Shown in pieces: positions 1 through 64,000 of a DNA stretch of 64,000 bases (the first letter of the stretch is position 1; the number at the start of each line of letters is the position of its first letter). The notes below the pieces were generated by a model. It saw only the letters and a program-made list of their open reading frames with translations, was not told the DNA's origin and ran no database searches. The DNA is from Clostridiales bacterium (lineage in GTDB: Bacteria; Bacillota; Clostridia; Christensenellales; CAG-138): contig JAAYUE010000030.1 in NCBI GenBank assembly GCA_012517905.1, positions 1 to 64,000 on the forward strand, written 5' to 3'. The translations under genes and the position numbers were made by a program.

Positions 1-326
1 CGCTGGCGGCGTTTCAGAAGCATCCGCGCATCCGCGTGGTGTCGATCGACGAAGGGTTTCTGGGCAACGCGAGCCTGTTCAAATACGCGCGCGATCTGGG
101 CAACCCCCGCGGGGACATGTACGAAATCGGGCTCTGGTCGGATTCGATCGTGGAGACGGGCGACGAGATCATGTACGCCATCAACATTCCGCAGGAGAGC
201 GTGACCATTCCCGAGACGATGGACGCCATCCGCGCCGCCTGCGGCATGCAGGCCACGCGCGAAGAGGGCACGGAAGCGACCAACAAGTATCTCAAAATCG
301 GAAAATGGAAAGCAAAGGAGCAGTGA
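1..326 (+). CDS. C-terminal part of a type II (archaeal-type) glyceraldehyde-3-phosphate dehydrogenase-like protein (truncated by window start)
   Basis: Open frame from nt 3 (LAAFQKHPRIRVVSIDEGFLGNASLFKYARDLGNPRGDMYEIGLW.DSI..GDEIMYAINIPQESVTIPETMDAIRA) resembles the C-terminus of archaeal GAPDH (ARDLGRPR.DIYE...IHQE..VPENIDAIRA pattern). Confidence 0.55.
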   Translation, partial: LAAFQKHPRIRVVSIDEGFLGNASLFKYARDLGNPRGDMYEIGLWSDSIVETGDEIMYAINIPQESVTIPETMDAIRAACGMQATREEGTEATNKYLKIGKWKAKEQ

Positions 327-371
327 GCTGCCGCAGCAAGCGAAGCGCGGCAGTGAGGAGGAACGTTACAC

Positions 372-1493
372 ATGATACAGCTGATCTACAAACCGAGCGT
401 CTACAAATTCAACACCTGTAAGGAATTTGCGGAAGAATTCAACGTTGGCAAAGGGGACCTGGTGCTGTCCAACGAATACATCTTCAAGCCGTATTTCGGC
501 GGCCTGAACCTGCCCGTGACCACCATTTTTCAGGAAAAATTCGGTACCGGCGAGCCGACGGACGTCATGGTGGAGACCATCATGGCGGAGGCGGCAAAGA
601 CGAACTATAAGCGCATCATCGCGGTCGGCGGCGGCACGGTGGTCGATATCGCAAAGGTGCTCTCCCTCAGGAGCACGGGCAACGTCGACGATCTGTACGC
701 CAAGATTCCGAATCTGGACCGGGACTGCGAGCTGGTGATCGTGCCGACCACCTGCGGCACGGGCAGCGAGGCGACGAACCTCTCGATTCTGAACCGCACG
801 CGCCTCGGCACCAAGATGGGCCTCGTGTCCAACGCCATGTATGCCGACTCCGCGGTGCTGATTCCGGAGCTGCTGCACGATCTGCCGCTCGGCGTGTTTG
901 CGACGAGCTCGATCGACGCGCTGGTGCACGCGGTGGAGTCCAGCCTTTCCCCGAAGGCGACGGCGTATACCAAGCTCTTCGGATACAAGGCGATCGAGAT
1001 GATCCTCTGCGGCTATCGCAGGATTGTGGCGGCGGGAAACACCAAGGAGAGCCGCATTGCGGAGTCCGAAAACTTCCTCATCGCTTCCAATTTCGCGGGT
1101 CTCGCGTTCGGAACGGCGGGGTGCGCGACCGTGCACGCCATGGCGTATCCGCTCGGCGGCGTGTTCCATGTTGCGCACGGCGAGAGCAACTACGTGCTGT
1201 TTACCGCGGTGCTCAAGAACTATCTGGAGATCCAGGATGCCGGCGAAATCCGGGTGCTGAACCAGTATCTGGCCGATCTGCTCGACTGCTCCGTCGAGAC
1301 GGTTTACGACGAACTGGAAAAGCTCCTGAACCACGTTCTGCCGAAGAAACCGCTGCATGAGTTCGGCGTGAAAAAGGAAGATTTGCAGATGTTTACCGAC
1401 AGCGTCATGAAGACGCAGGGCAGGCTGCTGGCTAACAGCTTTGTCCCGCTGGACGACGCGCGGATACTGAAGATTTATACAGAGATATTCTGA
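372..1493 (+). CDS. abfH: 4-hydroxybutyrate dehydrogenase (iron-containing alcohol dehydrogenase family)
   Basis: Fe-ADH signatures (GGGTVVDIAK, PTTCGTGSEATN); sequence resembles clostridial 4HbD; adjacent to 4-HB-CoA dehydratase. Confidence 0.85.
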   Translation: MIQLIYKPSVYKFNTCKEFAEEFNVGKGDLVLSNEYIFKPYFGGLNLPVTTIFQEKFGTGEPTDVMVETIMAEAAKTNYKRIIAVGGGTVVDIAKVLSLRSTGNVDDLYAKIPNLDRDCELVIVPTTCGTGSEATNLSILNRTRLGTKMGLVSNAMYADSAVLIPELLHDLPLGVFATSSIDALVHAVESSLSPKATAYTKLFGYKAIEMILCGYRRIVAAGNTKESRIAESENFLIASNFAGLAFGTAGCATVHAMAYPLGGVFHVAHGESNYVLFTAVLKNYLEIQDAGEIRVLNQYLADLLDCSVETVYDELEKLLNHVLPKKPLHEFGVKKEDLQMFTDSVMKTQGRLLANSFVPLDDARILKIYTEIF

Positions 1494-1519
1494 GCTGAGA
1501 GATCGAAAGGAGAATTACC

Positions 1520-2971
1520 ATGGCACTCATGACGGGAGAACAATATATCGAATCGATCCGCAAGATGAAGATGCAGGTCTACATGTTCGGCAAAAAGGTG
1601 GAACACCCGGTCGACGACCCCATCCTTCGTCCTTCGCTGAATTCGGTACGGATGACATACGATCTGGCGCAGATGCCGGAATACCAGGACCTGATGACGG
1701 CGAAATCTCCGTATACCGGAGGGATCGTCAACCGCTTTACGCACCTGCACCAGTCTACGGAAGACCTCATCAAAAAGGTAAAGATGCAGCGTCTGCTCGG
1801 CCAAAAGACGGCGGCGTGCTTCCAGCGCTGCGTGGGGATGGACGCGTTTAACTCGGTGTTTTCCACCACGTATGAAGTGGACAAGAAATACGGCACGCAC
1901 TATCACGAGAACTTCAAGAAGTTTCTCGTCGAGTGCCAGGAAAAGGACCTCACGGTAGACGGCGCGATGACCGACCCCAAGGGCGACCGTTCGCTTTCGC
2001 CGAGCCAGCAGGAGGACCCGGATCTGTATCTGCGCGTCGTGGAGCGGCGGCCGGACGGCATCGTCGTGCGCGGCGCAAAAGCGCACCAGACGGGCATGCT
2101 CAACTCCCACGAGGTGATCGTCATGCCGACCATCGCCATGCGTCCTGAGGACAAGGACTACGCGGTGTCTTTCGCGGTGCCGCTGGATTCGCCGGGACTG
2201 TTCATGATCATCGGCCGGCAGAGCTGCGACACGCGCAAGTGCGAGGGCAGCGAGATGGACGTCGGCAATTCCGAGTTTGGCGGCGTGGAAGCGCTGACCA
2301 TATTTGACGACGTGTTCGTGCCCAACGAGCGTATCTTCCTCAACGGCGAGACCGAGTTTGCGGGCATGATGGTCGAGCGGTTTGCGGGCTATCACCGCCA
2401 GAGCTACGGCGGATGCAAAGTCGGCGTCGGCGACGTGCTCATCGGCGCGGCGGCGCTTGCCGCGGAATACAACGGCGCGGCGAAGGCGAGCCACATCAAG
2501 GATAAGTTGATCGAGATGACGCACCTGAACGAAACGCTGTTCAGTTGCGGCATCGCCTGCTCCGCGGAGGGGTCCAAGACCGAAGCGGGGAACTACATCA
2601 TCGACCTGCTTCTGGCCAACGTCTGCAAGCAGAACGTCACGCGCTTTCCGTATGAAATCGTCCGTCTGGGCGAGGACATCGCGGGCGGCCTGATGGTGAC
2701 CGCCCCGTCGGAAGCGGACCTGCGCGACGAAAAGCTCGGGCCGTATGTCGACAAGTATCTCAAAGGCGTCGGCGTGGTTTCGACCGAAAACCGCCTGCGC
2801 ATCCTGCGGCTGATCGAGAATCTCTCGCTGGGAACCGCGGCGGTCGGGTACCGCACGGAGTCGATGCACGGCGCCGGCTCTCCGCAGGCGCAGCGCATCA
2901 TGATCGCGCGGCAGAGCAATCTTGCGCACAAGAAAGAGCTTGCAAAAGCGATTGCGCACATTAAGGACTGA
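1520..2971 (+). CDS. abfD: 4-hydroxybutyryl-CoA dehydratase / vinylacetyl-CoA delta-isomerase
   Basis: MALMTGEQYIESIRKMKMQVYMFGKKVEHPVDDPILRPSLNSVRMTYDLA N-terminus and overall length typical of AbfD. Confidence 0.92.
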   Translation: MALMTGEQYIESIRKMKMQVYMFGKKVEHPVDDPILRPSLNSVRMTYDLAQMPEYQDLMTAKSPYTGGIVNRFTHLHQSTEDLIKKVKMQRLLGQKTAACFQRCVGMDAFNSVFSTTYEVDKKYGTHYHENFKKFLVECQEKDLTVDGAMTDPKGDRSLSPSQQEDPDLYLRVVERRPDGIVVRGAKAHQTGMLNSHEVIVMPTIAMRPEDKDYAVSFAVPLDSPGLFMIIGRQSCDTRKCEGSEMDVGNSEFGGVEALTIFDDVFVPNERIFLNGETEFAGMMVERFAGYHRQSYGGCKVGVGDVLIGAAALAAEYNGAAKASHIKDKLIEMTHLNETLFSCGIACSAEGSKTEAGNYIIDLLLANVCKQNVTRFPYEIVRLGEDIAGGLMVTAPSEADLRDEKLGPYVDKYLKGVGVVSTENRLRILRLIENLSLGTAAVGYRTESMHGAGSPQAQRIMIARQSNLAHKKELAKAIAHIKD

Positions 2972-3039
2972 GACGGCCCGCCGCATGCGGACCGGGGACG
3001 CGGGCGCGAATCCCCGCGCGAACTTACACAGAATGCTAG

Positions 3040-3345
3040 GTGATCGACATGAATGCTGACGAAGACGTGATGGAGCGGATCAATCAGGTGATTGAGAGCC
3101 GCATCCGCCCGCAGCTGATGCTTCACAACGGAGATATGAAGGTGGTCGGCTTTTCCGACGGCGTGCTGCGCTTTCAGATGCTTGGGCAGTGCGCGGGGTG
3201 CGCCTCCGCGGACATCACCGCGGAGGAAATCGTCGAATCGGAACTGACCGCCGCCGTCCCCGAGGTGAAGCAGGCCGTGCTGGTTCAGCACGTCAGCGAC
3301 GACTTGATCGAGCAAGCCTACGCCATCCTGCGCCATGGGAAGTAA
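3040..3345 (+). CDS. NifU-like C-terminal (Fe-S scaffold) domain protein
   Basis: About 100 aa with GQCAGCASADIT (CxxC) and IE..IRP.L..+GGD/NGD architecture of NifU C-terminal domains. Confidence 0.75.
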   Translation: MIDMNADEDVMERINQVIESRIRPQLMLHNGDMKVVGFSDGVLRFQMLGQCAGCASADITAEEIVESELTAAVPEVKQAVLVQHVSDDLIEQAYAILRHGK

Positions 3346-3616
3346 GCGTCCCGTCGGCGTCCGGTATTGCGGCGGCTGCAACCCCAGGTTTGACCGCGTC
3401 GGGTTTGTGCGCAGACTGCAGGAGGAGTTTCCGGAGATTTCGATCGAATACGCCGAGGAAGGCCGGCAATATGCGGCCGTCCTGGTTGTGTGCGGCTGTC
3501 ATGCGGCGTGCGCAAGCCAAAATGGGCTGTCGAACGCTCCGGAGATCCTTGTGGTCAGAAGCGAAGCGGATGTTCCGGCGGCAAAAGCCCTGCTCAAACG
3601 AGCGATGTTGCAATAG
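3335..3616 (+). CDS. Small cysteine-rich protein (CGGCNP...CGCHAAC), function unknown
   Basis: 93-aa ORF overlapping the NifU-like gene by 11 nt; Cys motifs at both ends; ends 12 nt before the CoA-transferase. Confidence 0.65.
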   Translation: MGSKRPVGVRYCGGCNPRFDRVGFVRRLQEEFPEISIEYAEEGRQYAAVLVVCGCHAACASQNGLSNAPEILVVRSEADVPAAKALLKRAMLQ

Positions 3617-3628
3617 GAGGAGAATTCA

Positions 3629-4927
3629 ATGGATTGGGAATCCAGATATCACTCGCAGATCACAACGCTGGAAGAAGCGGTAAAAAAGATAAAGTCGGGC
3701 GACCGTGTCATCGTGGAGCACGCCTGCGGCGAGCCTTCTGAGCTTCTGGCCGCCATGGTGGACAATGCGGAAGCGTATCGCGATGTGGAAGTCGTGCATA
3801 TGGTCGCAATGGGCAAGGCGCTGTACGCGCAGCCCGGCATGGAAAAGCATTTTCGCCACAACTCGATTTTTGTCGGCGGAACGACGCGGGATGCGATCGC
3901 TTCCGGGCGGGGCGACTTCACGCCGAGCTACTTTTCCGAGATTCCGAAGCTGTTTTCCACGACGCTGCCGGTGGATGTGGCGCTGATTACGGTCAGCCCG
4001 CCGGACGAAGAGGGAAAGTTTTCGCTCGGCGTGTCGGTGGACTACACGCTGGCCGCGGCAAAAGCCGCGAAGCTGGTGATTGCGCAGGTCAACGACCAGA
4101 TGCCGTACACGATCGGCGATTCGTTTCTGACGGCGGACGAGATCGACTGGCTCATTCCGCTGTCCTCGCCGGTGATCACGCTTCCGCCGCCGAAGATCGG
4201 CGAGGTGGAGGAGGCCATCGGCAGGCACTGCGCCAGCCTGGTGCGGGACGGAGACACCCTGCAGCTGGGCATCGGCGCCATCCCGGACGCCGTGCTGCTG
4301 TTTCTGAAGGATAAGAAGGACCTTGGCATCCATTCGGAAATGTTTTCGGACGGCGTCGTCGAGCTCGTTCGCGAGGGCGTCATCACAAACGCGAAGAAGA
4401 CGCTGCACCCGGGCAAATTCATCGCTACGTTCCTGATGGGCACGAGGCAGCTTTACGACTTTGTCGATCACAATCCGGATGTCGAGATGCATCCCGTGGA
4501 CTATGTCAACCATCCCGCGGTCATCGCGAAAAACGACAATATGGTCTCCATCAACTCCTGCGTGCAGGTCGATCTGATGGGGCAGGTCGCCGCGGAATCG
4601 ATCGGTTACAAACAGATTTCCGGCGTCGGCGGGCAGGTGGATTTTATCCGCGGGGCCGCGCTGAGCAAAAACGGCCGCGCGATCATCGCCATGCCGTCCA
4701 CGGCGGCAAAGGGCGCGGTGTCCCGCATCGTCGCGCTGCTCGACGAGGGCGCGGCGGTCACCACGACGCGCAACGACGTGGACTACGTGATCACGGAATA
4801 CGGCATTGCGCCGCTCAAGGGCAGGTCCCTCAGAACGCGCGCGCGGAATCTGATTCGAATTGCACACCCGGATTTTCAGCCCACCCTGCAGCGGGAGTTT
4901 GAGAAGCGGTTCAACTGCGCGTTTTAA
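3629..4927 (+). CDS. abfT: 4-hydroxybutyrate CoA-transferase / acetyl-CoA hydrolase-transferase family
   Basis: Class I CoA-transferase motifs (QLGIGAIPDAVL, SGVGGQVDFIRGA); operon context. Confidence 0.85.
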   Translation: MDWESRYHSQITTLEEAVKKIKSGDRVIVEHACGEPSELLAAMVDNAEAYRDVEVVHMVAMGKALYAQPGMEKHFRHNSIFVGGTTRDAIASGRGDFTPSYFSEIPKLFSTTLPVDVALITVSPPDEEGKFSLGVSVDYTLAAAKAAKLVIAQVNDQMPYTIGDSFLTADEIDWLIPLSSPVITLPPPKIGEVEEAIGRHCASLVRDGDTLQLGIGAIPDAVLLFLKDKKDLGIHSEMFSDGVVELVREGVITNAKKTLHPGKFIATFLMGTRQLYDFVDHNPDVEMHPVDYVNHPAVIAKNDNMVSINSCVQVDLMGQVAAESIGYKQISGVGGQVDFIRGAALSKNGRAIIAMPSTAAKGAVSRIVALLDEGAAVTTTRNDVDYVITEYGIAPLKGRSLRTRARNLIRIAHPDFQPTLQREFEKRFNCAF

Positions 4928-4966
4928 CGCGGGGCGCAGTCCTGTGAAACGGAAAGGGAAATCGAT

Positions 4967-6145
4967 ATGCGAGAAATTGTGATAGCGGGCGCGGTGCGTA
5001 CGCCGATTGGAAAGGTGGGCGGCACGCTCGCCGGCACGCCGGTTGCGGAGCTCGGCGCCATCGTGATCCGCGAGGCTCTGAAGCGGGCCGGCGTCGCGGC
5101 CGATCAGGTGGACGAAGTGCTGATGGGCTGCGTGCTCCAGGCCGCGCAGGGCCAGAATGTCGCGCGACAGGCGACGCTGAAAGCGGGTCTTCCACAGGAG
5201 GTGCCGGCACTGACGCTGAACAACGTCTGCGGCTCGGGACTGAAGTGCGTCAACCTCGCCGCGGCGATGATTCAGGCCGGACAGGCGGAGGTGATCGTCG
5301 CGGGCGGCATGGAAAACATGTCCAGCGCGGTCTATGCGCTGCAAAACGCGCGCTTTGGATACCGCATGAACGACGGCCAGCTTGTGGATACGATGATTCG
5401 GGACTCGCTTTGGGATGCGTTTAACGATTATCATATGGGTATCACCGCGGAAAACCTCGCGGCCAAATACGGCGTGACCAGACAGATGCAGGACGAGTTC
5501 TCCGCGGCCAGCCAGCAAAAATGCGAGGCGGCGCAGCAGGCGAACCGATTCGCCGAAGAGATCGTGCCGGTCCCCGTCAAGGTAAAAAAGGACATGGTCC
5601 CGTTTGACAGGGACGAATACCCGCGCGCGGGCGTAACGAAGGAAAGCCTGGCCGGACTCAAGCCGGCCTTTCAAAAGGACGGCACCGTGACCGCGGGCAA
5701 CGCCTCGGGCATCAACGACGGCGCGGCCGCCGTTGTGGTGATGAGCGCGGAGGCGGCGGCCCGCCTTGGCGTCCAGCCGATGGCAAAGTGGGTCTGCGGC
5801 GCGTCTGCGGGCGTCGATCCCTCAATCATGGGCATCGGCCCGGTCTATTCTTCCCGCAAGGCGCTGGAGCAGTCCGGACTGAGCATCGGGGACATGGACC
5901 TGATCGAGGCGAACGAAGCGTTTGCCTCGCAGTCTCTGGCGGTTGGCATGGAGCTGGGCTGGGACGCCGAAAAGGTCAACGTAAACGGCGGAGCGATCGC
6001 CCTCGGGCATCCGGTCGGCGCATCCGGCACACGGATTCTTGTGACGCTGCTGCACGAGATGAAGCGCAGACAGTCCCGCTATGGACTCGCGACGCTTTGC
6101 GTGGGCGGCGGCATGGGCGTTTCGGCCATCGTGGAGCGAATCTAG
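4967..6145 (+). CDS. thlA: Acetyl-CoA C-acetyltransferase (thiolase)
   Basis: [45 protein letters not shown] thiolase motifs. Confidence 0.93.
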
Positions 6146-6162
6146 GAAGGCGGAAAATCGAT

Positions 6163-6936
6163 ATGCAATACACCAGACTGGAGCGCAGCGGCAACGTTGC
6201 GACGATAACGATCGACCGGCCGGACGCGCTGAACGCGCTGAACGACGCGGTGCTGGACGATCTTGCGGCCGCGCTCGACGCGCTCGAACAAAAGGATCGC
6301 TGCCTGATCATTACGGGCTCCGGCAGCAAATCCTTCGTCGCGGGGGCGGACATCGCCGTGATGCGCAGTCAGAATAAAGCCGAAGCGATGGCGTTCGGCA
6401 AAAAGGGATCCGATCTGTTTCGCAGGATCGAGGCGCTGCCGATGCCGGTGATTGCGGCGGTGAACGGATATGCGCTTGGCGGCGGATTTGAGCTGGCCAT
6501 GGCTTGCGACATTCGAATCGCGTCGGAAAGCGCGGTGTTCGCGCTGCCGGAAGTCACGCTCGGCATCATTCCCGGCTTTGGCGGCACGCAGCGCATCGCA
6601 AAGGTCATCGGCGCTGGTCTGGCAAAGGAGATGTTGTTCAGCGGGCGGCGGATGAAGGCGGAGGAGGCCAAAGCATGCGCTCTGGTCAACGCGGTCTATC
6701 CGTCGGAGACGCTGATGGAAGAAGCGGCGAATCTGGCCGGCCGGATTGCGGCGAACGCGCCGATTGCGGTGCGCGCGGCAAAGACGGCGGTCAACCTGCG
6801 TATGGACGCCGACATGGACGCCGATCTCGACGCCGCGATGCGGCTCTATGTGAGCTGCTACGAAACCGCGGATCAGAAAAACGCCATGACGGCGTTTGTC
6901 GAAAAGCGGAAACCGGAACCGTTCGAAGATCGATAA
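6163..6936 (+). CDS. crt: Enoyl-CoA hydratase / crotonase
   Basis: [27 protein letters not shown]; GxxFxAGADI, [26 protein letters not shown] motifs; start placed by motif within a longer ORF. Confidence 0.9.
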
Positions 6937-6950
6937 GGGAGGAAGACACG

Positions 6951-7784
6951 ATGAAGATAGGAATCATCGGCGCGGGGGTCATGGGCTCCGGCATTGCGCA
7001 GACATTTGCCGCGCAGGAGGGATATGACGTTGTCCTCTGCGACGTCACCGCGGAGCTCGCCGCAAACGGCAAAAAGAAGATCGCCGCGAGCCTTTCCAAG
7101 CTGGTACAAAAAGGGAAACTGGAGCAGTCCGCTGCGGACGGCGTGCTTTCCCGCATTGAAGCGGGCCTGATCGAAGCGGTCGGCGAGTGCGATCTCGTGC
7201 TTGAAGCGACGCTCGAGAAGATGGAACTCAAGCAGTCCGTGTTTTCCAGACTGCAGGAAATCTGCAAAAAGGACTGCATCTTTGCAACGAACACATCCTC
7301 GCTCTCCATTACGGAGATGTCGCGCGGGCTCGACCGCCCGATCGTCGGGATGCACTTTTTCAACCCTGCGCCGGTGATGAAGCTCGTGGAAGTGATCGCG
7401 GGGTTGCATACGCCGGAATCGCTCTGCGAGCGCATCGTCGAAATCGCCTCCGCCATCGGAAAAACGCCGGTGCGCGTGCAGGAGGCGGCGGGGTTCATCG
7501 TCAACCGCATCCTGATTACGATGATCAACGAAGCCATCGGCGTCTATGCGGACGGCGTGGCGTCGGCGGAGGAGATCGACATCGCCATGAAGCTCGGCGC
7601 GAACCATCCCATGGGGCCGCTGGAACTGGGCGATCTCGTCGGGCTGGACGTTTGCCTCGCCATCATGGAGGTGCTGCACAGTGAAACGGGAGATCCGAAA
7701 TATCGACCGCATCCACTGCTGAAAAAGATGGTGCGCGGCAATCTGTTGGGCAGAAAGACCGGCAAGGGCTTTTTTGAATATTGA
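6951..7784 (+). CDS. hbd: 3-hydroxybutyryl-CoA dehydrogenase
   Basis: [20 protein letters not shown] Rossmann motif; [20 protein letters not shown]; [15 protein letters not shown] C-terminus. Confidence 0.93.
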
Positions 7785-7829
7785 TCGCGCGCACGGCGCC
7801 TTTGGACAACCAGAATTACAGGAGTTAAC

Positions 7830-8120
7830 ATGGAATTTCAGGTGACGGACGGGCGCGTTTTCAGCGCGGACGAAAAACAGGAACTGATGGCGGAGGCGAC
7901 CTACACGCGCCTGGAGAACGGCGAGGTCAATATCGACCGCACCTATGTCAACCCCGTCCTGCGCGGGCAGGGCGCTGCCGGAAAGCTGATGGAGGCCGTT
8001 GCGGGACACCTGCGCGAACAGGGACTGAAAGCGACCGCGACATGCTCCTATGCCAACGCATGGTTTCACAAAAACAGGGAAGCCTACGCCGATATCATAT
8101 CCAACGATCTGAGCGACTGA
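7830..8120 (+). CDS. Small GNAT-like N-acetyltransferase (YjdJ-type)
   Basis: 96 aa; VNPVLRGQGAAGKLMEAVAGHLREQGLKATATCSYANAWF. Confidence 0.75.
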   Translation: MEFQVTDGRVFSADEKQELMAEATYTRLENGEVNIDRTYVNPVLRGQGAAGKLMEAVAGHLREQGLKATATCSYANAWFHKNREAYADIISNDLSD

Positions 8121-8125
8121 GCCAA

Positions 8126-8156
8126 TGCTGTGCGGTTAAACGCACAGCGTTTTTTC
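8126..8156 (+). terminator. Intrinsic terminator after the 4-HB operon
   Basis: gctgtgcg-gttaaa-cgcacagc stem followed by gtttttt. Confidence 0.8.
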
Positions 8157-8223
8157 GTGCAGCCACCGGTTTGCCGGTCAAACCTGTATCCACTCAACAC
8201 CAATATCAATATGGGGGTCAGTC

Positions 8224-10218
8224 ATGAAACATCAGTATCTCGAGCTGTTCCAACCCTCTCAAATCGGGGCGTGCGTCATCAAAAACCGCTTTGCCATGGC
8301 GCCGATGGGCCCGATGGGCCTGGGGGATACGGACGGCGGATTCAACCAGCGCGGCATCGACTACTATACGGAGCGCGCAAAGGGCGGCGTGGGGCTCATC
8401 ATCACGGGCGTAACGCTGGTGGACAACCGCATCGAACAGCACGTCATGCCCAACAGCCCCTGCTCCACCATGAATCCCGTGCATTTTGTCCGCACCGCGC
8501 GCGAGCTGACGGAGCGGGTTCACGCATACGACGCAAAGATATTTTTGCAGCTCTCGGGCGGGTTTGGGCGCGTGACCATCCCGACCAACTTTGGAGAGCA
8601 TCCGTCCGTCGCGCCGTCCGCCATTCCGCACCGCTGGCTGGACAAGACCTGCCGTCCGCTGACCAGGGACGAGATTCATGAAATCGTCGCGCAGTTCGGC
8701 GCGGGCGCCTACAACGCCAAACGCGCGGGGTTCGACGGCGTGCAGATCCACGCGGTGCACGAAGGGTATCTGCTGGACCAGTTTGCCATATCGATATTCA
8801 ACTGGCGCACGGACGAATACGGCGGGAGCCTTGAAAACCGCCTGCGGTTTGCGCGCGAAATATTGGATGAAATCAAGAAAACCTGCGGGAAAGACTTTCC
8901 CGTCACCCTGCGATACAGCGTAAAAAGCTTCATGAAGGACTGGCGCGACGGCGCGCTGCCGGGTGAGGAATTCGAGGAGAAAGGGAAGGATCTCGAGGAA
9001 GGGATTGCGGCGGCGAAGCTGCTGGCGGACTATGGATACGACGCGCTGGATGTGGACGTCGGCTGCTACGACGCGTGGTGGTGGAACCATCCGCCGATGT
9101 ATCAGAAAAAGGGCCTCTACATTCCGTACTGCAAACTGGTTCGGGACGCTGTGGACGTGCCCGTGCTCTGCGCGGGACGGATGGACGATCCGGAACTCGC
9201 GCTCGGCGCGCTGCGGGACGGCGCTTGCGACATCGTTTCGCTCGGGCGTCCGCTGCTGGCGGACCCGGACTATGTGAACAAGCTCTATGCGGGAGACGTC
9301 GCCTCGATCCGCCCCTGCCTGTCCTGTCAGGAAGGCTGCATGGGGCGCATACAGGAATACTCCGCGCTGAACTGCGCGGTCAACCCGCAGGCCTGCCGCG
9401 AGCGGTCTCAGCGCCTGGAACGGACGCTGACGCCGAAGCGCGTTTTGATCGTGGGCGGCGGCGTGGCCGGATGCGAGGCGGCGCGGGTGCTCGCGCTGCG
9501 CGGGCATAAACCGGAGATCTTCGAACAGACGAACCGACTCGGCGGAAATCTGATTCCCGGCGGGGTTCCGTCCTTCAAGGAGGACGACCATGCGCTGGCC
9601 GCTTGGTATACGCACACGCTGGAACAGCTGAGCGTTCCGGTCTATCTCAATCAAAGGCTGGACGCGGAGGCCATCCGGAAAAAAGGAGCGGACGTTGTGC
9701 TGATTGCAACCGGCTCAAGGCCGAAGACGTTTTCACTCGGCGGCGCGGTCTGCACCGCGCAAGAGGTGCTGCTGGGGGAAAAACAGACCGGCGCGCGCGT
9801 CGCGGTGATCGGCGGCGGACTGGTCGGCTGCGAACTGGCGCTGTATCTGCAGGAAAAGGGCAAGCAGGTGACCATCGTCGAGGCGCTGGACCGGATTCTC
9901 GCGATCAATCGCCCGCTCTGCCACGCAAACAGCCAGATGCTCGAAGCGTTGATTCCGTTCAAAGGAATTCGAACCATCACCGCCGCAAAGGCGGTCGGGT
10001 ATGACGGAAATACGCTGAAGGTGGAATCGCCGGACGGCGAGCTGTCGCTCGCGGCGGACACGGTGGTGCTCGCAATCGGCTATTCGCCGGAAAATTCCCT
10101 GTATGAAACGCTGAAGCACGAGCTGCCGCAGGTTCGCCTGCTCGGCGACGCGCGGCGCGTGGCCAACATCATGTATGCGATCTGGGATGCGTATGAGATC
10201 GCCGCGCATATCGAATAA
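8224..10218 (+). CDS. NADH:flavin oxidoreductase / Old Yellow Enzyme-type Fe-S flavoprotein (2,4-dienoyl-CoA or 2-enoate reductase-like)
   Basis: N-terminal OYE TIM barrel (FAMAPMGPMG..., YGGSLENRLRFAREI), CLSCQEGCMGR Fe-S Cys motif, C-terminal FAD/NAD Rossmann domains (VLIVGGGVAGCEAARVLALRGH; VAVIGGGLVGCELALYL). Confidence 0.88.
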   Translation: MKHQYLELFQPSQIGACVIKNRFAMAPMGPMGLGDTDGGFNQRGIDYYTERAKGGVGLIITGVTLVDNRIEQHVMPNSPCSTMNPVHFVRTARELTERVHAYDAKIFLQLSGGFGRVTIPTNFGEHPSVAPSAIPHRWLDKTCRPLTRDEIHEIVAQFGAGAYNAKRAGFDGVQIHAVHEGYLLDQFAISIFNWRTDEYGGSLENRLRFAREILDEIKKTCGKDFPVTLRYSVKSFMKDWRDGALPGEEFEEKGKDLEEGIAAAKLLADYGYDALDVDVGCYDAWWWNHPPMYQKKGLYIPYCKLVRDAVDVPVLCAGRMDDPELALGALRDGACDIVSLGRPLLADPDYVNKLYAGDVASIRPCLSCQEGCMGRIQEYSALNCAVNPQACRERSQRLERTLTPKRVLIVGGGVAGCEAARVLALRGHKPEIFEQTNRLGGNLIPGGVPSFKEDDHALAAWYTHTLEQLSVPVYLNQRLDAEAIRKKGADVVLIATGSRPKTFSLGGAVCTAQEVLLGEKQTGARVAVIGGGLVGCELALYLQEKGKQVTIVEALDRILAINRPLCHANSQMLEALIPFKGIRTITAAKAVGYDGNTLKVESPDGELSLAADTVVLAIGYSPENSLYETLKHELPQVRLLGDARRVANIMYAIWDAYEIAAHIE

Positions 10219-10264
10219 GCAGCCGCGGACAGACGGAAGAAACGACGGCTGGGGAAACTTCAAA

Positions 10265-10300
10265 CGGGCATTCCAACAAAGGGATGCCCGCTTATTTTTT
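10265..10300 (+). terminator. Intrinsic terminator downstream of the flavoprotein gene
   Basis: cgggcattcc-aacaaa-gggatgcccg stem (one G-U) followed by cttatttttt. Confidence 0.75.
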
Positions 10301-10610
10301 GCATTTCGAAGGCGACTTGGCGGGACGCGACGCCCTGAATACAAAGACGCAATGACCACTGATTGCAGCTTTTAATACTGGGGCGCTCTGTGGAGACCCG
10401 ATCCCTTGTTGCGCGTCGGCCCTCGATCGGGTCTGTTGAACGGCCGCGAGATTGTCCGGCAGGGAAGCTTTCAAAAGGGGAATCGCATTGCAGGCGGCGA
10501 TGCGAAACGCTGAATGTTGAAAAATTGTCGTCCCGAACCGCGGCGATCCGGCGCGGACAAGCGCGAAAAATTCGCTTGTCGACAGGCGTTTAATCTGTTA
10601 ACATAAAAAC

Positions 10611-11024
10611 ATGGAACTGAACACGGAGCAATATGCACTGATAGCAAACTGCTTTCCAAAGCATCGCAAACCTGCGCAGATCAGCAACCTGCAGGCGCTG
10701 AACGCCTGCTTCTACGTGCTGGAGCATCGCTGCAACTGGAGAGACCTTCCGAAAGAGTTTGGCGACTGGCATACGATCTACACGCGGCTTGCGCGCTGGG
10801 CAAAAAACGGGGTGCTGCAGCGGGTGTTTCTTTCGCTTCAGGAAAAGGGGATTATGCGAATCGAAATAGGGATTCATCCCCTTCATTCCGCGTGCGATCG
10901 GAATGAATTAGCTGGGGAAAAAACGCTAAAAAGCCGCGAAGCGGATCGCTTCTTCGGAAATTCGACGGCAGAAGCGCAAAAATTCATGTGGGCGCCGCAT
11001 TTGGGCGGAAATGCTGACGAATAG
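10611..11024 (+). pseudogene. Degenerate IS5-family transposase (orfA-like N-terminus, frameshifted after about residue 85)
   Basis: YALIANCFPKHRKPAQISNLQALNACFYVLEHRCNWRDLPKEFGDWHTIYTRLARWAKNGVLQRVF is IS5-type; continuation reads as KNAKKPRSGSLLRKFDGRSAKIHVGAAFGRK in another frame and is interrupted. Confidence 0.7.
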
Positions 11025-11433
11025 ATTTGCCGGAGTATGATCGTTTTTTATTGAAGGATCTTTTTGAATCGTGCGGTGGGGAAACCGCGTTGGCAGACGC
11101 GGCGTGATCGCCGGCGGAATCGCATCCGGCCAGCCGCAGGCTGTCGAGATGGCGGTGCGGCAGATTTTTACCTGTCTAAAGCGGGAAACGCAAACTGAAA
11201 ACCAATAAAATGCTCGCAAGCAGGCGCAGCGCTTTCGTTGCGACTCCTGCCTCTGTGTTTTTATTCCGCATTTTGTCTTAATCATGCATATTTCAGGCAA
11301 AAATTATATGTTAACAAACGTAAGATTTTTTGAAAAAATATCAACACAATAGTCACGATATGTTTATTTTATTGGAACCAAACATGCGGATGAATAAGCG
11401 CTGATCTGTATGCATTTTGGAAAAACTCGAATA

Positions 11434-11461
11434 TTGACAAACCGAAATTCGTTATTAAACT
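11434..11461 (+). promoter_or_regulatory. Putative sigma-A promoter for the alcohol dehydrogenase gene
   Basis: TTGACA (11434-11439) and TAAACT (11456-11461), 16-nt spacing, in an AT-rich gap. Confidence 0.45.
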
Positions 11462-11518
11462 ATACAGAAAAGGTGACATGGGTTCACCTTTTATTAAAAT
11501 ATCGAGAGGTGGAAACGT

Positions 11519-12772
11519 ATGAAAATCGAAGCGGCGGTACTACATGAATTCAAGCAACCCTTTTCAATAGAGCCTGTGGAGTTGGCGGATCCGGTTTCGC
11601 ATCAGGTTTTAGTGAAGATTGCCGCGTGCGGCATCTGCCACACGGACGAAATGTGCCAGGCGGGGTTCCGGACCCCCGCGCCTGCCGTGCTTGGGCACGA
11701 AGGCTCGGGCATCGTGGAAAAAATCGGGCCGGATGTGACGGGGATTCACGTTGGCGACCACGTGGTGCTCAGCTTTCCGTCCTGCGGACACTGCCCCAAC
11801 TGTCAGTCCGGCCACAACAACATCTGCTACGACAATCTGAAGCTGAACTTCGGCGGATTTCATCCCGACGGGAGCAGACCGCTCTCCCAAAACGGGCAGC
11901 CGCTGTCGTCGTTCTTCGGCCAGTCTTCGTTTGCGACCTATGCGATAGCCGACGTCAGCAACGTTGTCGTGGTGGACCCGGACGTAGATCTGCGCCTGCT
12001 CGGACCGCTCGGATGCGGCATTCAAACAGGCGCCGGCACCGTGATCAACACCCTGAAGGCGCAGCCGGGGGATTCGATTGTGGTGTTCGGCACGGGCAGC
12101 GTCGGGCTAAGCGCGCTGATGGCGGCAAAAGCCAGCGGATGCACGACCATCATCGCCGTGGACGTTGTGGACGCGAGGCTTGAAACGGCCCGCAGCCTTG
12201 GCGCGACGCATGTGATCAACAGCAAATCGGTTAACGATCTGGTCGCAGAGATCTTGAGCATCGAAAGCGCGGGCGTGGACTGCGCGCTGGACACGACGGG
12301 GATTCCTTTCTGCATCAAATCGGCGCTCGGCGCGCTGAAAAAAGGCGGCAAAGGCGCAGGTCTGGCAGTCACCGGACGCATGGAGATGGACGCATGGACC
12401 GACCTGTTCCGCGCAAAAAGCTGGACGCACGTGATCGAGGGGGATTGCGTTCCGCAGGTGTTCATCCCCAGGCTGATTCGCATGTACAAAGCGTGCATTT
12501 TCCCGTTTGACAAGATCATCCGTTACTTTTCGTTTGAGGGAATCAACGATGCGTTTGCGGCGAGCCACGACGGCAGAGCGATCAAAGCCGTTGTCGTAAT
12601 GGAGAAAACGCGTTTTCTCAAAAGGACACAGACTTCGAACAGGAGGCGGACTGCCGACAGGCGGCCCGCCCCCTTTGTCTGCGCCGTTGCGGCAAGGGGT
12701 ATGAGGAGGAGCACAAAAAGATCGCGATGCCGATGCATGAATATGAAATTCTGTGGATATTTTGGACACTAA
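11519..12772 (+). CDS. Zn-dependent NAD(P) alcohol dehydrogenase (MDR family) with atypical C-terminal extension
   Basis: CGICHTDEMCQAGF, GHEGSGIV, structural Zn motif CGHCPNCQSGHNNIC, VFGTGSVGLSALMAAK; family homology appears to end near KAVVVME. Confidence 0.85.
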   Translation: MKIEAAVLHEFKQPFSIEPVELADPVSHQVLVKIAACGICHTDEMCQAGFRTPAPAVLGHEGSGIVEKIGPDVTGIHVGDHVVLSFPSCGHCPNCQSGHNNICYDNLKLNFGGFHPDGSRPLSQNGQPLSSFFGQSSFATYAIADVSNVVVVDPDVDLRLLGPLGCGIQTGAGTVINTLKAQPGDSIVVFGTGSVGLSALMAAKASGCTTIIAVDVVDARLETARSLGATHVINSKSVNDLVAEILSIESAGVDCALDTTGIPFCIKSALGALKKGGKGAGLAVTGRMEMDAWTDLFRAKSWTHVIEGDCVPQVFIPRLIRMYKACIFPFDKIIRYFSFEGINDAFAASHDGRAIKAVVVMEKTRFLKRTQTSNRRRTADRRPAPFVCAVAARGMRRSTKRSRCRCMNMKFCGYFGH

Positions 12773-13062
12773 GTATAAAAAGACAGCATTTTCAGGTTTC
12801 ATTTTTTGGTTTTTTCGTCTAGGCGGGTCGAATGGCGGGGATTTCGCTTTTGCTGGCATTTCGGCAATTGGAGGGTATTTTTCCAACAGAGCAGGGAAGT
12901 ATTTGGCAAAAAAGGACATACAATCCATTATTCTGTCGCTTTTGACTATTGTGAAATCTCAAAATCAATTTATACTGACAATCATTAAAAATCATCGATC
13001 AAATCTGCAAAATGCTAACCGTCGTTCGGAAAAATGCGAAAAAAGTTTAAGGTGGTTCGTGT

Positions 13063-13914
13063 ATGAGCATCCCGTCAAAAGAGGAGATGACTCCTCTGAA
13101 AATCGATCAATTGCGCAGTGTTTACGACATGCTGTCGCTGAAGGGGCGGACGGCGTTCGTGACGGGCGCAGCCGGTGGAATCGGCCGCTCCTGCGCTGCG
13201 GCCATGGCGGAAGCCGGCGCCAATATCATATTTGCCGACCTGTCGGTCACGGCGGAAAAGCTGGCGGAAAACGCACGGGCGATCGGCGAACGATACAATG
13301 CCAAAGTGGCGTTTGTGACGGGGGATGTCTCCAAGGAGGACGATGTCCGGCGGATGTACGCCGAAGCCGCGGGAATGTTCGGCTCGATCGATATTGTGTT
13401 TTCCAACGCGGGCATCTCCGTTCCCAACGACAACGGCGCAAACATCAAACTGGCCGACTGGCAGCGGATTCTGGACGTCAACCTGACGGGGATGATGCTC
13501 GTCGACAGCGTCGGCGCGAATCTGATGCGCGATCAGGGACACGGCGGAACAATCGTCAATACGGCGTCCATGTCGGGGCATATCATCAACCGCAGACCGC
13601 GGGAGGCCATGAGCGAACACATGATGGGGTACGCGGCCACCAAGGCGGCTGTGCTGCACCTGACGAAATCCATCGCGGTCAACTATGTCGAATATGGCAT
13701 TCGCTGCAACAGCATCAGCCCCGGCATCGTAGTATCGGGCCTGCACGACAAGATGGACCCGAATCGGCTCGAGGGAATCAAGGCGCATATTCCGATGAAT
13801 CGCTTTGGAACACTCGATGAAATCGTCGGCGTGGTCTTGTTTCTGGCTTCGGATTTGTCGAGCTATGTGACCGGCACCGATATTCTGGTGGACGGCGGCG
13901 CGACCATTTGGTAA
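13063..13914 (+). CDS. SDR family oxidoreductase
   Basis: TGAAGGIGRS, SNAGIS, YAATKAAVLHLTKSIA, ISPG..., VTGTDILVDGG. Confidence 0.9.
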   Translation: MSIPSKEEMTPLKIDQLRSVYDMLSLKGRTAFVTGAAGGIGRSCAAAMAEAGANIIFADLSVTAEKLAENARAIGERYNAKVAFVTGDVSKEDDVRRMYAEAAGMFGSIDIVFSNAGISVPNDNGANIKLADWQRILDVNLTGMMLVDSVGANLMRDQGHGGTIVNTASMSGHIINRRPREAMSEHMMGYAATKAAVLHLTKSIAVNYVEYGIRCNSISPGIVVSGLHDKMDPNRLEGIKAHIPMNRFGTLDEIVGVVLFLASDLSSYVTGTDILVDGGATIW

Positions 13915-13933
13915 ACAGGGAGGATAGTTTAAC

Positions 13934-14989
13934 ATGGCGGATATGATGAGAGCGGTCCGTATGGTCACGGACTTCGATATCGAAAAAGGCATCCCCGCGC
14001 AGGTCGGGCTCGTAACGGTGCCAAAGCCGGAAATCGTTCAGGATGACGACGTTCTGATTCGCGTGGCGTACTCTTCGATCTGCGGCTCCGATCCGCATAT
14101 TCTGCGGGGAATCTTTCCGGACGCCCGCGCGCCGAGACCCATGGGACATGAGATGTCCGGCTGGGTCGAAGCGCTTGGCTCCAAGGCCACCGAGAAGGGC
14201 CTTAAGATAGGCGACCGCGTGACCGGCGATTTTGTCATGCCCTGCCACGCCTGCGATTATTGCCAGAGCGGCATGCCGCAGTTTTGCGTCGATTTGAAAA
14301 AACGCGGCAGCGCGCAGGCCGATTACGTCGTCTGGTCGGAAAGCCAGGTGTATCGCATTCCGGATAACCTGTCCATGCAGCAGGCCGCGCTGACGGAGCC
14401 GTTCAACATCGCGTTTCATGCGGTGGAGGTCTCCGAAATGCGTCCGGGTACCGACGTCGCCGTCTGCGGCGCGGGCGGCATCGGACTGATGCTGATCGCC
14501 GTTGCAAAGAGCTGCGGCGCGAGCTCCGTCACCGTGCTCGAACCGGTCGAGGCAAAGCGGGAACTCGCAAAAAAAATGGGCGCGGACTTCGCGATCGATC
14601 CGATTACGGAAGATGTTTCGTCAAGGGCGCGGGAGATCACAAACGGGCTGGGGTACGCCTGCGTATTCGAGGCTTCCGGCAACGGCGCCTCGGCGGCCAA
14701 CGCCCTGAAGATCGCCGCCAAGCAGGCCCATGTGGTCTACATGGCGATGTATCAAAGCAAGTTTGAACTGCCTGTCAACCTGTTTCATTACTTTTATCAA
14801 AATGAAATCCGGCTGCAGGGTATGTTTTTAGCGCAGGGAAGCATGAAACGGGCAATCGGCCTATTGTCCCGGCTGGACCTGTCCGCCGTGATCAGCAAGG
14901 TATATCCGCTGGAAGATTGCGTGCAGGCCTATCAGGACCAAGTTTCAGGCAACTATGCGAAACTCATGTTTGAAGTGAATAAGGCATGA
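13934..14989 (+). CDS. Zn-binding (threonine/sorbitol dehydrogenase-like) MDR dehydrogenase
   Basis: CGSDPHILRG, GHEMSGWVE, CHACDYCQSGMPQFC, VCGAGGIGLMLIAVAK. Confidence 0.88.
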   Translation: MADMMRAVRMVTDFDIEKGIPAQVGLVTVPKPEIVQDDDVLIRVAYSSICGSDPHILRGIFPDARAPRPMGHEMSGWVEALGSKATEKGLKIGDRVTGDFVMPCHACDYCQSGMPQFCVDLKKRGSAQADYVVWSESQVYRIPDNLSMQQAALTEPFNIAFHAVEVSEMRPGTDVAVCGAGGIGLMLIAVAKSCGASSVTVLEPVEAKRELAKKMGADFAIDPITEDVSSRAREITNGLGYACVFEASGNGASAANALKIAAKQAHVVYMAMYQSKFELPVNLFHYFYQNEIRLQGMFLAQGSMKRAIGLLSRLDLSAVISKVYPLEDCVQAYQDQVSGNYAKLMFEVNKA

Positions 14990-15007
14990 TCAGAAAGGAA
15001 TATCGTA

Positions 15008-15868
15008 ATGGCAGACCAGAATGAAGTCAAGCGTTTGGAAAAGCTTGCCTACACCATGCGCAAACAGCTGATTCAGCTGTGCTGCGCTTACCCGGGCCCC
15101 GTCCACATCGGCGGCGACCTCTCGATGACCGATGTGTTGATCGCGTTGTTTCACCACGGAATGAAGGTGAACCCCCTCGACATTCAGGACCCCAACAGAG
15201 ACCGGTTTCTGTTGAGCAAGGGACACGGGGCCGTGTGCATGTATATTGCGATGGCGCTGAGAGGGTTCTTCGATTTTGATAAAATCCTCGAAACCTACGG
15301 ACAGGTGGACAGCGCATACGGCATGCATCCTTGCAAGGTGCAGCTGCCCGGCGTGGAGTGCTCCTCCGGTTCCCTTGGACAAGGCCTTGCGATGGCCGTC
15401 GGCATGGCGATTTCGGCGCGGCATCGCGGCGAAGGACACAGGGTGTTTTGCATGATGGGCGACGGCGAGACCTGCGAGGGCGAAATCTGGGAGGCGGCGC
15501 AGACGGCGAGCTCCTACCATCTTGGAAATCTCGTCGGGCTGGTCGACCGCAACAAACAGTTTATGACCAGCTATGACGGAGATTTCATCAATCTGGAGCC
15601 CTATGCGGATAAATGGATCGCTTTCGGCTGGCGGGTGATCGAGGTCGACGGCCACGACATGAACGCATTGGTCGACGTCATCGACGCATTGCCGGATTCC
15701 GGCGACGACAAACCCACCCTGCTGCTGTGCCATACGGTCAAGGGAAAAGGCGTTTCGTTCATGGAGAAAAACGTCGGCTGGCATGCGGGCTCTCTCTGCG
15801 AAGAGGATTCGAAGTGCGCCTTAAACGATATTGAGTCGGAATATGCGCGGAATGAAGGGGTGGAATAA
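15008..15868 (+). CDS. Transketolase, N-terminal (TPP-binding) subunit
   Basis: GPVHIGGDLSMTDVLIALFHHGM; LSKGHGAVCMYIA; GSLGQGLAMAVGMA; GDGETCEGEIWEAA. Confidence 0.92.
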   Translation: MADQNEVKRLEKLAYTMRKQLIQLCCAYPGPVHIGGDLSMTDVLIALFHHGMKVNPLDIQDPNRDRFLLSKGHGAVCMYIAMALRGFFDFDKILETYGQVDSAYGMHPCKVQLPGVECSSGSLGQGLAMAVGMAISARHRGEGHRVFCMMGDGETCEGEIWEAAQTASSYHLGNLVGLVDRNKQFMTSYDGDFINLEPYADKWIAFGWRVIEVDGHDMNALVDVIDALPDSGDDKPTLLLCHTVKGKGVSFMEKNVGWHAGSLCEEDSKCALNDIESEYARNEGVE

Positions 15869-16818
15869 TGGCTTCGTTTAACTTTGGCGACCGGATTTCC
15901 GGACGTTCCGTAATTGGCGACACGCTCCATGAAATGGGCGGCGAACACGACAACCTCTTCATCCTCACCGCCGACACCGGGCTTGCGCTGAAGACGTTTC
16001 GCAACGATTTCCCCGAACGGTTTATCGACGTGGGCATTGCGGAGCAGAACATGGTCGGCGTCGCCGCCGGCTTGGCGCTCGAAGGGAATATCCCGTTCAT
16101 CATGGGCATGATTCCCTTTATGACGATGCGCGCGTGCGAACAGATTCGCACCGCGGTCTGCTATCAGAATCTTCCGGTGCGGCTGATTGGAACCGGCGGC
16201 GGGCTGACGTCCGGCGGCGGCTCCACCCACAACGCGATGGAGGACATCGCGCTGATGAAATCCCTCGTCAATATGACGGTCATCTCCATCGGCGATCCCC
16301 AGATGATTCGCGACATACTGTTGGCGAGCTGGGATTATCCCGGCCCCATGTTCATCCGACTTGCGCAGGGAAAGGCAGACAGGGTGCTGTATCAGCCCGG
16401 TTCCCAGCAGTTTACGATTGGAAAATCGATCGTTGCCCGGGATGGCGGCGACGTAACGCTGTTTTCCCATGGTGAGATGGTGTTCCATTCCATCAATGCC
16501 GCGCTGGAACTGGAGAAAAAAGGAATCCACGCGCGCGTGGTGGATATGTTCTCCATCAAGCCCATCGATCAGGAAGCGATTGTGAAGGCTGCGGAGGAAA
16601 CCCGCGGGATCGTCGTGGTGGAAGACCACCTGACGTACGGCGGACTCGCGAGCTCCATTGCGGACGTGCTTGCGGATCAGGGCGTTTGCCCCAAGGCATT
16701 CAAAAGAATGGGAATCCCGCAGATCTATGCCGGCTTTGGCAGCGGGGACGCGCTGCACGCAAAATATGGGTACGACACGCCGAATATCATTTCAGCGGTC
16801 GAAAAGATGCTCGGTTGA
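15868..16818 (+). CDS. Transketolase, C-terminal (pyrimidine-binding) subunit
   Basis: RFIDVGIAEQNMVGVAAGLALEG; 1-nt overlap with N-terminal subunit. Confidence 0.92.
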   Translation: MASFNFGDRISGRSVIGDTLHEMGGEHDNLFILTADTGLALKTFRNDFPERFIDVGIAEQNMVGVAAGLALEGNIPFIMGMIPFMTMRACEQIRTAVCYQNLPVRLIGTGGGLTSGGGSTHNAMEDIALMKSLVNMTVISIGDPQMIRDILLASWDYPGPMFIRLAQGKADRVLYQPGSQQFTIGKSIVARDGGDVTLFSHGEMVFHSINAALELEKKGIHARVVDMFSIKPIDQEAIVKAAEETRGIVVVEDHLTYGGLASSIADVLADQGVCPKAFKRMGIPQIYAGFGSGDALHAKYGYDTPNIISAVEKMLG

Positions 16819-16841
16819 CACGGGAAACAGGAGGGTACGGA

Positions 16842-17276
16842 ATGATCGGCACTTACTTGCATGTCGGGCTTACGGTAAACGATCTGGAGCGGTCCAAATC
16901 CTTTTATGAGAAGTATTTCGGATTCACGCCGGTTCTGGAAAAAACATTTCCGCCGGAATTCATAGAGGGCCACAAGGCGCTCTATCGGGAACCCGCCGGC
17001 GTGTTCAGCGATATGGCGATGCTCCAGTCGACGGACGGCAATACCGTGCTCGAACTGTTTCGGTTTTCCAACGCGGCGCAGGGGGAGCCTGCCCAATGGC
17101 ACAAGACCGGCTATCACCACATCGCAATCAAGGTGGACAGCGTGGACGCGCATTATCGCGCCATGCTGGCGGACGGCGTGAACTTCTTTTTTCCGCCGAG
17201 TCCAAAGGGAAACAGCGGCTCGTTCTGGACGTTTCTTGCAGATCCGGACGGCAACCTGATCGAACTGCAAGACTGA
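16842..17276 (+). CDS. VOC (glyoxalase/dioxygenase superfamily) protein
   Basis: HVGLTVNDLERSKSFYEKYFGF...GYHHIAIKVDSVDAHYRAML...FLADPDGNLIELQD. Confidence 0.88.
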   Translation: MIGTYLHVGLTVNDLERSKSFYEKYFGFTPVLEKTFPPEFIEGHKALYREPAGVFSDMAMLQSTDGNTVLELFRFSNAAQGEPAQWHKTGYHHIAIKVDSVDAHYRAMLADGVNFFFPPSPKGNSGSFWTFLADPDGNLIELQD

Positions 17277-17703
17277 AATCGAGGATAACGACGCGCCGAC
17301 GATGTCTTGGGGAAGAGGAGCGCTGCGGTTGGACGCGCAGCGCGAATCTCCCCCAGGACGTTCCCGAAAAGCAGCCGCCCGGAGCGGTTTTGCAGGGACG
17401 ATCGCCATCAAAAGGGCGCATATGACAAAGCCCCAAGCGAATCGCTGGGGCGGATGGGATGGACGACTGGCGTTCGGAGGGATGGAAAAACTGTTTTATG
17501 ATCGGTATGGATTTCTGTAATCCGTAAGCGCGGCGATTAAAATCATCGGCATTTGTTTCATAAACCTGGAAGTATCGTTTGTCCAGGCTGGTGTATTTCT
17601 TACGCATCTTTTCGCCTGAAAGACGGAGCGCGCACTCCCGCGCCGGACAGGATCCGGCGTGCGGCGCGGACGGGTCCCGCGCATCGACCGCCATTCCAGC
17701 ACG

Positions 17704-18720
17704 CTACTCGCTTTTTTCCAGACACTCCTTTTGAAAACACACCACTGCCTTTTTCTGCTTATGGCGGCGGCGGTATTCGGAGACCGTAATCCCATCCGTT
17801 TTCTTCAAGAGTTCCTGAAGGCTGCTTGCATAGGAAAGCCCGACGAGTTCCGCCGTGCGCTCTATCGAATAATCGGTTTCCGCAAGATAGTGCTTTGCGA
17901 CATTGAGCCGGTGTGTGGCCAGTATTTTCGAGAAAGTGGTCCCGTAATAGGATTTTAGCACGCGGTTGATGTGTCGATAGGAAATGTTCATCGCCTGCGC
18001 GGCGGTCTCGAGGGTGATGTTCTCGCCGTAATGGTCCCAGATGTACTCGACGATTGCGACCGCTTTGTTCTTGGGGAAAGTGATCTCCTTCATCTCCGCC
18101 GGCAGCGGACGGGAGTTGTTCTGAAGAGCGGTGATCAGCAGGCTGTAAAGCATGTTTCTCATCCGGAGAAAGGTGTCCAGATGATTTTTCTTGAGGTCGT
18201 CGCAGATGATGTTCAGTGAACTGATGAAATTGTTTTTGTCCGTTCGCACCCAGTACTTCTGTATGGCGACCGACTCCATGATCGCATCGACTTCATAGTG
18301 TTCCACAGGATTGATGTCATGAAACCCCTTGTAGCTGCAGGGGCTCAGATCGAAGACGATCTGAATGTACTTTTGCTCCAGCCCCGGCTGATAAGCGGAT
18401 GCGTGGCTGACGTGACGGTTGATCATGCAGATGTCGCCGGCGGACAGGGAGACTTCCTCCCCGTCGATCAGCAAGACCATTTCGCCGTCGATGACGTAAT
18501 AGAGTTTGTAAAACTCGCTGGAATGGAGGAACTCCATATTTTTGTTTTCGTGGTACGCAAATTCATAAATCTGCACCTGCATTTCATTACAGTTCATCGT
18601 AATGGAGCAATTTTTCAGCAGATTTAAGAGGGAGTAATCTACGGTTGAGCTGGGTTCGTAATGAACGCCCGGACGCGGGAAATACTTTTCGGACTGCGTC
18701 TGTACCGGCTTTCTTGCCAT
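17704..18720 (-). CDS. AraC family transcriptional regulator
   Basis: N-terminal cupin sensor; C-terminal two-HTH domain (ITLETAAQAMNISYRHINRVLKSYYGTTFSKILATHRLNVAKHYLAETDYSIERTAELVGL). Confidence 0.9.
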   Translation of the reverse strand: MARKPVQTQSEKYFPRPGVHYEPSSTVDYSLLNLLKNCSITMNCNEMQVQIYEFAYHENKNMEFLHSSEFYKLYYVIDGEMVLLIDGEEVSLSAGDICMINRHVSHASAYQPGLEQKYIQIVFDLSPCSYKGFHDINPVEHYEVDAIMESVAIQKYWVRTDKNNFISSLNIICDDLKKNHLDTFLRMRNMLYSLLITALQNNSRPLPAEMKEITFPKNKAVAIVEYIWDHYGENITLETAAQAMNISYRHINRVLKSYYGTTFSKILATHRLNVAKHYLAETDYSIERTAELVGLSYASSLQELLKKTDGITVSEYRRRHKQKKAVVCFQKECLEKSE

Positions 18721-18757
18721 AATGGATACCTCCTTTCTCCAATGTTACTTTGAACCG

Positions 18758-18786
18758 ATTATAACATGTGTAATTTTTAAATTCAA
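18758..18786 (-). promoter_or_regulatory. Putative sigma-A promoter of the AraC regulator gene
   Basis: Minus strand TTGAAT-N17-TATAAT, about 40 nt upstream of the start codon, in the 109-bp divergent intergenic region. Confidence 0.6.
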
Positions 18787-18829
18787 TGAACGGCAAAAGC
18801 CGTGCTGGAAACGAAACGAGGGAGACGAA

Positions 18830-19837
18830 ATGAAACAAGTATGGTATGCGGCAAAGGACACAATCGAAGTCCGCGACGTACCGGAACCGACCCCGGGATA
18901 CGGGGAAATCAAAGTGAAGGTGGCATACGCGGCCCTTTGCGCCACCGACATCCACATGGTAACCATGGGCATCCTCGGCGCGAAGCCGCCGAGACCGCTC
19001 GGCCACGAAGCGTCCGGCGTTGTCGCGGAGCTTGGGCCGTTCACGGAATCCTCCGGCCTCAAAGTCGGAGACAAGGTGGTTGTGAACACGCGCGGGCAAT
19101 GCGGCATGTGCGTCGAGTGCAAGAGCGGGCGCGGGCAGTATTGCCTGAACGCCAAGCCGCCGGCCGCGTTTGCCGAATATCTGACCATCCACGCCAGCGC
19201 CGTCTATAAAGTCCCGGACGATGCGGATCTGAAGCATTATGCGTTGATCGAACCCATGGCGTGCTGCATCCGCGCCATGGACCTGGCCGCCATCCGCCAT
19301 GGCGAGACGGTTTTGCTCTCCGGCTGCGGAGGCATCGGCATGATCCTGCTCAATATGATCCTGCTGTCCGGCGCGGCGAGCATCACGGTCAGCGAACCGG
19401 TCGCCGGCAAGCGGGAGACCGCGCTCGCGATGGGCGCGCAATACGCGATCGATCCGCTGAAAGAGGATTTTGTCGAAAAGGCAATGGAGATTACGAACGG
19501 ACAGGGATTCGACCACATCTTCGAGGCCTCGGGCGTGGCGTCCACGGCGGTTCCCTGCACAAAGGCAATTGCGAAGTGCGGCAAAATCACCTATTTCGCG
19601 GTGTTTTCGCCGTCGTTTGAAATGCCGCTGAACCTGTATGAGCTCTATCGGCGGGAAGCGTCCGTGCAGACCGTGTTCTCTTCCCCCAGCATCTTTCCGC
19701 GGGCGATTCGGCTGATGCCCCGCACCCAGATGGACAAGGTCGTCGGCGCGGTCGTTCCGCTGGCAAATGCGCTGGACGCGTTCGATCTGTTTCGAAAATC
19801 GATTTATCCCAAAATTATTTTGGAATGCCAGCCATGA
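18830..19837 (+). CDS. Zn-dependent MDR dehydrogenase
   Basis: GHEASGVVAELG, CGMCVECKSGRGQYC, LSGCGGIGMILLNMI; start placed at MKQVWYAAKD after GGAGA RBS. Confidence 0.87.
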   Translation: MKQVWYAAKDTIEVRDVPEPTPGYGEIKVKVAYAALCATDIHMVTMGILGAKPPRPLGHEASGVVAELGPFTESSGLKVGDKVVVNTRGQCGMCVECKSGRGQYCLNAKPPAAFAEYLTIHASAVYKVPDDADLKHYALIEPMACCIRAMDLAAIRHGETVLLSGCGGIGMILLNMILLSGAASITVSEPVAGKRETALAMGAQYAIDPLKEDFVEKAMEITNGQGFDHIFEASGVASTAVPCTKAIAKCGKITYFAVFSPSFEMPLNLYELYRREASVQTVFSSPSIFPRAIRLMPRTQMDKVVGAVVPLANALDAFDLFRKSIYPKIILECQP

Positions 19838-19872
19838 GCAATGGCATAATATAAAAAAGGAGAGATTCAAAA

Positions 19873-21342
19873 ATGAAAGCGCTTACAAAAAACTATGGAC
19901 ACCTGGCAATCGCAATTCTGATTTTTCTCTTGGTTTCGCTGCTCATTCCTACGGTCAATGGGTTGACATCCGGCGGGGCGGCAGTCATCGGCATCTTTGT
20001 CGCGGCTGTCTACATGTGGATAACAATCGGCGTTGGCTGGCCCAGTTTCCTGGTCATTACCGGGCTGTGTTTCGTCGCCGGCACGTTTACCGGGGTCGAA
20101 ATCTTCGCAAACTCCTTCGGTTCCTTCATGATGCCCCTGATGATCGCGGTTTTGATCCTGAACGACGCGCTCAATCAGGTCGGTATCACCAAACGCATCG
20201 CAACATGGTTTATCACGAGAAAAGCCGTGAAAAACCGCCCGTGGGTCTTCATCGGCATGTTCATTCTCGCCGGCATCGTTCTGGAAATGTTCATGGAACT
20301 GATTCCTCCGATCATCATCATGCTGGCCATCTGCGACTCCATCTGCAGCGATCTTGGCTATGAACGGGACGACAGCTTCCCCAAAGCGCTCCGCATGGGC
20401 ATTTTATGGACGTCCGTCGTGGCCTACGGCTCCTCGCCGATAGCGCACAGCATCGTTGTGATCATCCTCAACAACATCGAAAAAGCCACCGGCATTGCAA
20501 TTTCTTACCTGCAGTATCTCGGCGTCGGCATTCCGTTCGTTCTGCTGTTCTTCGGCGCAACGATGCTCGTTCTGAAGTTTATCGTGCGTCCCGACGTCTC
20601 GAAGTTCGTGCACTACGATCTCGAAAAAGTGCAGGGCGAAACCAAACCGCTCGGACTTCGCGGAAAGCTGGTCGTCGCAATTTTCGCTCTGGTTGTGTTC
20701 CTCTGGATCTTCCCCAACTTCGGCGGTTACATCTCGTTCCTTGCGCCCGTTGCGAATTTCTTTAAGAGCTTTGCCGGCGCGCTTCCCGCCATCCCCCCGA
20801 TGATTGGCATTGTGCTTCTCAGCCTCATCCATGCGGAAGGAAAGCCGCTCATCAACTTCAGCGAATCGCTCAACAGGATCAACTGGTCCGCAATCCTGTT
20901 TACTGTATGTATCGTGTTGCTGGGATACTGCTTCACCAGCGCGAACACCGGGATTACGCCGTTCCTCCAGAGTATGTTCGCCCCGCTGAGCAGCATGCTT
21001 TCGCCCTTTGGAATCGTCGCGGTCGCTCTGGTCATCTGCCTCGCGCTGACGAACTTCATGTCGAACCTTCTGTCGTCCCAGCTCGTGTTCGCCGCGTTCC
21101 TGCCGGTGCTGATCGGCATGGTCGGCCCCAGCAGCGCTCTCGTTCTGGTGATGGGCGTCGGCGTCGGCCTGATGGCGAACACCGCATTCCTGACCCCTTC
21201 CGCAAACCCCGGCGCGCCGATTATCTTCAGCCAGGGATTGCCTGTTAAGGAAGGGTTGAAGTACGGCTGGATCATGATGCTGATCGGCTACGCGCTGATG
21301 ATGATCGTGGCCTACCCGCTCGCTTCGTGGATCCTTGGATAA
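19873..21342 (+). CDS. SLC13/DASS-like (dicarboxylate/sulfate) permease
   Basis: Polytopic 489-aa protein; SSPIAHS and NFMSNLLSSQLVFAAFLPVL re-entrant-like motifs. Confidence 0.75.
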   Translation: MKALTKNYGHLAIAILIFLLVSLLIPTVNGLTSGGAAVIGIFVAAVYMWITIGVGWPSFLVITGLCFVAGTFTGVEIFANSFGSFMMPLMIAVLILNDALNQVGITKRIATWFITRKAVKNRPWVFIGMFILAGIVLEMFMELIPPIIIMLAICDSICSDLGYERDDSFPKALRMGILWTSVVAYGSSPIAHSIVVIILNNIEKATGIAISYLQYLGVGIPFVLLFFGATMLVLKFIVRPDVSKFVHYDLEKVQGETKPLGLRGKLVVAIFALVVFLWIFPNFGGYISFLAPVANFFKSFAGALPAIPPMIGIVLLSLIHAEGKPLINFSESLNRINWSAILFTVCIVLLGYCFTSANTGITPFLQSMFAPLSSMLSPFGIVAVALVICLALTNFMSNLLSSQLVFAAFLPVLIGMVGPSSALVLVMGVGVGLMANTAFLTPSANPGAPIIFSQGLPVKEGLKYGWIMMLIGYALMMIVAYPLASWILG

Positions 21343-21390
21343 CCCTTGAAAAGACGGATGAATATAAACTGACTGGAAAGGATGGTTATA

Positions 21391-22299
21391 ATGGAGAAAG
21401 TATATGAGGGGAATCTGGTCGAGATTTATAAAGTGACGCCCGAGATCTATTTCCGCAAGGCGGATCTGCCGACGCGCGGCATGTGCAACAGCATTCTGAT
21501 CGTCGGAGAAAACAGCGTCGGCGTCGTAGACCCTTCCACGCCGGAAGCGGCGCTGGAAATCCTGCAGGAGATCAAGGCGCTGTTCGATAAGCCGCTGCGC
21601 TACGTTTTCATCACACATCACCATGCGGATCATTCGCTGGGACTGCGGGAGTATAAGGACCTCGATCTCACCGTCTTTTGTTCGCATCGCTGCACAAAAG
21701 AGATCGTCGGCCTGATCGGCCCGAAATCGGTGGTGGTCGGCGTGCGCGGCATATCCTATGTGCTGGCGGACGGCGTAAAGGTCGAAGTGCGGCCGCTGGA
21801 GGATACCTGCCATTCGCACTATGATACGTTCATTCGCTTCCCGGAGCAGAAGATGATCTGCACAGGCGACGCCGTTGCCAATTATCCGGAGATGTATCTC
21901 CACCAGTCGAACATTGAGCGCTGGATCGCAACCCTTCGGGAGTATGAAACTGTGAATGACGCCTGGATTCTGCCGGGGCATGGCGACGTGCTGCCATATT
22001 CCAGAATGAAGGAAACCGCCGACTATCTCGAGCTGGTGCTGAAGCTTGCCGAGGAGTGCGCTCTGCGCACGCCGGCCGGGCCGACGCCGCCGCATATTGC
22101 GCTCGTGCGCAAACTCATGGGCGGAGATCCCCGCGGACTGTACCTGGACATCGGCGCCGAAGAAATCAATAAATACGTCGCCGATTTCCTGAGTCAGGAT
22201 ACGCCGGAGGTCAACGAGCTCAAGGAGAAGGCGCATGGCGACGCCACGCGGGTGCTCCGCACCGCGCTGCGCAGGCTCCGCGCAAACAGGCAAAACTAG
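21391..22299 (+). CDS. MBL-fold metallo-hydrolase
   Basis: ITHHHADHSLG (HxHxDH), CTGDAV, LPGHGDV. Confidence 0.88.
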   Translation: MEKVYEGNLVEIYKVTPEIYFRKADLPTRGMCNSILIVGENSVGVVDPSTPEAALEILQEIKALFDKPLRYVFITHHHADHSLGLREYKDLDLTVFCSHRCTKEIVGLIGPKSVVVGVRGISYVLADGVKVEVRPLEDTCHSHYDTFIRFPEQKMICTGDAVANYPEMYLHQSNIERWIATLREYETVNDAWILPGHGDVLPYSRMKETADYLELVLKLAEECALRTPAGPTPPHIALVRKLMGGDPRGLYLDIGAEEINKYVADFLSQDTPEVNELKEKAHGDATRVLRTALRRLRANRQN

Positions 22300-22301
22300 C
22301 C

Positions 22302-22760
22302 ATGCGCGCGGAAGGAAAACAGTCCCAAATCACGGGATACAGCCATGTTGGCGTCACCGTTTCGAATCTGGAGCGCTCCGCCGCGTTTTACTGCGATTTG
22401 CTGGGGTTGAAGGAACTCCGCCGCCGCGTCTTTTCCGAGGCGTTTGTGGCGGAGAGGAACGACCTCTATCAACTGGAAAAAAACATGGCAAATACGGTAA
22501 CGCTTTGCACGGCGGAAGGACTGGAACTGCTCACGCTGTTTGAGTGGGCGGAACAGAGGCAGGCCGAACCGGTCGTATGGAACCGCCCGGGCATCTCGCA
22601 CATCGCGTTCAAAGTCGGCGATGTCGATGCGGTTTATGAGCGGTTGCGCGCTGCCGGGGCCAACATCCGCACACCCGTTCGGACGCTCCCGAGCGGGATT
22701 CGCCTGATGGTTGTGCATGATCCGGATGGCACCCTGATCGAACTGGCGGAACAGGATTGA
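22302..22760 (+). CDS. VOC (glyoxalase/dioxygenase superfamily) protein
   Basis: GYSHVGVTVSNLERSAAFYCDLLGL...HIAFKVGDVDAVYERLRAAG...VVHDPDGTLIELAEQD. Confidence 0.88.
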   Translation: MRAEGKQSQITGYSHVGVTVSNLERSAAFYCDLLGLKELRRRVFSEAFVAERNDLYQLEKNMANTVTLCTAEGLELLTLFEWAEQRQAEPVVWNRPGISHIAFKVGDVDAVYERLRAAGANIRTPVRTLPSGIRLMVVHDPDGTLIELAEQD

Positions 22761-22789
22761 TCGTCCAAACATCACAGGAGGTTTTGGAA

Positions 22790-23524
22790 ATGAAACTTTA
22801 CTTGCTATACTGCGGAAAACTCGACCTGCCCAGCAAGCAGGGAAACATCACGCCGCTGCCCGGCGAAGACGGCCCGATCAGCGTGCCCTGCTGGGCATAT
22901 CTGGTCGAGCACGAAAAAGGCCTGGTGCTGATCGACTGCGGGCAGCACAACACCGCGGTCGCCAAGGTGCGGGAAGAGGACCGAATTGTGAATCGTCTGG
23001 CCGAACTTGGCTACACGCCGGACGACGTAAAGTTCGTGGTGCTGACGCACATGCACATCGATCATGCGGCGGATATGGAACTCTTTCCGAATTCCACGTT
23101 CGTTGTGCGGCGGGAAGAGCTGCGGCAAGCTTGGTGGCCGGACGTCTGCGATTTCTTGTACAAGTATGACGACTATAAGAACACAAGGAATTTCCGCTAC
23201 TGCCAGCTCGAGCCGGAAGAGACGTTCGATCTGTTCATGGATGGCACGATCCGCCTGATCGACACGATGGGCCATACGTCCGGACATCAGTCCGTCCTCC
23301 TGAAATTGCCCAACACCGGCGACGTCGCGATTTGCGGCGACGCGGGCGCGCTGAAGGAGAGCCTTGACCGGCTGTCGCCCGCGCCGACATGCCCCAACAA
23401 ACGAAAGGCGATCCATTCGCTTGTCAAGCTGCGGCATCTGCGGGATATCGGGTTCCAAATGATCTACTCGCACGATACGCAGCAGGAAAAAGAGCTGAAA
23501 CGCAGCCCGGAATACTACGACTGA
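22790..23524 (+). CDS. N-acyl-homoserine-lactonase-like MBL-fold hydrolase
   Basis: LTHMHIDHAADM (HxHxDH), IDTMGHTSGHQS, CGDAG; start at MKLYLLYCG. Confidence 0.85.
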   Translation: MKLYLLYCGKLDLPSKQGNITPLPGEDGPISVPCWAYLVEHEKGLVLIDCGQHNTAVAKVREEDRIVNRLAELGYTPDDVKFVVLTHMHIDHAADMELFPNSTFVVRREELRQAWWPDVCDFLYKYDDYKNTRNFRYCQLEPEETFDLFMDGTIRLIDTMGHTSGHQSVLLKLPNTGDVAICGDAGALKESLDRLSPAPTCPNKRKAIHSLVKLRHLRDIGFQMIYSHDTQQEKELKRSPEYYD

Positions 23525-23610
23525 TGCGGGAGGAAGGCTTCCTGCCGAAGCCGAACCGCCGCAAAAGCATCCGCTAATCTGCCCGAAGCATAGGATGCTT
23601 CAACCGAATC

Positions 23611-23646
23611 ACAATCCCCATGTGGGCTGGCCCACATGGGGATTGT
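23611..23646 (+). terminator. Stem-loop downstream of the MBL-fold gene (terminator-like)
   Basis: Perfect 16-bp stem acaatccccatgtggg-ctgg-cccacatggggattgt; poor T-tract. Confidence 0.6.
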
Positions 23647-24163
23647 TGCATTGAATATATAATAGGAAGAAATTGGTAAAAACGTCAACGGCAGCTCATA
23701 GCAAGGGCTTGTCGTTCAAACGCGACTTCGAAGCATCGCGTGGATAACTCCGACCGCTCGAATACGGTGAAACGATAGGGAGACAAGAATCCACGAGGCG
23801 GTCAAACAACGTAAAATGAAAGTAATTTGACTTGTATTTCAAGTGACGTTGTTGTCTCACCCGGATTGAAGAAAATGGTTTTTGGGAGGCAATCTTGTTA
23901 TTGCGAATTAGGATTGGGAGAGCATAGCGCAACGAGCGAAGGAATAAACGAATTTATATTTAACAGTTGAGCATCATGATGCAATACAAACGCCCGAAAT
24001 CAAAGAAACGACAGGTCATATGGAACCGAGACGAACGCCTAAGAACAGTAAATTTCTGTTTAAAGTAGTAATGGTTTTGAATATCAATCGGGTGTTTTTC
24101 GGCAATCCATAGTCTCCATCTAGGACATGCAGCGCTTCATGACGATATCGATCGACATACAGT

Positions 24164-24943
24164 TTATTCGCCTTCCGCGGCGGCTTTTCGCGGATGGATT
24201 TCGATGTGGCAATGCTCCCTTTGGATATAGTGCTTGTTGCAAACCGCGGGCGCGGTGTCGTCCGGCAGAAAGATATCCTCGCGAATCAGCATGACCTCTT
24301 TGCTGGGGGACATCACGTACTTTCCGGAGATGAAGTTGCCGACCGAGGTGGACGTCACCGATATGCGCGAGTGGTCCGCGCGCGTGTACACCGCGCTCTC
24401 GAGCGTGGGCAGAATGGTCGCGGGCTGGTTGAGCTTGATGTCCAGCGGTGCGAGCGCTTCGACGGGAACCAGCGTCAGCGTGTAGGCGACGATCGTTCCG
24501 CTGCTGCGATACCAGCGATCGACGGCGATCATCACGGCGGATTCGCGCTGGAAGAGCTCGTTGTTCTGCTCGTTGGGCACTTCGATGCGGAACTCCGTTT
24601 CGACATGATCGATCGTTACGTCGCAGCACTGATAGACGGGATGTCCGAGATAGTCGAGCGACCGGTGCGGTTTAGCGCCCTGCCGGATCACGTAGTTACC
24701 CTTTCCGTGGTACTTCTGAATCAAGCCGTCTTCCTGCAGAAGCTCGAGTGCCTGCCGCAACGTCATGCGGCTGACACCGAGCTGGGCTGCGAGTTTGGGC
24801 TCGGAGGGCAGCCAGGAATCGCCGGGAAACGTTCCGTTGAGCATCATCTTCAGAAGCTGCTCGTATACGCGCACATACGTCAGGTTTTTTTCCTGCGTCA
24901 AGTGGCGTAGATCGATTGTGTTTTTCTCGCTGGCGTCCTGCAT
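24164..24943 (-). CDS. GntR family regulator with UTRA effector domain
   Basis: wHTH (WLPSEPKLAAQLGVSRMTLRQALELLQEDGLIQKYHGKGNYV) followed by UTRA-like domain. Confidence 0.88.
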   Translation of the reverse strand: MQDASEKNTIDLRHLTQEKNLTYVRVYEQLLKMMLNGTFPGDSWLPSEPKLAAQLGVSRMTLRQALELLQEDGLIQKYHGKGNYVIRQGAKPHRSLDYLGHPVYQCCDVTIDHVETEFRIEVPNEQNNELFQRESAVMIAVDRWYRSSGTIVAYTLTLVPVEALAPLDIKLNQPATILPTLESAVYTRADHSRISVTSTSVGNFISGKYVMSPSKEVMLIREDIFLPDDTAPAVCNKHYIQREHCHIEIHPRKAAAEGE

Positions 24944-25022
24944 AAATCCTCGGCTTGTGTGTGGTATTTATATCAATCGTAAATTGTTTTTTGCTAAATT
25001 GCAAGGCGAAATCTTGAAGAAG

Positions 25023-25802
25023 TCACGCTTGTTTGCGCTGCTCGAAACGGTAGATGGTCTCCAGCACGATGCGGATTTCGCGTTCCCAGGCTTCCGCGAG
25101 TTTGACGTTTTTCTCGGTGTAGATGACCTCCGCGTTGGTCAGGTTTCCGCTCGTGCCGCAGATGCAGGCCGTGCGTACGCCGCGCAGATGTCCGATGGTG
25201 TAGAGCGCGGAGGACTCCATCTCGATATTCATGATCTTGAGCTTGCGGAGCTGGTCGAGAAACTCCGGCGTTTCGCCGTAAAACGCGTCGTCGCTGGAAT
25301 TGATGCCGACGAACACCGCCTCGCCCGTGGGCCGGCACATTTCGCGCGCCGTCTCGATGAGCTGCCAGGTGAGCTCAAAATCCGGCACGGCGGGGAACGA
25401 TTCTGGAACGTAAAACCGCGAGGTACCCTCGTTTTTCATCGCCGCGCGGCTGATCATCAAATCGCCGATGCGAATGCGTGGATCGAGCGCCGCGCTGCTG
25501 CCGATGCGGATCAGCGCCGTGGCCCCGATGTTGATGAGTTCTTCGGCGGCGATGGCGGCGGAAGGACAGCCCATACCGGTGGAGGTCACGCTGACCTTCA
25601 CGCCCTTGTAATAGCCGGTAAAGGTCCGGTGCTCGCGGTTGTTGGCCATGAGCTTCGCGTCGTCGAGATATGCCGCGACGATATCGCTTCGCGCGGGATC
25701 GCCGGGCAGGAGGACGTATTCTCCGATGTCGCCCGGGGAGAGCGCGATGTGGTACTGTTTTTGCCCTTTTGTGATTTCGCTCTTGTTGAGGATTTCGCTC
25801 AT
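25023..25802 (-). CDS. Nucleoside phosphorylase (uridine/purine nucleoside phosphorylase family)
   Basis: LLPGDPARSD, SVTSTGMGCPSAAIAAEELI, IRIGSSAAL, MESSALYTIG. Confidence 0.87.
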   Translation of the reverse strand: MSEILNKSEITKGQKQYHIALSPGDIGEYVLLPGDPARSDIVAAYLDDAKLMANNREHRTFTGYYKGVKVSVTSTGMGCPSAAIAAEELINIGATALIRIGSSAALDPRIRIGDLMISRAAMKNEGTSRFYVPESFPAVPDFELTWQLIETAREMCRPTGEAVFVGINSSDDAFYGETPEFLDQLRKLKIMNIEMESSALYTIGHLRGVRTACICGTSGNLTNAEVIYTEKNVKLAEAWEREIRIVLETIYRFEQRKQA

Positions 25803-25878
25803 GTTTGTGTTCGCTCCTTTTTGTTCGGTTTCTTGATCAACCGTTTATGATGAAATAGACGGCGCGCTTGTTGGCGCG

Positions 25879-27213
25879 CTACTGTACTTGACTGTGCCGG
25901 ACCAGATATTCGGAGGCTTCCTGCGCTTCTTTTCGTACTGCGTCGCAGTCCATGGTCAGGATGGTTCGGTCTTTCATCACCCAGTTGCCGTCAACGGCCA
26001 TGTCCGACACGTCCGCCCCGCAGGCGGCGTATGCAACGGCGGAATAGAGGTTACTCAGCGAGCTTCGGTGCAGCGGGCAGAGACGCGGGCTTTCGGTGTC
26101 CAGCGCGATGAAATCCGCGCGTTTTCCCGCCTCCAGACTGCCGATCTGCCGCTCCAGATCGAGCGCGCGTGCGCCCTCGATGGTGCAAAGGCGCACCATC
26201 TCCCGCGCGGGAAACAGGGTCGGGTCGCCTTCCGCCTGCTTCTGGATGAGCGCGCCGGTGCGAAGATCCCGCAGCAGATCCATGCTGTTGTTGCTCTGCG
26301 CGCCGTCTGTGCCGATGGAAACCTGAATGCCGTGTTCTCGCAGTGTTCGATAGGGCATGATCCCGGAGACGAGTTTGAGATTGCTCACGGGATTGTAGGA
26401 GGCATGCACGCCGCGCCGGGCGTAGATGCGCATATCCCGCTCGTCCAGATGGATACTGTGCGCGGCGAGCACGCGGTTTTCCAGCACGCCGAGCCCCTCG
26501 AGCCACTGCGTCGGCGTCTTGCCGTAGCGCGCGCGGATCTGATCGTTTTCATCCTGCGTTTCGGAGATGTGCGTATGCAGCAGCACGTCGTGCTTTCTGC
26601 AAAAATCTGCAACGCGCCCGAACAGCTCCGGTCCGACGCTGTATGGAGCATGGGGACCGAGGCACGGATAGACGCGCGTCTCTTCCTCGCGCCCGAGCCA
26701 GCGCTCCACAAATGCGGTTGCCGCGCCGAAAGTGTCGTCCGTCTCAACGGACGGCTTTTCAAACACCGTTGCGGCGAGCAGGCAGCGAAGCCCGCTTGCG
26801 CTCGCGACGGGCGCGATTGCCTCCGCATAGTAAAACTGGTCGGCATAGGTGGTGATTCCGCCGGAGATATACTCCATGCAGGACAGCGCGGTCGCCGCCC
26901 TGGCGCGTTCTGCGCTGAGATGCGCCTCCATGGGCCACATCGCCTTGTTCAGCCAGTCCATCAGGCGAAGGTCGTCCGCCTGGTTTTTAAACAGCGAGGA
27001 ATGCGAGTGCGTGTGCGTGTTGACGAGCCCCGGCAGCACGAGCTTTCCGCCCATGTCCGCCACATCGCCCTCGAGCGGGAGCTCCGCTTCGCTTCCGATG
27101 CGGAGGATACGGCCGTTTTGAACGGTCATGCGCCCGCGCGCAAAGAACGTGTCCGCTTCGTCCACGGTCAGGATCGTACAGTTGGTCAGCGTATAGGTGC
27201 CAAGAGATTGCAT
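25879..27213 (-). CDS. Amidohydrolase, MTA/SAH/adenosine-type deaminase family
   Basis: LVNTHTHSHSSLFKNQADDLRLMDWLNKAMWPMEAHL; HTHISET, AHSIHLD, IGTDGAQSNNSMDLL. Confidence 0.85.
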   Translation of the reverse strand: MQSLGTYTLTNCTILTVDEADTFFARGRMTVQNGRILRIGSEAELPLEGDVADMGGKLVLPGLVNTHTHSHSSLFKNQADDLRLMDWLNKAMWPMEAHLSAERARAATALSCMEYISGGITTYADQFYYAEAIAPVASASGLRCLLAATVFEKPSVETDDTFGAATAFVERWLGREEETRVYPCLGPHAPYSVGPELFGRVADFCRKHDVLLHTHISETQDENDQIRARYGKTPTQWLEGLGVLENRVLAAHSIHLDERDMRIYARRGVHASYNPVSNLKLVSGIMPYRTLREHGIQVSIGTDGAQSNNSMDLLRDLRTGALIQKQAEGDPTLFPAREMVRLCTIEGARALDLERQIGSLEAGKRADFIALDTESPRLCPLHRSSLSNLYSAVAYAACGADVSDMAVDGNWVMKDRTILTMDCDAVRKEAQEASEYLVRHSQVQ

Positions 27214-27225
27214 GGCTGCGCCTCC

Positions 27226-28143
27226 TTAATCGATCAGTTCGCCGGACGCTTCAGGCGCCTTGACTTTGCGGCCTACGCCGATGAGCACGAGCAGGGTCAG
27301 CGCATAGGGAACCATCTGCACGAACTGATCGGGAATCGGCAGGCTCAGGTTGATGCGCAGCGCCTGCGCAAACGCAAAAAGCAGGCTCGCAAGGAACGAT
27401 CCGAGCGGGTTCCACCCGCCGAAGATATTGGCGGCCAGTGCGATGAATCCGCGCCCGGCGACCATGTTGTTGACAAAGAGATTGTTCTGCACAATCGAGA
27501 GATACGCGCCCGCCATCCCGCAGAGCATGCCGCAAACGACCACGGCGACATAGCGGTAGACCCGAACGTTGATGCCGACGGTCGCGGCGGCGCGCGGATG
27601 GTCGCCGATGGCGCGAAGCCGCAGGCCCGCCTTGGTTCGATACATGAAAAACCAGGCCGCAAAGACGATGATCAGCGTCAGATAGAGAAACGGGGACTGA
27701 TCCTCGAAGAGCGCGCCGAGAACCGGAATGTTTCTGAGCAGCGGGATGCTCATGGTGCTCAGCTGCGTGACCGACCCGCTGATGCCGTCCGTTCCCCAGA
27801 CCACGCGGGTGAGCACGACGGTCAGACCGACGGAGAGGATGTTGATGCCGACGCCGCTGACGGTCTGATTCGTTTTGTAGCGGATGCTCAGCACCGCGTG
27901 CAGCAGAGCGATCAGCCCGCCGCAGAAGATCGAGAACAGCACGCCGAGCCAGGGGCTGCCCGTCAGATGCGTGCCGAGCACGCCGCCGAACGCGCCGACG
28001 AGCATCATGCCCTCCACGCCGAGGTTGATGATGCCGCTGCGCTCGCAGATGGTTGCGCCGACCGCCGCGAGCGTCAGCGGAATCGCAAAGCGCAACGTGG
28101 TTAAAACGATGTTAAAGGAGAAGATGTATTGCAGGTTATCCAT
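27226..28143 (-). CDS. ABC transporter permease (nucleoside/BMP type)
   Basis: Polytopic; GINLGVEGMM/IINLGVEGMMLVGA, GLRLRAIGDHPRAAATVGINV typical of YufQ/NupQ-like permeases. Confidence 0.87.
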   Translation of the reverse strand: MDNLQYIFSFNIVLTTLRFAIPLTLAAVGATICERSGIINLGVEGMMLVGAFGGVLGTHLTGSPWLGVLFSIFCGGLIALLHAVLSIRYKTNQTVSGVGINILSVGLTVVLTRVVWGTDGISGSVTQLSTMSIPLLRNIPVLGALFEDQSPFLYLTLIIVFAAWFFMYRTKAGLRLRAIGDHPRAAATVGINVRVYRYVAVVVCGMLCGMAGAYLSIVQNNLFVNNMVAGRGFIALAANIFGGWNPLGSFLASLLFAFAQALRINLSLPIPDQFVQMVPYALTLLVLIGVGRKVKAPEASGELID

Positions 28144-29200
28144 TCCGTTTGCCTCCTTTGCGCCTCACAAACTGGCTGACGATCTCCGGCGTGGCGACAA
28201 AGAGGATGACGAGACCCTGAATCACCATAACCATGTTGGTGGAAACGTTGGCCACATAACTCATCTTCATGGACCCTGCCTCCAGCGCACCGAAGAGCAG
28301 CGAGGTGAGCAGTATGCCGAAGGGATTGTTGGAGCCGAGCACCGCCACCGCGATGCCCGTGAAGCCGAATCCGGGCGAAAATCCGTCGATAAACCTGCCG
28401 TATTTTCCCAGCACTTCGGTGACGCCCGCAAGCCCGGCCAGCATGCCGCTCAGCGCCATGACGCCGATGGTCGTCGCTGCGATGCTGATGCCCGCCGACG
28501 CGGCCGCCTTTGCATTTTCGCCGACGGCGCGGATGTTGAAGCCGAGGCGGGTGGAGCGGAAGAGGAAGAAGATCAGCACGGCAAACGCGATGCCGAGATA
28601 CAGCGCGGTGGTCAGCTGGGAGCGGGGGATCACCGTTGCAAACAGGTATGTGCTCGAGATCGCTTCGCTCTGCGCGGTCATGCTGTTGGCCGCCTTGAGC
28701 GGACCGTTGACCATATAGGAGGCAAAGAGCGAGACGATGTAGTTGACCATGATAGCGACGATGACCTCGTTGATGCGCAGCTTGGCCTTGATGGCGCCGA
28801 TCAGCGCGCCGACCGCGCCGCCGGCCGCCATGCCCGCGAGAATGGAGGCGGTGAGCACCACCGCGCGCGGCAGGCCGTCGAGCGCGAGCGCGGTGACCGC
28901 GCTGGCCAGCGCCGCGAGATACAGCTGACCTTCGCCGCCGATGTTGAACACGCCGCCCTTGCTGGCCACGGCGAACGCAAAGCCGGTGAACATGAGCGGA
29001 ATGCTCTTGCTGAGCGTGTTGGCGACGGCGTTTGCCGAGCCGAACGCGCCGTTGAGCATTGCGCCAAACGCCTTGAGCGGGTCGTAGCCCGCAATCAGCA
29101 TGACGATGGTTGCGAGCAGCAGCGACAGCACGACCGCTGCCAGGGAGTAGATCAGCCGCTCGGCAAGCGCGGGTAGCTGCGGTTTAGCGGTTCGTTTCAT
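28136..29200 (-). CDS. ABC transporter permease (nucleoside/BMP type)
   Basis: FNIGGEGQLYLAALASA, GFNIRAVGENAKAAASAGI; YufP/NupP-like; start at MKRTAKPQ. Confidence 0.87.
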   Translation of the reverse strand: MKRTAKPQLPALAERLIYSLAAVVLSLLLATIVMLIAGYDPLKAFGAMLNGAFGSANAVANTLSKSIPLMFTGFAFAVASKGGVFNIGGEGQLYLAALASAVTALALDGLPRAVVLTASILAGMAAGGAVGALIGAIKAKLRINEVIVAIMVNYIVSLFASYMVNGPLKAANSMTAQSEAISSTYLFATVIPRSQLTTALYLGIAFAVLIFFLFRSTRLGFNIRAVGENAKAAASAGISIAATTIGVMALSGMLAGLAGVTEVLGKYGRFIDGFSPGFGFTGIAVAVLGSNNPFGILLTSLLFGALEAGSMKMSYVANVSTNMVMVIQGLVILFVATPEIVSQFVRRKGGKRNG

Positions 29201-30698
29201 CTGCCTGCGCCTCCTTTCTGCCCGCCATGAGCAGGCTGATGGATTCGTTGTCAAACGCGCCGGCTTTGCGAACGTCCATCAGCTCGCCCTTATACAGCAC
29301 GCCGATGGTATCGCTGAGCTGAAAGATATCCGACAGTTCGGCGGAGATGAGCAAGATGGCGGCGCCCTCGCTCCTGAGCCGGATCAGGACGTTGTGGACA
29401 TATTTGATCGCGCCGATATCGAGGCCGCGAACTGGCTGGCAGGCGAGCACGAACTGCGGCTGCTTGCTCACCTCGCGCGCGAGGACGAATTTCTGCTGGT
29501 TACCGCCGGACAGCGAGCCGGCGCTCTGCTGGGCGCTGACCGCGCGCACGTCGAATTCCCGCATCATGCGCAGCGTGTTTTCCCGCAGCGCTTTTTTCTG
29601 AATCAGACCGCGCCGGACGTACTGCGGGTCGTATTGGTTGCCGAGCAGAAAGTTTTCCTGCAGGGAAACGTGCGAAAGCAGCGCCTGCTTCAACCGGTCG
29701 GAGGGGATATAGGCAAAGCGGAGCTTGCGCCGCGCCCGCAGCGAGAGCTCCAGCAGGTTCGTCTTCTGGTAGAAGATGCGTCCGCCCTTTGTGCGGGTCA
29801 GGCCCATGATGATCTCTTCCAGCTGCTGCTGGCCGTTTCCCTCTACGCCGGCGATGCCGAAGATCTCCCCTGCGTGCACTTCGAAGGACACCGTGGACTG
29901 CGCGTTTTGCAGCAGGCGGACGTCCTCCACGCGGAGGACGACGTCCCCCTGCGCGCGCGCGGGCTTCTCTATTTCAAAGACGACGTCGTGGCCGACCATG
30001 AGCCGCGCGAGCTGTTCCGGCGTGGCGGAGGCCGCGCTGAGCAGCGCAACCGATTTTCCGCCGCGCAGAATGGTGATCCGGTCTGCGACGTCGAGCGTTT
30101 CTTTCAGTTTATGCGTGATGAAAATGATGGTTTTGCCCTGCGTTCGCATATCCCTGAGGATGGAAAGCAGCTGCTCCGCCTCGATCGGCGTGAGCACGGC
30201 GGTGGGTTCGTCGAGAATGATGATGTTTGCGCCGCGGTACAGCGTTTTGAGAATTTCGACGCGCTGCTTCATGCCCACCGAAAGGTCGCTAACGGGCGCG
30301 TCGAGGTCGATGTTGAAATGATACTGGTCCGAAAGCGCCTGCACGCGTGCGCGGGCCTGCTTCCGGTCGATGACGACTTTCCCCGGCTCGTTGCCGAGGA
30401 TGATGTTTTCCAGACAGGTGAGGTGGTTAACCAGCATGAAGTGCTGGTGCACCATGCCGATGCCAAGCTGGTAGGCAAGCCGCGGCGTCAGGGCGGAAAT
30501 CGGCTGTCCGTCGATCTCCACGCAGCCCTCCTCGGGGCAGAGCAGCCCGAAGAGCACGTTCATCAGCGTGGACTTTCCCGCGCCGTTTTCACCGAGCAGG
30601 CAGTGTATTTCGCCTTGCTCCACCTGAAAATCGATGTGGTCGTTTGCGGTCATCGCGCCGAAGCGCTTCGTAATCCCGCGCATGTTTACCGCCAGCAA
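29184..30698 (-). CDS. ABC transporter ATP-binding protein (nucleoside type, two ATPase domains)
   Basis: Walker A GENGAGKSTLMNVLFG; ILDEPTAVLTPIE; SLSGGNQQKFVLAREV. Confidence 0.93.
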   Translation of the reverse strand: MLAVNMRGITKRFGAMTANDHIDFQVEQGEIHCLLGENGAGKSTLMNVLFGLLCPEEGCVEIDGQPISALTPRLAYQLGIGMVHQHFMLVNHLTCLENIILGNEPGKVVIDRKQARARVQALSDQYHFNIDLDAPVSDLSVGMKQRVEILKTLYRGANIIILDEPTAVLTPIEAEQLLSILRDMRTQGKTIIFITHKLKETLDVADRITILRGGKSVALLSAASATPEQLARLMVGHDVVFEIEKPARAQGDVVLRVEDVRLLQNAQSTVSFEVHAGEIFGIAGVEGNGQQQLEEIIMGLTRTKGGRIFYQKTNLLELSLRARRKLRFAYIPSDRLKQALLSHVSLQENFLLGNQYDPQYVRRGLIQKKALRENTLRMMREFDVRAVSAQQSAGSLSGGNQQKFVLAREVSKQPQFVLACQPVRGLDIGAIKYVHNVLIRLRSEGAAILLISAELSDIFQLSDTIGVLYKGELMDVRKAGAFDNESISLLMAGRKEAQADETNR

Positions 30699-30755
30699 AT
30701 GGGGACACCTCGTTTCCGTTTTGTATGGTGGGAACCTTCCTGTGCGGACGTGTTC

Positions 30756-30790
30756 CCGGGGAGGGTGAGCTTTCGCTTCGCCCTCCCCGG
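30756..30790 (-). promoter_or_regulatory. GC-rich stem-loop between lipoprotein gene and ABC ATPase gene
   Basis: ccggggaggg / ccctccccgg 10-bp perfect stem, 15-nt loop. Confidence 0.65.
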
Positions 30791-30832
30791 ATGTTTCATT
30801 CTATCACTTGTCCGGCTTGAATACCGGCTTTT

Positions 30833-31912
30833 TTAGTTGGCGTTCGCCGCGAGGAACGGGTCGACCTCCTCGAGCGTGGTCGGGATGACGAGGGAGCCGT
30901 CCGCGATCTTCTGGCGCAGATCTTCGACGATGGCGACGTCCGCGTCGCTGACCTTGATGTTGCTGCCTTCGAGGGTATAGCCTACGCCGTCGTCCTTGAC
31001 GCCGAGAACCGTCGTGGTACCGACCGCGAGGTTGCCGTCCACACAGGCTGCCTTGACGATTTCAAACGCGGCGGTGTCCACGCGCTTGAGCATGCTCGCG
31101 ACGATGTGGTCCGGATCGAGGATGTTCTGGTTGGAGTTGACGCCGATGGCGATGAAGTTCTGCTCCGCAGCCGCCTGGAAGACGCCGAGGCCGGAGCCGC
31201 CCGCCGCATGATAGATGATGTCCGCGCCCTTGGAGAACTGCGTGAGCGCGATTTCTTTTGCCGTGGTGGTGTCGCTGAAGGGGTTGTTGCCGCCGACATA
31301 GTCGGTCAGAACGTTCACGGCCGGGTTGACGAACTTCGCGCCCGCCTGGAATCCGGCGTTGAACTTGACCAGCAGCGGGATTTCCATTGCGGCGATGAAG
31401 CCGAGCGTGTTGTTGTCCGCCACGCCGTAGGCGGCCGCGTTCTTCTTCATGAGCCCGGCGAGAGCGCCGACGAGGAAGGATCCTTCTTCTTCTTTGCAGG
31501 TGTAGTTGGCGATGTTGTCGCCCTGCACTTCGCCGTCGATGATGGCAAACTGCTGATCCGGGAACTCGGGCGCAACCTTGGTGAGCGGATCGACCTGGTC
31601 GAATCCGACGCAGACGATGACGCTGTACTGGCCGGAGCTCGCCATATCGCGCATGATGAGCTCGAATTCCGAAATTTGCTTCGGCTCGGCATAGTCGAAC
31701 GAGATGCCAAGGTCGCTTTCCGCCTTCTTCATGCCGGAATAGACAAGGTCGTTGTAAGACTGGTCGCGGAGACCGCCGACGCCGAGGATGCAGGCTGCCT
31801 TTTTCGCGCTGTCGCCGGCCGCGGGCGTGGTTGCCGCGCCGGGAGCGGCGCAGGCGGTGGCCATGCTGCAAACAAGCAGTACGGCAAGAACCGTTGCAAT
31901 GAGCTTCTTCAT
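30833..31912 (-). CDS. BMP family nucleoside-binding lipoprotein
   Basis: MKKLIATVLAVLLVCSMATACAAPG lipobox; GVGGLRDQSYNDLVYSGM...; heads a nucleoside ABC operon. Confidence 0.9.
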   Translation of the reverse strand: MKKLIATVLAVLLVCSMATACAAPGAATTPAAGDSAKKAACILGVGGLRDQSYNDLVYSGMKKAESDLGISFDYAEPKQISEFELIMRDMASSGQYSVIVCVGFDQVDPLTKVAPEFPDQQFAIIDGEVQGDNIANYTCKEEEGSFLVGALAGLMKKNAAAYGVADNNTLGFIAAMEIPLLVKFNAGFQAGAKFVNPAVNVLTDYVGGNNPFSDTTTAKEIALTQFSKGADIIYHAAGGSGLGVFQAAAEQNFIAIGVNSNQNILDPDHIVASMLKRVDTAAFEIVKAACVDGNLAVGTTTVLGVKDDGVGYTLEGSNIKVSDADVAIVEDLRQKIADGSLVIPTTLEEVDPFLAANAN

Positions 31913-32047
31913 GATCTTTCCTCCATAAAAATGTGAAGTGTATCCGATGCGGGCGGCGAAGTATAATGAAACGAAGCTGATAGACGAATCGCAGGGCTGA
32001 AGCTCGGAAATTATACAGGATGACCGCGCCGCGCTGGACTTGTCTAA

Positions 32048-32076
32048 AATATAGCAGTTGTACAATCGTCCGTCAA
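32048..32076 (-). promoter_or_regulatory. Putative sigma-A promoter of the nucleoside uptake operon
   Basis: Minus strand TTGACG-N17-TATATT; predicts a leader of roughly 130 nt. Confidence 0.7.
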
Positions 32077-32129
32077 CTATAAAAAAGCGAAAATCGCTGG
32101 AATTTTGAAATATTTCGGTCAAAATATGC

Positions 32130-32157
32130 TTGAAACTGTTGCAATAAGTTGTATACT
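32130..32157 (+). promoter_or_regulatory. Putative sigma-A promoter of yjjI
   Basis: TTGAAA-N16-TATACT, 65 nt upstream of the start codon. Confidence 0.6.
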
Positions 32158-32221
32158 TGTATAAGAAAAGCGCACAGAAAACAGCATCCCATCAAATCAC
32201 CGTTCAGAAAGGGCAAATTCC

Positions 32222-33739
32222 ATGAGTCTACAGCAGGAGATCTATGAAAGCACGATGCGCATTGCGACCGATACGTCTTTGACGCACGAGCAGGCCATGA
32301 TGAACTTGTCTAAAATTCCGGGGCAGTTCGTATACGGATTCACTCCGCCGGAGGGGTACGACCGGCTGCTGGCGTCGGGGGTACTCTCCGACCTTGGCGA
32401 AGGATATGCGCCGATCTGCCCGCGCTATCTGCTGCCGGATTACGAACTCTTTCTGGAGAAAGGGTGCAGGTTTTTGCGCATCGACCCGCCCAAGGACCTG
32501 TTCGAGGCGATCGAAGCGCTGAAGATGTTTTACCGGCATGTTCCGTCCATCACGAATTTTCCCGTGTATCTCGGCAGGCTGGACCGCCTGCTGCAGCCGT
32601 TTATTCGGGACGAGGAGCAGGCCCGCTATCTGATCCGGCACTTTCTCACGTTTCTGGACCGAACGATTTCCGATTCGTATGCGCACGCGAACATCGGACC
32701 GGAGGCGACGCTCGCCGGAGAGATCCTGCTGGACTGCGACTATGAACTGCAGAATGCGACGCCGAGCATCACGCTGCTGTACGATCCGGAGATTACGCCG
32801 GATGCGTTCGCCGCGCGCTGCGCGCGAAACGATCTTGCCTGCGCCAAGCCGAGCTTTGCAAACGATAGGGTATACCGGCAGGCGTACCGCGTGCCGTACG
32901 GCGTCGCGAGCTGCTACAATGTGCTGCCTGTCGGCGGCGGTGCGTTCACGCTCGCGCGGCTGAACCTCAAGGCCGCGGCGGATCAGGCAAAGGACATCGA
33001 GGATTTGCTCGAGCGCGTCCTGCCGGAGGCGGTGCGCTTAAACTGCGCGTTCATGGATGCAAAAATAGCGTTCCTAATCGAAAAAAGCCTCTTTTTCAAA
33101 GCCAACTTTCTCGTGCAGGAAGGGTTTTTGCGCCTCGATCGCTTCACCGGCATGTTCGGCGTCGTCGGCCTCGCGGAGTGCGTCAATCGACTGGAAGCGC
33201 TGTCCGGCCGCGCCGACCTTCGCTATGGACACAGCGGGGAGGCGGATGCGCTTGCGCACCGCGTGATGCGGCGGCTGACGGAGCTGGTGAACGCCTATCA
33301 AAGCCCGTATTGCGCGGTCAGCGGCGGACGCTTTTCCCTGCACGCGCAGGTCGGGCTCGACACCGACATCGGCGTGAGTTCCGGCGCGCGCATCCCGATC
33401 GGGGACGAGATCGCGCTGTATGAGCATCTGCGCCACGCCGGGCAGTTTCATCCCTATTTTCACTCCGGCGTGGGCGATATTTTTCCGTTTGAGGTCACGG
33501 CAAAGAAAAATCCCGAAAGCCTTGTGGATATCGTCAAGGGCGCGTTTTCCGTCGGCATGCGGTATTTTTCCGCGTATGCCGACGACAGCGACGTGATCCG
33601 CATCACGGGGTATCTCGTGAAAAAGTCGGATATCGAAAAACTGGCGCGCGGCGAGGCGGTGCAGCAGGACAACGTGATCTGGGGGCTTGGCGAGGTGCGC
33701 AACAGCCATATCCTCGAGCGCAAGGTTCGCTCGCTGTGA
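32222..33739 (+). CDS. yjjI: YjjI family glycyl radical enzyme (function unknown)
   Basis: Resembles E. coli YjjI (LFEGHAPYRPRYVLPDY-like segment, HVPS.T.FPVYLGRLDRLLQP); candidate catalytic Cys in VASCYNVLPVGGG; glycyl-radical motif RITGYLVKKSD near C-terminus. Confidence 0.9.
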   Translation: MSLQQEIYESTMRIATDTSLTHEQAMMNLSKIPGQFVYGFTPPEGYDRLLASGVLSDLGEGYAPICPRYLLPDYELFLEKGCRFLRIDPPKDLFEAIEALKMFYRHVPSITNFPVYLGRLDRLLQPFIRDEEQARYLIRHFLTFLDRTISDSYAHANIGPEATLAGEILLDCDYELQNATPSITLLYDPEITPDAFAARCARNDLACAKPSFANDRVYRQAYRVPYGVASCYNVLPVGGGAFTLARLNLKAAADQAKDIEDLLERVLPEAVRLNCAFMDAKIAFLIEKSLFFKANFLVQEGFLRLDRFTGMFGVVGLAECVNRLEALSGRADLRYGHSGEADALAHRVMRRLTELVNAYQSPYCAVSGGRFSLHAQVGLDTDIGVSSGARIPIGDEIALYEHLRHAGQFHPYFHSGVGDIFPFEVTAKKNPESLVDIVKGAFSVGMRYFSAYADDSDVIRITGYLVKKSDIEKLARGEAVQQDNVIWGLGEVRNSHILERKVRSL

Positions 33740-34581
33740 GCGCCGCGCCCGTCAACCGCATCATTCCATACAGCAGCGTGGACGGCCCCGGAAACCGAAC
33801 GGTGTTCTTCTTTCAGGGCTGCAACTTCAACTGCGGCTACTGTCATAATCCGGAAACGATCGGTTTATGCAGCAACTGCGGCGCGTGCGTTTCCGTCTGC
33901 CCGACCGGTGCGATTCGGATGGAGGACGGCGTTGTGCGCTATCGCCGGGAGGTTTGCTGCGGCTGCGACGCGTGCCTTTGCGCCTGCCCGAGGAGCGCTT
34001 CGCCGAAAGTGGACTGGATGGAGCCGGAGGAGGGGATCGAGCTGCTTCGGCAGTATCGTCCGTTCATCCGCGGGGTTACCGTATCCGGCGGGGAATGTAC
34101 GCTGCGCCGCGCGTTTGTCATCCGGCTGTTCGAGGGCGCCAAAGAGATGGGCCTCCATACGCTCATGGACTCCAACGGAAACTATGATTTTTCGGCGGAC
34201 GAACCGTTGCTGCGCGTTTGCGACGGCGTGATGCTGGATGTCAAGTGCGTAAACGCCAAAGCGCACCGCGCGCTGACCGGGCGGGAGAACGACCTCGTGC
34301 TGAAAAGTTTGTCGTTTCTCGCCTCCGCGGGAAAGCTGGAGGAAGTGCGCACCGTCGTCGTTCCCGATCTGCTGCCAAACGAGGATACCGTGCGCCGCGT
34401 TTGCGAAAAACTGTCGCCGCATTGGCGGCAAGGCGCGCGGATCGGCTATAAACTCATCCGCTTCCGTCCGCTCGGCGTGCGGGCAAACTATCGTTCCGTC
34501 GCCGTGCCGGACATGCAGACGATGGACGCGCTCAGCCGGATTGCGCTGGACGCGGGGTGCCCTCGGGTCCTCGTCGTCTAG
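33736..34581 (+). CDS. yjjW: YjjW family glycyl radical enzyme activase (radical SAM)
   Basis: GCNFNCGYCHNPE (CX3CX2C) plus two CxxCxxCxxxCP ferredoxin-type clusters; GTGA overlap with yjjI (GTG start). Confidence 0.9.
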   Translation: MSAAPVNRIIPYSSVDGPGNRTVFFFQGCNFNCGYCHNPETIGLCSNCGACVSVCPTGAIRMEDGVVRYRREVCCGCDACLCACPRSASPKVDWMEPEEGIELLRQYRPFIRGVTVSGGECTLRRAFVIRLFEGAKEMGLHTLMDSNGNYDFSADEPLLRVCDGVMLDVKCVNAKAHRALTGRENDLVLKSLSFLASAGKLEEVRTVVVPDLLPNEDTVRRVCEKLSPHWRQGARIGYKLIRFRPLGVRANYRSVAVPDMQTMDALSRIALDAGCPRVLVV

Positions 34582-34646
34582 CCTCGGTTTCCCATAGGGG
34601 GTTTTGATCGGGGACATTGCTTATAAAACGAACAACCGGAACAACA

Positions 34647-34682
34647 AAAGCCCTGTCCAATTTCAATTGGACAGGGCTTTTC
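34647..34682. terminator. Bidirectional-type terminator after yjjIW
   Basis: Perfect 36-nt palindrome-like hairpin aaaagccctgtccaatt-tc-aattggacagggctttt. Confidence 0.85.
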
Positions 34683-34826
34683 TGCCGGGCCGATTCGGCG
34701 GGACAGGAAAGATAAAAAGCGAACGCCCTCTTTTTGGTAATGCCTACATTTACTTTTCAGGGCTACTTGACGGATACTGGAATAGTGCCGACCGGCTGTC
34801 CGCCTGCGCCGTTATTCCAGAATGCG

Positions 34827-35462
34827 TTAGTTGAGGAGAATCCAATCCGGAATGCTGGGGGAATTGCTCTTCTCCAGATTTCGATAGTAATTATCGCGGA
34901 ACGCATTGTACACCTGAATGCAGGACATGCTGGAAATCAGCGAAGCGATCTCGTCGATGGACCCCGGCGAATCGGAGGCGATCCACTTTTGAATCAGGTT
35001 CAGCGCGGCCTGCCGGTGATACCGGATATAGACGTTGTAGTACAGCTCGACGTCTTCGGGAGGACCGTTCAACGTCTTGGCGACCAGTTCTTCGGTCTTT
35101 CCGTAATTTTCGATCTCCGCGCGGTAGACGAGGTCGGTCAGGCCGTTTTTGTAGAGAAGCGCAAAGAACTCTTTGTGCTGCAGATAGACGCCGATGCTGC
35201 GCTTCCAGTTCAGAAACTGCGTTTTGACTTCGGCGACAAGGCTGACCTCCGCAGCCTCCTCGCCGATTTCCTGCACCTTCTCATACAGAATCGCTTCCTT
35301 GGAAGAATAGTGCGAATAAAAGGCGGAGCGGGAAAGGTCCGCTTCCTTCACGATGTCGCGGATGCTGATTTTATGAAAGGGCTTTTCCTTCATGAGCTGA
35401 ATCAAAGCGTCCGAAAGCAATTTCTTTGTGCGCCGCACCTGTGGATTGTTTGACATGTACAA
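34827..35462 (-). CDS. TetR/AcrR family transcriptional regulator
   Basis: RRTKKLLSDALIQLMKEKPFHKISIRDIVKEADLSRSAFYSHYSSKEAILYE. Confidence 0.9.
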   Translation of the reverse strand: MYMSNNPQVRRTKKLLSDALIQLMKEKPFHKISIRDIVKEADLSRSAFYSHYSSKEAILYEKVQEIGEEAAEVSLVAEVKTQFLNWKRSIGVYLQHKEFFALLYKNGLTDLVYRAEIENYGKTEELVAKTLNGPPEDVELYYNVYIRYHRQAALNLIQKWIASDSPGSIDEIASLISSMSCIQVYNAFRDNYYRNLEKSNSPSIPDWILLN

Positions 35463-35491
35463 TTGACCCTCACAATAAGTAGTGTGTGTGT

Positions 35492-35524
35492 ATAGTATTA
35501 TACTATTTCATCCAGAATAGTATA
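35492..35524. promoter_or_regulatory. Candidate TetR operator
   Basis: Perfect 15-nt palindrome atagtat-t-atactat plus another aatagtata half-repeat, 30-60 bp upstream of the TetR start codon. Confidence 0.6.
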
Positions 35525-36049
35525 GATTATCGGTCAAAAATGCAAGCAAGTCCGACAAAATAACGCGATAAAATGTGAAAAATCAGACAGATTTGCCGGA
35601 GTGTATTATTTGCGCGAGCGTCTTGAAATCCATATTTGGCTATGATATAAAGAGTGTGTAAGAACAAGTGTACTGAATAAGACACATGTCATTTATGCAA
35701 GAACATCCCTGTCCTCCCAGAGTTCAGACCCCCTGAAACGGCGAATCAATCCCTGTTTAGAAGAGTTTTTGCAGGAATCCCTGCATAAAATGCAATTCAT
35801 GAAAAGCGCGGCCACAATCTCAATGCGCGCACCCATTCGCAGCCATGATCCGAAGCATCCTGAAAAGAACCCCTGTTTGATCCGATTCCATATCCCAGCG
35901 ACCCAACCGGCAGCGGATCGGTTGATGAACCGGCCCTGATACGCGCAGTCTTGTCCCGATCCAGACAAATCCCGGCGGGTTCGGCGCGGTCCGGCATCCC
36001 TCGCGACCGCTTTTCCGACATCATGTCATAGTTTTTTGGAGGCAGTGCA

Positions 36050-36808
36050 ATGAAAAAAAACATCCTGCGGCAGGCAGTCGACGGCGAAGACGTATTCGGC
36101 GTGTATTTAAGCATTCCCAGCCCGACCATGGTGGAAATCTGCAAGTTCGCCGGGTTCGACTACGTGCGGCTGGACATGGAGCATTCCCTGTACAGCCCGT
36201 CTGAAATCAGGGAGTGCCTGCGCACGGCGCATGCGCTGGAACTGCCCGCCTGGGTGCGCGTCAGCAGCCTGAGCAACATCACCGCATTGCTGGATATGGG
36301 GGCGACGGGCATCATCGTTCCCGACATCAAGAGCAAAAAGCAGGTGAAAGAGGCCGTGGAGATGGTCAAATACGCTCCGGTCGGCGCCCGCGGCATGATG
36401 CCCAGCGGCCGGACGCTGCGGTTTGGTCTCGACCCCATCGCGCCCGTGATCGAAACGGCGAACGACGAGATTTGCCTCGTCGTGCAGATCGAATCCCTGG
36501 AGGCGCTGAACGACATCGACGAAATCCTTTCCGTCGAAGGGCTGGATATGGTCTCCATGGGCAAGCAGGATATGTCCCAGTCTCTCGGCATCGCCGGACA
36601 GGGCGGACACCCGCGCGTGGTCGAGGCGGAGAATCTGCAGATTCAAAAGACGATCGCCGCCGGGAAATATCCCGCGCCGCTGGTCACCAGCCTTGCGAGG
36701 ATGAAGGCGTTTCGCGAGATGGGCGTGCATAACTTTACCATCGGCTACGACGTTGCGCTGATGATCGGCGCCTTTTCGGACTTACTAAAGAAGCACAAGG
36801 AGTGCTGA
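36050..36808 (+). CDS. HpcH/HpaI family (class II, metal-dependent) aldolase
   Basis: YVRLDMEHSLYS, VGARGMMPSGRTLRFG, LVVQIESLEALNDIDEILSVEGLDMVSMGKQDMSQSLG. Confidence 0.9.
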   Translation: MKKNILRQAVDGEDVFGVYLSIPSPTMVEICKFAGFDYVRLDMEHSLYSPSEIRECLRTAHALELPAWVRVSSLSNITALLDMGATGIIVPDIKSKKQVKEAVEMVKYAPVGARGMMPSGRTLRFGLDPIAPVIETANDEICLVVQIESLEALNDIDEILSVEGLDMVSMGKQDMSQSLGIAGQGGHPRVVEAENLQIQKTIAAGKYPAPLVTSLARMKAFREMGVHNFTIGYDVALMIGAFSDLLKKHKEC

Positions 36809-36865
36809 TTCGCTTCGAACCGGTTCAACCGGGCAATCCGGTTATTTGAAAGGAGTTTGTTTATC

Positions 36866-37513
36866 ATGGATAGAGAAGAATTGCGGCAGGCGTTTTCGAA
36901 AATCTCCACCGGAGACATCGCGGACGCACTGGTAGCGGTCGGTATCATGCCCCGCACGATCATCGGACTGCATTCCGTCGTCCCAACCCAGCAGCCCAGC
37001 GCGGGGTATGCCGTTACCATCCAGCAGATGGTCCGAAGCGTCAACCGCACCGAGCCCGCTCTTGCGACGCATGGAAAGGTCATCGACGGCATGCTCAAAG
37101 CGGGGGAAGTCCTTGTCATCGACGTCGGCGGCCGCATGGACGTCTGCACCGGCGGCGCGCTGCTTTCTCTGCGGGCGAAGATGCTCGGCGCGCAGGGGTT
37201 CATCGTCAACGGCTGCATGCGTGATCTGGACGACATCGCCGAGGTCGGGTTTCCGGTCTATCTCAAGGGCGGCTGCCCGATCAAGAGCTCTCCCATGCTG
37301 GAAACGGTCGGCGTCAATATCCCCGTTCAGATCGGGGACACGCAGGTTTGCCCGGGCGACCTGATCGTGATGGACCGGACCGGCATCATTCTCGTGCCCT
37401 CCGGACGGCTGCAGGAGGTCTATGACATGGCCCTTAAAGTGCAGGCGCGCGAGGACCATCACATGGAGTTTGTGGCAAAGGGCGGCACGATTGCCGATGC
37501 GCTGAAGGCGTAA
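36866..37513 (+). CDS. RraA-like / 4-carboxy-4-hydroxy-2-oxoadipate aldolase family protein
   Basis: ISTGDIADAL, GRMDVCTGGALLSLRAKMLGAQGFIVNGCMRDLDDI; in-frame downstream ATG at 36866. Confidence 0.85.
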   Translation: MDREELRQAFSKISTGDIADALVAVGIMPRTIIGLHSVVPTQQPSAGYAVTIQQMVRSVNRTEPALATHGKVIDGMLKAGEVLVIDVGGRMDVCTGGALLSLRAKMLGAQGFIVNGCMRDLDDIAEVGFPVYLKGGCPIKSSPMLETVGVNIPVQIGDTQVCPGDLIVMDRTGIILVPSGRLQEVYDMALKVQAREDHHMEFVAKGGTIADALKA

Positions 37514-37682
37514 CGGTTCGTCCTTGCATTCAGGTTTTTAAACAGGTTTCTAAGGGTTCGCCGCTCGGTGGAACGAGACGGTGCCTGCGGGGCAGAAGGG
37601 TACCCCCGTATGCGACAAATGCGGTCGAGTTCGAGCGAGTATGGAAACCCATTGAAAAAACAAATAAAACGGGAGGAAGAAA

Positions 37683-38723
37683 ATGAAAAAACTACTTGCT
37701 TTGCTTATGTGTGTTGCGATCACGCTCAGCTTCGCGGCATGCGCCAACTCCACGACACCGGCAGCTACGGCTGCGGACACGCAACCCGCCACGACGGACG
37801 CTGCGACCACGACCACCGAAGAAGCGGCCACAGAAGAAGTCGAATGGCCGACGCAGGCAATCACCGTCCTTGAGCCCTATGCCGCCGGCAGCACGTCCGA
37901 TCTGTGCCAGCGCCTGATCTGCTCCATGATGGAAAAAGATCTTGGCGTACCGATGGTCGTGAAAAACGTCGTCGGCGCGGACGGCGCAACCTGCTACACC
38001 GAGCTGAAGAACTCCAAACCCGACGGCTACACCCTTGGCCACGTGCAGCACTCCGGTCTGTGCATCGGCGTGTTCCTCAACGATCTGTCCTACTCCGCCG
38101 AAGATTTCTACTATTTCGGCTCCACCTCCCCCTTTGACCATTGCGTCAGCGTCGCCGCCAGCTCCGATATCTACACGCTGGACGATCTGATGGCATGGGC
38201 TGCGGATCAGGATCAGGTTGTGGTCGCGTACTCCGGCTACGTCAACGTCTTCAACGCCATGAACCTCTTCCGGGTCAAGGGCCTGGAAGACAAGATCGTC
38301 TGCATCGCGTACGACGACAACCCGGCGCAGGCCGTTGTCTCCGGCGACTGCGACGTTTGCGTCTGGCAGAAGGCCGGCACCCGTTCCACTGCGGAGTCCG
38401 GCAACCTGCGCATCATTGCCGCCCTGGCAACCGAGCGCTGGGCGGACATCCCGGATGTCCCGACCGCCCGCGAGCAGGGATATGACGTCCTCTCCATCGG
38501 GCACGCGTACTTTGCGGCGCCCATCGACACCCCCGACTACATCAAAGAGAAGCTGCAGGCTTCGTTTGACAAGTGCATTGCCAGCCCCGAATATCAGGAG
38601 CAGATGGCTGCCATGGGTTGGACCAACTACTACCTCAACCATGACGAAGCGACCGCGTACATCTACGAACAGCGCGAAGTTGCGAAGGAATATCTCACCG
38701 AGCTCGGGTTGATCAACAACTGA
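37683..38723 (+). CDS. tctC: Tripartite tricarboxylate transporter substrate-binding lipoprotein
   Basis: MKKLLALLMCVAITLSFAACANS lipobox; VEPYAAGSTSDLCQRLI TctC-like. Confidence 0.88.
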   Translation: MKKLLALLMCVAITLSFAACANSTTPAATAADTQPATTDAATTTTEEAATEEVEWPTQAITVLEPYAAGSTSDLCQRLICSMMEKDLGVPMVVKNVVGADGATCYTELKNSKPDGYTLGHVQHSGLCIGVFLNDLSYSAEDFYYFGSTSPFDHCVSVAASSDIYTLDDLMAWAADQDQVVVAYSGYVNVFNAMNLFRVKGLEDKIVCIAYDDNPAQAVVSGDCDVCVWQKAGTRSTAESGNLRIIAALATERWADIPDVPTAREQGYDVLSIGHAYFAAPIDTPDYIKEKLQASFDKCIASPEYQEQMAAMGWTNYYLNHDEATAYIYEQREVAKEYLTELGLINN

Positions 38724-38756
38724 GTTCAACCGGATATTCGCGCACGAGGAACTGTG

Positions 38757-38780
38757 CAGGGGCGGGCTTGCCCGCCCCTG
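38757..38780. promoter_or_regulatory. GC-rich stem-loop between tctC and tctB
   Basis: caggggcggg-cttg-cccgcccctg perfect 10-bp stem. Confidence 0.7.
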
Positions 38781-38804
38781 TAACCCCGAATTTGAGGTGT
38801 ACAC

Positions 38805-39560
38805 ATGAATAAGTTGCTGCAAAAGCTCAAAGAAAACGATTATATCATAAAAGTTTCGGCGCATAAGGCGGCGCTCATCTTTTCCGGCCTGATTGCGGTT
38901 GCAAACCTGTTGTTCTATTTCGTACTCACGCCCAGGTGGGTCTCCGGCAGTTCTCAGTTTGGCCCAAGCCCGCAAATGGTGCCCAATCTTCTGACGATCG
39001 GCATGTTTATCTGCGCGGTTGTCGTTTTCGTTACGGAACTGCGCGCAGTGCTCAAGATGAAGAAGGATAAGGCGGCTGCAGAGGAAAAGGCGAAGACGGC
39101 GGCGGAAAAGAAAAGCAAAGCGCAGATGAAGGAAACGGCCGCAGCGGAAAGTGAACCCAAAAGCGATACGGTCGCAGACGAATCCGCCGCAGCGAAGACG
39201 GAAGAGGAAGCTTGCGAGGACGTAGAGGAAAATTTCTTCGAAGAACTCCTGGAGGCTGCCAAGTCCGATTCCGTGACGTTGGATCTGCGCGGCGTCGTAT
39301 ACATTCTGGCGGTGGCCGCTTCGGCGCTGTTCTATGTGTTCTGTTCCGATTATCTGGGCTTTATTTTGACAATCGGCATCATCATGGTCGGGTTGATGCT
39401 TCTTTATGGCGTGCGAAAGCCGCTGACGATCATCATTACGACGCTCGTAATGTCCGTTGGCATCTACTTCGCCTTTACGAAGCTCCTGGGTCTGGTGCTG
39501 CCTGTGGGCGTGCCCCTGCCGATGATCGCCAAGCTGTTTACCGGATGGTTTCGCGCCTGA
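38805..39560 (+). CDS. tctB: TctB family protein with charged internal insertion
   Basis: Four hydrophobic segments; between tctC and tctA; Lys/Ala/Glu-rich insertion after the second segment. Confidence 0.8.
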   Translation: MNKLLQKLKENDYIIKVSAHKAALIFSGLIAVANLLFYFVLTPRWVSGSSQFGPSPQMVPNLLTIGMFICAVVVFVTELRAVLKMKKDKAAAEEKAKTAAEKKSKAQMKETAAAESEPKSDTVADESAAAKTEEEACEDVEENFFEELLEAAKSDSVTLDLRGVVYILAVAASALFYVFCSDYLGFILTIGIIMVGLMLLYGVRKPLTIIITTLVMSVGIYFAFTKLLGLVLPVGVPLPMIAKLFTGWFRA

Positions 39561-39575
39561 CAGAAAAGCACTTTT

Positions 39576-39781
39576 ATATGGAAGCGCGAGCGGCGCGGCG
39601 CTATGCAAGGCGCCGGGCGTGACTGGTTACAGTGTTCCGCCGCGTGCGCCAAATCTGCGCTTGTCGCCGATTCGGTCCGCGTGAACATGACGCTCGTTTC
39701 CATATGCTTGGGGCGATGATCTACTTTGCCATGAGAAATGGTGTCTTGTCGGTCGGGTTTCGTGTTTTTCTCATGGCGAAA
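39576..39781. repeat. Two adjacent imperfect inverted repeats in the tctB-tctA spacer
   Basis: atatggaa...gagcg (39576) vs cgctcgtttccatat (ends 39705); tttgccatgagaaa (39725-39738) vs tttctcatggcgaaa (about 39766-39780). Confidence 0.6.
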
Positions 39782-39809
39782 GGGCTTTAAGAAACGGAGA
39801 AGGATTAAA

Positions 39810-41339
39810 GTGGAAGTACTTCAAAACCTGCTGTTGGGTTTCATCAACAACTTTAACGGCATCAATTTTGTCTATCTGGTCGGAGGCGTCATCATCGGCG
39901 TCATCCTCGGCGCAATTCCGGGGTTGACGTGCGGCACGGCGATCGCCCTGATCATCCCCATGTCGTACTACATGGATACGGCGTCAGCGATGGTCCTGCT
40001 GCTGTCCATCTTCGTCGGCGGCATCTACGGCGGTTCCATTTCCGCCATCCTGCTCGGCACGCCCGGCACGCCCGCCGCGGCCGCGACCAGCATGGACGGG
40101 TATCCCATGGCGAAGCAGGGAAAGAGCGGAAAAGCACTGGAAGCTGCGCTGATCGCGTCCGCTCTGGGCACGGTGTTCAGCGCCATCATCCTCATCTTCT
40201 TCACCGAGCCGCTCGCAAAACTTGCCATGAAGTTCGGGTCGAAGGAATATGCAATATTGATTTTAGTGGCGCTCTCCATGGTCGGCTCCATCTGCGGCAA
40301 GAGCTTTGCCCGCGGCATGCTGTCCGCATTTCTCGGCCTGTGGTTTTCCACCATCGGCATGGACCCGCTGATCTATGCGAGCCGCTACAGCTTTGGCAAC
40401 GCGTATCTGCTCAGCGGATTCGATATGGTCGTCGTCATGATCGGCCTGCTCGCGGTTTCCGAGCTGCTCGTTCAGGTCGAGGCGCTGCATCAGAAGACCA
40501 AAGATAACATCGACCGGTGCCTGCTGCCGCCGCCGCAAACGAAGGATGACACGAGATACACCTGGAAGGACCAGAAAAAGACGGCCTTCACCACGCTGCG
40601 CGGGTGCGTCATCGGCTGCATCGTCGGCATCCTGCCGGCGATGGGCTCCGCCGTCGCTTCCTATATGTCGTATGACTACGCAAAACGCGGCAGCAAAGAT
40701 CCCTGCTCCTTCGGCAAAGGCAACGTCGAGGGCGTCGTCGCCTCCGAGTCGGCGAACAACGCCGTCTGCGCCGCCGCGATGATCCCGCTGCTCTCCTTCG
40801 GCATTCCGGGCGACGCCACCACGGCGATGCTGCTGGGCGTATTCATCATGCGCGGCTTCTACCCCGGCCCGACGCTGTTTACGAAGCAGCCGCTGCTGAT
40901 CTATACGATCTATGCCGCGTTTATCGCGGCGGCGATCGTGATGGTCATCATCATGAAGCTGTCCATGCCGCTGTTTGTCAAGGCCTGCAAGGCGAAGATG
41001 AACATCATCATTCCCTGCGTCGTTGCGGCCTGTATCATCGGCTCCTATGTTTCCCGCGGAAACATCATGGACCCGTTGGTCATGATGTTCTTCGCCCTCA
41101 TCGGATGGCTGTTCAGCAAGTTTGGATTCCCGGCAACGCCGATGCTGGTTGGCTATATTCTCGGAAAGCAGTTTGAAACGTATCTTCGCCAGGCGCTGAT
41201 GACCGCCGGAAAACTCGGATACGGGGTCTTCTTCTCCTCTACCATCTGCTGGATTCTGTGGGCGCTGCTCGCAATCTCCATCTTCAGCATCGTTCGCTCC
41301 AAGCGCCGCAGCAAGATGATGCAACTGAGCGCGGAATGA
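39810..41339 (+). CDS. tctA: TctA family tripartite tricarboxylate transporter large permease
   Basis: GAIPGLTCGTAIALIIPMSYYM, GSISAILLGTPGTPAAAATSMDGYPMAKQG; likely GTG start. Confidence 0.93.
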   Translation: MEVLQNLLLGFINNFNGINFVYLVGGVIIGVILGAIPGLTCGTAIALIIPMSYYMDTASAMVLLLSIFVGGIYGGSISAILLGTPGTPAAAATSMDGYPMAKQGKSGKALEAALIASALGTVFSAIILIFFTEPLAKLAMKFGSKEYAILILVALSMVGSICGKSFARGMLSAFLGLWFSTIGMDPLIYASRYSFGNAYLLSGFDMVVVMIGLLAVSELLVQVEALHQKTKDNIDRCLLPPPQTKDDTRYTWKDQKKTAFTTLRGCVIGCIVGILPAMGSAVASYMSYDYAKRGSKDPCSFGKGNVEGVVASESANNAVCAAAMIPLLSFGIPGDATTAMLLGVFIMRGFYPGPTLFTKQPLLIYTIYAAFIAAAIVMVIIMKLSMPLFVKACKAKMNIIIPCVVAACIIGSYVSRGNIMDPLVMMFFALIGWLFSKFGFPATPMLVGYILGKQFETYLRQALMTAGKLGYGVFFSSTICWILWALLAISIFSIVRSKRRSKMMQLSAE

Positions 41340-41397
41340 TCGGCGCTTTTCACCGAACGACCATCTATATTGATTAACAATCGACAGGAGAACGAAC

Positions 41398-41718
41398 ATG
41401 AACCATTGGGAAGTATTGAAAACGCAGGACACAGAGCTGAACGATAAAATTCAGGCCTGGAGAGCCCACATCAACGACAAGAACGATCTGGATCGCAAGT
41501 ATAAGGAACTGCTGATGGTTTCCATGAGCTGCGTGCGTCTGTTCCGCGACGGTGTGTTGAGCCACGGACAGTTTGCGCTGGATTACGGCGCGACCCCCAC
41601 GGAGCTCTTCGCAGCGGTCGAGCAGGCGATCTTTATCGGCGGTATTCCGGCGTTCAAAACCGGCGCGGAGTGCTTTTTTGAGATTTGTCCGGACGCCGTG
41701 ATCGGCGAAAAGAAATAA
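41398..41718 (+). CDS. Carboxymuconolactone decarboxylase (AhpD-like) family protein
   Basis: DRKYKELLMVSMSCVRLFRDGVLSHGQFALDYGATPTELFAAVEQAIFIGGIPAF. Confidence 0.8.
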   Translation: MNHWEVLKTQDTELNDKIQAWRAHINDKNDLDRKYKELLMVSMSCVRLFRDGVLSHGQFALDYGATPTELFAAVEQAIFIGGIPAFKTGAECFFEICPDAVIGEKK

Positions 41719-41789
41719 GTTCGAGCTCCGGCGCAGACACGCTTTGCCGGTCTGCGCCGGAGGACCGGATCAGTGGAGGAGAGAATACC

Positions 41790-42110
41790 ATGAATCAACC
41801 TTCGGCTTACCATTGGGAACTGATGGAGGAAATGAACCCCGAGCAGCGCGTCAAGTGGAATGAATTCTGCAGCCTTGTCAACGTCAACGACTGTCTGCCC
41901 GCGAAGTACAAGGAATTGATCGTCTGCGGCATGGCGTATGTATTGCATTGCAAGCCCGCCACCATCACCCACACGATGTATGCCATGGAAAAATATGGCG
42001 CAACCAGGGAAGAAGTCTTCAGCGTGCTCGGGCTGGCCATGATGATGGGCGGTGCGCCCGCCTATCGCGACGCCTGTCTGAATCTGGAAGAGTACCTCAA
42101 GACCAAATAG
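41790..42110 (+). CDS. Carboxymuconolactone decarboxylase (AhpD-like) family protein
   Basis: AKYKELIVCGMAYVLHCKPATITHTMYAMEKYGATREEVFSVLGLAMMMGGAPAY. Confidence 0.8.
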   Translation: MNQPSAYHWELMEEMNPEQRVKWNEFCSLVNVNDCLPAKYKELIVCGMAYVLHCKPATITHTMYAMEKYGATREEVFSVLGLAMMMGGAPAYRDACLNLEEYLKTK

Positions 42111-42234
42111 CGCTGATGTCAGGTTTGAATTGGTTGACCATCGCCATTTCATGCGTCGTACCAATCCAATGTTGGCGAACGAACGATAAAATTCGTGCCT
42201 TGCAATCATCATTTCACGGGAGGAAGAAAACACA

Positions 42235-43125
42235 ATGAAATTCGCATTCAATGCGAGCGATCCGAAATTCTACGACCTGATCGACGTAGAAGCAGAGTTT
42301 GAGTCCTGCTCCACCGGCCATTCCGTCACGGAAGGCATCATCTGGTGGCCGCAGAAGAATTGTCTGGTCTTTTCCGACATGGCGGCCGGCAAGGTGTACA
42401 CATGGAACCCCGAAACCTTTGAGACCAAAATCATCAAACAGCCCAGCAACATCACCAACGGCAACTTCATCGACCGCGACGGCAATCTGGTCTCCGTCGA
42501 GCATGCGACCAACCGCGTCGTCCGCTGGGAACCCGACGGCCGCTGGATGCGGACGCTTGCGGACAGCTATGAGGGCCGCGCGCTCAACAGCCCGAACGAC
42601 ATCATCGTCGACCGGAAGGGACGCATCTGGTTTTCAGATCCGACGTACGGCCATATCAGCGCCGTCGCGGGCATCCAGCGCCCCTGCGAACTGGACTTCC
42701 AGGGCGTCTACTGCATCGACACCGACGGCAGGCTGATCCTTGCCAACAAGGACTTCACGCAGCCCAACGGCCTCTGCGTTGAAATCGGCGAAGAAACCAT
42801 GCTGGTCAACGATACCGGCAGAAACAACATCCGCCGCTATAAAATTGAAGACGACTGCACGCTCAGCGGCGGCGAACTCGTCTGCGAAGTGCCAACGCCG
42901 GACGGCACCAAGATCGATAAGGACGGAAACATCTACACGACCTACAATATCGGTTCCGGCGTCACCATCTTCGATAAAGCCGGCAAAAAGCTCGGCGAAG
43001 TCAACGTGCCCGGCAACTGCCGCAATTTCTGCTTCGGCGGCCCGAATCTGGATTATCTGTATTTTGCATGCAACGTCATCTATCGCCTGAAGATCAAGAC
43101 GCAGGGATACGACGTGTATCGGTAA
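42235..43125 (+). CDS. SMP-30/gluconolactonase/LRE-like lactonase
   Basis: TEGIIWWPQKNCLVFSDMAAGKVYTW, LNSPNDIIVDRKGRIWFSDPTYG, PNGLCV, VPTPDGTKIDKDGNIYTT. Confidence 0.9.
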   Translation: MKFAFNASDPKFYDLIDVEAEFESCSTGHSVTEGIIWWPQKNCLVFSDMAAGKVYTWNPETFETKIIKQPSNITNGNFIDRDGNLVSVEHATNRVVRWEPDGRWMRTLADSYEGRALNSPNDIIVDRKGRIWFSDPTYGHISAVAGIQRPCELDFQGVYCIDTDGRLILANKDFTQPNGLCVEIGEETMLVNDTGRNNIRRYKIEDDCTLSGGELVCEVPTPDGTKIDKDGNIYTTYNIGSGVTIFDKAGKKLGEVNVPGNCRNFCFGGPNLDYLYFACNVIYRLKIKTQGYDVYR

Positions 43126-43152
43126 GCGTTGCGCACAGCGCTATTAGGGGGT

Positions 43153-43199
43153 CGCGCGAAGGGGACGTAGGGAGAAGATTTACGCCCTCTTCGCGCGTA
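43153..43199. promoter_or_regulatory. Long intercistronic stem-loop between lactonase gene and dhaK-like gene
   Basis: cgcgcgaaggggacgta / tacgccctcttcgcgcg, about 17 bp with one G-U and one mismatch. Confidence 0.65.
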
Positions 43200-43346
43200 T
43201 CGCCATATTGCGTCGACAATTGACGGGGAAAGACGCGCGGTGTTTGACTTTGATTTCCCCGATTTCTGGAACGATACATCCTGGCGGTTCGGCTTCAGTG
43301 CGCGCGTTTGGGGCCGGATCCGCGTTTTCAGAAAGGAATGGAAGAT

Positions 43347-44345
43347 ATGAATAAGATTATGAATCGGCCGGACAGTTTCGTCGACGAAAGCCTGTCCGGC
43401 ATCGTCCTTGCGCATGGCGACGCGCTGAAGTTTGCTCAAGGGGATCATCGCTCCGTCGTCCGCGCGGATGCGCCCGTCGCCGGCAAGGTCGCGATTGTGA
43501 CCGGCGGCGGTTACGGCCATCTGCCCGTATTTCTGGGCTATGTCGGCAAGGGTTTTTGCGACGGCGTCGCGGTCGGCAATGTGTTTACGTCCCCGAGCTG
43601 CGACGCGATTGTCGACGCCGCCAGAGCGGCCAACGGCGGCGCGGGCGTGCTGTTTCTGTTTGGAAACTATATGGGCGATACCATGAATTTTGAGATGGCG
43701 GCCGAGTTGCTGGACATGGACGACATCCCCACCGCGATCGTGAAGGCGGCGGACGATATTGCGTCCGCGCCGCGGGCGACGTTTCAGGACCGCCGCGGCG
43801 TCGGCGGCATTTTCTTTCCTTATAAACTTGCCGGCGCAAAGGCGGAGCGCATGGCGTCGCTGGACGAAGTGCGCGGCATCGCCGAATCGGTCTGCGCCAA
43901 CGTTGCGACGCTGGGATTTTCAATGTCCTCGTGCCAGCTCCCCGGCATGCCGAAGCCGATATTTGAAATCAGCGCGACGGAGATGGAGCTTGGCATGGGC
44001 ATCCACGGCGAACCCGGCGTGGAGCGCACAACGATGAAGTCGTCCGCGGAGCTGGCCGAAATCCTCTCGGAAAAACTCTGCGCCGATTTGGCGGTAAAAG
44101 AAGGGGACGAGGTCGCCGTGCTGGTCAACAGCCTCGGCGCAACCTCGAAGGAAGAGCTCTATATCCTCTATAACGACTTTCATGCATGCCTCGAGCGACG
44201 GCAGATCCGCGTCGAAAAGGTCTTCGTCGGGGAGTATGCAACGTCGCTTGAAATGCTTGGCGCGTCGGTCTCCCTACTGAAGCTGAACGAGGAATTCAAG
44301 CAGCTGCTGTCCGACAGCGCCTGCACGCCGTTTGTCAGGGTTTGA
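43347..44345 (+). CDS. dhaK: Dihydroxyacetone kinase-like DhaK subunit
   Basis: GGGYGHLPVFLGYVGKGFCDGVAVGNVFTSPS; GIHGEPGVER substrate-binding His region. Confidence 0.92.
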   Translation: MNKIMNRPDSFVDESLSGIVLAHGDALKFAQGDHRSVVRADAPVAGKVAIVTGGGYGHLPVFLGYVGKGFCDGVAVGNVFTSPSCDAIVDAARAANGGAGVLFLFGNYMGDTMNFEMAAELLDMDDIPTAIVKAADDIASAPRATFQDRRGVGGIFFPYKLAGAKAERMASLDEVRGIAESVCANVATLGFSMSSCQLPGMPKPIFEISATEMELGMGIHGEPGVERTTMKSSAELAEILSEKLCADLAVKEGDEVAVLVNSLGATSKEELYILYNDFHACLERRQIRVEKVFVGEYATSLEMLGASVSLLKLNEEFKQLLSDSACTPFVRV

Positions 44346-44358
44346 CGGGAGGGGTTCC

Positions 44359-44976
44359 ATGTATCAAATCGACGATGTCAAAGGGGCGATCAATCGGGTG
44401 GCGCAGGCCATCCGCGAACACCGGGACTATCTGGGCGAACTGGACGGGAAATCGGGCGACGGCGACCTCGGACTCAGCATGGAAAACGCGTTTGACGCGG
44501 TGCAAAGCACCGCGGACGAGTATGCCGGATCGTCCATAGCCGAACTGCTGACAAAAGCCGCCATGAACTGCAACAGGGCGGCGCCCTCGACGATGGGCAC
44601 GCTGATGTCCGCGGGGATTCTGTCGGTTGCCAAGGCAGCAAAGGGCAAGGATGCGTTTTCGGACGAGGATGTCGTGGGCCTGCCGCGCGCGTTTGCGGAG
44701 GCGATCATGGCGCGCGGCAAGGCAAAGCTGGGCGACAAGACCATACTGGACGCGCTGCTGCCGCTGGCGGACACGCTGGAAGCGGAGTTTGCGAAAAACC
44801 GGCCGCTGAAGGAAGCCTTTGCCGCGGCGGCGCAAACGGCGAAGACTGCTGCGGAAGCGACGGCGGGCATGCGCGCGGCGATCGGCCGGGCAAAATGGCT
44901 GGGAGAGCGCGCCGCCGAATATCCGGACGGAGGGGCCATTCTCTGCGCGGTGATCGCCGAGACGCTCGCGCAATAG
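44359..44976 (+). CDS. dhaL: Dihydroxyacetone kinase-like DhaL subunit
   Basis: LDGKSGDGDLGLSMENAF; GTLMSAGIL; DKTILDALLPLADTLEAEF; GGAILCAVIAETL. Confidence 0.9.
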   Translation: MYQIDDVKGAINRVAQAIREHRDYLGELDGKSGDGDLGLSMENAFDAVQSTADEYAGSSIAELLTKAAMNCNRAAPSTMGTLMSAGILSVAKAAKGKDAFSDEDVVGLPRAFAEAIMARGKAKLGDKTILDALLPLADTLEAEFAKNRPLKEAFAAAAQTAKTAAEATAGMRAAIGRAKWLGERAAEYPDGGAILCAVIAETLAQ

Positions 44977-45071
44977 CGGACGAACCGCCGCGGGTTCGCG
45001 GCCGGCAAGCCGATAAAAGCACTCTTTCGCCGCACGAAGCGCGCATTAAGAACATCATTGCAGGAGGGCAA

Positions 45072-46286
45072 ATGAACGATTTTACTTTTTTGAGCCCCAC
45101 GCGGCTGATTGTCGGCCGAAAGGCGGAGGAGCGGACCGGCGAATGGATCAAGGCATACGGCGGGCATAAGGCGCTTGTCCATCACGACAGCATGTACTGC
45201 AAAACGAGCGGCCTTGTCGATAAAATCATCGATACGATCCACGCGGCGGGCGTCGAAACCGTCGAACTCGGCGGCGTTGTCCCCAATCCGCATCTGGACC
45301 TGGTGTATCAGGGCATCGAACTGTGCAGAAGGGAAAACGTGGACTTTGTGCTTGCCATCGGCGGAGGCAGCGTGATCGATTCCGCAAAGGCGATCGCCAT
45401 GGGCCTCAAGTACGACGGCGACGTCTGGGATCTGTTTGTGGAGGACAACGGCGTCACGCGCGGCGTCGAGACGGAGCCCTGCGTGCCCGTCGGCGTCGTG
45501 TTGACGATCGCCGCGACGGGAAGTGAGAGCTCGAACAGCTGCGTGATCACCAAGGTGGACGAACAGCTCAAACGCTTCTGCGACAACGATTTGCACCGGC
45601 CGGTGTTCGCAATTGAGGATCCGGAGCTCACGATGTCCCTGCCGAAATTCCAGACCGCCTGCGGCGTTATCGACATCATGTCGCACTCGATGGAGCGCTA
45701 TTTCACCAATGTGCCGACCGGAAACGAGCTGACCGACCGTCTGTGCGAGGCGATTTTTCTGACCTGCATGGACTGCGGCCGCACGCTGATGGACGATCCG
45801 AACAACTACGACGCGCGCGCCAACGTCATGGTCGCGTCCTCGCTGTCCCATAACGGACTGACGGGCATTGGGCGCAACAACAGCGGCGACTGGAGCTCCC
45901 ATTTCATCGAGCATGAGCTCTCTGGTGAATACGACGTGACCCACGGGGCGGGCCTTGCGGTCATCACGCCGGCCTGGATGAAATATGTCTATCGGGACAA
46001 TATGCCGATGTTTCTGAAATGGGCCACGCGCGTCATGGGCGTTTCCCACGACTACTGTAACCCTGAGCTGACGGTGCTGGAAGGCATCCGCCGGCTGGAA
46101 GATTTCTTCCGTTCCCTCGGGATTCCGACCACCATGCGCGAAATGCCGGATGTGGGCGTCGTTCCCGAAGAGATCATGTACAAGATGGCGAAGCGCGTTC
46201 GCATTACGAACAAAAACGGCACGGTCGGCACGCTCAGGCAGCTCGCCACGGAGGATATCGTCAACATCTTCAGGCTGGCGCAGTAA
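45072..46286 (+). CDS. Iron-containing alcohol dehydrogenase (BDH/YqhD-like)
   Basis: AIGGGSVIDSAKAIAMGLKYDGDVWDLF, TIAATGSESSNSCVIT, HGAGLAVITPAWMKY. Confidence 0.92.
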   Translation: MNDFTFLSPTRLIVGRKAEERTGEWIKAYGGHKALVHHDSMYCKTSGLVDKIIDTIHAAGVETVELGGVVPNPHLDLVYQGIELCRRENVDFVLAIGGGSVIDSAKAIAMGLKYDGDVWDLFVEDNGVTRGVETEPCVPVGVVLTIAATGSESSNSCVITKVDEQLKRFCDNDLHRPVFAIEDPELTMSLPKFQTACGVIDIMSHSMERYFTNVPTGNELTDRLCEAIFLTCMDCGRTLMDDPNNYDARANVMVASSLSHNGLTGIGRNNSGDWSSHFIEHELSGEYDVTHGAGLAVITPAWMKYVYRDNMPMFLKWATRVMGVSHDYCNPELTVLEGIRRLEDFFRSLGIPTTMREMPDVGVVPEEIMYKMAKRVRITNKNGTVGTLRQLATEDIVNIFRLAQ

Positions 46287-46368
46287 CGCGGCGCTCCCGT
46301 CTGCCGGAAACGGGGCGGCGTAGTATCGATTGTCTGTGTAGAAAGCCGATCGCTGCGAGGAAGAAACG

Positions 46369-47049
46369 ATGAGAGTATACGCGATCAATGCAAGTCCGAG
46401 GAAAAAATTCAACTCCGGAACGATGCTGGACCATTTTGTCCAGGGGGTCGCCGCGGCTCAGGCCGATATCGAGGTCGTCCGCAAGAATCTTTACGAACTG
46501 GAATACCGCGGGTGCTGCGAGTGCTATCGCTGCCGCACAAAGGGCGGCGCGGACTACGGCAGATGCGGCTATCCCGACGCGATTCGGGACCTGCTGGACG
46601 ACATGGCGCACGCCGACGGAATCGTGTTTTCGACGCCGATCTATTTTCACAACATTCCCGGGGAACTGCGCAGCTTTATGGAGAGGCTCCTGTACCCCTT
46701 CATCTCCTATGGAGAGGGCGGCCGCAGCTGCATCGCCCCGCGCAAGATTCGAACGGCCTTTATCTACACGATGAATGTGAAAGCGCAGGAGATGCAGGAT
46801 CGAGGCTACGAACACTATCTGGCCTCCATGGAAAATTGGACGCAGTATGTGTTCGGCCACCCGCCGGAAAAAGTCTACGCGTTCAATACCTACCAGTACG
46901 CGGACTATTCGAAATATGAAGCCGGCGCCTGGAGTCTGGAAGACAAGACCCTGTGGCGCGACACGCAGTTTCCGGTCGACTGCAAACACGCGTTTGTGGC
47001 CGGCAGGAGAATGGCCATGCGAATTCTGCAGGACAAAGTGCAATCATAG
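46369..47049 (+). CDS. Flavodoxin-like NAD(P)H-dependent oxidoreductase
   Basis: INASPRKKFNSGTMLDHF; CCECYRCR; DGIVFSTPIYFHNIPGELRSFMERL. Confidence 0.87.
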   Translation: MRVYAINASPRKKFNSGTMLDHFVQGVAAAQADIEVVRKNLYELEYRGCCECYRCRTKGGADYGRCGYPDAIRDLLDDMAHADGIVFSTPIYFHNIPGELRSFMERLLYPFISYGEGGRSCIAPRKIRTAFIYTMNVKAQEMQDRGYEHYLASMENWTQYVFGHPPEKVYAFNTYQYADYSKYEAGAWSLEDKTLWRDTQFPVDCKHAFVAGRRMAMRILQDKVQS

Positions 47050-47090
47050 AATGGAGGAGCGGCTCGACACAAGCCACGACAACAGTACGC

Positions 47091-48614
47091 ATGAAACAAA
47101 CGGAAATAACGAAACTGAAACCCTTTATCAACGGACGATATGTGGACTCGAAGGCTGCGAAGCATACGAACGTATACGACCCGTCTACCGGCAGGGTGAT
47201 CGCGCAGGCGCCATGCTGCACCATGGGCGAGGTGGAGACCGCGATTGCGGCGGCCAAAGCCGCCTTTCCCGCATGGTCGGCAACGCCTGCCCATAAACGG
47301 GCGCAGCTCTTTTTCAACCTGAGAAATCTGCTGACGGCCAATCTGGACGAACTGACGCTGTCCGTGGCCACCGAAAACGGCAAAAACTGGGAGGAATCCA
47401 GGGGAGACGTCGCCAAGGCCATCGAAATGGTCGAAATGGCCTGCGGCATTCCCGCGCTCATGATGGGCGAATCGTTGATGAACACCTCCACCGGCTACGA
47501 TACGGTACTGTATCGCGAGCCGATCGGCGTATTTGCCGGACTGGCGCCGTTTAATTTTCCCGCCATGATCCCTATGGGGTGGATGGCGCCGCTTGCCATC
47601 TGCTGCGGCAATACCTATGTGCTCAAGGCGTCCAGCATGACGCCGATGACGGCGCTGCGCGTTGCGGAGCTTTACCGCCAGGCCGGATTTCCGGACGGCG
47701 TGCTGAACGTCGTCACCTGCTCCCGCGTGGAAGCCGACCAGTTTATGTCGAATCCCGATATCAAGGGCATTACGTTCGTCGGGTCCACCTCGGTCGGGCT
47801 GCATATCTATTCCGAAGCGGGCGCGCACGGCAAGCGGGTTCAGTGCCTCTGCGAGGCGAAGAACCACGGGCTCATCCTCAAAGACGCGCCCATTCAGCGT
47901 ACTGTCGCGGGCGTCATCAACTCCGCCTTTGGCTGCGCGGGCGAGCGCTGCATGGCGCTCTCGACCCTCGTTGTGGAGGAAGAGATTGCGGACGCTCTCG
48001 TGGCGGAACTCAAGACGCAGCTGGCAGGCCGCAATGTCGGCCCGGCCTACGACAAAAAAACGAATCTGGGCCCGGTGATCTCCGCCGAACACCGGCGGTC
48101 CATCTGCGACTGGATTCAGAAGGGCATCGACGAAGGGGCGAAGATCGTGCTGGATGGACGGGACGTCGTGGTTCCCGGCTATGAGGACGGCTTCTATGTC
48201 GGCCCGACCGTTCTGGACCATGTGCGGCCCGGCATGACCGTCGGGGACTGCGAAATCTTCGGGCCGGTGCTCTGCATCAAGCGCGTCAAAAATTTTGAAG
48301 AAGGGCTGGCGATCATGAACGCCAATCCCTACGCCAATGGATCGTGCATCTTTACGCAAAACGGCTATTATGCGCGCGAGTTCGCCCGCCGTACGGACGG
48401 CGGCATGGTTGGCGTGAATGTCGGAATTCCTGTGCCGGTTGCCATATTCCCGTTTTCCGGCCATAAAAACAGCTTCTTTGGCGATCTGCATGCGCACGGC
48501 AAGGACTTCGTCCGCTTCTTTACGGAGAGCAAGACCGTGACCTCGCGCTGGTTTGACGAAGAGGAGATGAAGCAGACGCAAGTCCATACCTGGGACGGAT
48601 CCATGTCCCGATAA
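47091..48614 (+). CDS. CoA-acylating (methylmalonate-)semialdehyde dehydrogenase family
   Basis: PFNFPAMIPMGWMAPLAI, FVGSTSVG, EAKNHGLILKDAPI, INSAFGCAGERCMALST typical of MmsA/IolA. Confidence 0.9.
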   Translation: MKQTEITKLKPFINGRYVDSKAAKHTNVYDPSTGRVIAQAPCCTMGEVETAIAAAKAAFPAWSATPAHKRAQLFFNLRNLLTANLDELTLSVATENGKNWEESRGDVAKAIEMVEMACGIPALMMGESLMNTSTGYDTVLYREPIGVFAGLAPFNFPAMIPMGWMAPLAICCGNTYVLKASSMTPMTALRVAELYRQAGFPDGVLNVVTCSRVEADQFMSNPDIKGITFVGSTSVGLHIYSEAGAHGKRVQCLCEAKNHGLILKDAPIQRTVAGVINSAFGCAGERCMALSTLVVEEEIADALVAELKTQLAGRNVGPAYDKKTNLGPVISAEHRRSICDWIQKGIDEGAKIVLDGRDVVVPGYEDGFYVGPTVLDHVRPGMTVGDCEIFGPVLCIKRVKNFEEGLAIMNANPYANGSCIFTQNGYYAREFARRTDGGMVGVNVGIPVPVAIFPFSGHKNSFFGDLHAHGKDFVRFFTESKTVTSRWFDEEEMKQTQVHTWDGSMSR

Positions 48615-48708
48615 ATCGCGCCGACGCACCGGGCAATCGGAACAAACCGGCGCGGATGGACCGAAATCGGGCATGTTATTTAGAATCATGATTGGAGGAA
48701 AAACTTTG

Positions 48709-49854
48709 ATGAAAGCGGATTTGGTGGTCAGAAACGGGCGGCTGTTCGACCCGTCCCAAAACTTGGACATGGTGGGCGATGTCGCCATCGTCAACGGAAA
48801 AATCGAGGCGATCGGGCCGAATCTCGACGTGGCGGCGGCGATGTCCATCGACGCCTCGGGATGCCTCGTAACCGCGGGCTGGATCGACATCCACGCGCAT
48901 ATATATGAGGGCAGCACCCCGAACGGGATGCCCGTCGACCTCGGTGCGCTGCCGATGGGTATCACCGCGATCGTGGACGCCGGCAGCTCCGGCGTGGCCA
49001 GCTATCGCAACCTGCTCAGGCAGCTGCGCGCCAACAAGACGCGCGGCAAGCTGATGCTCAACGTCAGCGCCTGCGGCATCATCATGCCGAACCAGTTTCC
49101 GGAGCCGGTCGATCCAAAGGTTTGGGACCAGAAACTGTTTGAAAAAGCATATGCCGAGTGCGGCGAGGATATGATTGCGCTCAAGCTGCGCGTATCCCGC
49201 GGCATCGTCGGTGCGCTGGGCCTCGAGCCGCTGCACAAAGCGATCGAAGCCGCCGAGCGGCTCGGCACGAAGCTGGTCGTGCACGTCACCGACGGACCGG
49301 CTCCGATGCGGGAGATCGCGGCGATCCTGCGCCCCGGCGACGTGTTCTGCCACGTATTCCACGGCACCGGACACACGATTCTGACGCCCGAAGGAAAGGT
49401 GGACCCGGGCATCTATGAGGCGCGCGAGCGCGGCGTCATCTTCGACGCCTCCTCCGGACGCGGCAATTTCTCGCTTCGCGTGGCGCGCGCGGCGATTGAG
49501 CAGGGCTTTCTGCCGGATAGCATCAGCACCGACGTAACGCTGCAAAACTGGAATCACCCGCTGGCTGGCCAGCTGCCCACCGTTATGTCGAGATATCTCC
49601 CGCTCGGTATGTCGCTGGCGGATATCATCTCCTGCGTGACCGACGGACCGGCCGTCCAGTTCGGCACCGAGGGCCTCGGCACGCTCGCGCTCAACACGCC
49701 CGCGGACATTACCGTTGCAAAGATGGAGCAGACGTCGAAGCGCTATGTCGACAAGGACGGAGACAGCGTGGATTATTCCGAACTGTTTATTCCGAAAGCG
49801 ACGATCGTCCGCGGCGAGCTCTGGTATCGCGCGGTGGACTGCGCGCTTCTGTAA
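48709..49854 (+). CDS. Amidohydrolase / EF_0837-AHA_3915-type deacetylase family
   Basis: DLVVRNGRLFDPSQNLDMVGDVAIVNGKIEAIG; WIDIHAHIYEG; VHVTDGPAPMREI; HVFHGTGHTIL; STDVTLQNW. Confidence 0.85.
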   Translation: MKADLVVRNGRLFDPSQNLDMVGDVAIVNGKIEAIGPNLDVAAAMSIDASGCLVTAGWIDIHAHIYEGSTPNGMPVDLGALPMGITAIVDAGSSGVASYRNLLRQLRANKTRGKLMLNVSACGIIMPNQFPEPVDPKVWDQKLFEKAYAECGEDMIALKLRVSRGIVGALGLEPLHKAIEAAERLGTKLVVHVTDGPAPMREIAAILRPGDVFCHVFHGTGHTILTPEGKVDPGIYEARERGVIFDASSGRGNFSLRVARAAIEQGFLPDSISTDVTLQNWNHPLAGQLPTVMSRYLPLGMSLADIISCVTDGPAVQFGTEGLGTLALNTPADITVAKMEQTSKRYVDKDGDSVDYSELFIPKATIVRGELWYRAVDCALL

Positions 49855-49877
49855 GACTACCCGGTTACTGTTATCGG

Positions 49878-49983
49878 GAGCGCGGCCGCCCGCGGCGCGC
49901 GCTCGGGATAAAACGCCATTTTCAGATCGTACCACATGGCTGACACTGCCCATATCGCGGTCTGACTCGCCGCGGTATGGGCA
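49878..49983. promoter_or_regulatory. Tandem intercistronic stem-loops
   Basis: gagcgcg...cgcgctc (49878-49904) and tgcccatatcgcgg-tctgactcg-ccgcggtatgggca (49947-49983, one G-U). Confidence 0.6.
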
Positions 49984-50052
49984 ATTGCATCGGCAGCCAT
50001 CATTATAAAACGAACGACCACGGAATCCGACAGAAAGGCAGCGCAGATAATC

Positions 50053-50943
50053 ATGAAAGAATCGATACACAAATATTTTCAGGTGGGGACCGTCCAGTGG
50101 ATGAGCTATCCGAAACTCGATCCGATGGAATCGCTTCGGGCAATCTGCAGGGACGATTTTTTCGACGCCATAGAACTAAAGGGGTTCGGCGTGAAAAACG
50201 CGGAAGCAAAGGCGCTGCTGGAGCAGAGCCGCCTGCGCGTTTGCTACGGGGCGCAGCCCAGATTGCTGGGGCCGAAGTTGAACCCGAACGCCATCGACGA
50301 GGCGGATCGCAAAAAAGCGGAAGCCACCCTGCTGGAGGGGGCGGACGAGGCCAAACTCCTCGGCGCAAAGGGGATTGCATTCCTCGCCGGGAAATGGGAG
50401 AATGAAACGAAGGAGCAGGCGTACGAACAGCTTCTGAAAACGACGCGCAACGTTTGCAGCTATGCGGCGACGCTGGGGTTGGCGGTGGAGCTGGAAGTGT
50501 TCGATTTCGACATGGATAAGGCCGCGCTGATCGGGCCCGCGCCCTACGCCGCGAAATTCGCCGCGGACATGCGCGCCACGCACTCGAACTTCGGTATTTT
50601 GGTCGATCTGTCCCATTTTCCGACCACCTATGAGACAAGCCGGTTCGTCGTTCAGACGCTTCGCCCGTACATCACGCATGTGCATTTCGGCAACGCGGTC
50701 GTGAAACCGGCCTGCGACGGATATGGGGATTTGCACCCGCGCATGGGCTATCCCAACGGCGCAAACGACGTGCCGGAGCTGGTCGACTATCTGCGCGTGC
50801 TCAGGCAGGAGGGGTTCTTCTGCGCCGAGGAACCGCTTGTGCTCTCCATGGAAGTTACGCCGCGCCCCGGCGAGGACGAGCAGATCGTGCTGGCAAACAC
50901 AAAGCGCGCGCTGAACCGCGCATGGGCGCTGCTGGAGGACTAG
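50053..50943 (+). CDS. Sugar phosphate isomerase/epimerase-like TIM-barrel protein
   Basis: ELEVFDFDMDKAALIG, FGILVDLSHFPTTYE, THVHFGNAV, FFCAEEPLVLSMEVTPRPGED; xylose isomerase-like AP-endonuclease fold. Confidence 0.7.
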   Translation: MKESIHKYFQVGTVQWMSYPKLDPMESLRAICRDDFFDAIELKGFGVKNAEAKALLEQSRLRVCYGAQPRLLGPKLNPNAIDEADRKKAEATLLEGADEAKLLGAKGIAFLAGKWENETKEQAYEQLLKTTRNVCSYAATLGLAVELEVFDFDMDKAALIGPAPYAAKFAADMRATHSNFGILVDLSHFPTTYETSRFVVQTLRPYITHVHFGNAVVKPACDGYGDLHPRMGYPNGANDVPELVDYLRVLRQEGFFCAEEPLVLSMEVTPRPGEDEQIVLANTKRALNRAWALLED

Positions 50944-50967
50944 ATCGATTCCGGAAAGGAAGGATTC

Positions 50968-51933
50968 ATGAAAATTGTAGTATTGGACGGGTATACCGAA
51001 AACCCAGGCGATCTGAGCTGGGACGAACTGGGAAAGCTGGGCGAACTGACGGTGTACGACCGCAGCAGCCTGACCGACGAGCAGGAGGCGATCGACCGCA
51101 TCGGCGACGCCCAGATGGTGTATACCAATAAAACGCCGATCAGCCGCAAGGTGATCGACGCCTGTCCGGAGATGCGCTATATCGGCATGCTGGCCACGGG
51201 CTATAACATAGTGGACGTGGAATACGCAAAGTCGAAGGGGATTCCGGTGTGCAACGTGCCCGGATACGGCACCGCTTCGGTGAGCCAGTATGCAATTGCG
51301 CTGCTGCTCGAGATCTGCCATCACATTGGCCATCATGCGCAGACCGTGAAAGAAGGCAAATGGCAGAACAGCATCGACTGGTGCTATTGGGACTACCCGC
51401 TGATCGAGCTGGACGGCAAGACCATGGGCGTCATCGGGTTTGGTCGCATCGGCCAGTCCACCGGACGCATCGCCAAAGTGCTCGGCATGCGCGTGCTGGC
51501 GCACGACGTGGCGCAAAGCGACGCAGGCCGCGCCGTCGGCGAATATGTGGATCTGGACACGCTGTTTGCGCAGTCCGACGTGATCGCGCTGCATTGCAAC
51601 CTGACCGCCGAAAATACCGGCATCATCAACCGCGCCAACATCGCCAGGATGAAGACCGGCGTGATTCTCATCAACAATGCGCGGGGCCAGCTGGTGGTCG
51701 AGCAGGACCTTGCGGACGCGCTCAACAGCGGCAAGGTGGCGGCGGCGGGGCTGGACGTTGTGTCGACGGAGCCGATCAGGGCGGACAACCCGCTCTTATC
51801 CGCGGCCAACTGCATCATCACCCCGCATATCTCATGGGCGCCGAAGGAAAGCCGGCAGCGGATCATGGACTGCGCCGTGGAAAACGCAAAAGCGTATCTG
51901 GCGGGCGCGCTGCAGAATGTCGTCAATCCATAA
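50968..51933 (+). CDS. D-2-hydroxyacid dehydrogenase (glycerate dehydrogenase-like)
   Basis: MGVIGFGRIGQSTGRIAKVLGMRVLAHD; LINNARGQLVVEQDLADALNSG; ITPHISWAP. Confidence 0.92.
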   Translation: MKIVVLDGYTENPGDLSWDELGKLGELTVYDRSSLTDEQEAIDRIGDAQMVYTNKTPISRKVIDACPEMRYIGMLATGYNIVDVEYAKSKGIPVCNVPGYGTASVSQYAIALLLEICHHIGHHAQTVKEGKWQNSIDWCYWDYPLIELDGKTMGVIGFGRIGQSTGRIAKVLGMRVLAHDVAQSDAGRAVGEYVDLDTLFAQSDVIALHCNLTAENTGIINRANIARMKTGVILINNARGQLVVEQDLADALNSGKVAAAGLDVVSTEPIRADNPLLSAANCIITPHISWAPKESRQRIMDCAVENAKAYLAGALQNVVNP

Positions 51934-51958
51934 GCATTGAATCATACGATTCATAAAT

Positions 51959-51998
51959 AGAACGGGAGCGCATCATCCAAGCGGTGCGCTCCCGTTCT
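51959..51998. terminator. Bidirectional terminator between convergent operons
   Basis: Perfect 14-bp stem agaacgggagcgca-N12-tgcgctcccgttct between converging genes. Confidence 0.8.
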
Positions 51999-52029
51999 GT
52001 CGATTGCTGCCGTGAAGCTTTCGAAAAAC

Positions 52030-52923
52030 TTACCCGAACCACTCCGCCGCGGGCGTTGCAAGCAGGTGGAGCATGACCGTCACCGCAAGCAAGTCCGCCG
52101 ACCCTCCGGGGCTGATGTTTCGTTCGATGAAATCCCGGTCCATTCGAAGCAGCAGTTCCATGCCCGCCGTGGTCAGCGCGCCGCCGGCGGCCAAACCCCG
52201 AGCGGCGTATCCTTTCGCGTAATCCAGCGCGTCCATGCCGCGCTTTGCGACGATATTGGTGTCGTCGTTGACCGCGATCAGGTGCAGGAGCGTCTGAACG
52301 AGGACGTCGTTGAGACGGTGCTCTCCGGAAGCCATCAAGTTGGAGAACGCCGGAAGGGAAATGGTTCTTACCGTTTCAAACCCGCTCTCCACCTCGCCGC
52401 GGACGCCTTTCAGCCCGTATTCTCTGTAGAGCCGCTCCCCGTATGTCAGCTTTTTGCCCGGCTCCATCCAATCGAGCTCCCGGGCGCATAGCCCTTTCGT
52501 CATCTGCGCAACCATGTCGCAGAGCCGCTCGATATCCCAGACTGTCTCCCGGGGATTGTCCCGGTGGCAGGCGGCCGCGGCCGCGCTGATGACCCCGAGG
52601 GAGAAGATCAGCCCTTTGTGCGTGTTCACGCCGCCCGTCGCCTGAAACATCGACTGTTCCGCTTTCAGGCCGATTTTACGCAGCCCGCAGAAAAGCGCCG
52701 CGCCGTCTTCGCCCTCAAAGTCCGCGCCGCGCCGGGCGCACTTGAGAAAGAAGGGGGACAGCGCGGCCGTGCTCGCCATAAAGCTGAAAAAATCCATGTC
52801 CTTGTGCGCGCCGCTGTTCAGCCGGTCCACAAGACCGGGTTTCGGCGTCGCGGCGACCTCGTAAAGAAGCGAGGTCACCGCATACTGCCCGATGCGTTCG
52901 CACATCTTTTGTTTTGTCGGCAT
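52030..52923 (-). CDS. citG: Triphosphoribosyl-dephospho-CoA synthase
   Basis: SLLYEVAATPKPGLVDRLNSGAHKDMDFFSFM; GVNTHKGLIFSLG. Confidence 0.93.
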   Translation of the reverse strand: MPTKQKMCERIGQYAVTSLLYEVAATPKPGLVDRLNSGAHKDMDFFSFMASTAALSPFFLKCARRGADFEGEDGAALFCGLRKIGLKAEQSMFQATGGVNTHKGLIFSLGVISAAAAACHRDNPRETVWDIERLCDMVAQMTKGLCARELDWMEPGKKLTYGERLYREYGLKGVRGEVESGFETVRTISLPAFSNLMASGEHRLNDVLVQTLLHLIAVNDDTNIVAKRGMDALDYAKGYAARGLAAGGALTTAGMELLLRMDRDFIERNISPGGSADLLAVTVMLHLLATPAAEWFG

Positions 52924-52977
52924 GTCGTTATCCTCTGTGCACGCGGCTCCGGCGTTGGAATCGGGGGTGTCGGGTCG

Positions 52978-53520
52978 TTACGTGGATTGCTGCGGCCCGG
53001 AGGCGGCGTAGAGCGCGATCATCGAGTCGATCTTCGCGTACAGCTCCGCCATTGAATGGGTCCTGTTTCTCGCGCAGGCATGCGCAATCTCGTTGCAGAG
53101 GAAGCATCTGCGCTCCGAATACCCGAGGCTCTTTCGGGAGATCGCAGCCCCGTCCCGTCCTATGATATCATAATCCAGCAGACGGCCCAAAGGATGCGTG
53201 TTTTCGATCTGTACCGTCAGTTCCTTCAGCTTACTTCCGCTCAGGTTTACCACGACATAGGCCTCGTAACCGGTGGCATTGTCATGCGTTTCGTTGTATA
53301 CGGGAACAAGGCCGCGCTCCGAGAGCCGGCGGAGCAGCTCCTGATAACCCGCCTGAAACGCCTTTTTGCTGGCGGGCGTTTTTTTGCGGCTCCCGGGGAC
53401 GTTGACGGTCAGGGAGACCAGGGGCAATCCATACTGCGACACCAGTTCGCTTTGACGTTTTGCCTTGTTGTCCCGGGCCGCCAGCATCTGCTCGAGCGTG
53501 ACCTGTTCTGTCTGCGGCAT
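52978..53520 (-). CDS. citX: Holo-citrate lyase synthase (phosphoribosyl-dephospho-CoA transferase)
   Basis: SLTVNVPGSRKK; HPLGRLLDYDIIGRDG; RCFLCNEIAHACARNRTHS. Confidence 0.9.
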   Translation of the reverse strand: MPQTEQVTLEQMLAARDNKAKRQSELVSQYGLPLVSLTVNVPGSRKKTPASKKAFQAGYQELLRRLSERGLVPVYNETHDNATGYEAYVVVNLSGSKLKELTVQIENTHPLGRLLDYDIIGRDGAAISRKSLGYSERRCFLCNEIAHACARNRTHSMAELYAKIDSMIALYAASGPQQST

Positions 53521-53521
53521 G

Positions 53522-55081
53522 TTACGAATTCCTCTTCACCTGGCGGATGACGTCGATGACGGAGCCGTCCCTGTATTTGACGACGCCGACGATTTTATCT
53601 TCCCACTGAATCGGCGCGGGTTCGCCGACGATTTTGTCCGCCTTCGCTTTCAGCTCTTCGATGGTGCAAACGGGTATATTCGCGGCCTTCAGGTTCGCCA
53701 GAAGGTCCGTTCTTAGCGGGTTGACGGCGGTCCCCTGATCCGTCACCAGGATATCGATCGTACTGCCTGGCGTGACCACGGTGTTGACCTTGGAGAGGAT
53801 GGTCGGGATTCTGCCGCGGATCAGCGGCGCGTTGATGATGGTCACGGAAGCGCCGGCCGCCGTGTCGCAGTGTCCGCCGGAGGCGCCGCGGATGACGCCG
53901 TCGGACCCCGTGATGACGTTGACGTTGAAATCCAGGTCGATTTCGAGCGCGCTGAGGATGACGACGTCCAGCTGATGCGCGGCGCAGCCTTCGTTGTCGG
54001 GGCTTGCGTAGTATTCCGCGTCGATCTGATGGTGGAAGCGGTTGTCCTTGAGCGACTCGACCGCGCGCAGGTCGAAGCTCTGCACGTCCAGAATCCTGTG
54101 GATCAGCCCTTCCTCGTGCATTTCGACGATCTGCTGGGTGATTCCGCCCAGCGCGAAACTCGCCTTGATGTCGGCGGCGATCATCTTCTCGCGCAGATAC
54201 CTTGTGGTGGCCAGCGCGGAACCGCCGGAGCCCGTCTGCAGGGAATAGCCGTCGTAAAAATAGCCGGATGCCTCGATCACGTCCGCGGCGCGCTTTGCGA
54301 TGAGGAGTTCCTTGGGGTTTGTCGTATAGCGGGTTGCGCCGGAGACGATGCCCTTCGGATCGCCGATGCAGTCGACCACAACGATATAGTCCACCTGCGA
54401 CTCCGGAATGGCGAAGGGTACGTTCGGGTACGGCACCAGATTGTCGGTGATCAATACGACGTTTTTTGCATACAGCGCGTCCACCTTTGCGTAACCGAGC
54501 GAGCCGCAGGCGGAGGCGGCGGTATTCCCGCGGGAGTAACCGTTCGCGTTGCCGTAGGGATCGCAGGACGGCACGCCCAGAAACGCCACGTCGATGGGCA
54601 GCTCGCCCGAGGCGATGGCTCTGGCCCGGCCGCCGTGCGAATTGATGGTCACGGGGATATCCATCAGTCCGTTGGACACCTCGTTGGCGAGTTCGCCGCG
54701 AAGTCCGCTGGTTTCAATCCTGCGGACGACTCCGTTTTTGATGTGCTTGATCAGGGGGGCGTGGATATCAATCAGGGAACTCGGCGCCAGCACGAGGTCC
54801 TTGATGCCCATCGACGCGATGACGTCCATGACCATGTTGACGACGAAGTCGCCGTTGCGAAAGTGGTGGTGGAAGGATATGGTCATCCCGTCGCGAAGGC
54901 CCGTCGCGCGGATCGCCTCCTCGAGCGAGCCGATGATCTTGTTCTTCGCGGGGTTGAGCTGACGGTCTTTCAGCCGTTCCGTGTTCTTCGCCTGTCCGCC
55001 GACCAGCTGATTGCTGTAGGGCTTGAGCGGTCCGATGCCGGCAACCTCGGCGGGGATTTCTCGTTTTACTCCGTTTTGCAT
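53522..55081 (-). CDS. citF: Citrate lyase alpha subunit
   Basis: TISFHHHFRNGDFVVNMVMDVIASMGIKDL; YFYDGYSLQTGSGGSALATTRYL; GSDGVIRGASGGHCDTAAGA. Confidence 0.95.
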   Translation of the reverse strand: MQNGVKREIPAEVAGIGPLKPYSNQLVGGQAKNTERLKDRQLNPAKNKIIGSLEEAIRATGLRDGMTISFHHHFRNGDFVVNMVMDVIASMGIKDLVLAPSSLIDIHAPLIKHIKNGVVRRIETSGLRGELANEVSNGLMDIPVTINSHGGRARAIASGELPIDVAFLGVPSCDPYGNANGYSRGNTAASACGSLGYAKVDALYAKNVVLITDNLVPYPNVPFAIPESQVDYIVVVDCIGDPKGIVSGATRYTTNPKELLIAKRAADVIEASGYFYDGYSLQTGSGGSALATTRYLREKMIAADIKASFALGGITQQIVEMHEEGLIHRILDVQSFDLRAVESLKDNRFHHQIDAEYYASPDNEGCAAHQLDVVILSALEIDLDFNVNVITGSDGVIRGASGGHCDTAAGASVTIINAPLIRGRIPTILSKVNTVVTPGSTIDILVTDQGTAVNPLRTDLLANLKAANIPVCTIEELKAKADKIVGEPAPIQWEDKIVGVVKYRDGSVIDVIRQVKRNS

Positions 55082-55093
55082 CGCTGTTTCACC

Positions 55094-55975
55094 TCATTCT
55101 ACTCTCGCTTTGACGGCATCCGCCAAGGCGAGCACTCTTTGCGCCCGGGTCACAACCGGTTTATCGATCATCTTGCCGTTCAGGCTCACGACGCCGGAGC
55201 CGCGCTTTGCCGCTTCTTCGCTGGCCTCCAATATTCTGGCGGCCTTCGCGGTTTCCTCGGGGGTCGGGGTATAGAGCCGGTGGACGGTTTCGATCTGTCT
55301 CGGGTTGATGATGGATTTTCCGTCAAAGCCCAGCTGCTTGATCAACTTCACTTCGTTGGCGAATCCTTCCTCGTCGTTTACGTTTGAAAACACGGTGTCG
55401 ACCGCGTCGATGCCGGCGGCCCGCGCGGCAAACAGGATCAGGCTTCTCGCCGTCAGGAGCTCGATGCCCTCGGGGGAGCGGTTGGTCTTCAGATCGGTCA
55501 CGAAATCCTCCGCGCCGAGCGCGATGCCGATCAGCCGGCTGCTGGCCGTTGCGATCTGCTGCGCGTTGAGAACGCCCTTTGCGCTTTCGATGGCCGCAAA
55601 CAGCTTGACGGTTCCGACTTCCATGCCGGCGTCCTGTTCGATTTTGGTCATCAGCGCGTCCGCATCCACGACATCCTGCGCCGTTTCCGTCTTCGGCATG
55701 CGAATGGCGTCGGGCTTGGCGCGCACAATCGCTTCGTAGTCCTCCCGCCCATAGGGGGTATTCAGCGCGTTGACGCGGACGAGCACCTCGGTCTTGCCGT
55801 AGTCCATCGTCTTCAGCGCGTGATAGACCAGCAGGCGCGCCGCGTCCTTTTCGTTCACCGAGACCGAGTCCTCAAGGTCGATCATGATGGAGTCGGCGCC
55901 GTAGATATGCGCGTCCCGCAGCATCCCGGGATTGTTGCCCGGAACAAAGAGCATGGTCCTTCTCAGCTTTTCCAT
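55094..55975 (-). CDS. citE: Citrate lyase beta subunit
   Basis: RRTMLFVPGNNPGMLRDAHIYGADSIMIDLEDSVSVNEKDAAR; IGIALGAEDFVTDL. Confidence 0.95.
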   Translation of the reverse strand: MEKLRRTMLFVPGNNPGMLRDAHIYGADSIMIDLEDSVSVNEKDAARLLVYHALKTMDYGKTEVLVRVNALNTPYGREDYEAIVRAKPDAIRMPKTETAQDVVDADALMTKIEQDAGMEVGTVKLFAAIESAKGVLNAQQIATASSRLIGIALGAEDFVTDLKTNRSPEGIELLTARSLILFAARAAGIDAVDTVFSNVNDEEGFANEVKLIKQLGFDGKSIINPRQIETVHRLYTPTPEETAKAARILEASEEAAKRGSGVVSLNGKMIDKPVVTRAQRVLALADAVKARVE

Positions 55976-56278
55976 CTATTTCACCTCCCAGGGATAGCAG
56001 GGGGTCTGTGTGGCCCTGCTGACGGCGGACGTCACCCGCGCCTGAATGGTGCAGTCCAGCGCGCCCTTGTCGTTTGCGCGGACGAGCGCGTCGTTGACGC
56101 CCATATCCTCCAGCGTCTCCCGGATCACCTTTTTGATCTGTTCGCCAAAGAGGTTTTCCACGGTGCTCTTGAGCTGGATTTCGATGCCCTTGTCTTCGTT
56201 TTGCTCTATGGTGATCGAGATGTCGCTCGACTCAAGGGTACCGGCGATTCCTGTGCTTTGAATGGTCAACTGTTTCAT
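55976..56278 (-). CDS. citD: Citrate lyase acyl carrier protein (gamma subunit)
   Basis: Small ORF between citE and citC; AGTLESSDISITIEQNE carrier-protein serine region. Confidence 0.92.
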   Translation of the reverse strand: MKQLTIQSTGIAGTLESSDISITIEQNEDKGIEIQLKSTVENLFGEQIKKVIRETLEDMGVNDALVRANDKGALDCTIQARVTSAVSRATQTPCYPWEVK

Positions 56279-56326
56279 CTTCTCTATCCTTTTCTATGCG
56301 CCGGTTCAACCGAACGCATGAATTGT

Positions 56327-56353
56327 TTCCCATTCCGCAATCGGGAATGGGAA
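56327..56353 (-). promoter_or_regulatory. Stem-loop between citC and citD
   Basis: ttcccattcc-gcaatc-gggaatgggaa. Confidence 0.6.
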
Positions 56354-56363
56354 GGCAGCCTGT

Positions 56364-57410
56364 TTAGTGCCTGCTTGCCGAAGAACGGAGCTTTTCAATG
56401 ATTTCCCCGGCGTCTTCAGACACGAGAAACCGATAAGTGGTTTCGGGCACGAGCGCCCGGACAGCGGCGAGGTCGCCGCTGCGGAGGAGCTCGCGAACCC
56501 TCGAAGCGCTGATGGCGGCGCCGCCGGCGGTTTTTCGCGGAACGATCTCCAGCTCGATCCCGGCGGCGGGCAGCATTTCGGCCATCACTTTGTTGTATTC
56601 GGATGTGACCGCGCAATACGGCTCTTCGCCGACAAACCGTTTTTGAATGGCGAGCCTCTGCGCGATGTACTGTAAAAAGATCGTAACGTCCAGCCGCGCA
56701 TGGGTTTCGACCACATCTTCGTAGTGCTTGATGAAATACGTCGGAAACGTCGCGTCCGAAATGATGTAGTCCCTGCCCCGGTGAACGATCACGTTAGGCA
56801 GATCGGCGGTTCCTTCTTTCACCAGCCGATAGCGCACCTCCGTAGGAAAGCTCGATTTGTCTTCCCAAACGACGAACACATGGAGCTTTTGGCATCTTGC
56901 CGCGGCGTATTCCAGCAGATACCGATGCCCGAGCGTGAAGGGGTTGCAGTTGACCACAACGGCGGCGGAGGGGATGATTTCGCCGGACTCCGCGGCGAGT
57001 TCGTCCAGATATTTCCGGATGCCGTCCGTCCGGTTTTCCATGAGGACCACCTTGGACGGCACCTCGGCGATGAGACTCAGTCCCAGATCCGAAAATATCT
57101 GCTTGTTCTGCGGTTTCGTAAATACGAAAAGATGTGTCCGGCCTCTTCTGAATTGCTCGTTTGTCAGATGGGTAAACACTTTTTCCGAAAGCCCCAGGCC
57201 TTTGTATTCCTCGTCCACGGCGATGCACTTCAATACCCTGCCCGCAAAGGAGCCGGTGGCGATGATTTTGCCAAAGTCGGTGATCACCATGGAATATTCG
57301 ACGTCGCCGTCCAGCGCAAGACCCTGCTTCTCCAGAAAAGCGATCAGCGCGTTTCGTTCGGACTCGGACGTCAGCTTAACCGCCCGTTCTTCCAAGCTGG
57401 TGTGCCACAT
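56364..57410 (-). CDS. citC: [Citrate (pro-3S)-lyase] ligase
   Basis: N-terminal GNAT-like domain, AAVVVNCNPFTLGHRYLLEYAAARC nucleotidyltransferase motif; start at MWHTSLEER. Confidence 0.92.
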   Translation of the reverse strand: MWHTSLEERAVKLTSESERNALIAFLEKQGLALDGDVEYSMVITDFGKIIATGSFAGRVLKCIAVDEEYKGLGLSEKVFTHLTNEQFRRGRTHLFVFTKPQNKQIFSDLGLSLIAEVPSKVVLMENRTDGIRKYLDELAAESGEIIPSAAVVVNCNPFTLGHRYLLEYAAARCQKLHVFVVWEDKSSFPTEVRYRLVKEGTADLPNVIVHRGRDYIISDATFPTYFIKHYEDVVETHARLDVTIFLQYIAQRLAIQKRFVGEEPYCAVTSEYNKVMAEMLPAAGIELEIVPRKTAGGAAISASRVRELLRSGDLAAVRALVPETTYRFLVSEDAGEIIEKLRSSASRH

Positions 57411-57486
57411 CTTGTCCTCCTCCATCGCCGGAGTTGAATCGCATCGTCCGGCGCGTCCGGTTCGTCCGCGCCGCCCGGGCCGCAAC

Positions 57487-57591
57487 GGAAGAGGCGGGTG
57501 GATCTCTTCGCCTCTTCCATTGCAGCGTGGGCCTTGCAGATTGGGCGGCCGGGTTCGGGACGCTGAGCAGAAAAAATTCCCGAACCGGCCG
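57487..57591 (-). promoter_or_regulatory. Two tandem stem-loops between icd and citC
   Basis: ggaagaggcg/cgcctcttcc (57487-57518) and cggccgggttcggga/tcccgaaccggccg (57546-57591, one bulge). Confidence 0.65.
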
Positions 57592-57654
57592 TTCCCGGCT
57601 TGTATCTGCTTTCTCCGCCCAAATCCTGCGATCAGGCGGGGTGGGGGACGCTTT

Positions 57655-58866
57655 TTACAGCTTTGCGGCCAGTCGGTCCCTGACGGCGTAGAGGAACTCT
57701 TCGGTGTTGACGACCGTCCTGTTCGGCGTGGTCAGAAGCTGGTTGAGGTCCTTTGTGATCACACCCTCCTCGATGGTCTGAACAGACGCCTGCTCGACCT
57801 TTTCCGCAAATGCGACGAGATCGTTCAGACCGTCCAGTTCGCCGCGCTTTTTCAGGGCGCCGGTCCAGGCGAAGATCGTCGCCATGGAGTTCGTGGAGGT
57901 CTTTTCGCCTTTCATGTGGTTGTAGTAGTGTTTTTGGACGGTGCCGTGCGCCGCTTCGTATTCGAAATAGCCGTCCGGCGAAACCAGCACGGAGGTCATC
58001 ATCGCGAGGCTGCCGAAAGAGGCGGCCACCATATCGGACATCACGTCCCCGTCGTAATTCTTGCAGGCCCAGAGAACGCCGCCCTCGGAGCGGACCACGC
58101 GCGCAACGATGTCGTCGATGAGCGAATAGAAATATTCGATGCCCGCGGCCTTGAACTTGTCCTGATATTCGTTTTTGTAGATCTCTTCGAAGATGTCCTT
58201 GAAATCGCGGTCGTAAATTTTGGAGATGGTCTCCTTGGCCGAAAACCAGAGATCGATCTTCTGATCGAGCGCATAGGTAAAGCATGCCTTTGCAAAACTC
58301 CGAATCGAGGCGTCGAGGTTGTGCATGCCCATGACAACGCCCTTGTCCTTGAAGTTGTGCACTTCCAGCCGCTCCGTCGTCCCGTCGAGACCGGTGTATA
58401 CCAGCTCGACCTTGCCCGGCTTTTCCACGCGGTATTCGACGTTTTTATAGATATCGCCGTAGGCATGTCTCGCGATGGTGATGGGTTTTTTCCAGGTGGG
58501 GATGAACGGGGTGAGGTTGTTGACGATGATCGGCGTGCGGAATACCGTTCCGTCCAGAATGCTTCGGATGGTCCCGTTCGGGCTTTTCCACATTTGCTTG
58601 AGGTCGTATTCCTTCACGCGCGCCGCGTTGGGCGTGATCGTTGCGCATTTGACGCCGACGCCGTATTTCTTGATCGCGTTTGCGGAATCGATCGTAATCT
58701 GATCGTTGGTCGCGTTTCTTTCGCGGAGGTTGAGATCGTAGTATTCGGTATTGAGGTCGATATAGGGCTTCAGCAGGATGTCCTTGATCATGGCCCATAT
58801 GATTCGCGTCATTTCGTCGCCGTCGATCTCGACCAGGGGGGTCTTCATCTGGATTTTTGTGCTCAT
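57655..58866 (-). CDS. icd: NADP-dependent isocitrate dehydrogenase (eukaryotic-like subfamily)
   Basis: [76 protein letters not shown]. Confidence 0.95.
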
Positions 58867-58903
58867 GCGGGTTTCTCCTCTTTCGTCAGTCAGAATTTTT
58901 ATT

Positions 58904-60823
58904 TTAAATGCGTTCTTTGATCCAGGGCAGCTTGCCGCCGACCTTCAGAATTTCGGCGTCCAGCTCGGACAAGGTGTGCGTCAGCGGGATGTCGATGCCC
59001 TTGGTCTTGTTTTGCAGCGTCACGTCTCCGCGCAGGTCGCCGATGACCACGTCCAGCACGTCTCCGGGATCGACTTTGTCGTAGTCCGCCGGGTTTTTGA
59101 ACGTGAGGGGCACGATGCCGAAATTGATGAGGTTGGCAAGGTGGATTCGCGCGAAGGACTTGGTGATGACGGCTTTTACGCCGAGGTATTTCGGCGCAAG
59201 CGCGGCATGCTCGCGGCTGGAGCCCTGGCCATAGTTCTCCCCGGCGACGATGAACCCGCCGCCCTTTTCAAGCGCCTTGTCGTGGAACTTGCTGTCCACG
59301 GCCTCGAAGACGTATTTTGAAATCTCCGGAACATTGCTGCGAAGCGGCAGAATCTTCGCGCCGGCGGGCATGATGTGGTCGGTGGTGATGTTGTCGCCGG
59401 TCTTGAGAAGCACTTCGCCGCTGAGCACGTCGGGAAGCGGCGGGAAGGTCGGAAGCGGCGCGATGTTGGGCCCGAATACGACGTCCACCTCTTTCGCCTC
59501 GTTGTAAGGCAGCGGCTTGATAATCATGTTGTCGTTTACGAAGAACCGTTTCGGCATGTCGAATTTTGGATATTCGCCCAGCGTCCGCGGGTCGGTCAGC
59601 ACGCCGGTGATGGCCGTCGCCACCGCCACTTCCGGGCTCGCGAGATACACCTGCGCGTCCTTCGTGCCGCTTCTGCCTTCGAAATTTCGATTGAAGGTTC
59701 TGACGGAAACGCCCGCGGAGCAGGGGGCGGAGCCCATGCCGATGCAGGGGCCGCAGGTGTTTTCCAGCAACCGCGCGCCGGCTTGGACGAGATATTTCAT
59801 CTCGCCGCTGTCGATGAGATGCTCGACAACCTGTCTCGAACCCGCGCTGATGGTCATATGCAGGTTTTCGGAGACGGTCTTGTCCTTGATGACGTTTGCA
59901 ACCACCTTCAGGTCGCGCAGCGAAGAGTTGGTGCAGGAGCCGATGGAGACCTGATCGACCTTCATGCCGGCCAGCTCGCGCACCGGCTTCACCTTGCCGG
60001 GGCTGTGCGGCAGCGCGACAAGCGGCTCCAGCTCGGAGAGGTTTATGTCGATGATTTCGTCGTATGTGGCGCCGGCGTCCGGTTCGAGGGAAACCCACTG
60101 GTCGCCTCTGTCCTGCGCGATCAAAAACTCTTTTGTGATTTCGTCGCTGGGAAAGATGCTCGTCGTGCAGCCGGTTTCGGTTCCCATGTTGGTGATGGTC
60201 GCGCGGTCCGGCACGCTGAGCGTCTTCACGCCGGGCCCGAAGTATTCGAGAACCTTCCCTACGCCGCCCTTCACGTCGATTCTCCTTAACACCTCGAGGA
60301 TCACGTCCTTTGCGGAGACCCAGTCGGGGAGTTTTCCCGTGAGCTTTACGCCGACGATCTGGGGATACTTGATGCGAAACGGCGCGCCCGCCATCGCCGT
60401 TGCGACGTCCAGGCCGCCCGCGCCCATGGCAAACGAGCCGATGCCGCCGGCCGTCGGGGTATGGCTGTCGGAGCCGATCAGCGTTTTTCCGGGGCGAGCG
60501 AAGCGCTCCAGAAAGACCTGATGGCAGATGCCGTTTCCGGGCCTCGAAAAATAGATGCCGAACTTCTCGGCCACGGACTGCAGATAGCGATGATCGTCGG
60601 GATTCTTAAAGTCCGTCTGAAGCGTGTTGTGGTCGACAAAGCTGACGCTTACTTCCGTCTTGACGCGGTCTATGCCGATCGCTTCAAATTGCAGGTATGC
60701 CATGGTGCCCGTCGCGTCCTGGGTCAGGGTGTGGTCGATCTTCAGGGCCACTTCCTCCCCGACGACGGGGGATCCCTCCACGATGTGCTGTTTCAGGATT
60801 TTTTCGGTGATTGTCCCGGCCAT
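58904..60823 (-). CDS. acnA: Aconitate hydratase
   Basis: [94 protein letters not shown]; start at [10 protein letters not shown]. Confidence 0.93.
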
Positions 60824-60926
60824 TGTTTTGATATCCTCCCTTGTTTTGCATGCGTTGATCATTTGTGTGAATGGATGTGTCGAAACTCATTTCACTTCAT
60901 TTTATCAATGCGGCATCACAAAGAAA

Positions 60927-60954
60927 AACATATCTTAAGCTATGTTTAGTACAA
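60927..60954 (-). promoter_or_regulatory. Putative promoter of acn-icd-cit operon with embedded LysR-type palindrome
   Basis: Minus strand TTGTAC-N16-TATGTT; catatcttaagctatg (CATA-N8-TATG) at 60929-60944. Confidence 0.5.
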
Positions 60955-61222
60955 CCTTTTTATTGTGATTAAATCAGGCGCTGATCTGCCGGACAATGCG
61001 GATACAGCCGCTTTTTGACGAGCGATGCGGAACTGAAACGGGATTGCGTACTTTTTCGAAAATCGGGCGGTTATCGGCCGATGATGCGGATTTTATTTCG
61101 GTATTGTGTTTCCCGTTCATTTGGTATACAGTAGTTTTGCAACAATGCATCCATCCATATGGCTGGCGAGCACCACAACAAAAACGTTGTATCAAGAGCA
61201 TCCATTCGGGAGCGTGAACGGC

Positions 61223-62161
61223 ATGAATCTCATCAATCTGTATTACTTTTTAGTCACCGCGGAAGAGCTCAATATCACCCGCGCGGCCGCGCGCCTTTTC
61301 ATCTCCCAGCAGGCGCTGAGCAAGCACATCAGCCAGCTGGAGAAGTATTATGAAACCCGGCTGTTTGACCGCACGCCGACGCTGGCGCTGACCTACGCTG
61401 GCACAAGGCTGGTCAAAGCGGCGGCCAGGATTCTCGACATGCACCGCCAGATCAAAAGCGAAATCGACGACATCAACAACCATCGCCGCGGCAAGCTGCA
61501 GCTCGGCATTTCGCATACGCGCGGCAGGGCGTTTTTGCCCGATATCCTCCCGCAGTTCAGAGAGCAGCATCCGCTGATCGAAATCACGCTGGAGGAGGGC
61601 AATTCGGTCGTTTTGGAGGACATGCTCCGGCATGGCGGGATCGACCTGCTGATCGGCTTTGCGCCCATCCTGCTCGACACGGTGGAAACGGTGGAGATTC
61701 TGAACGAACGGCTGTTTCTCGTGGTTCCCAAGAAGATCATGGAGTCGATTTTCAAGGAAAAGACCGAATTCATGCGCGGCAAATACACCGAATCCGCCGA
61801 TATCACGGCGTTTCAGGACAGTCCGTTTTTGCTGATGACCACGGAAAACCGAACGCGGACCATGTTTGACCATTATCTGAAAAAGTTCAATATCACGCCG
61901 AACATCATACTCGAGACCGAGAATATCGAAACGCTGCTGGCCCTCAGCCTGAAAGGGATGGGGATTACCGTCTATCCTGAAATGTTCATCAAGAATATGA
62001 GCCTGCATCTCACGCAGGGGAGCGACTCGCCCGTCGACTTTTTCCCGCTGAGCGATCCCGAGACGATCGGGACGCTGGTGATCGGCTATATGCGCGAGCG
62101 GTATCTTTCCAACGCCGCGGAGGACTTCATCGCTCTGGCAAAGCAGGTGTTTCGCCGCTAG
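61223..62161 (+). CDS. LysR family transcriptional regulator
   Basis: MNLINLYYFLVTAEELNITRAAARLFISQQALSKHISQLEKYYETRLFDRTP; divergent from acn operon. Confidence 0.92.
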   Translation: MNLINLYYFLVTAEELNITRAAARLFISQQALSKHISQLEKYYETRLFDRTPTLALTYAGTRLVKAAARILDMHRQIKSEIDDINNHRRGKLQLGISHTRGRAFLPDILPQFREQHPLIEITLEEGNSVVLEDMLRHGGIDLLIGFAPILLDTVETVEILNERLFLVVPKKIMESIFKEKTEFMRGKYTESADITAFQDSPFLLMTTENRTRTMFDHYLKKFNITPNIILETENIETLLALSLKGMGITVYPEMFIKNMSLHLTQGSDSPVDFFPLSDPETIGTLVIGYMRERYLSNAAEDFIALAKQVFRR

Positions 62162-62226
62162 TGGTCAATCGCATCCCTACGCGACAGCGCAAAAAAAGCG
62201 GGCGGATCAGGATGGGGGATTTCCCC

Positions 62227-63045
62227 TCAAAATCCGCGCCGCTTGAGGTCTTCTGCAATTGAAACATATACGTCCGTAATCTCCGACACGAATCCCGGCC
62301 GCGCCTTTTTGCACAGAGGCCGTCTTCGAAAATCGATTTCGTCGAGATGCGAAATTCCCCTGCGGCCCGCCCCGCGCAGCACGAAAGTCCGCGGGCCCCA
62401 CGATGCGGAGTCAACGGTGACGAGGCCGTCGTTGGCGCCCTCGATCAGACGGATGACGAAGTGCGCGATGCAGAGGTTGATATCGCTTAGAGAACCGTTC
62501 ATCACGCAGGCGTAGTTTTGATAAAAAACATTTTCCACATCCGGATTGTCGCTGTTGAACTGTCGCATGTGCGCGGTGGAAAACTCGTTGCAAACATTGA
62601 GAAAGTCGGGATTCCGATCGCCTGTGATCCGGGTCCAGTTATTCAGCGCGAACGCAGCGATGTGAAACAGGCTCTTTGGCGCCTGCAGCAGTCTGTCGAT
62701 CGTTCTGGAACCATGGTGCGGCGTGGCGATGGTCGTGATGCTGGCGATTTTGTCTCCCATCCCGAGGGAGGAGGCAGCCATTCGAATTTCGAGGCCGCCC
62801 TTCGAGTGGCCGATCAGATTCACCTTTTCCGCGCCCGTCTCCCGCAGCACCTGATCGATGCGCTCCGCCAGAAAGCGCGCGTTTGTGGAGATCGTCGCCC
62901 AGCTGTCCTGCAGGCCGTAATAGAGCGCCGCGCCCTGCGCCTGCAGGTTCTGCGGAATCCTGCCCCAATAGAGCGGGCGTTTCCAGTCGCGAAACCCCAC
63001 GCCGTGCACCAGAAGGATGGGATATCTTGTTTTACATCGGTCCAT
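62227..63045 (-). CDS. Alpha/beta hydrolase (lipase/PGAP1-like)
   Basis: YPILLVHGVGFRDW; VNLIGHSKGGLEIRMAASSLG; ITTIATPHHGSRTID. Confidence 0.85.
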   Translation of the reverse strand: MDRCKTRYPILLVHGVGFRDWKRPLYWGRIPQNLQAQGAALYYGLQDSWATISTNARFLAERIDQVLRETGAEKVNLIGHSKGGLEIRMAASSLGMGDKIASITTIATPHHGSRTIDRLLQAPKSLFHIAAFALNNWTRITGDRNPDFLNVCNEFSTAHMRQFNSDNPDVENVFYQNYACVMNGSLSDINLCIAHFVIRLIEGANDGLVTVDSASWGPRTFVLRGAGRRGISHLDEIDFRRRPLCKKARPGFVSEITDVYVSIAEDLKRRGF

Positions 63046-63081
63046 GGCTTTTATCTGGCGGTACCTGCCGTTGCAGGGCGG

Positions 63082-64000
63082 TCAATAGAGGCTTGAAATC
63101 GACGAAAGATACGCTTCGTCCACAACCTGCAGTTCGGGATGCTTCGATAGATAGTCTATCACTTTTTGGATGCCGATCCGATAGGGGATGGCGGGCTTGA
63201 ATTCCGGGACGATCGATTTGATCTTGCTGTTGTCAAACCGCATGTCCCATGCTTTATCGCCGAGGAGCGGACCGCGATAGAAGGGAATCTTTTCGACGAT
63301 CACCTCCGTCGGCACATGTACGATCTCCGCCCGGACACCCAGCGAAGCGGCCGTGACCTGTATGATGTCGTCCCAGCGCATGCATTCGTCGGAAGTGATA
63401 TGAAACGCCTGCCCGATGCTTTCCTCGCGGGCGAACAGGCCGCAAAGGCCGACCGCGAAATCCTCGCTGTGCGTAATGGTCCAGAGCAGATTGCCATCCC
63501 CGTGCACTACCATGGGGATGCCGTGTTTCATCATATGCAGATAGGTCCAGCAGGCGGAGGTTCCGGCCAGTGCGACGGGAAAGATACGCCTGCCGTATGT
63601 CTGCGAGGGCCGGACAATCGTCACGGGAAATCCGTCTTTCTGATACCGCTCCCGATAATAGAGCTCGCATTCAATTTTCCGCTGGGCATACTCCCAATAC
63701 GGGTTTGCCAGCGGAGCGTCTTCGGTGACGATCGGCGGGTCGGGCGGCCTGGAATACACCGTGGCGGTGCTGATGTGGATGAGCTGTTTTGTCTTGTCCC
63801 TGAATATGGCGAATATGTTCTCCGCCTGATCTCTATTGTAACACAGAAAGTCCACGACGACGTCGAAGGACATGCCGTAAACCGCCTTGGCCAGCGCGTC
63901 GGGGTCATGATAATCCGCCTGAATCCAGCGCGCGCCGAGAAGGCCGAGGTCGTCGATGCCGCGCGGATTGACGATGGTGAGATCCCAGCCCCTCGACAGC
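63082..64000 (-). CDS. NAD-dependent epimerase/dehydratase family protein (5' end beyond window)
   Basis: Open frame runs to window end; ISTATVYS, YAQRKIECEL, VTIVRPSQTYG extended-SDR motifs. Confidence 0.87.
   Translation of the reverse strand, partial: LSRGWDLTIVNPRGIDDLGLLGARWIQADYHDPDALAKAVYGMSFDVVVDFLCYNRDQAENIFAIFRDKTKQLIHISTATVYSRPPDPPIVTEDAPLANPYWEYAQRKIECELYYRERYQKDGFPVTIVRPSQTYGRRIFPVALAGTSACWTYLHMMKHGIPMVVHGDGNLLWTITHSEDFAVGLCGLFAREESIGQAFHITSDECMRWDDIIQVTAASLGVRAEIVHVPTEVIVEKIPFYRGPLLGDKAWDMRFDNSKIKSIVPEFKPAIPYRIGIQKVIDYLSKHPELQVVDEAYLSSISSLY

Follow-up and report, generated by a model that had tools for sequence, protein, structure and literature searches.

The window, i.e. the whole 64,000-nt stretch of DNA that was analyzed, belongs to a draft genome of 2.99 Mb in 84 contigs. 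At positions 36050-51933 it contains 16 intact open reading frames, all on the + strand, as in the first-pass annotation, which had described a candidate novel catabolic pathway of 16 genes coupled to a tripartite tricarboxylate transporter (TTT). The GC content is even across the run, the genes overlap or are closely spaced, and each of the 16 families scores above its curated Pfam cut-off. A TetR-type gene (34827-35462, - strand; TetR_N, 43 bits), a candidate local regulator, lies divergently upstream, and the intergenic region between it and the cluster contains a perfect 9-nt inverted repeat, TATACTATT-8-AATAGTATA, at 35499-35524. Downstream of the run, a strong hairpin (51957-52002, z -7.1) precedes a convergent citrate-lyase operon (CitG, CitX, CitF, and CitE).

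The run starts with an HpcH/HpaI-family class II aldolase (HpaI, 36050-36808; PF03328, 117 bits) and an RraA-like aldolase/decarboxylase (36866-37513; PF03737, 96.5 bits). These are followed by the three genes of a complete TTT transporter, i.e. the solute-binding lipoprotein TctC (37683-38723; PF03401), TctB (38805-39560; PF07331), and TctA (39738-41339, with a start that may be nearer 39810; PF01970, 466 bits). Next are two CMD-family proteins, CMD1 (41398-41718; PF02627, 34 bits) and CMD2 (41790-42110, start corrected to 41790; PF02627, 39 bits), and an SMP-30/gluconolactonase-family lactonase (42235-43125; PF08450, 145.6 bits). The central genes encode a putative ketose kinase, with a DhaK-type subunit (43350-44345; PF02733, 368 bits; 43350 is the probable start and 43308 the alternative) and a DhaL-type ATP-binding subunit (44332-44976; PF02734, 134 bits), an iron-type, YqhD/butanol-dehydrogenase-like alcohol dehydrogenase (FeADH, 45072-46286; PF00465; start corrected from a longer frame beginning at 44895), a flavodoxin-fold NAD(P)H/FMN reductase (46369-47049; PF03358 and PF02525), a probable IolA-type, CoA-acylating (methyl)malonate-semialdehyde dehydrogenase (ALDH, 47091-48614; TIGR01722; start corrected from 46953 to about 47091), and an EF_0837/PRK12394-like metallo-amidohydrolase (48673-49854, start possibly 48709). 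The last two genes encode an AP_endonuc_2 TIM-barrel protein (TIM, 50053-50943; PF01261), a predicted tartronate-semialdehyde/hydroxypyruvate isomerase, and a D-2-hydroxyacid dehydrogenase (HADH, 50968-51933; PF02826/PF00389), a predicted hydroxypyruvate reductase. At the level of Pfam and NCBIfam families, the inventory of the first-pass annotation essentially holds, with corrections limited to some starts.

The widest non-coding gap within the set, between the SMP-30 and DhaK genes, spans about 220 bases. Classical terminators, consisting of a hairpin plus a U-tract, were not seen in the gaps. Three of them (CMD1-CMD2, SMP30-DhaK, and amidohydrolase-TIM) contain hairpins that lack a U-tract, so that a single transcript for all 16 genes is possible. 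The SMP30-DhaK and amidohydrolase-TIM hairpins coincide with module borders found by genome comparison, whereas the CMD1-CMD2 hairpin does not; when the entire gap is folded, the former pair stands out less (z about -2). A promoter scan gave no more matches than were found in shuffled sequences, and an Rfam search of the window gave no match. The TetR-type regulator may control the genes jointly.

Between 100 and 180 related genomes, a class-wide sample of 391 genomes, and, in one scan, 84,980 species were searched, and the complete 16-gene set was not found a second time. These searches were sampled or relied on a single anchor, so that a rare copy could escape them. The SMP-30-anchored scan of the 84,980 species gave three matches, none of them accompanied by the remaining set. 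An identical cluster was likewise not found in the literature searched, and the earlier remark that the full combination was not recognized from any described pathway is upheld to this extent. At least three parts of the set occur separately in other genomes, and some of them have recognizable jobs there. The locus is an intact, unusual combination built from recurring modules of known kinds. The proposal of one 16-gene pathway with a linear logic is not supported, while the inventory holds and no identical cluster was found in these searches.

As in TctCBA clusters elsewhere, the three transporter subunits adjoin catabolic enzymes, and the catabolic character and the TTT coupling proposed earlier are supported; here, however, TctA is without a close relative, i.e. 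no match at E<=1e-130 was obtained in 180 related genomes. HpaI shares the family (Pfam cut-off) and the active-site His, Arg, Glu, and Asp positions (alignment with PDB 4tv5) with the class II pyruvate aldolases HpaI, GarL, and RhmA, placing it in the HpcH/HpaI superfamily, but it scores far below each equivalog cut-off (150/369, 123/407, and 109/441 bits, respectively). The nearest relatives sampled are 42% identical; their clusters contain a TTT or TRAP importer as well as a 2-hydroxyacid dehydrogenase. In genome G201, a TTT and a fumarase-like hydratase are nearby, and in G287 a TRAP-type carrier and aconitase-like hydratases (the hydratases and the TRAP carrier were assigned by sequence reading). 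The plasmid relative of HpaI that was inspected sits in a siderophore cluster. RraA carries the R-D motif (GCMRDLDD, read in the sequence); its closest relative in 180 related genomes is only 34% identical, and it scores 63.7 bits against the LigK cut-off of 304.5.

SMP-30 has orthologues in G019/RUG11019 (78%) and in 'Candidatus Enterocloster faecavium' (65%). The respective clusters contain CMD, RraA, and MmgE/PrpD-family proteins together with a TTT or another carboxylate carrier (the carriers identified by sequence reading), and one of them also an NADP-isocitrate dehydrogenase, but DhaK, an IolA-type ALDH, and TIM are missing from both. Related TTT/amidohydrolase/RraA clusters are present in G050 and G039, and that of G050 adjoins citrate-lyase genes. 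The amidohydrolase has the weakest Pfam support of the set (34.3 vs 29.7 bits, and 25.1 vs 25). By its sequence, it clearly belongs to the PRK12394/EF_0837 deacetylase-like group (357.8 bits, under the NCBIfam cut-off of 442), and it matches PDB 8je0, named 'Amidase', with 225 bits.

The kinase contains both domains of the DhaK/DhaL fold (Dak1 and Dak2), and the DhaK subunit retains the covalent-binding His (GIHGEPG) and the Asp (NYMGD) of dihydroxyacetone kinases. The Lys of classical DhaK (KNYLGD in 3ct4) is replaced by Gly, a residue shared by the five further bacterial DhaKs in the comparison. Unlike in DhaKL dihydroxyacetone kinases, both subunits are below the DhaK and DhaL equivalog cut-offs, with the fused kinase family PRK14479 as the best model, and no phosphotransfer subunit DhaM was detected by Pfam among the 16 genes, in disagreement with a PTS-dependent DhaKLM system. 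Plasmid-borne DhaK relatives have a different context, in which a PTS is found together with a class II aldolase. The protein pair is probably a ketose kinase, for which dihydroxyacetone or a tetrulose is the predicted substrate. The earlier suggestion of DhaK/DhaL-type kinase plus aldolase chemistry is supported. The best NCBIfam model for FeADH is PRK15138 (225 bits, below the cut-off); a 72% identical orthologue is encoded in G176, where its 3.3-kb contig carries none of the other cluster genes. The flavin reductase has a Cys-rich motif (CCECYRC..C, read in the sequence).

The ALDH exceeds the TIGR01722 (IolA/MMSDH) cut-off with 558.7 vs 448.5 bits, supporting its earlier assignment as a CoA-acylating semialdehyde dehydrogenase, and its closest solved structure is 1t90, a probable methylmalonate-semialdehyde dehydrogenase (475 bits). 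The catalytic Cys (GERCMA) aligns with the GERC position of 1t90. At the Arg of the 1t90 motif GRGIENV, a carboxylate-binding residue, the enzyme has a Lys; because this Lys is common to its relatives, including one from a true iol operon, it was not read as a loss of function. Relatives with 61-67% identity occur in eight genomes, and the 67% relative in G071 is flanked by IolD, IolE, and IolG, all above cut-off, i.e. by a true inositol operon. An IolA-type function is likely. The myo-inositol pathway ends in malonate semialdehyde and triose phosphate. The cluster has the IolA-type ALDH in common with the myo-inositol operon, but no other iol gene, and it contains a kinase for an unphosphorylated ketose instead. 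The best IolD score in this genome is 233 bits vs a cut-off of 715, and the ALDH query has no other match in its own genome; malonate semialdehyde would therefore come from another source. The inositol pathway was rejected, as the genome lacks IolD and the cluster any other iol gene. The gene sets characteristic of the D-apiose and sulfosugar pathways are also absent from the cluster.

TIM and HADH form a recurrent pair in other genomes (identities of 59-82% and 58-73%, respectively). The TIM orthologue and the HADH homologue are adjacent in G128, G135, G094, G048, and Enterococcus gilvus, and TIM is present without HADH in G066 and G003. In several genomes, split transketolase subunits are neighbors; in the G128 region, a ComB-like protein and an IolO-like epimerase are encoded as well. 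The order in G048 is TIM, HADH, and glycerate kinase. On the E. gilvus plasmid pCR1A, a TPP enzyme with glyoxylate carboligase as the best model (636 bits, below the cut-off of 791) is followed by TIM (65%), a D-2-hydroxyacid dehydrogenase, and a glycerate kinase above cut-off, in a region of allantoin-degradation genes. The gcl cluster of Pseudomonas aeruginosa comprises gcl, hyi, glxR, and a glycerate kinase gene (PMC12694930), and the E. gilvus genes follow the matching order of jobs with other proteins. TIM occupies the place of hyi and HADH that of the reductase, suggesting by analogy that the pair converts tartronate semialdehyde via hydroxypyruvate to D-glycerate, an assignment that we favor with some reserve. 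The exact reaction of Hyi is debated (PMC12694930), which weakens this argument as well. TIM matches no NCBIfam model, including TIGR03234 for the hydroxypyruvate isomerase Hyi, and was therefore not filed as Hyi; its single-sequence structure prediction was too poor for a fold search (pLDDT 45). In contrast to the P. aeruginosa system, GlxR is replaced by a D-2-hydroxyacid dehydrogenase, and carboligase and glycerate kinase are absent from the 16-gene cluster; a glycerate kinase is encoded elsewhere in the genome.

Our preferred reading is a composite anaerobic catabolic locus, tentative as a whole including substrate class and exits (probability roughly 0.45). Sequence tests support the order and families of the genes, the placement of the ALDH in the IolA subfamily, the recurrent TIM-HADH pairing, and the separate occurrence of the parts, and the individual reactions, their order, the substrate, and TetR regulation are our interpretation. 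TctCBA would import a carboxylate that is probably hydroxylated or similar to a sugar acid, or the lactone of such a compound, and SMP-30 and/or the amidohydrolase would act early, in lactone opening or removal of a side group. HpaI and/or RraA may then split a 2-oxoacid intermediate by retro-aldol cleavage into pyruvate or oxaloacetate and a short aldehyde. Three exits are conceivable: D-glycerate formed from tartronate semialdehyde via hydroxypyruvate by TIM and HADH, and passed to the glycerate kinase encoded elsewhere; acetyl-CoA, CO2, and NADH formed from malonate semialdehyde by the IolA-type ALDH; and triose or tetrulose phosphate formed from dihydroxyacetone or a tetrulose by DhaK/DhaL. 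FeADH might interconvert short aldehydes and alcohols for redox balance. The placing of SMP-30 at the entry and of phosphorylation behind the retro-aldol cleavage is likewise inferred. The composite reading is favored by the families, the TIM-HADH pair with its E. gilvus and G048 contexts, the glycerate kinase of this genome, the IolA type of the ALDH, the importers and dehydrogenases beside the HpaI relatives, the clusters around the SMP-30 orthologues, and the closing hairpin together with the divergent TetR gene. It gives no definite step to the two CMD proteins, the amidohydrolase, or the flavin reductase, and the split transketolases, instead of glycerate enzymes, next to several TIM relatives argue against it, as do the missing NCBIfam match of TIM, its occurrence without HADH in G066 and G003, and the sub-cut-off scores of HpaI. 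Since no other genome searched has the same combination, selection of the 16 genes as a unit is without support.

The separate recurrence of the parts is also compatible with at least three neighboring operons (HpaI-RraA-TctCBA-CMD-SMP30, DhaK-DhaL-FeADH-FMNred-ALDH-amidohydrolase, and TIM-HADH) that have unrelated jobs and merely share the direction. The hairpins at the SMP30-DhaK and amidohydrolase-TIM borders are in line with this division, but they lack U-tracts, and a third one is located inside the first block. In addition, the gaps are short, no regulator gene is internal, and all genes are co-directional between the divergent regulator and the closing hairpin, so that we regard this explanation as unlikely, albeit to be taken seriously. 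Quite improbable is a route for tricarboxylates or aromatic-derived polycarboxylates, in which SMP-30 or the amidohydrolase would open a lactone and RraA would act as a 4-carboxy-4-hydroxy-2-oxoadipate-type aldolase yielding pyruvate and oxaloacetate. It would fit the R-D motif of RraA, the neighbors of the SMP-30 orthologues (MmgE/PrpD-family proteins, CMD, RraA, and once NADP-isocitrate dehydrogenase), and the G050 and G039 clusters with the citrate-lyase genes beside the former. However, none of the cluster genes encodes a hydratase, an MmgE/PrpD protein, or an isomerase belonging to such a route, RraA is below the LigK cut-off, and DhaK/DhaL and TIM-HADH are left unexplained.

A single dedicated fermentative pathway is slightly less probable still. 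In this case, a TTT-imported sugar acid or lactone would be opened and cleaved unphosphorylated to malonate semialdehyde and dihydroxyacetone, and the non-Hyi isomerase would handle tartronate semialdehyde/hydroxypyruvate. The two cleavage products would correspond to the end-products of inositol degradation, reached by another route. An assembly artefact, or a recently shuffled and partly decayed locus without coherent function, has the lowest probability: the genome is a draft in 84 contigs and the synteny of the whole set was found nowhere else, but 16 of 16 frames are intact, overlapping or close spacing and even GC extend throughout, and catalytic residues are kept where checked.

If the modules of the composite locus act together, they would represent an additional, uncharacterized route of acid degradation in anaerobic Clostridia and would offer initial clues to enzymes that lack an assignment. 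Among the testable results, the most useful is the TIM-HADH pair, a probable alternative module leading from tartronate semialdehyde/hydroxypyruvate to glycerate. The pair recurs in several families, and its assignment could sharpen the annotation there.

The TetR gene and HpaI, the first gene of the 16-gene cluster, are separated by a long spacing of 587 bases (window 35463-36049), which contains several inverted repeats and is possibly a long leader or a missed small gene. Just upstream of the cluster lies a YjjI-type glycyl radical enzyme/YjjW activase pair (32222-34581), both members of which exceed the NCBIfam cut-offs. The minus strand at 25879-32122 encodes an amidohydrolase, two BPD_transp_2 permeases, an ATPase, and a BMP-type binding protein, i.e. 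a predicted nucleoside-type importer, and a GntR-family gene (24164-24943) is found beyond the amidohydrolase.

At locus L108 of genome G050 (1114-9750), CitX-CitG is directly followed by a cluster of RraA, amidohydrolase, and TctABC genes, a placement resembling the arrangement in the window, where the 16-gene cluster likewise neighbours a citrate-lyase operon. The Enterocloster faecavium locus L025 (1653-11485) combines SMP-30, CMD, NADP-isocitrate dehydrogenase, an MmgE/PrpD-family protein, ALDH, and Fe-ADH, and looks like an undescribed polycarboxylate route. Consecutive genes for a PTS, class II aldolase, DhaK, DhaL, and HPr are carried by a mobilizable E. coli IncN plasmid (L115, 3817-10944), and we read this set as an unassigned pathway for a sugar, equipped with an HPr of its own.

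On the Enterococcus gilvus plasmid pCR1A (L114, 10300-15053), genes for a Gcl-like protein, a TIM-barrel protein, a D-2-hydroxyacid dehydrogenase, and glycerate kinase are consecutive and adjoin allantoin genes, suggesting an alternative hydroxypyruvate isomerase/reductase pair. Split transketolase genes adjoin the orthologue of the window's TIM-barrel gene at L086 (3271-7756), where an IolO-like epimerase is additionally present, and also at three further loci (L088, L091, and L092). These four loci possibly represent a separate keto-sugar-acid pathway.
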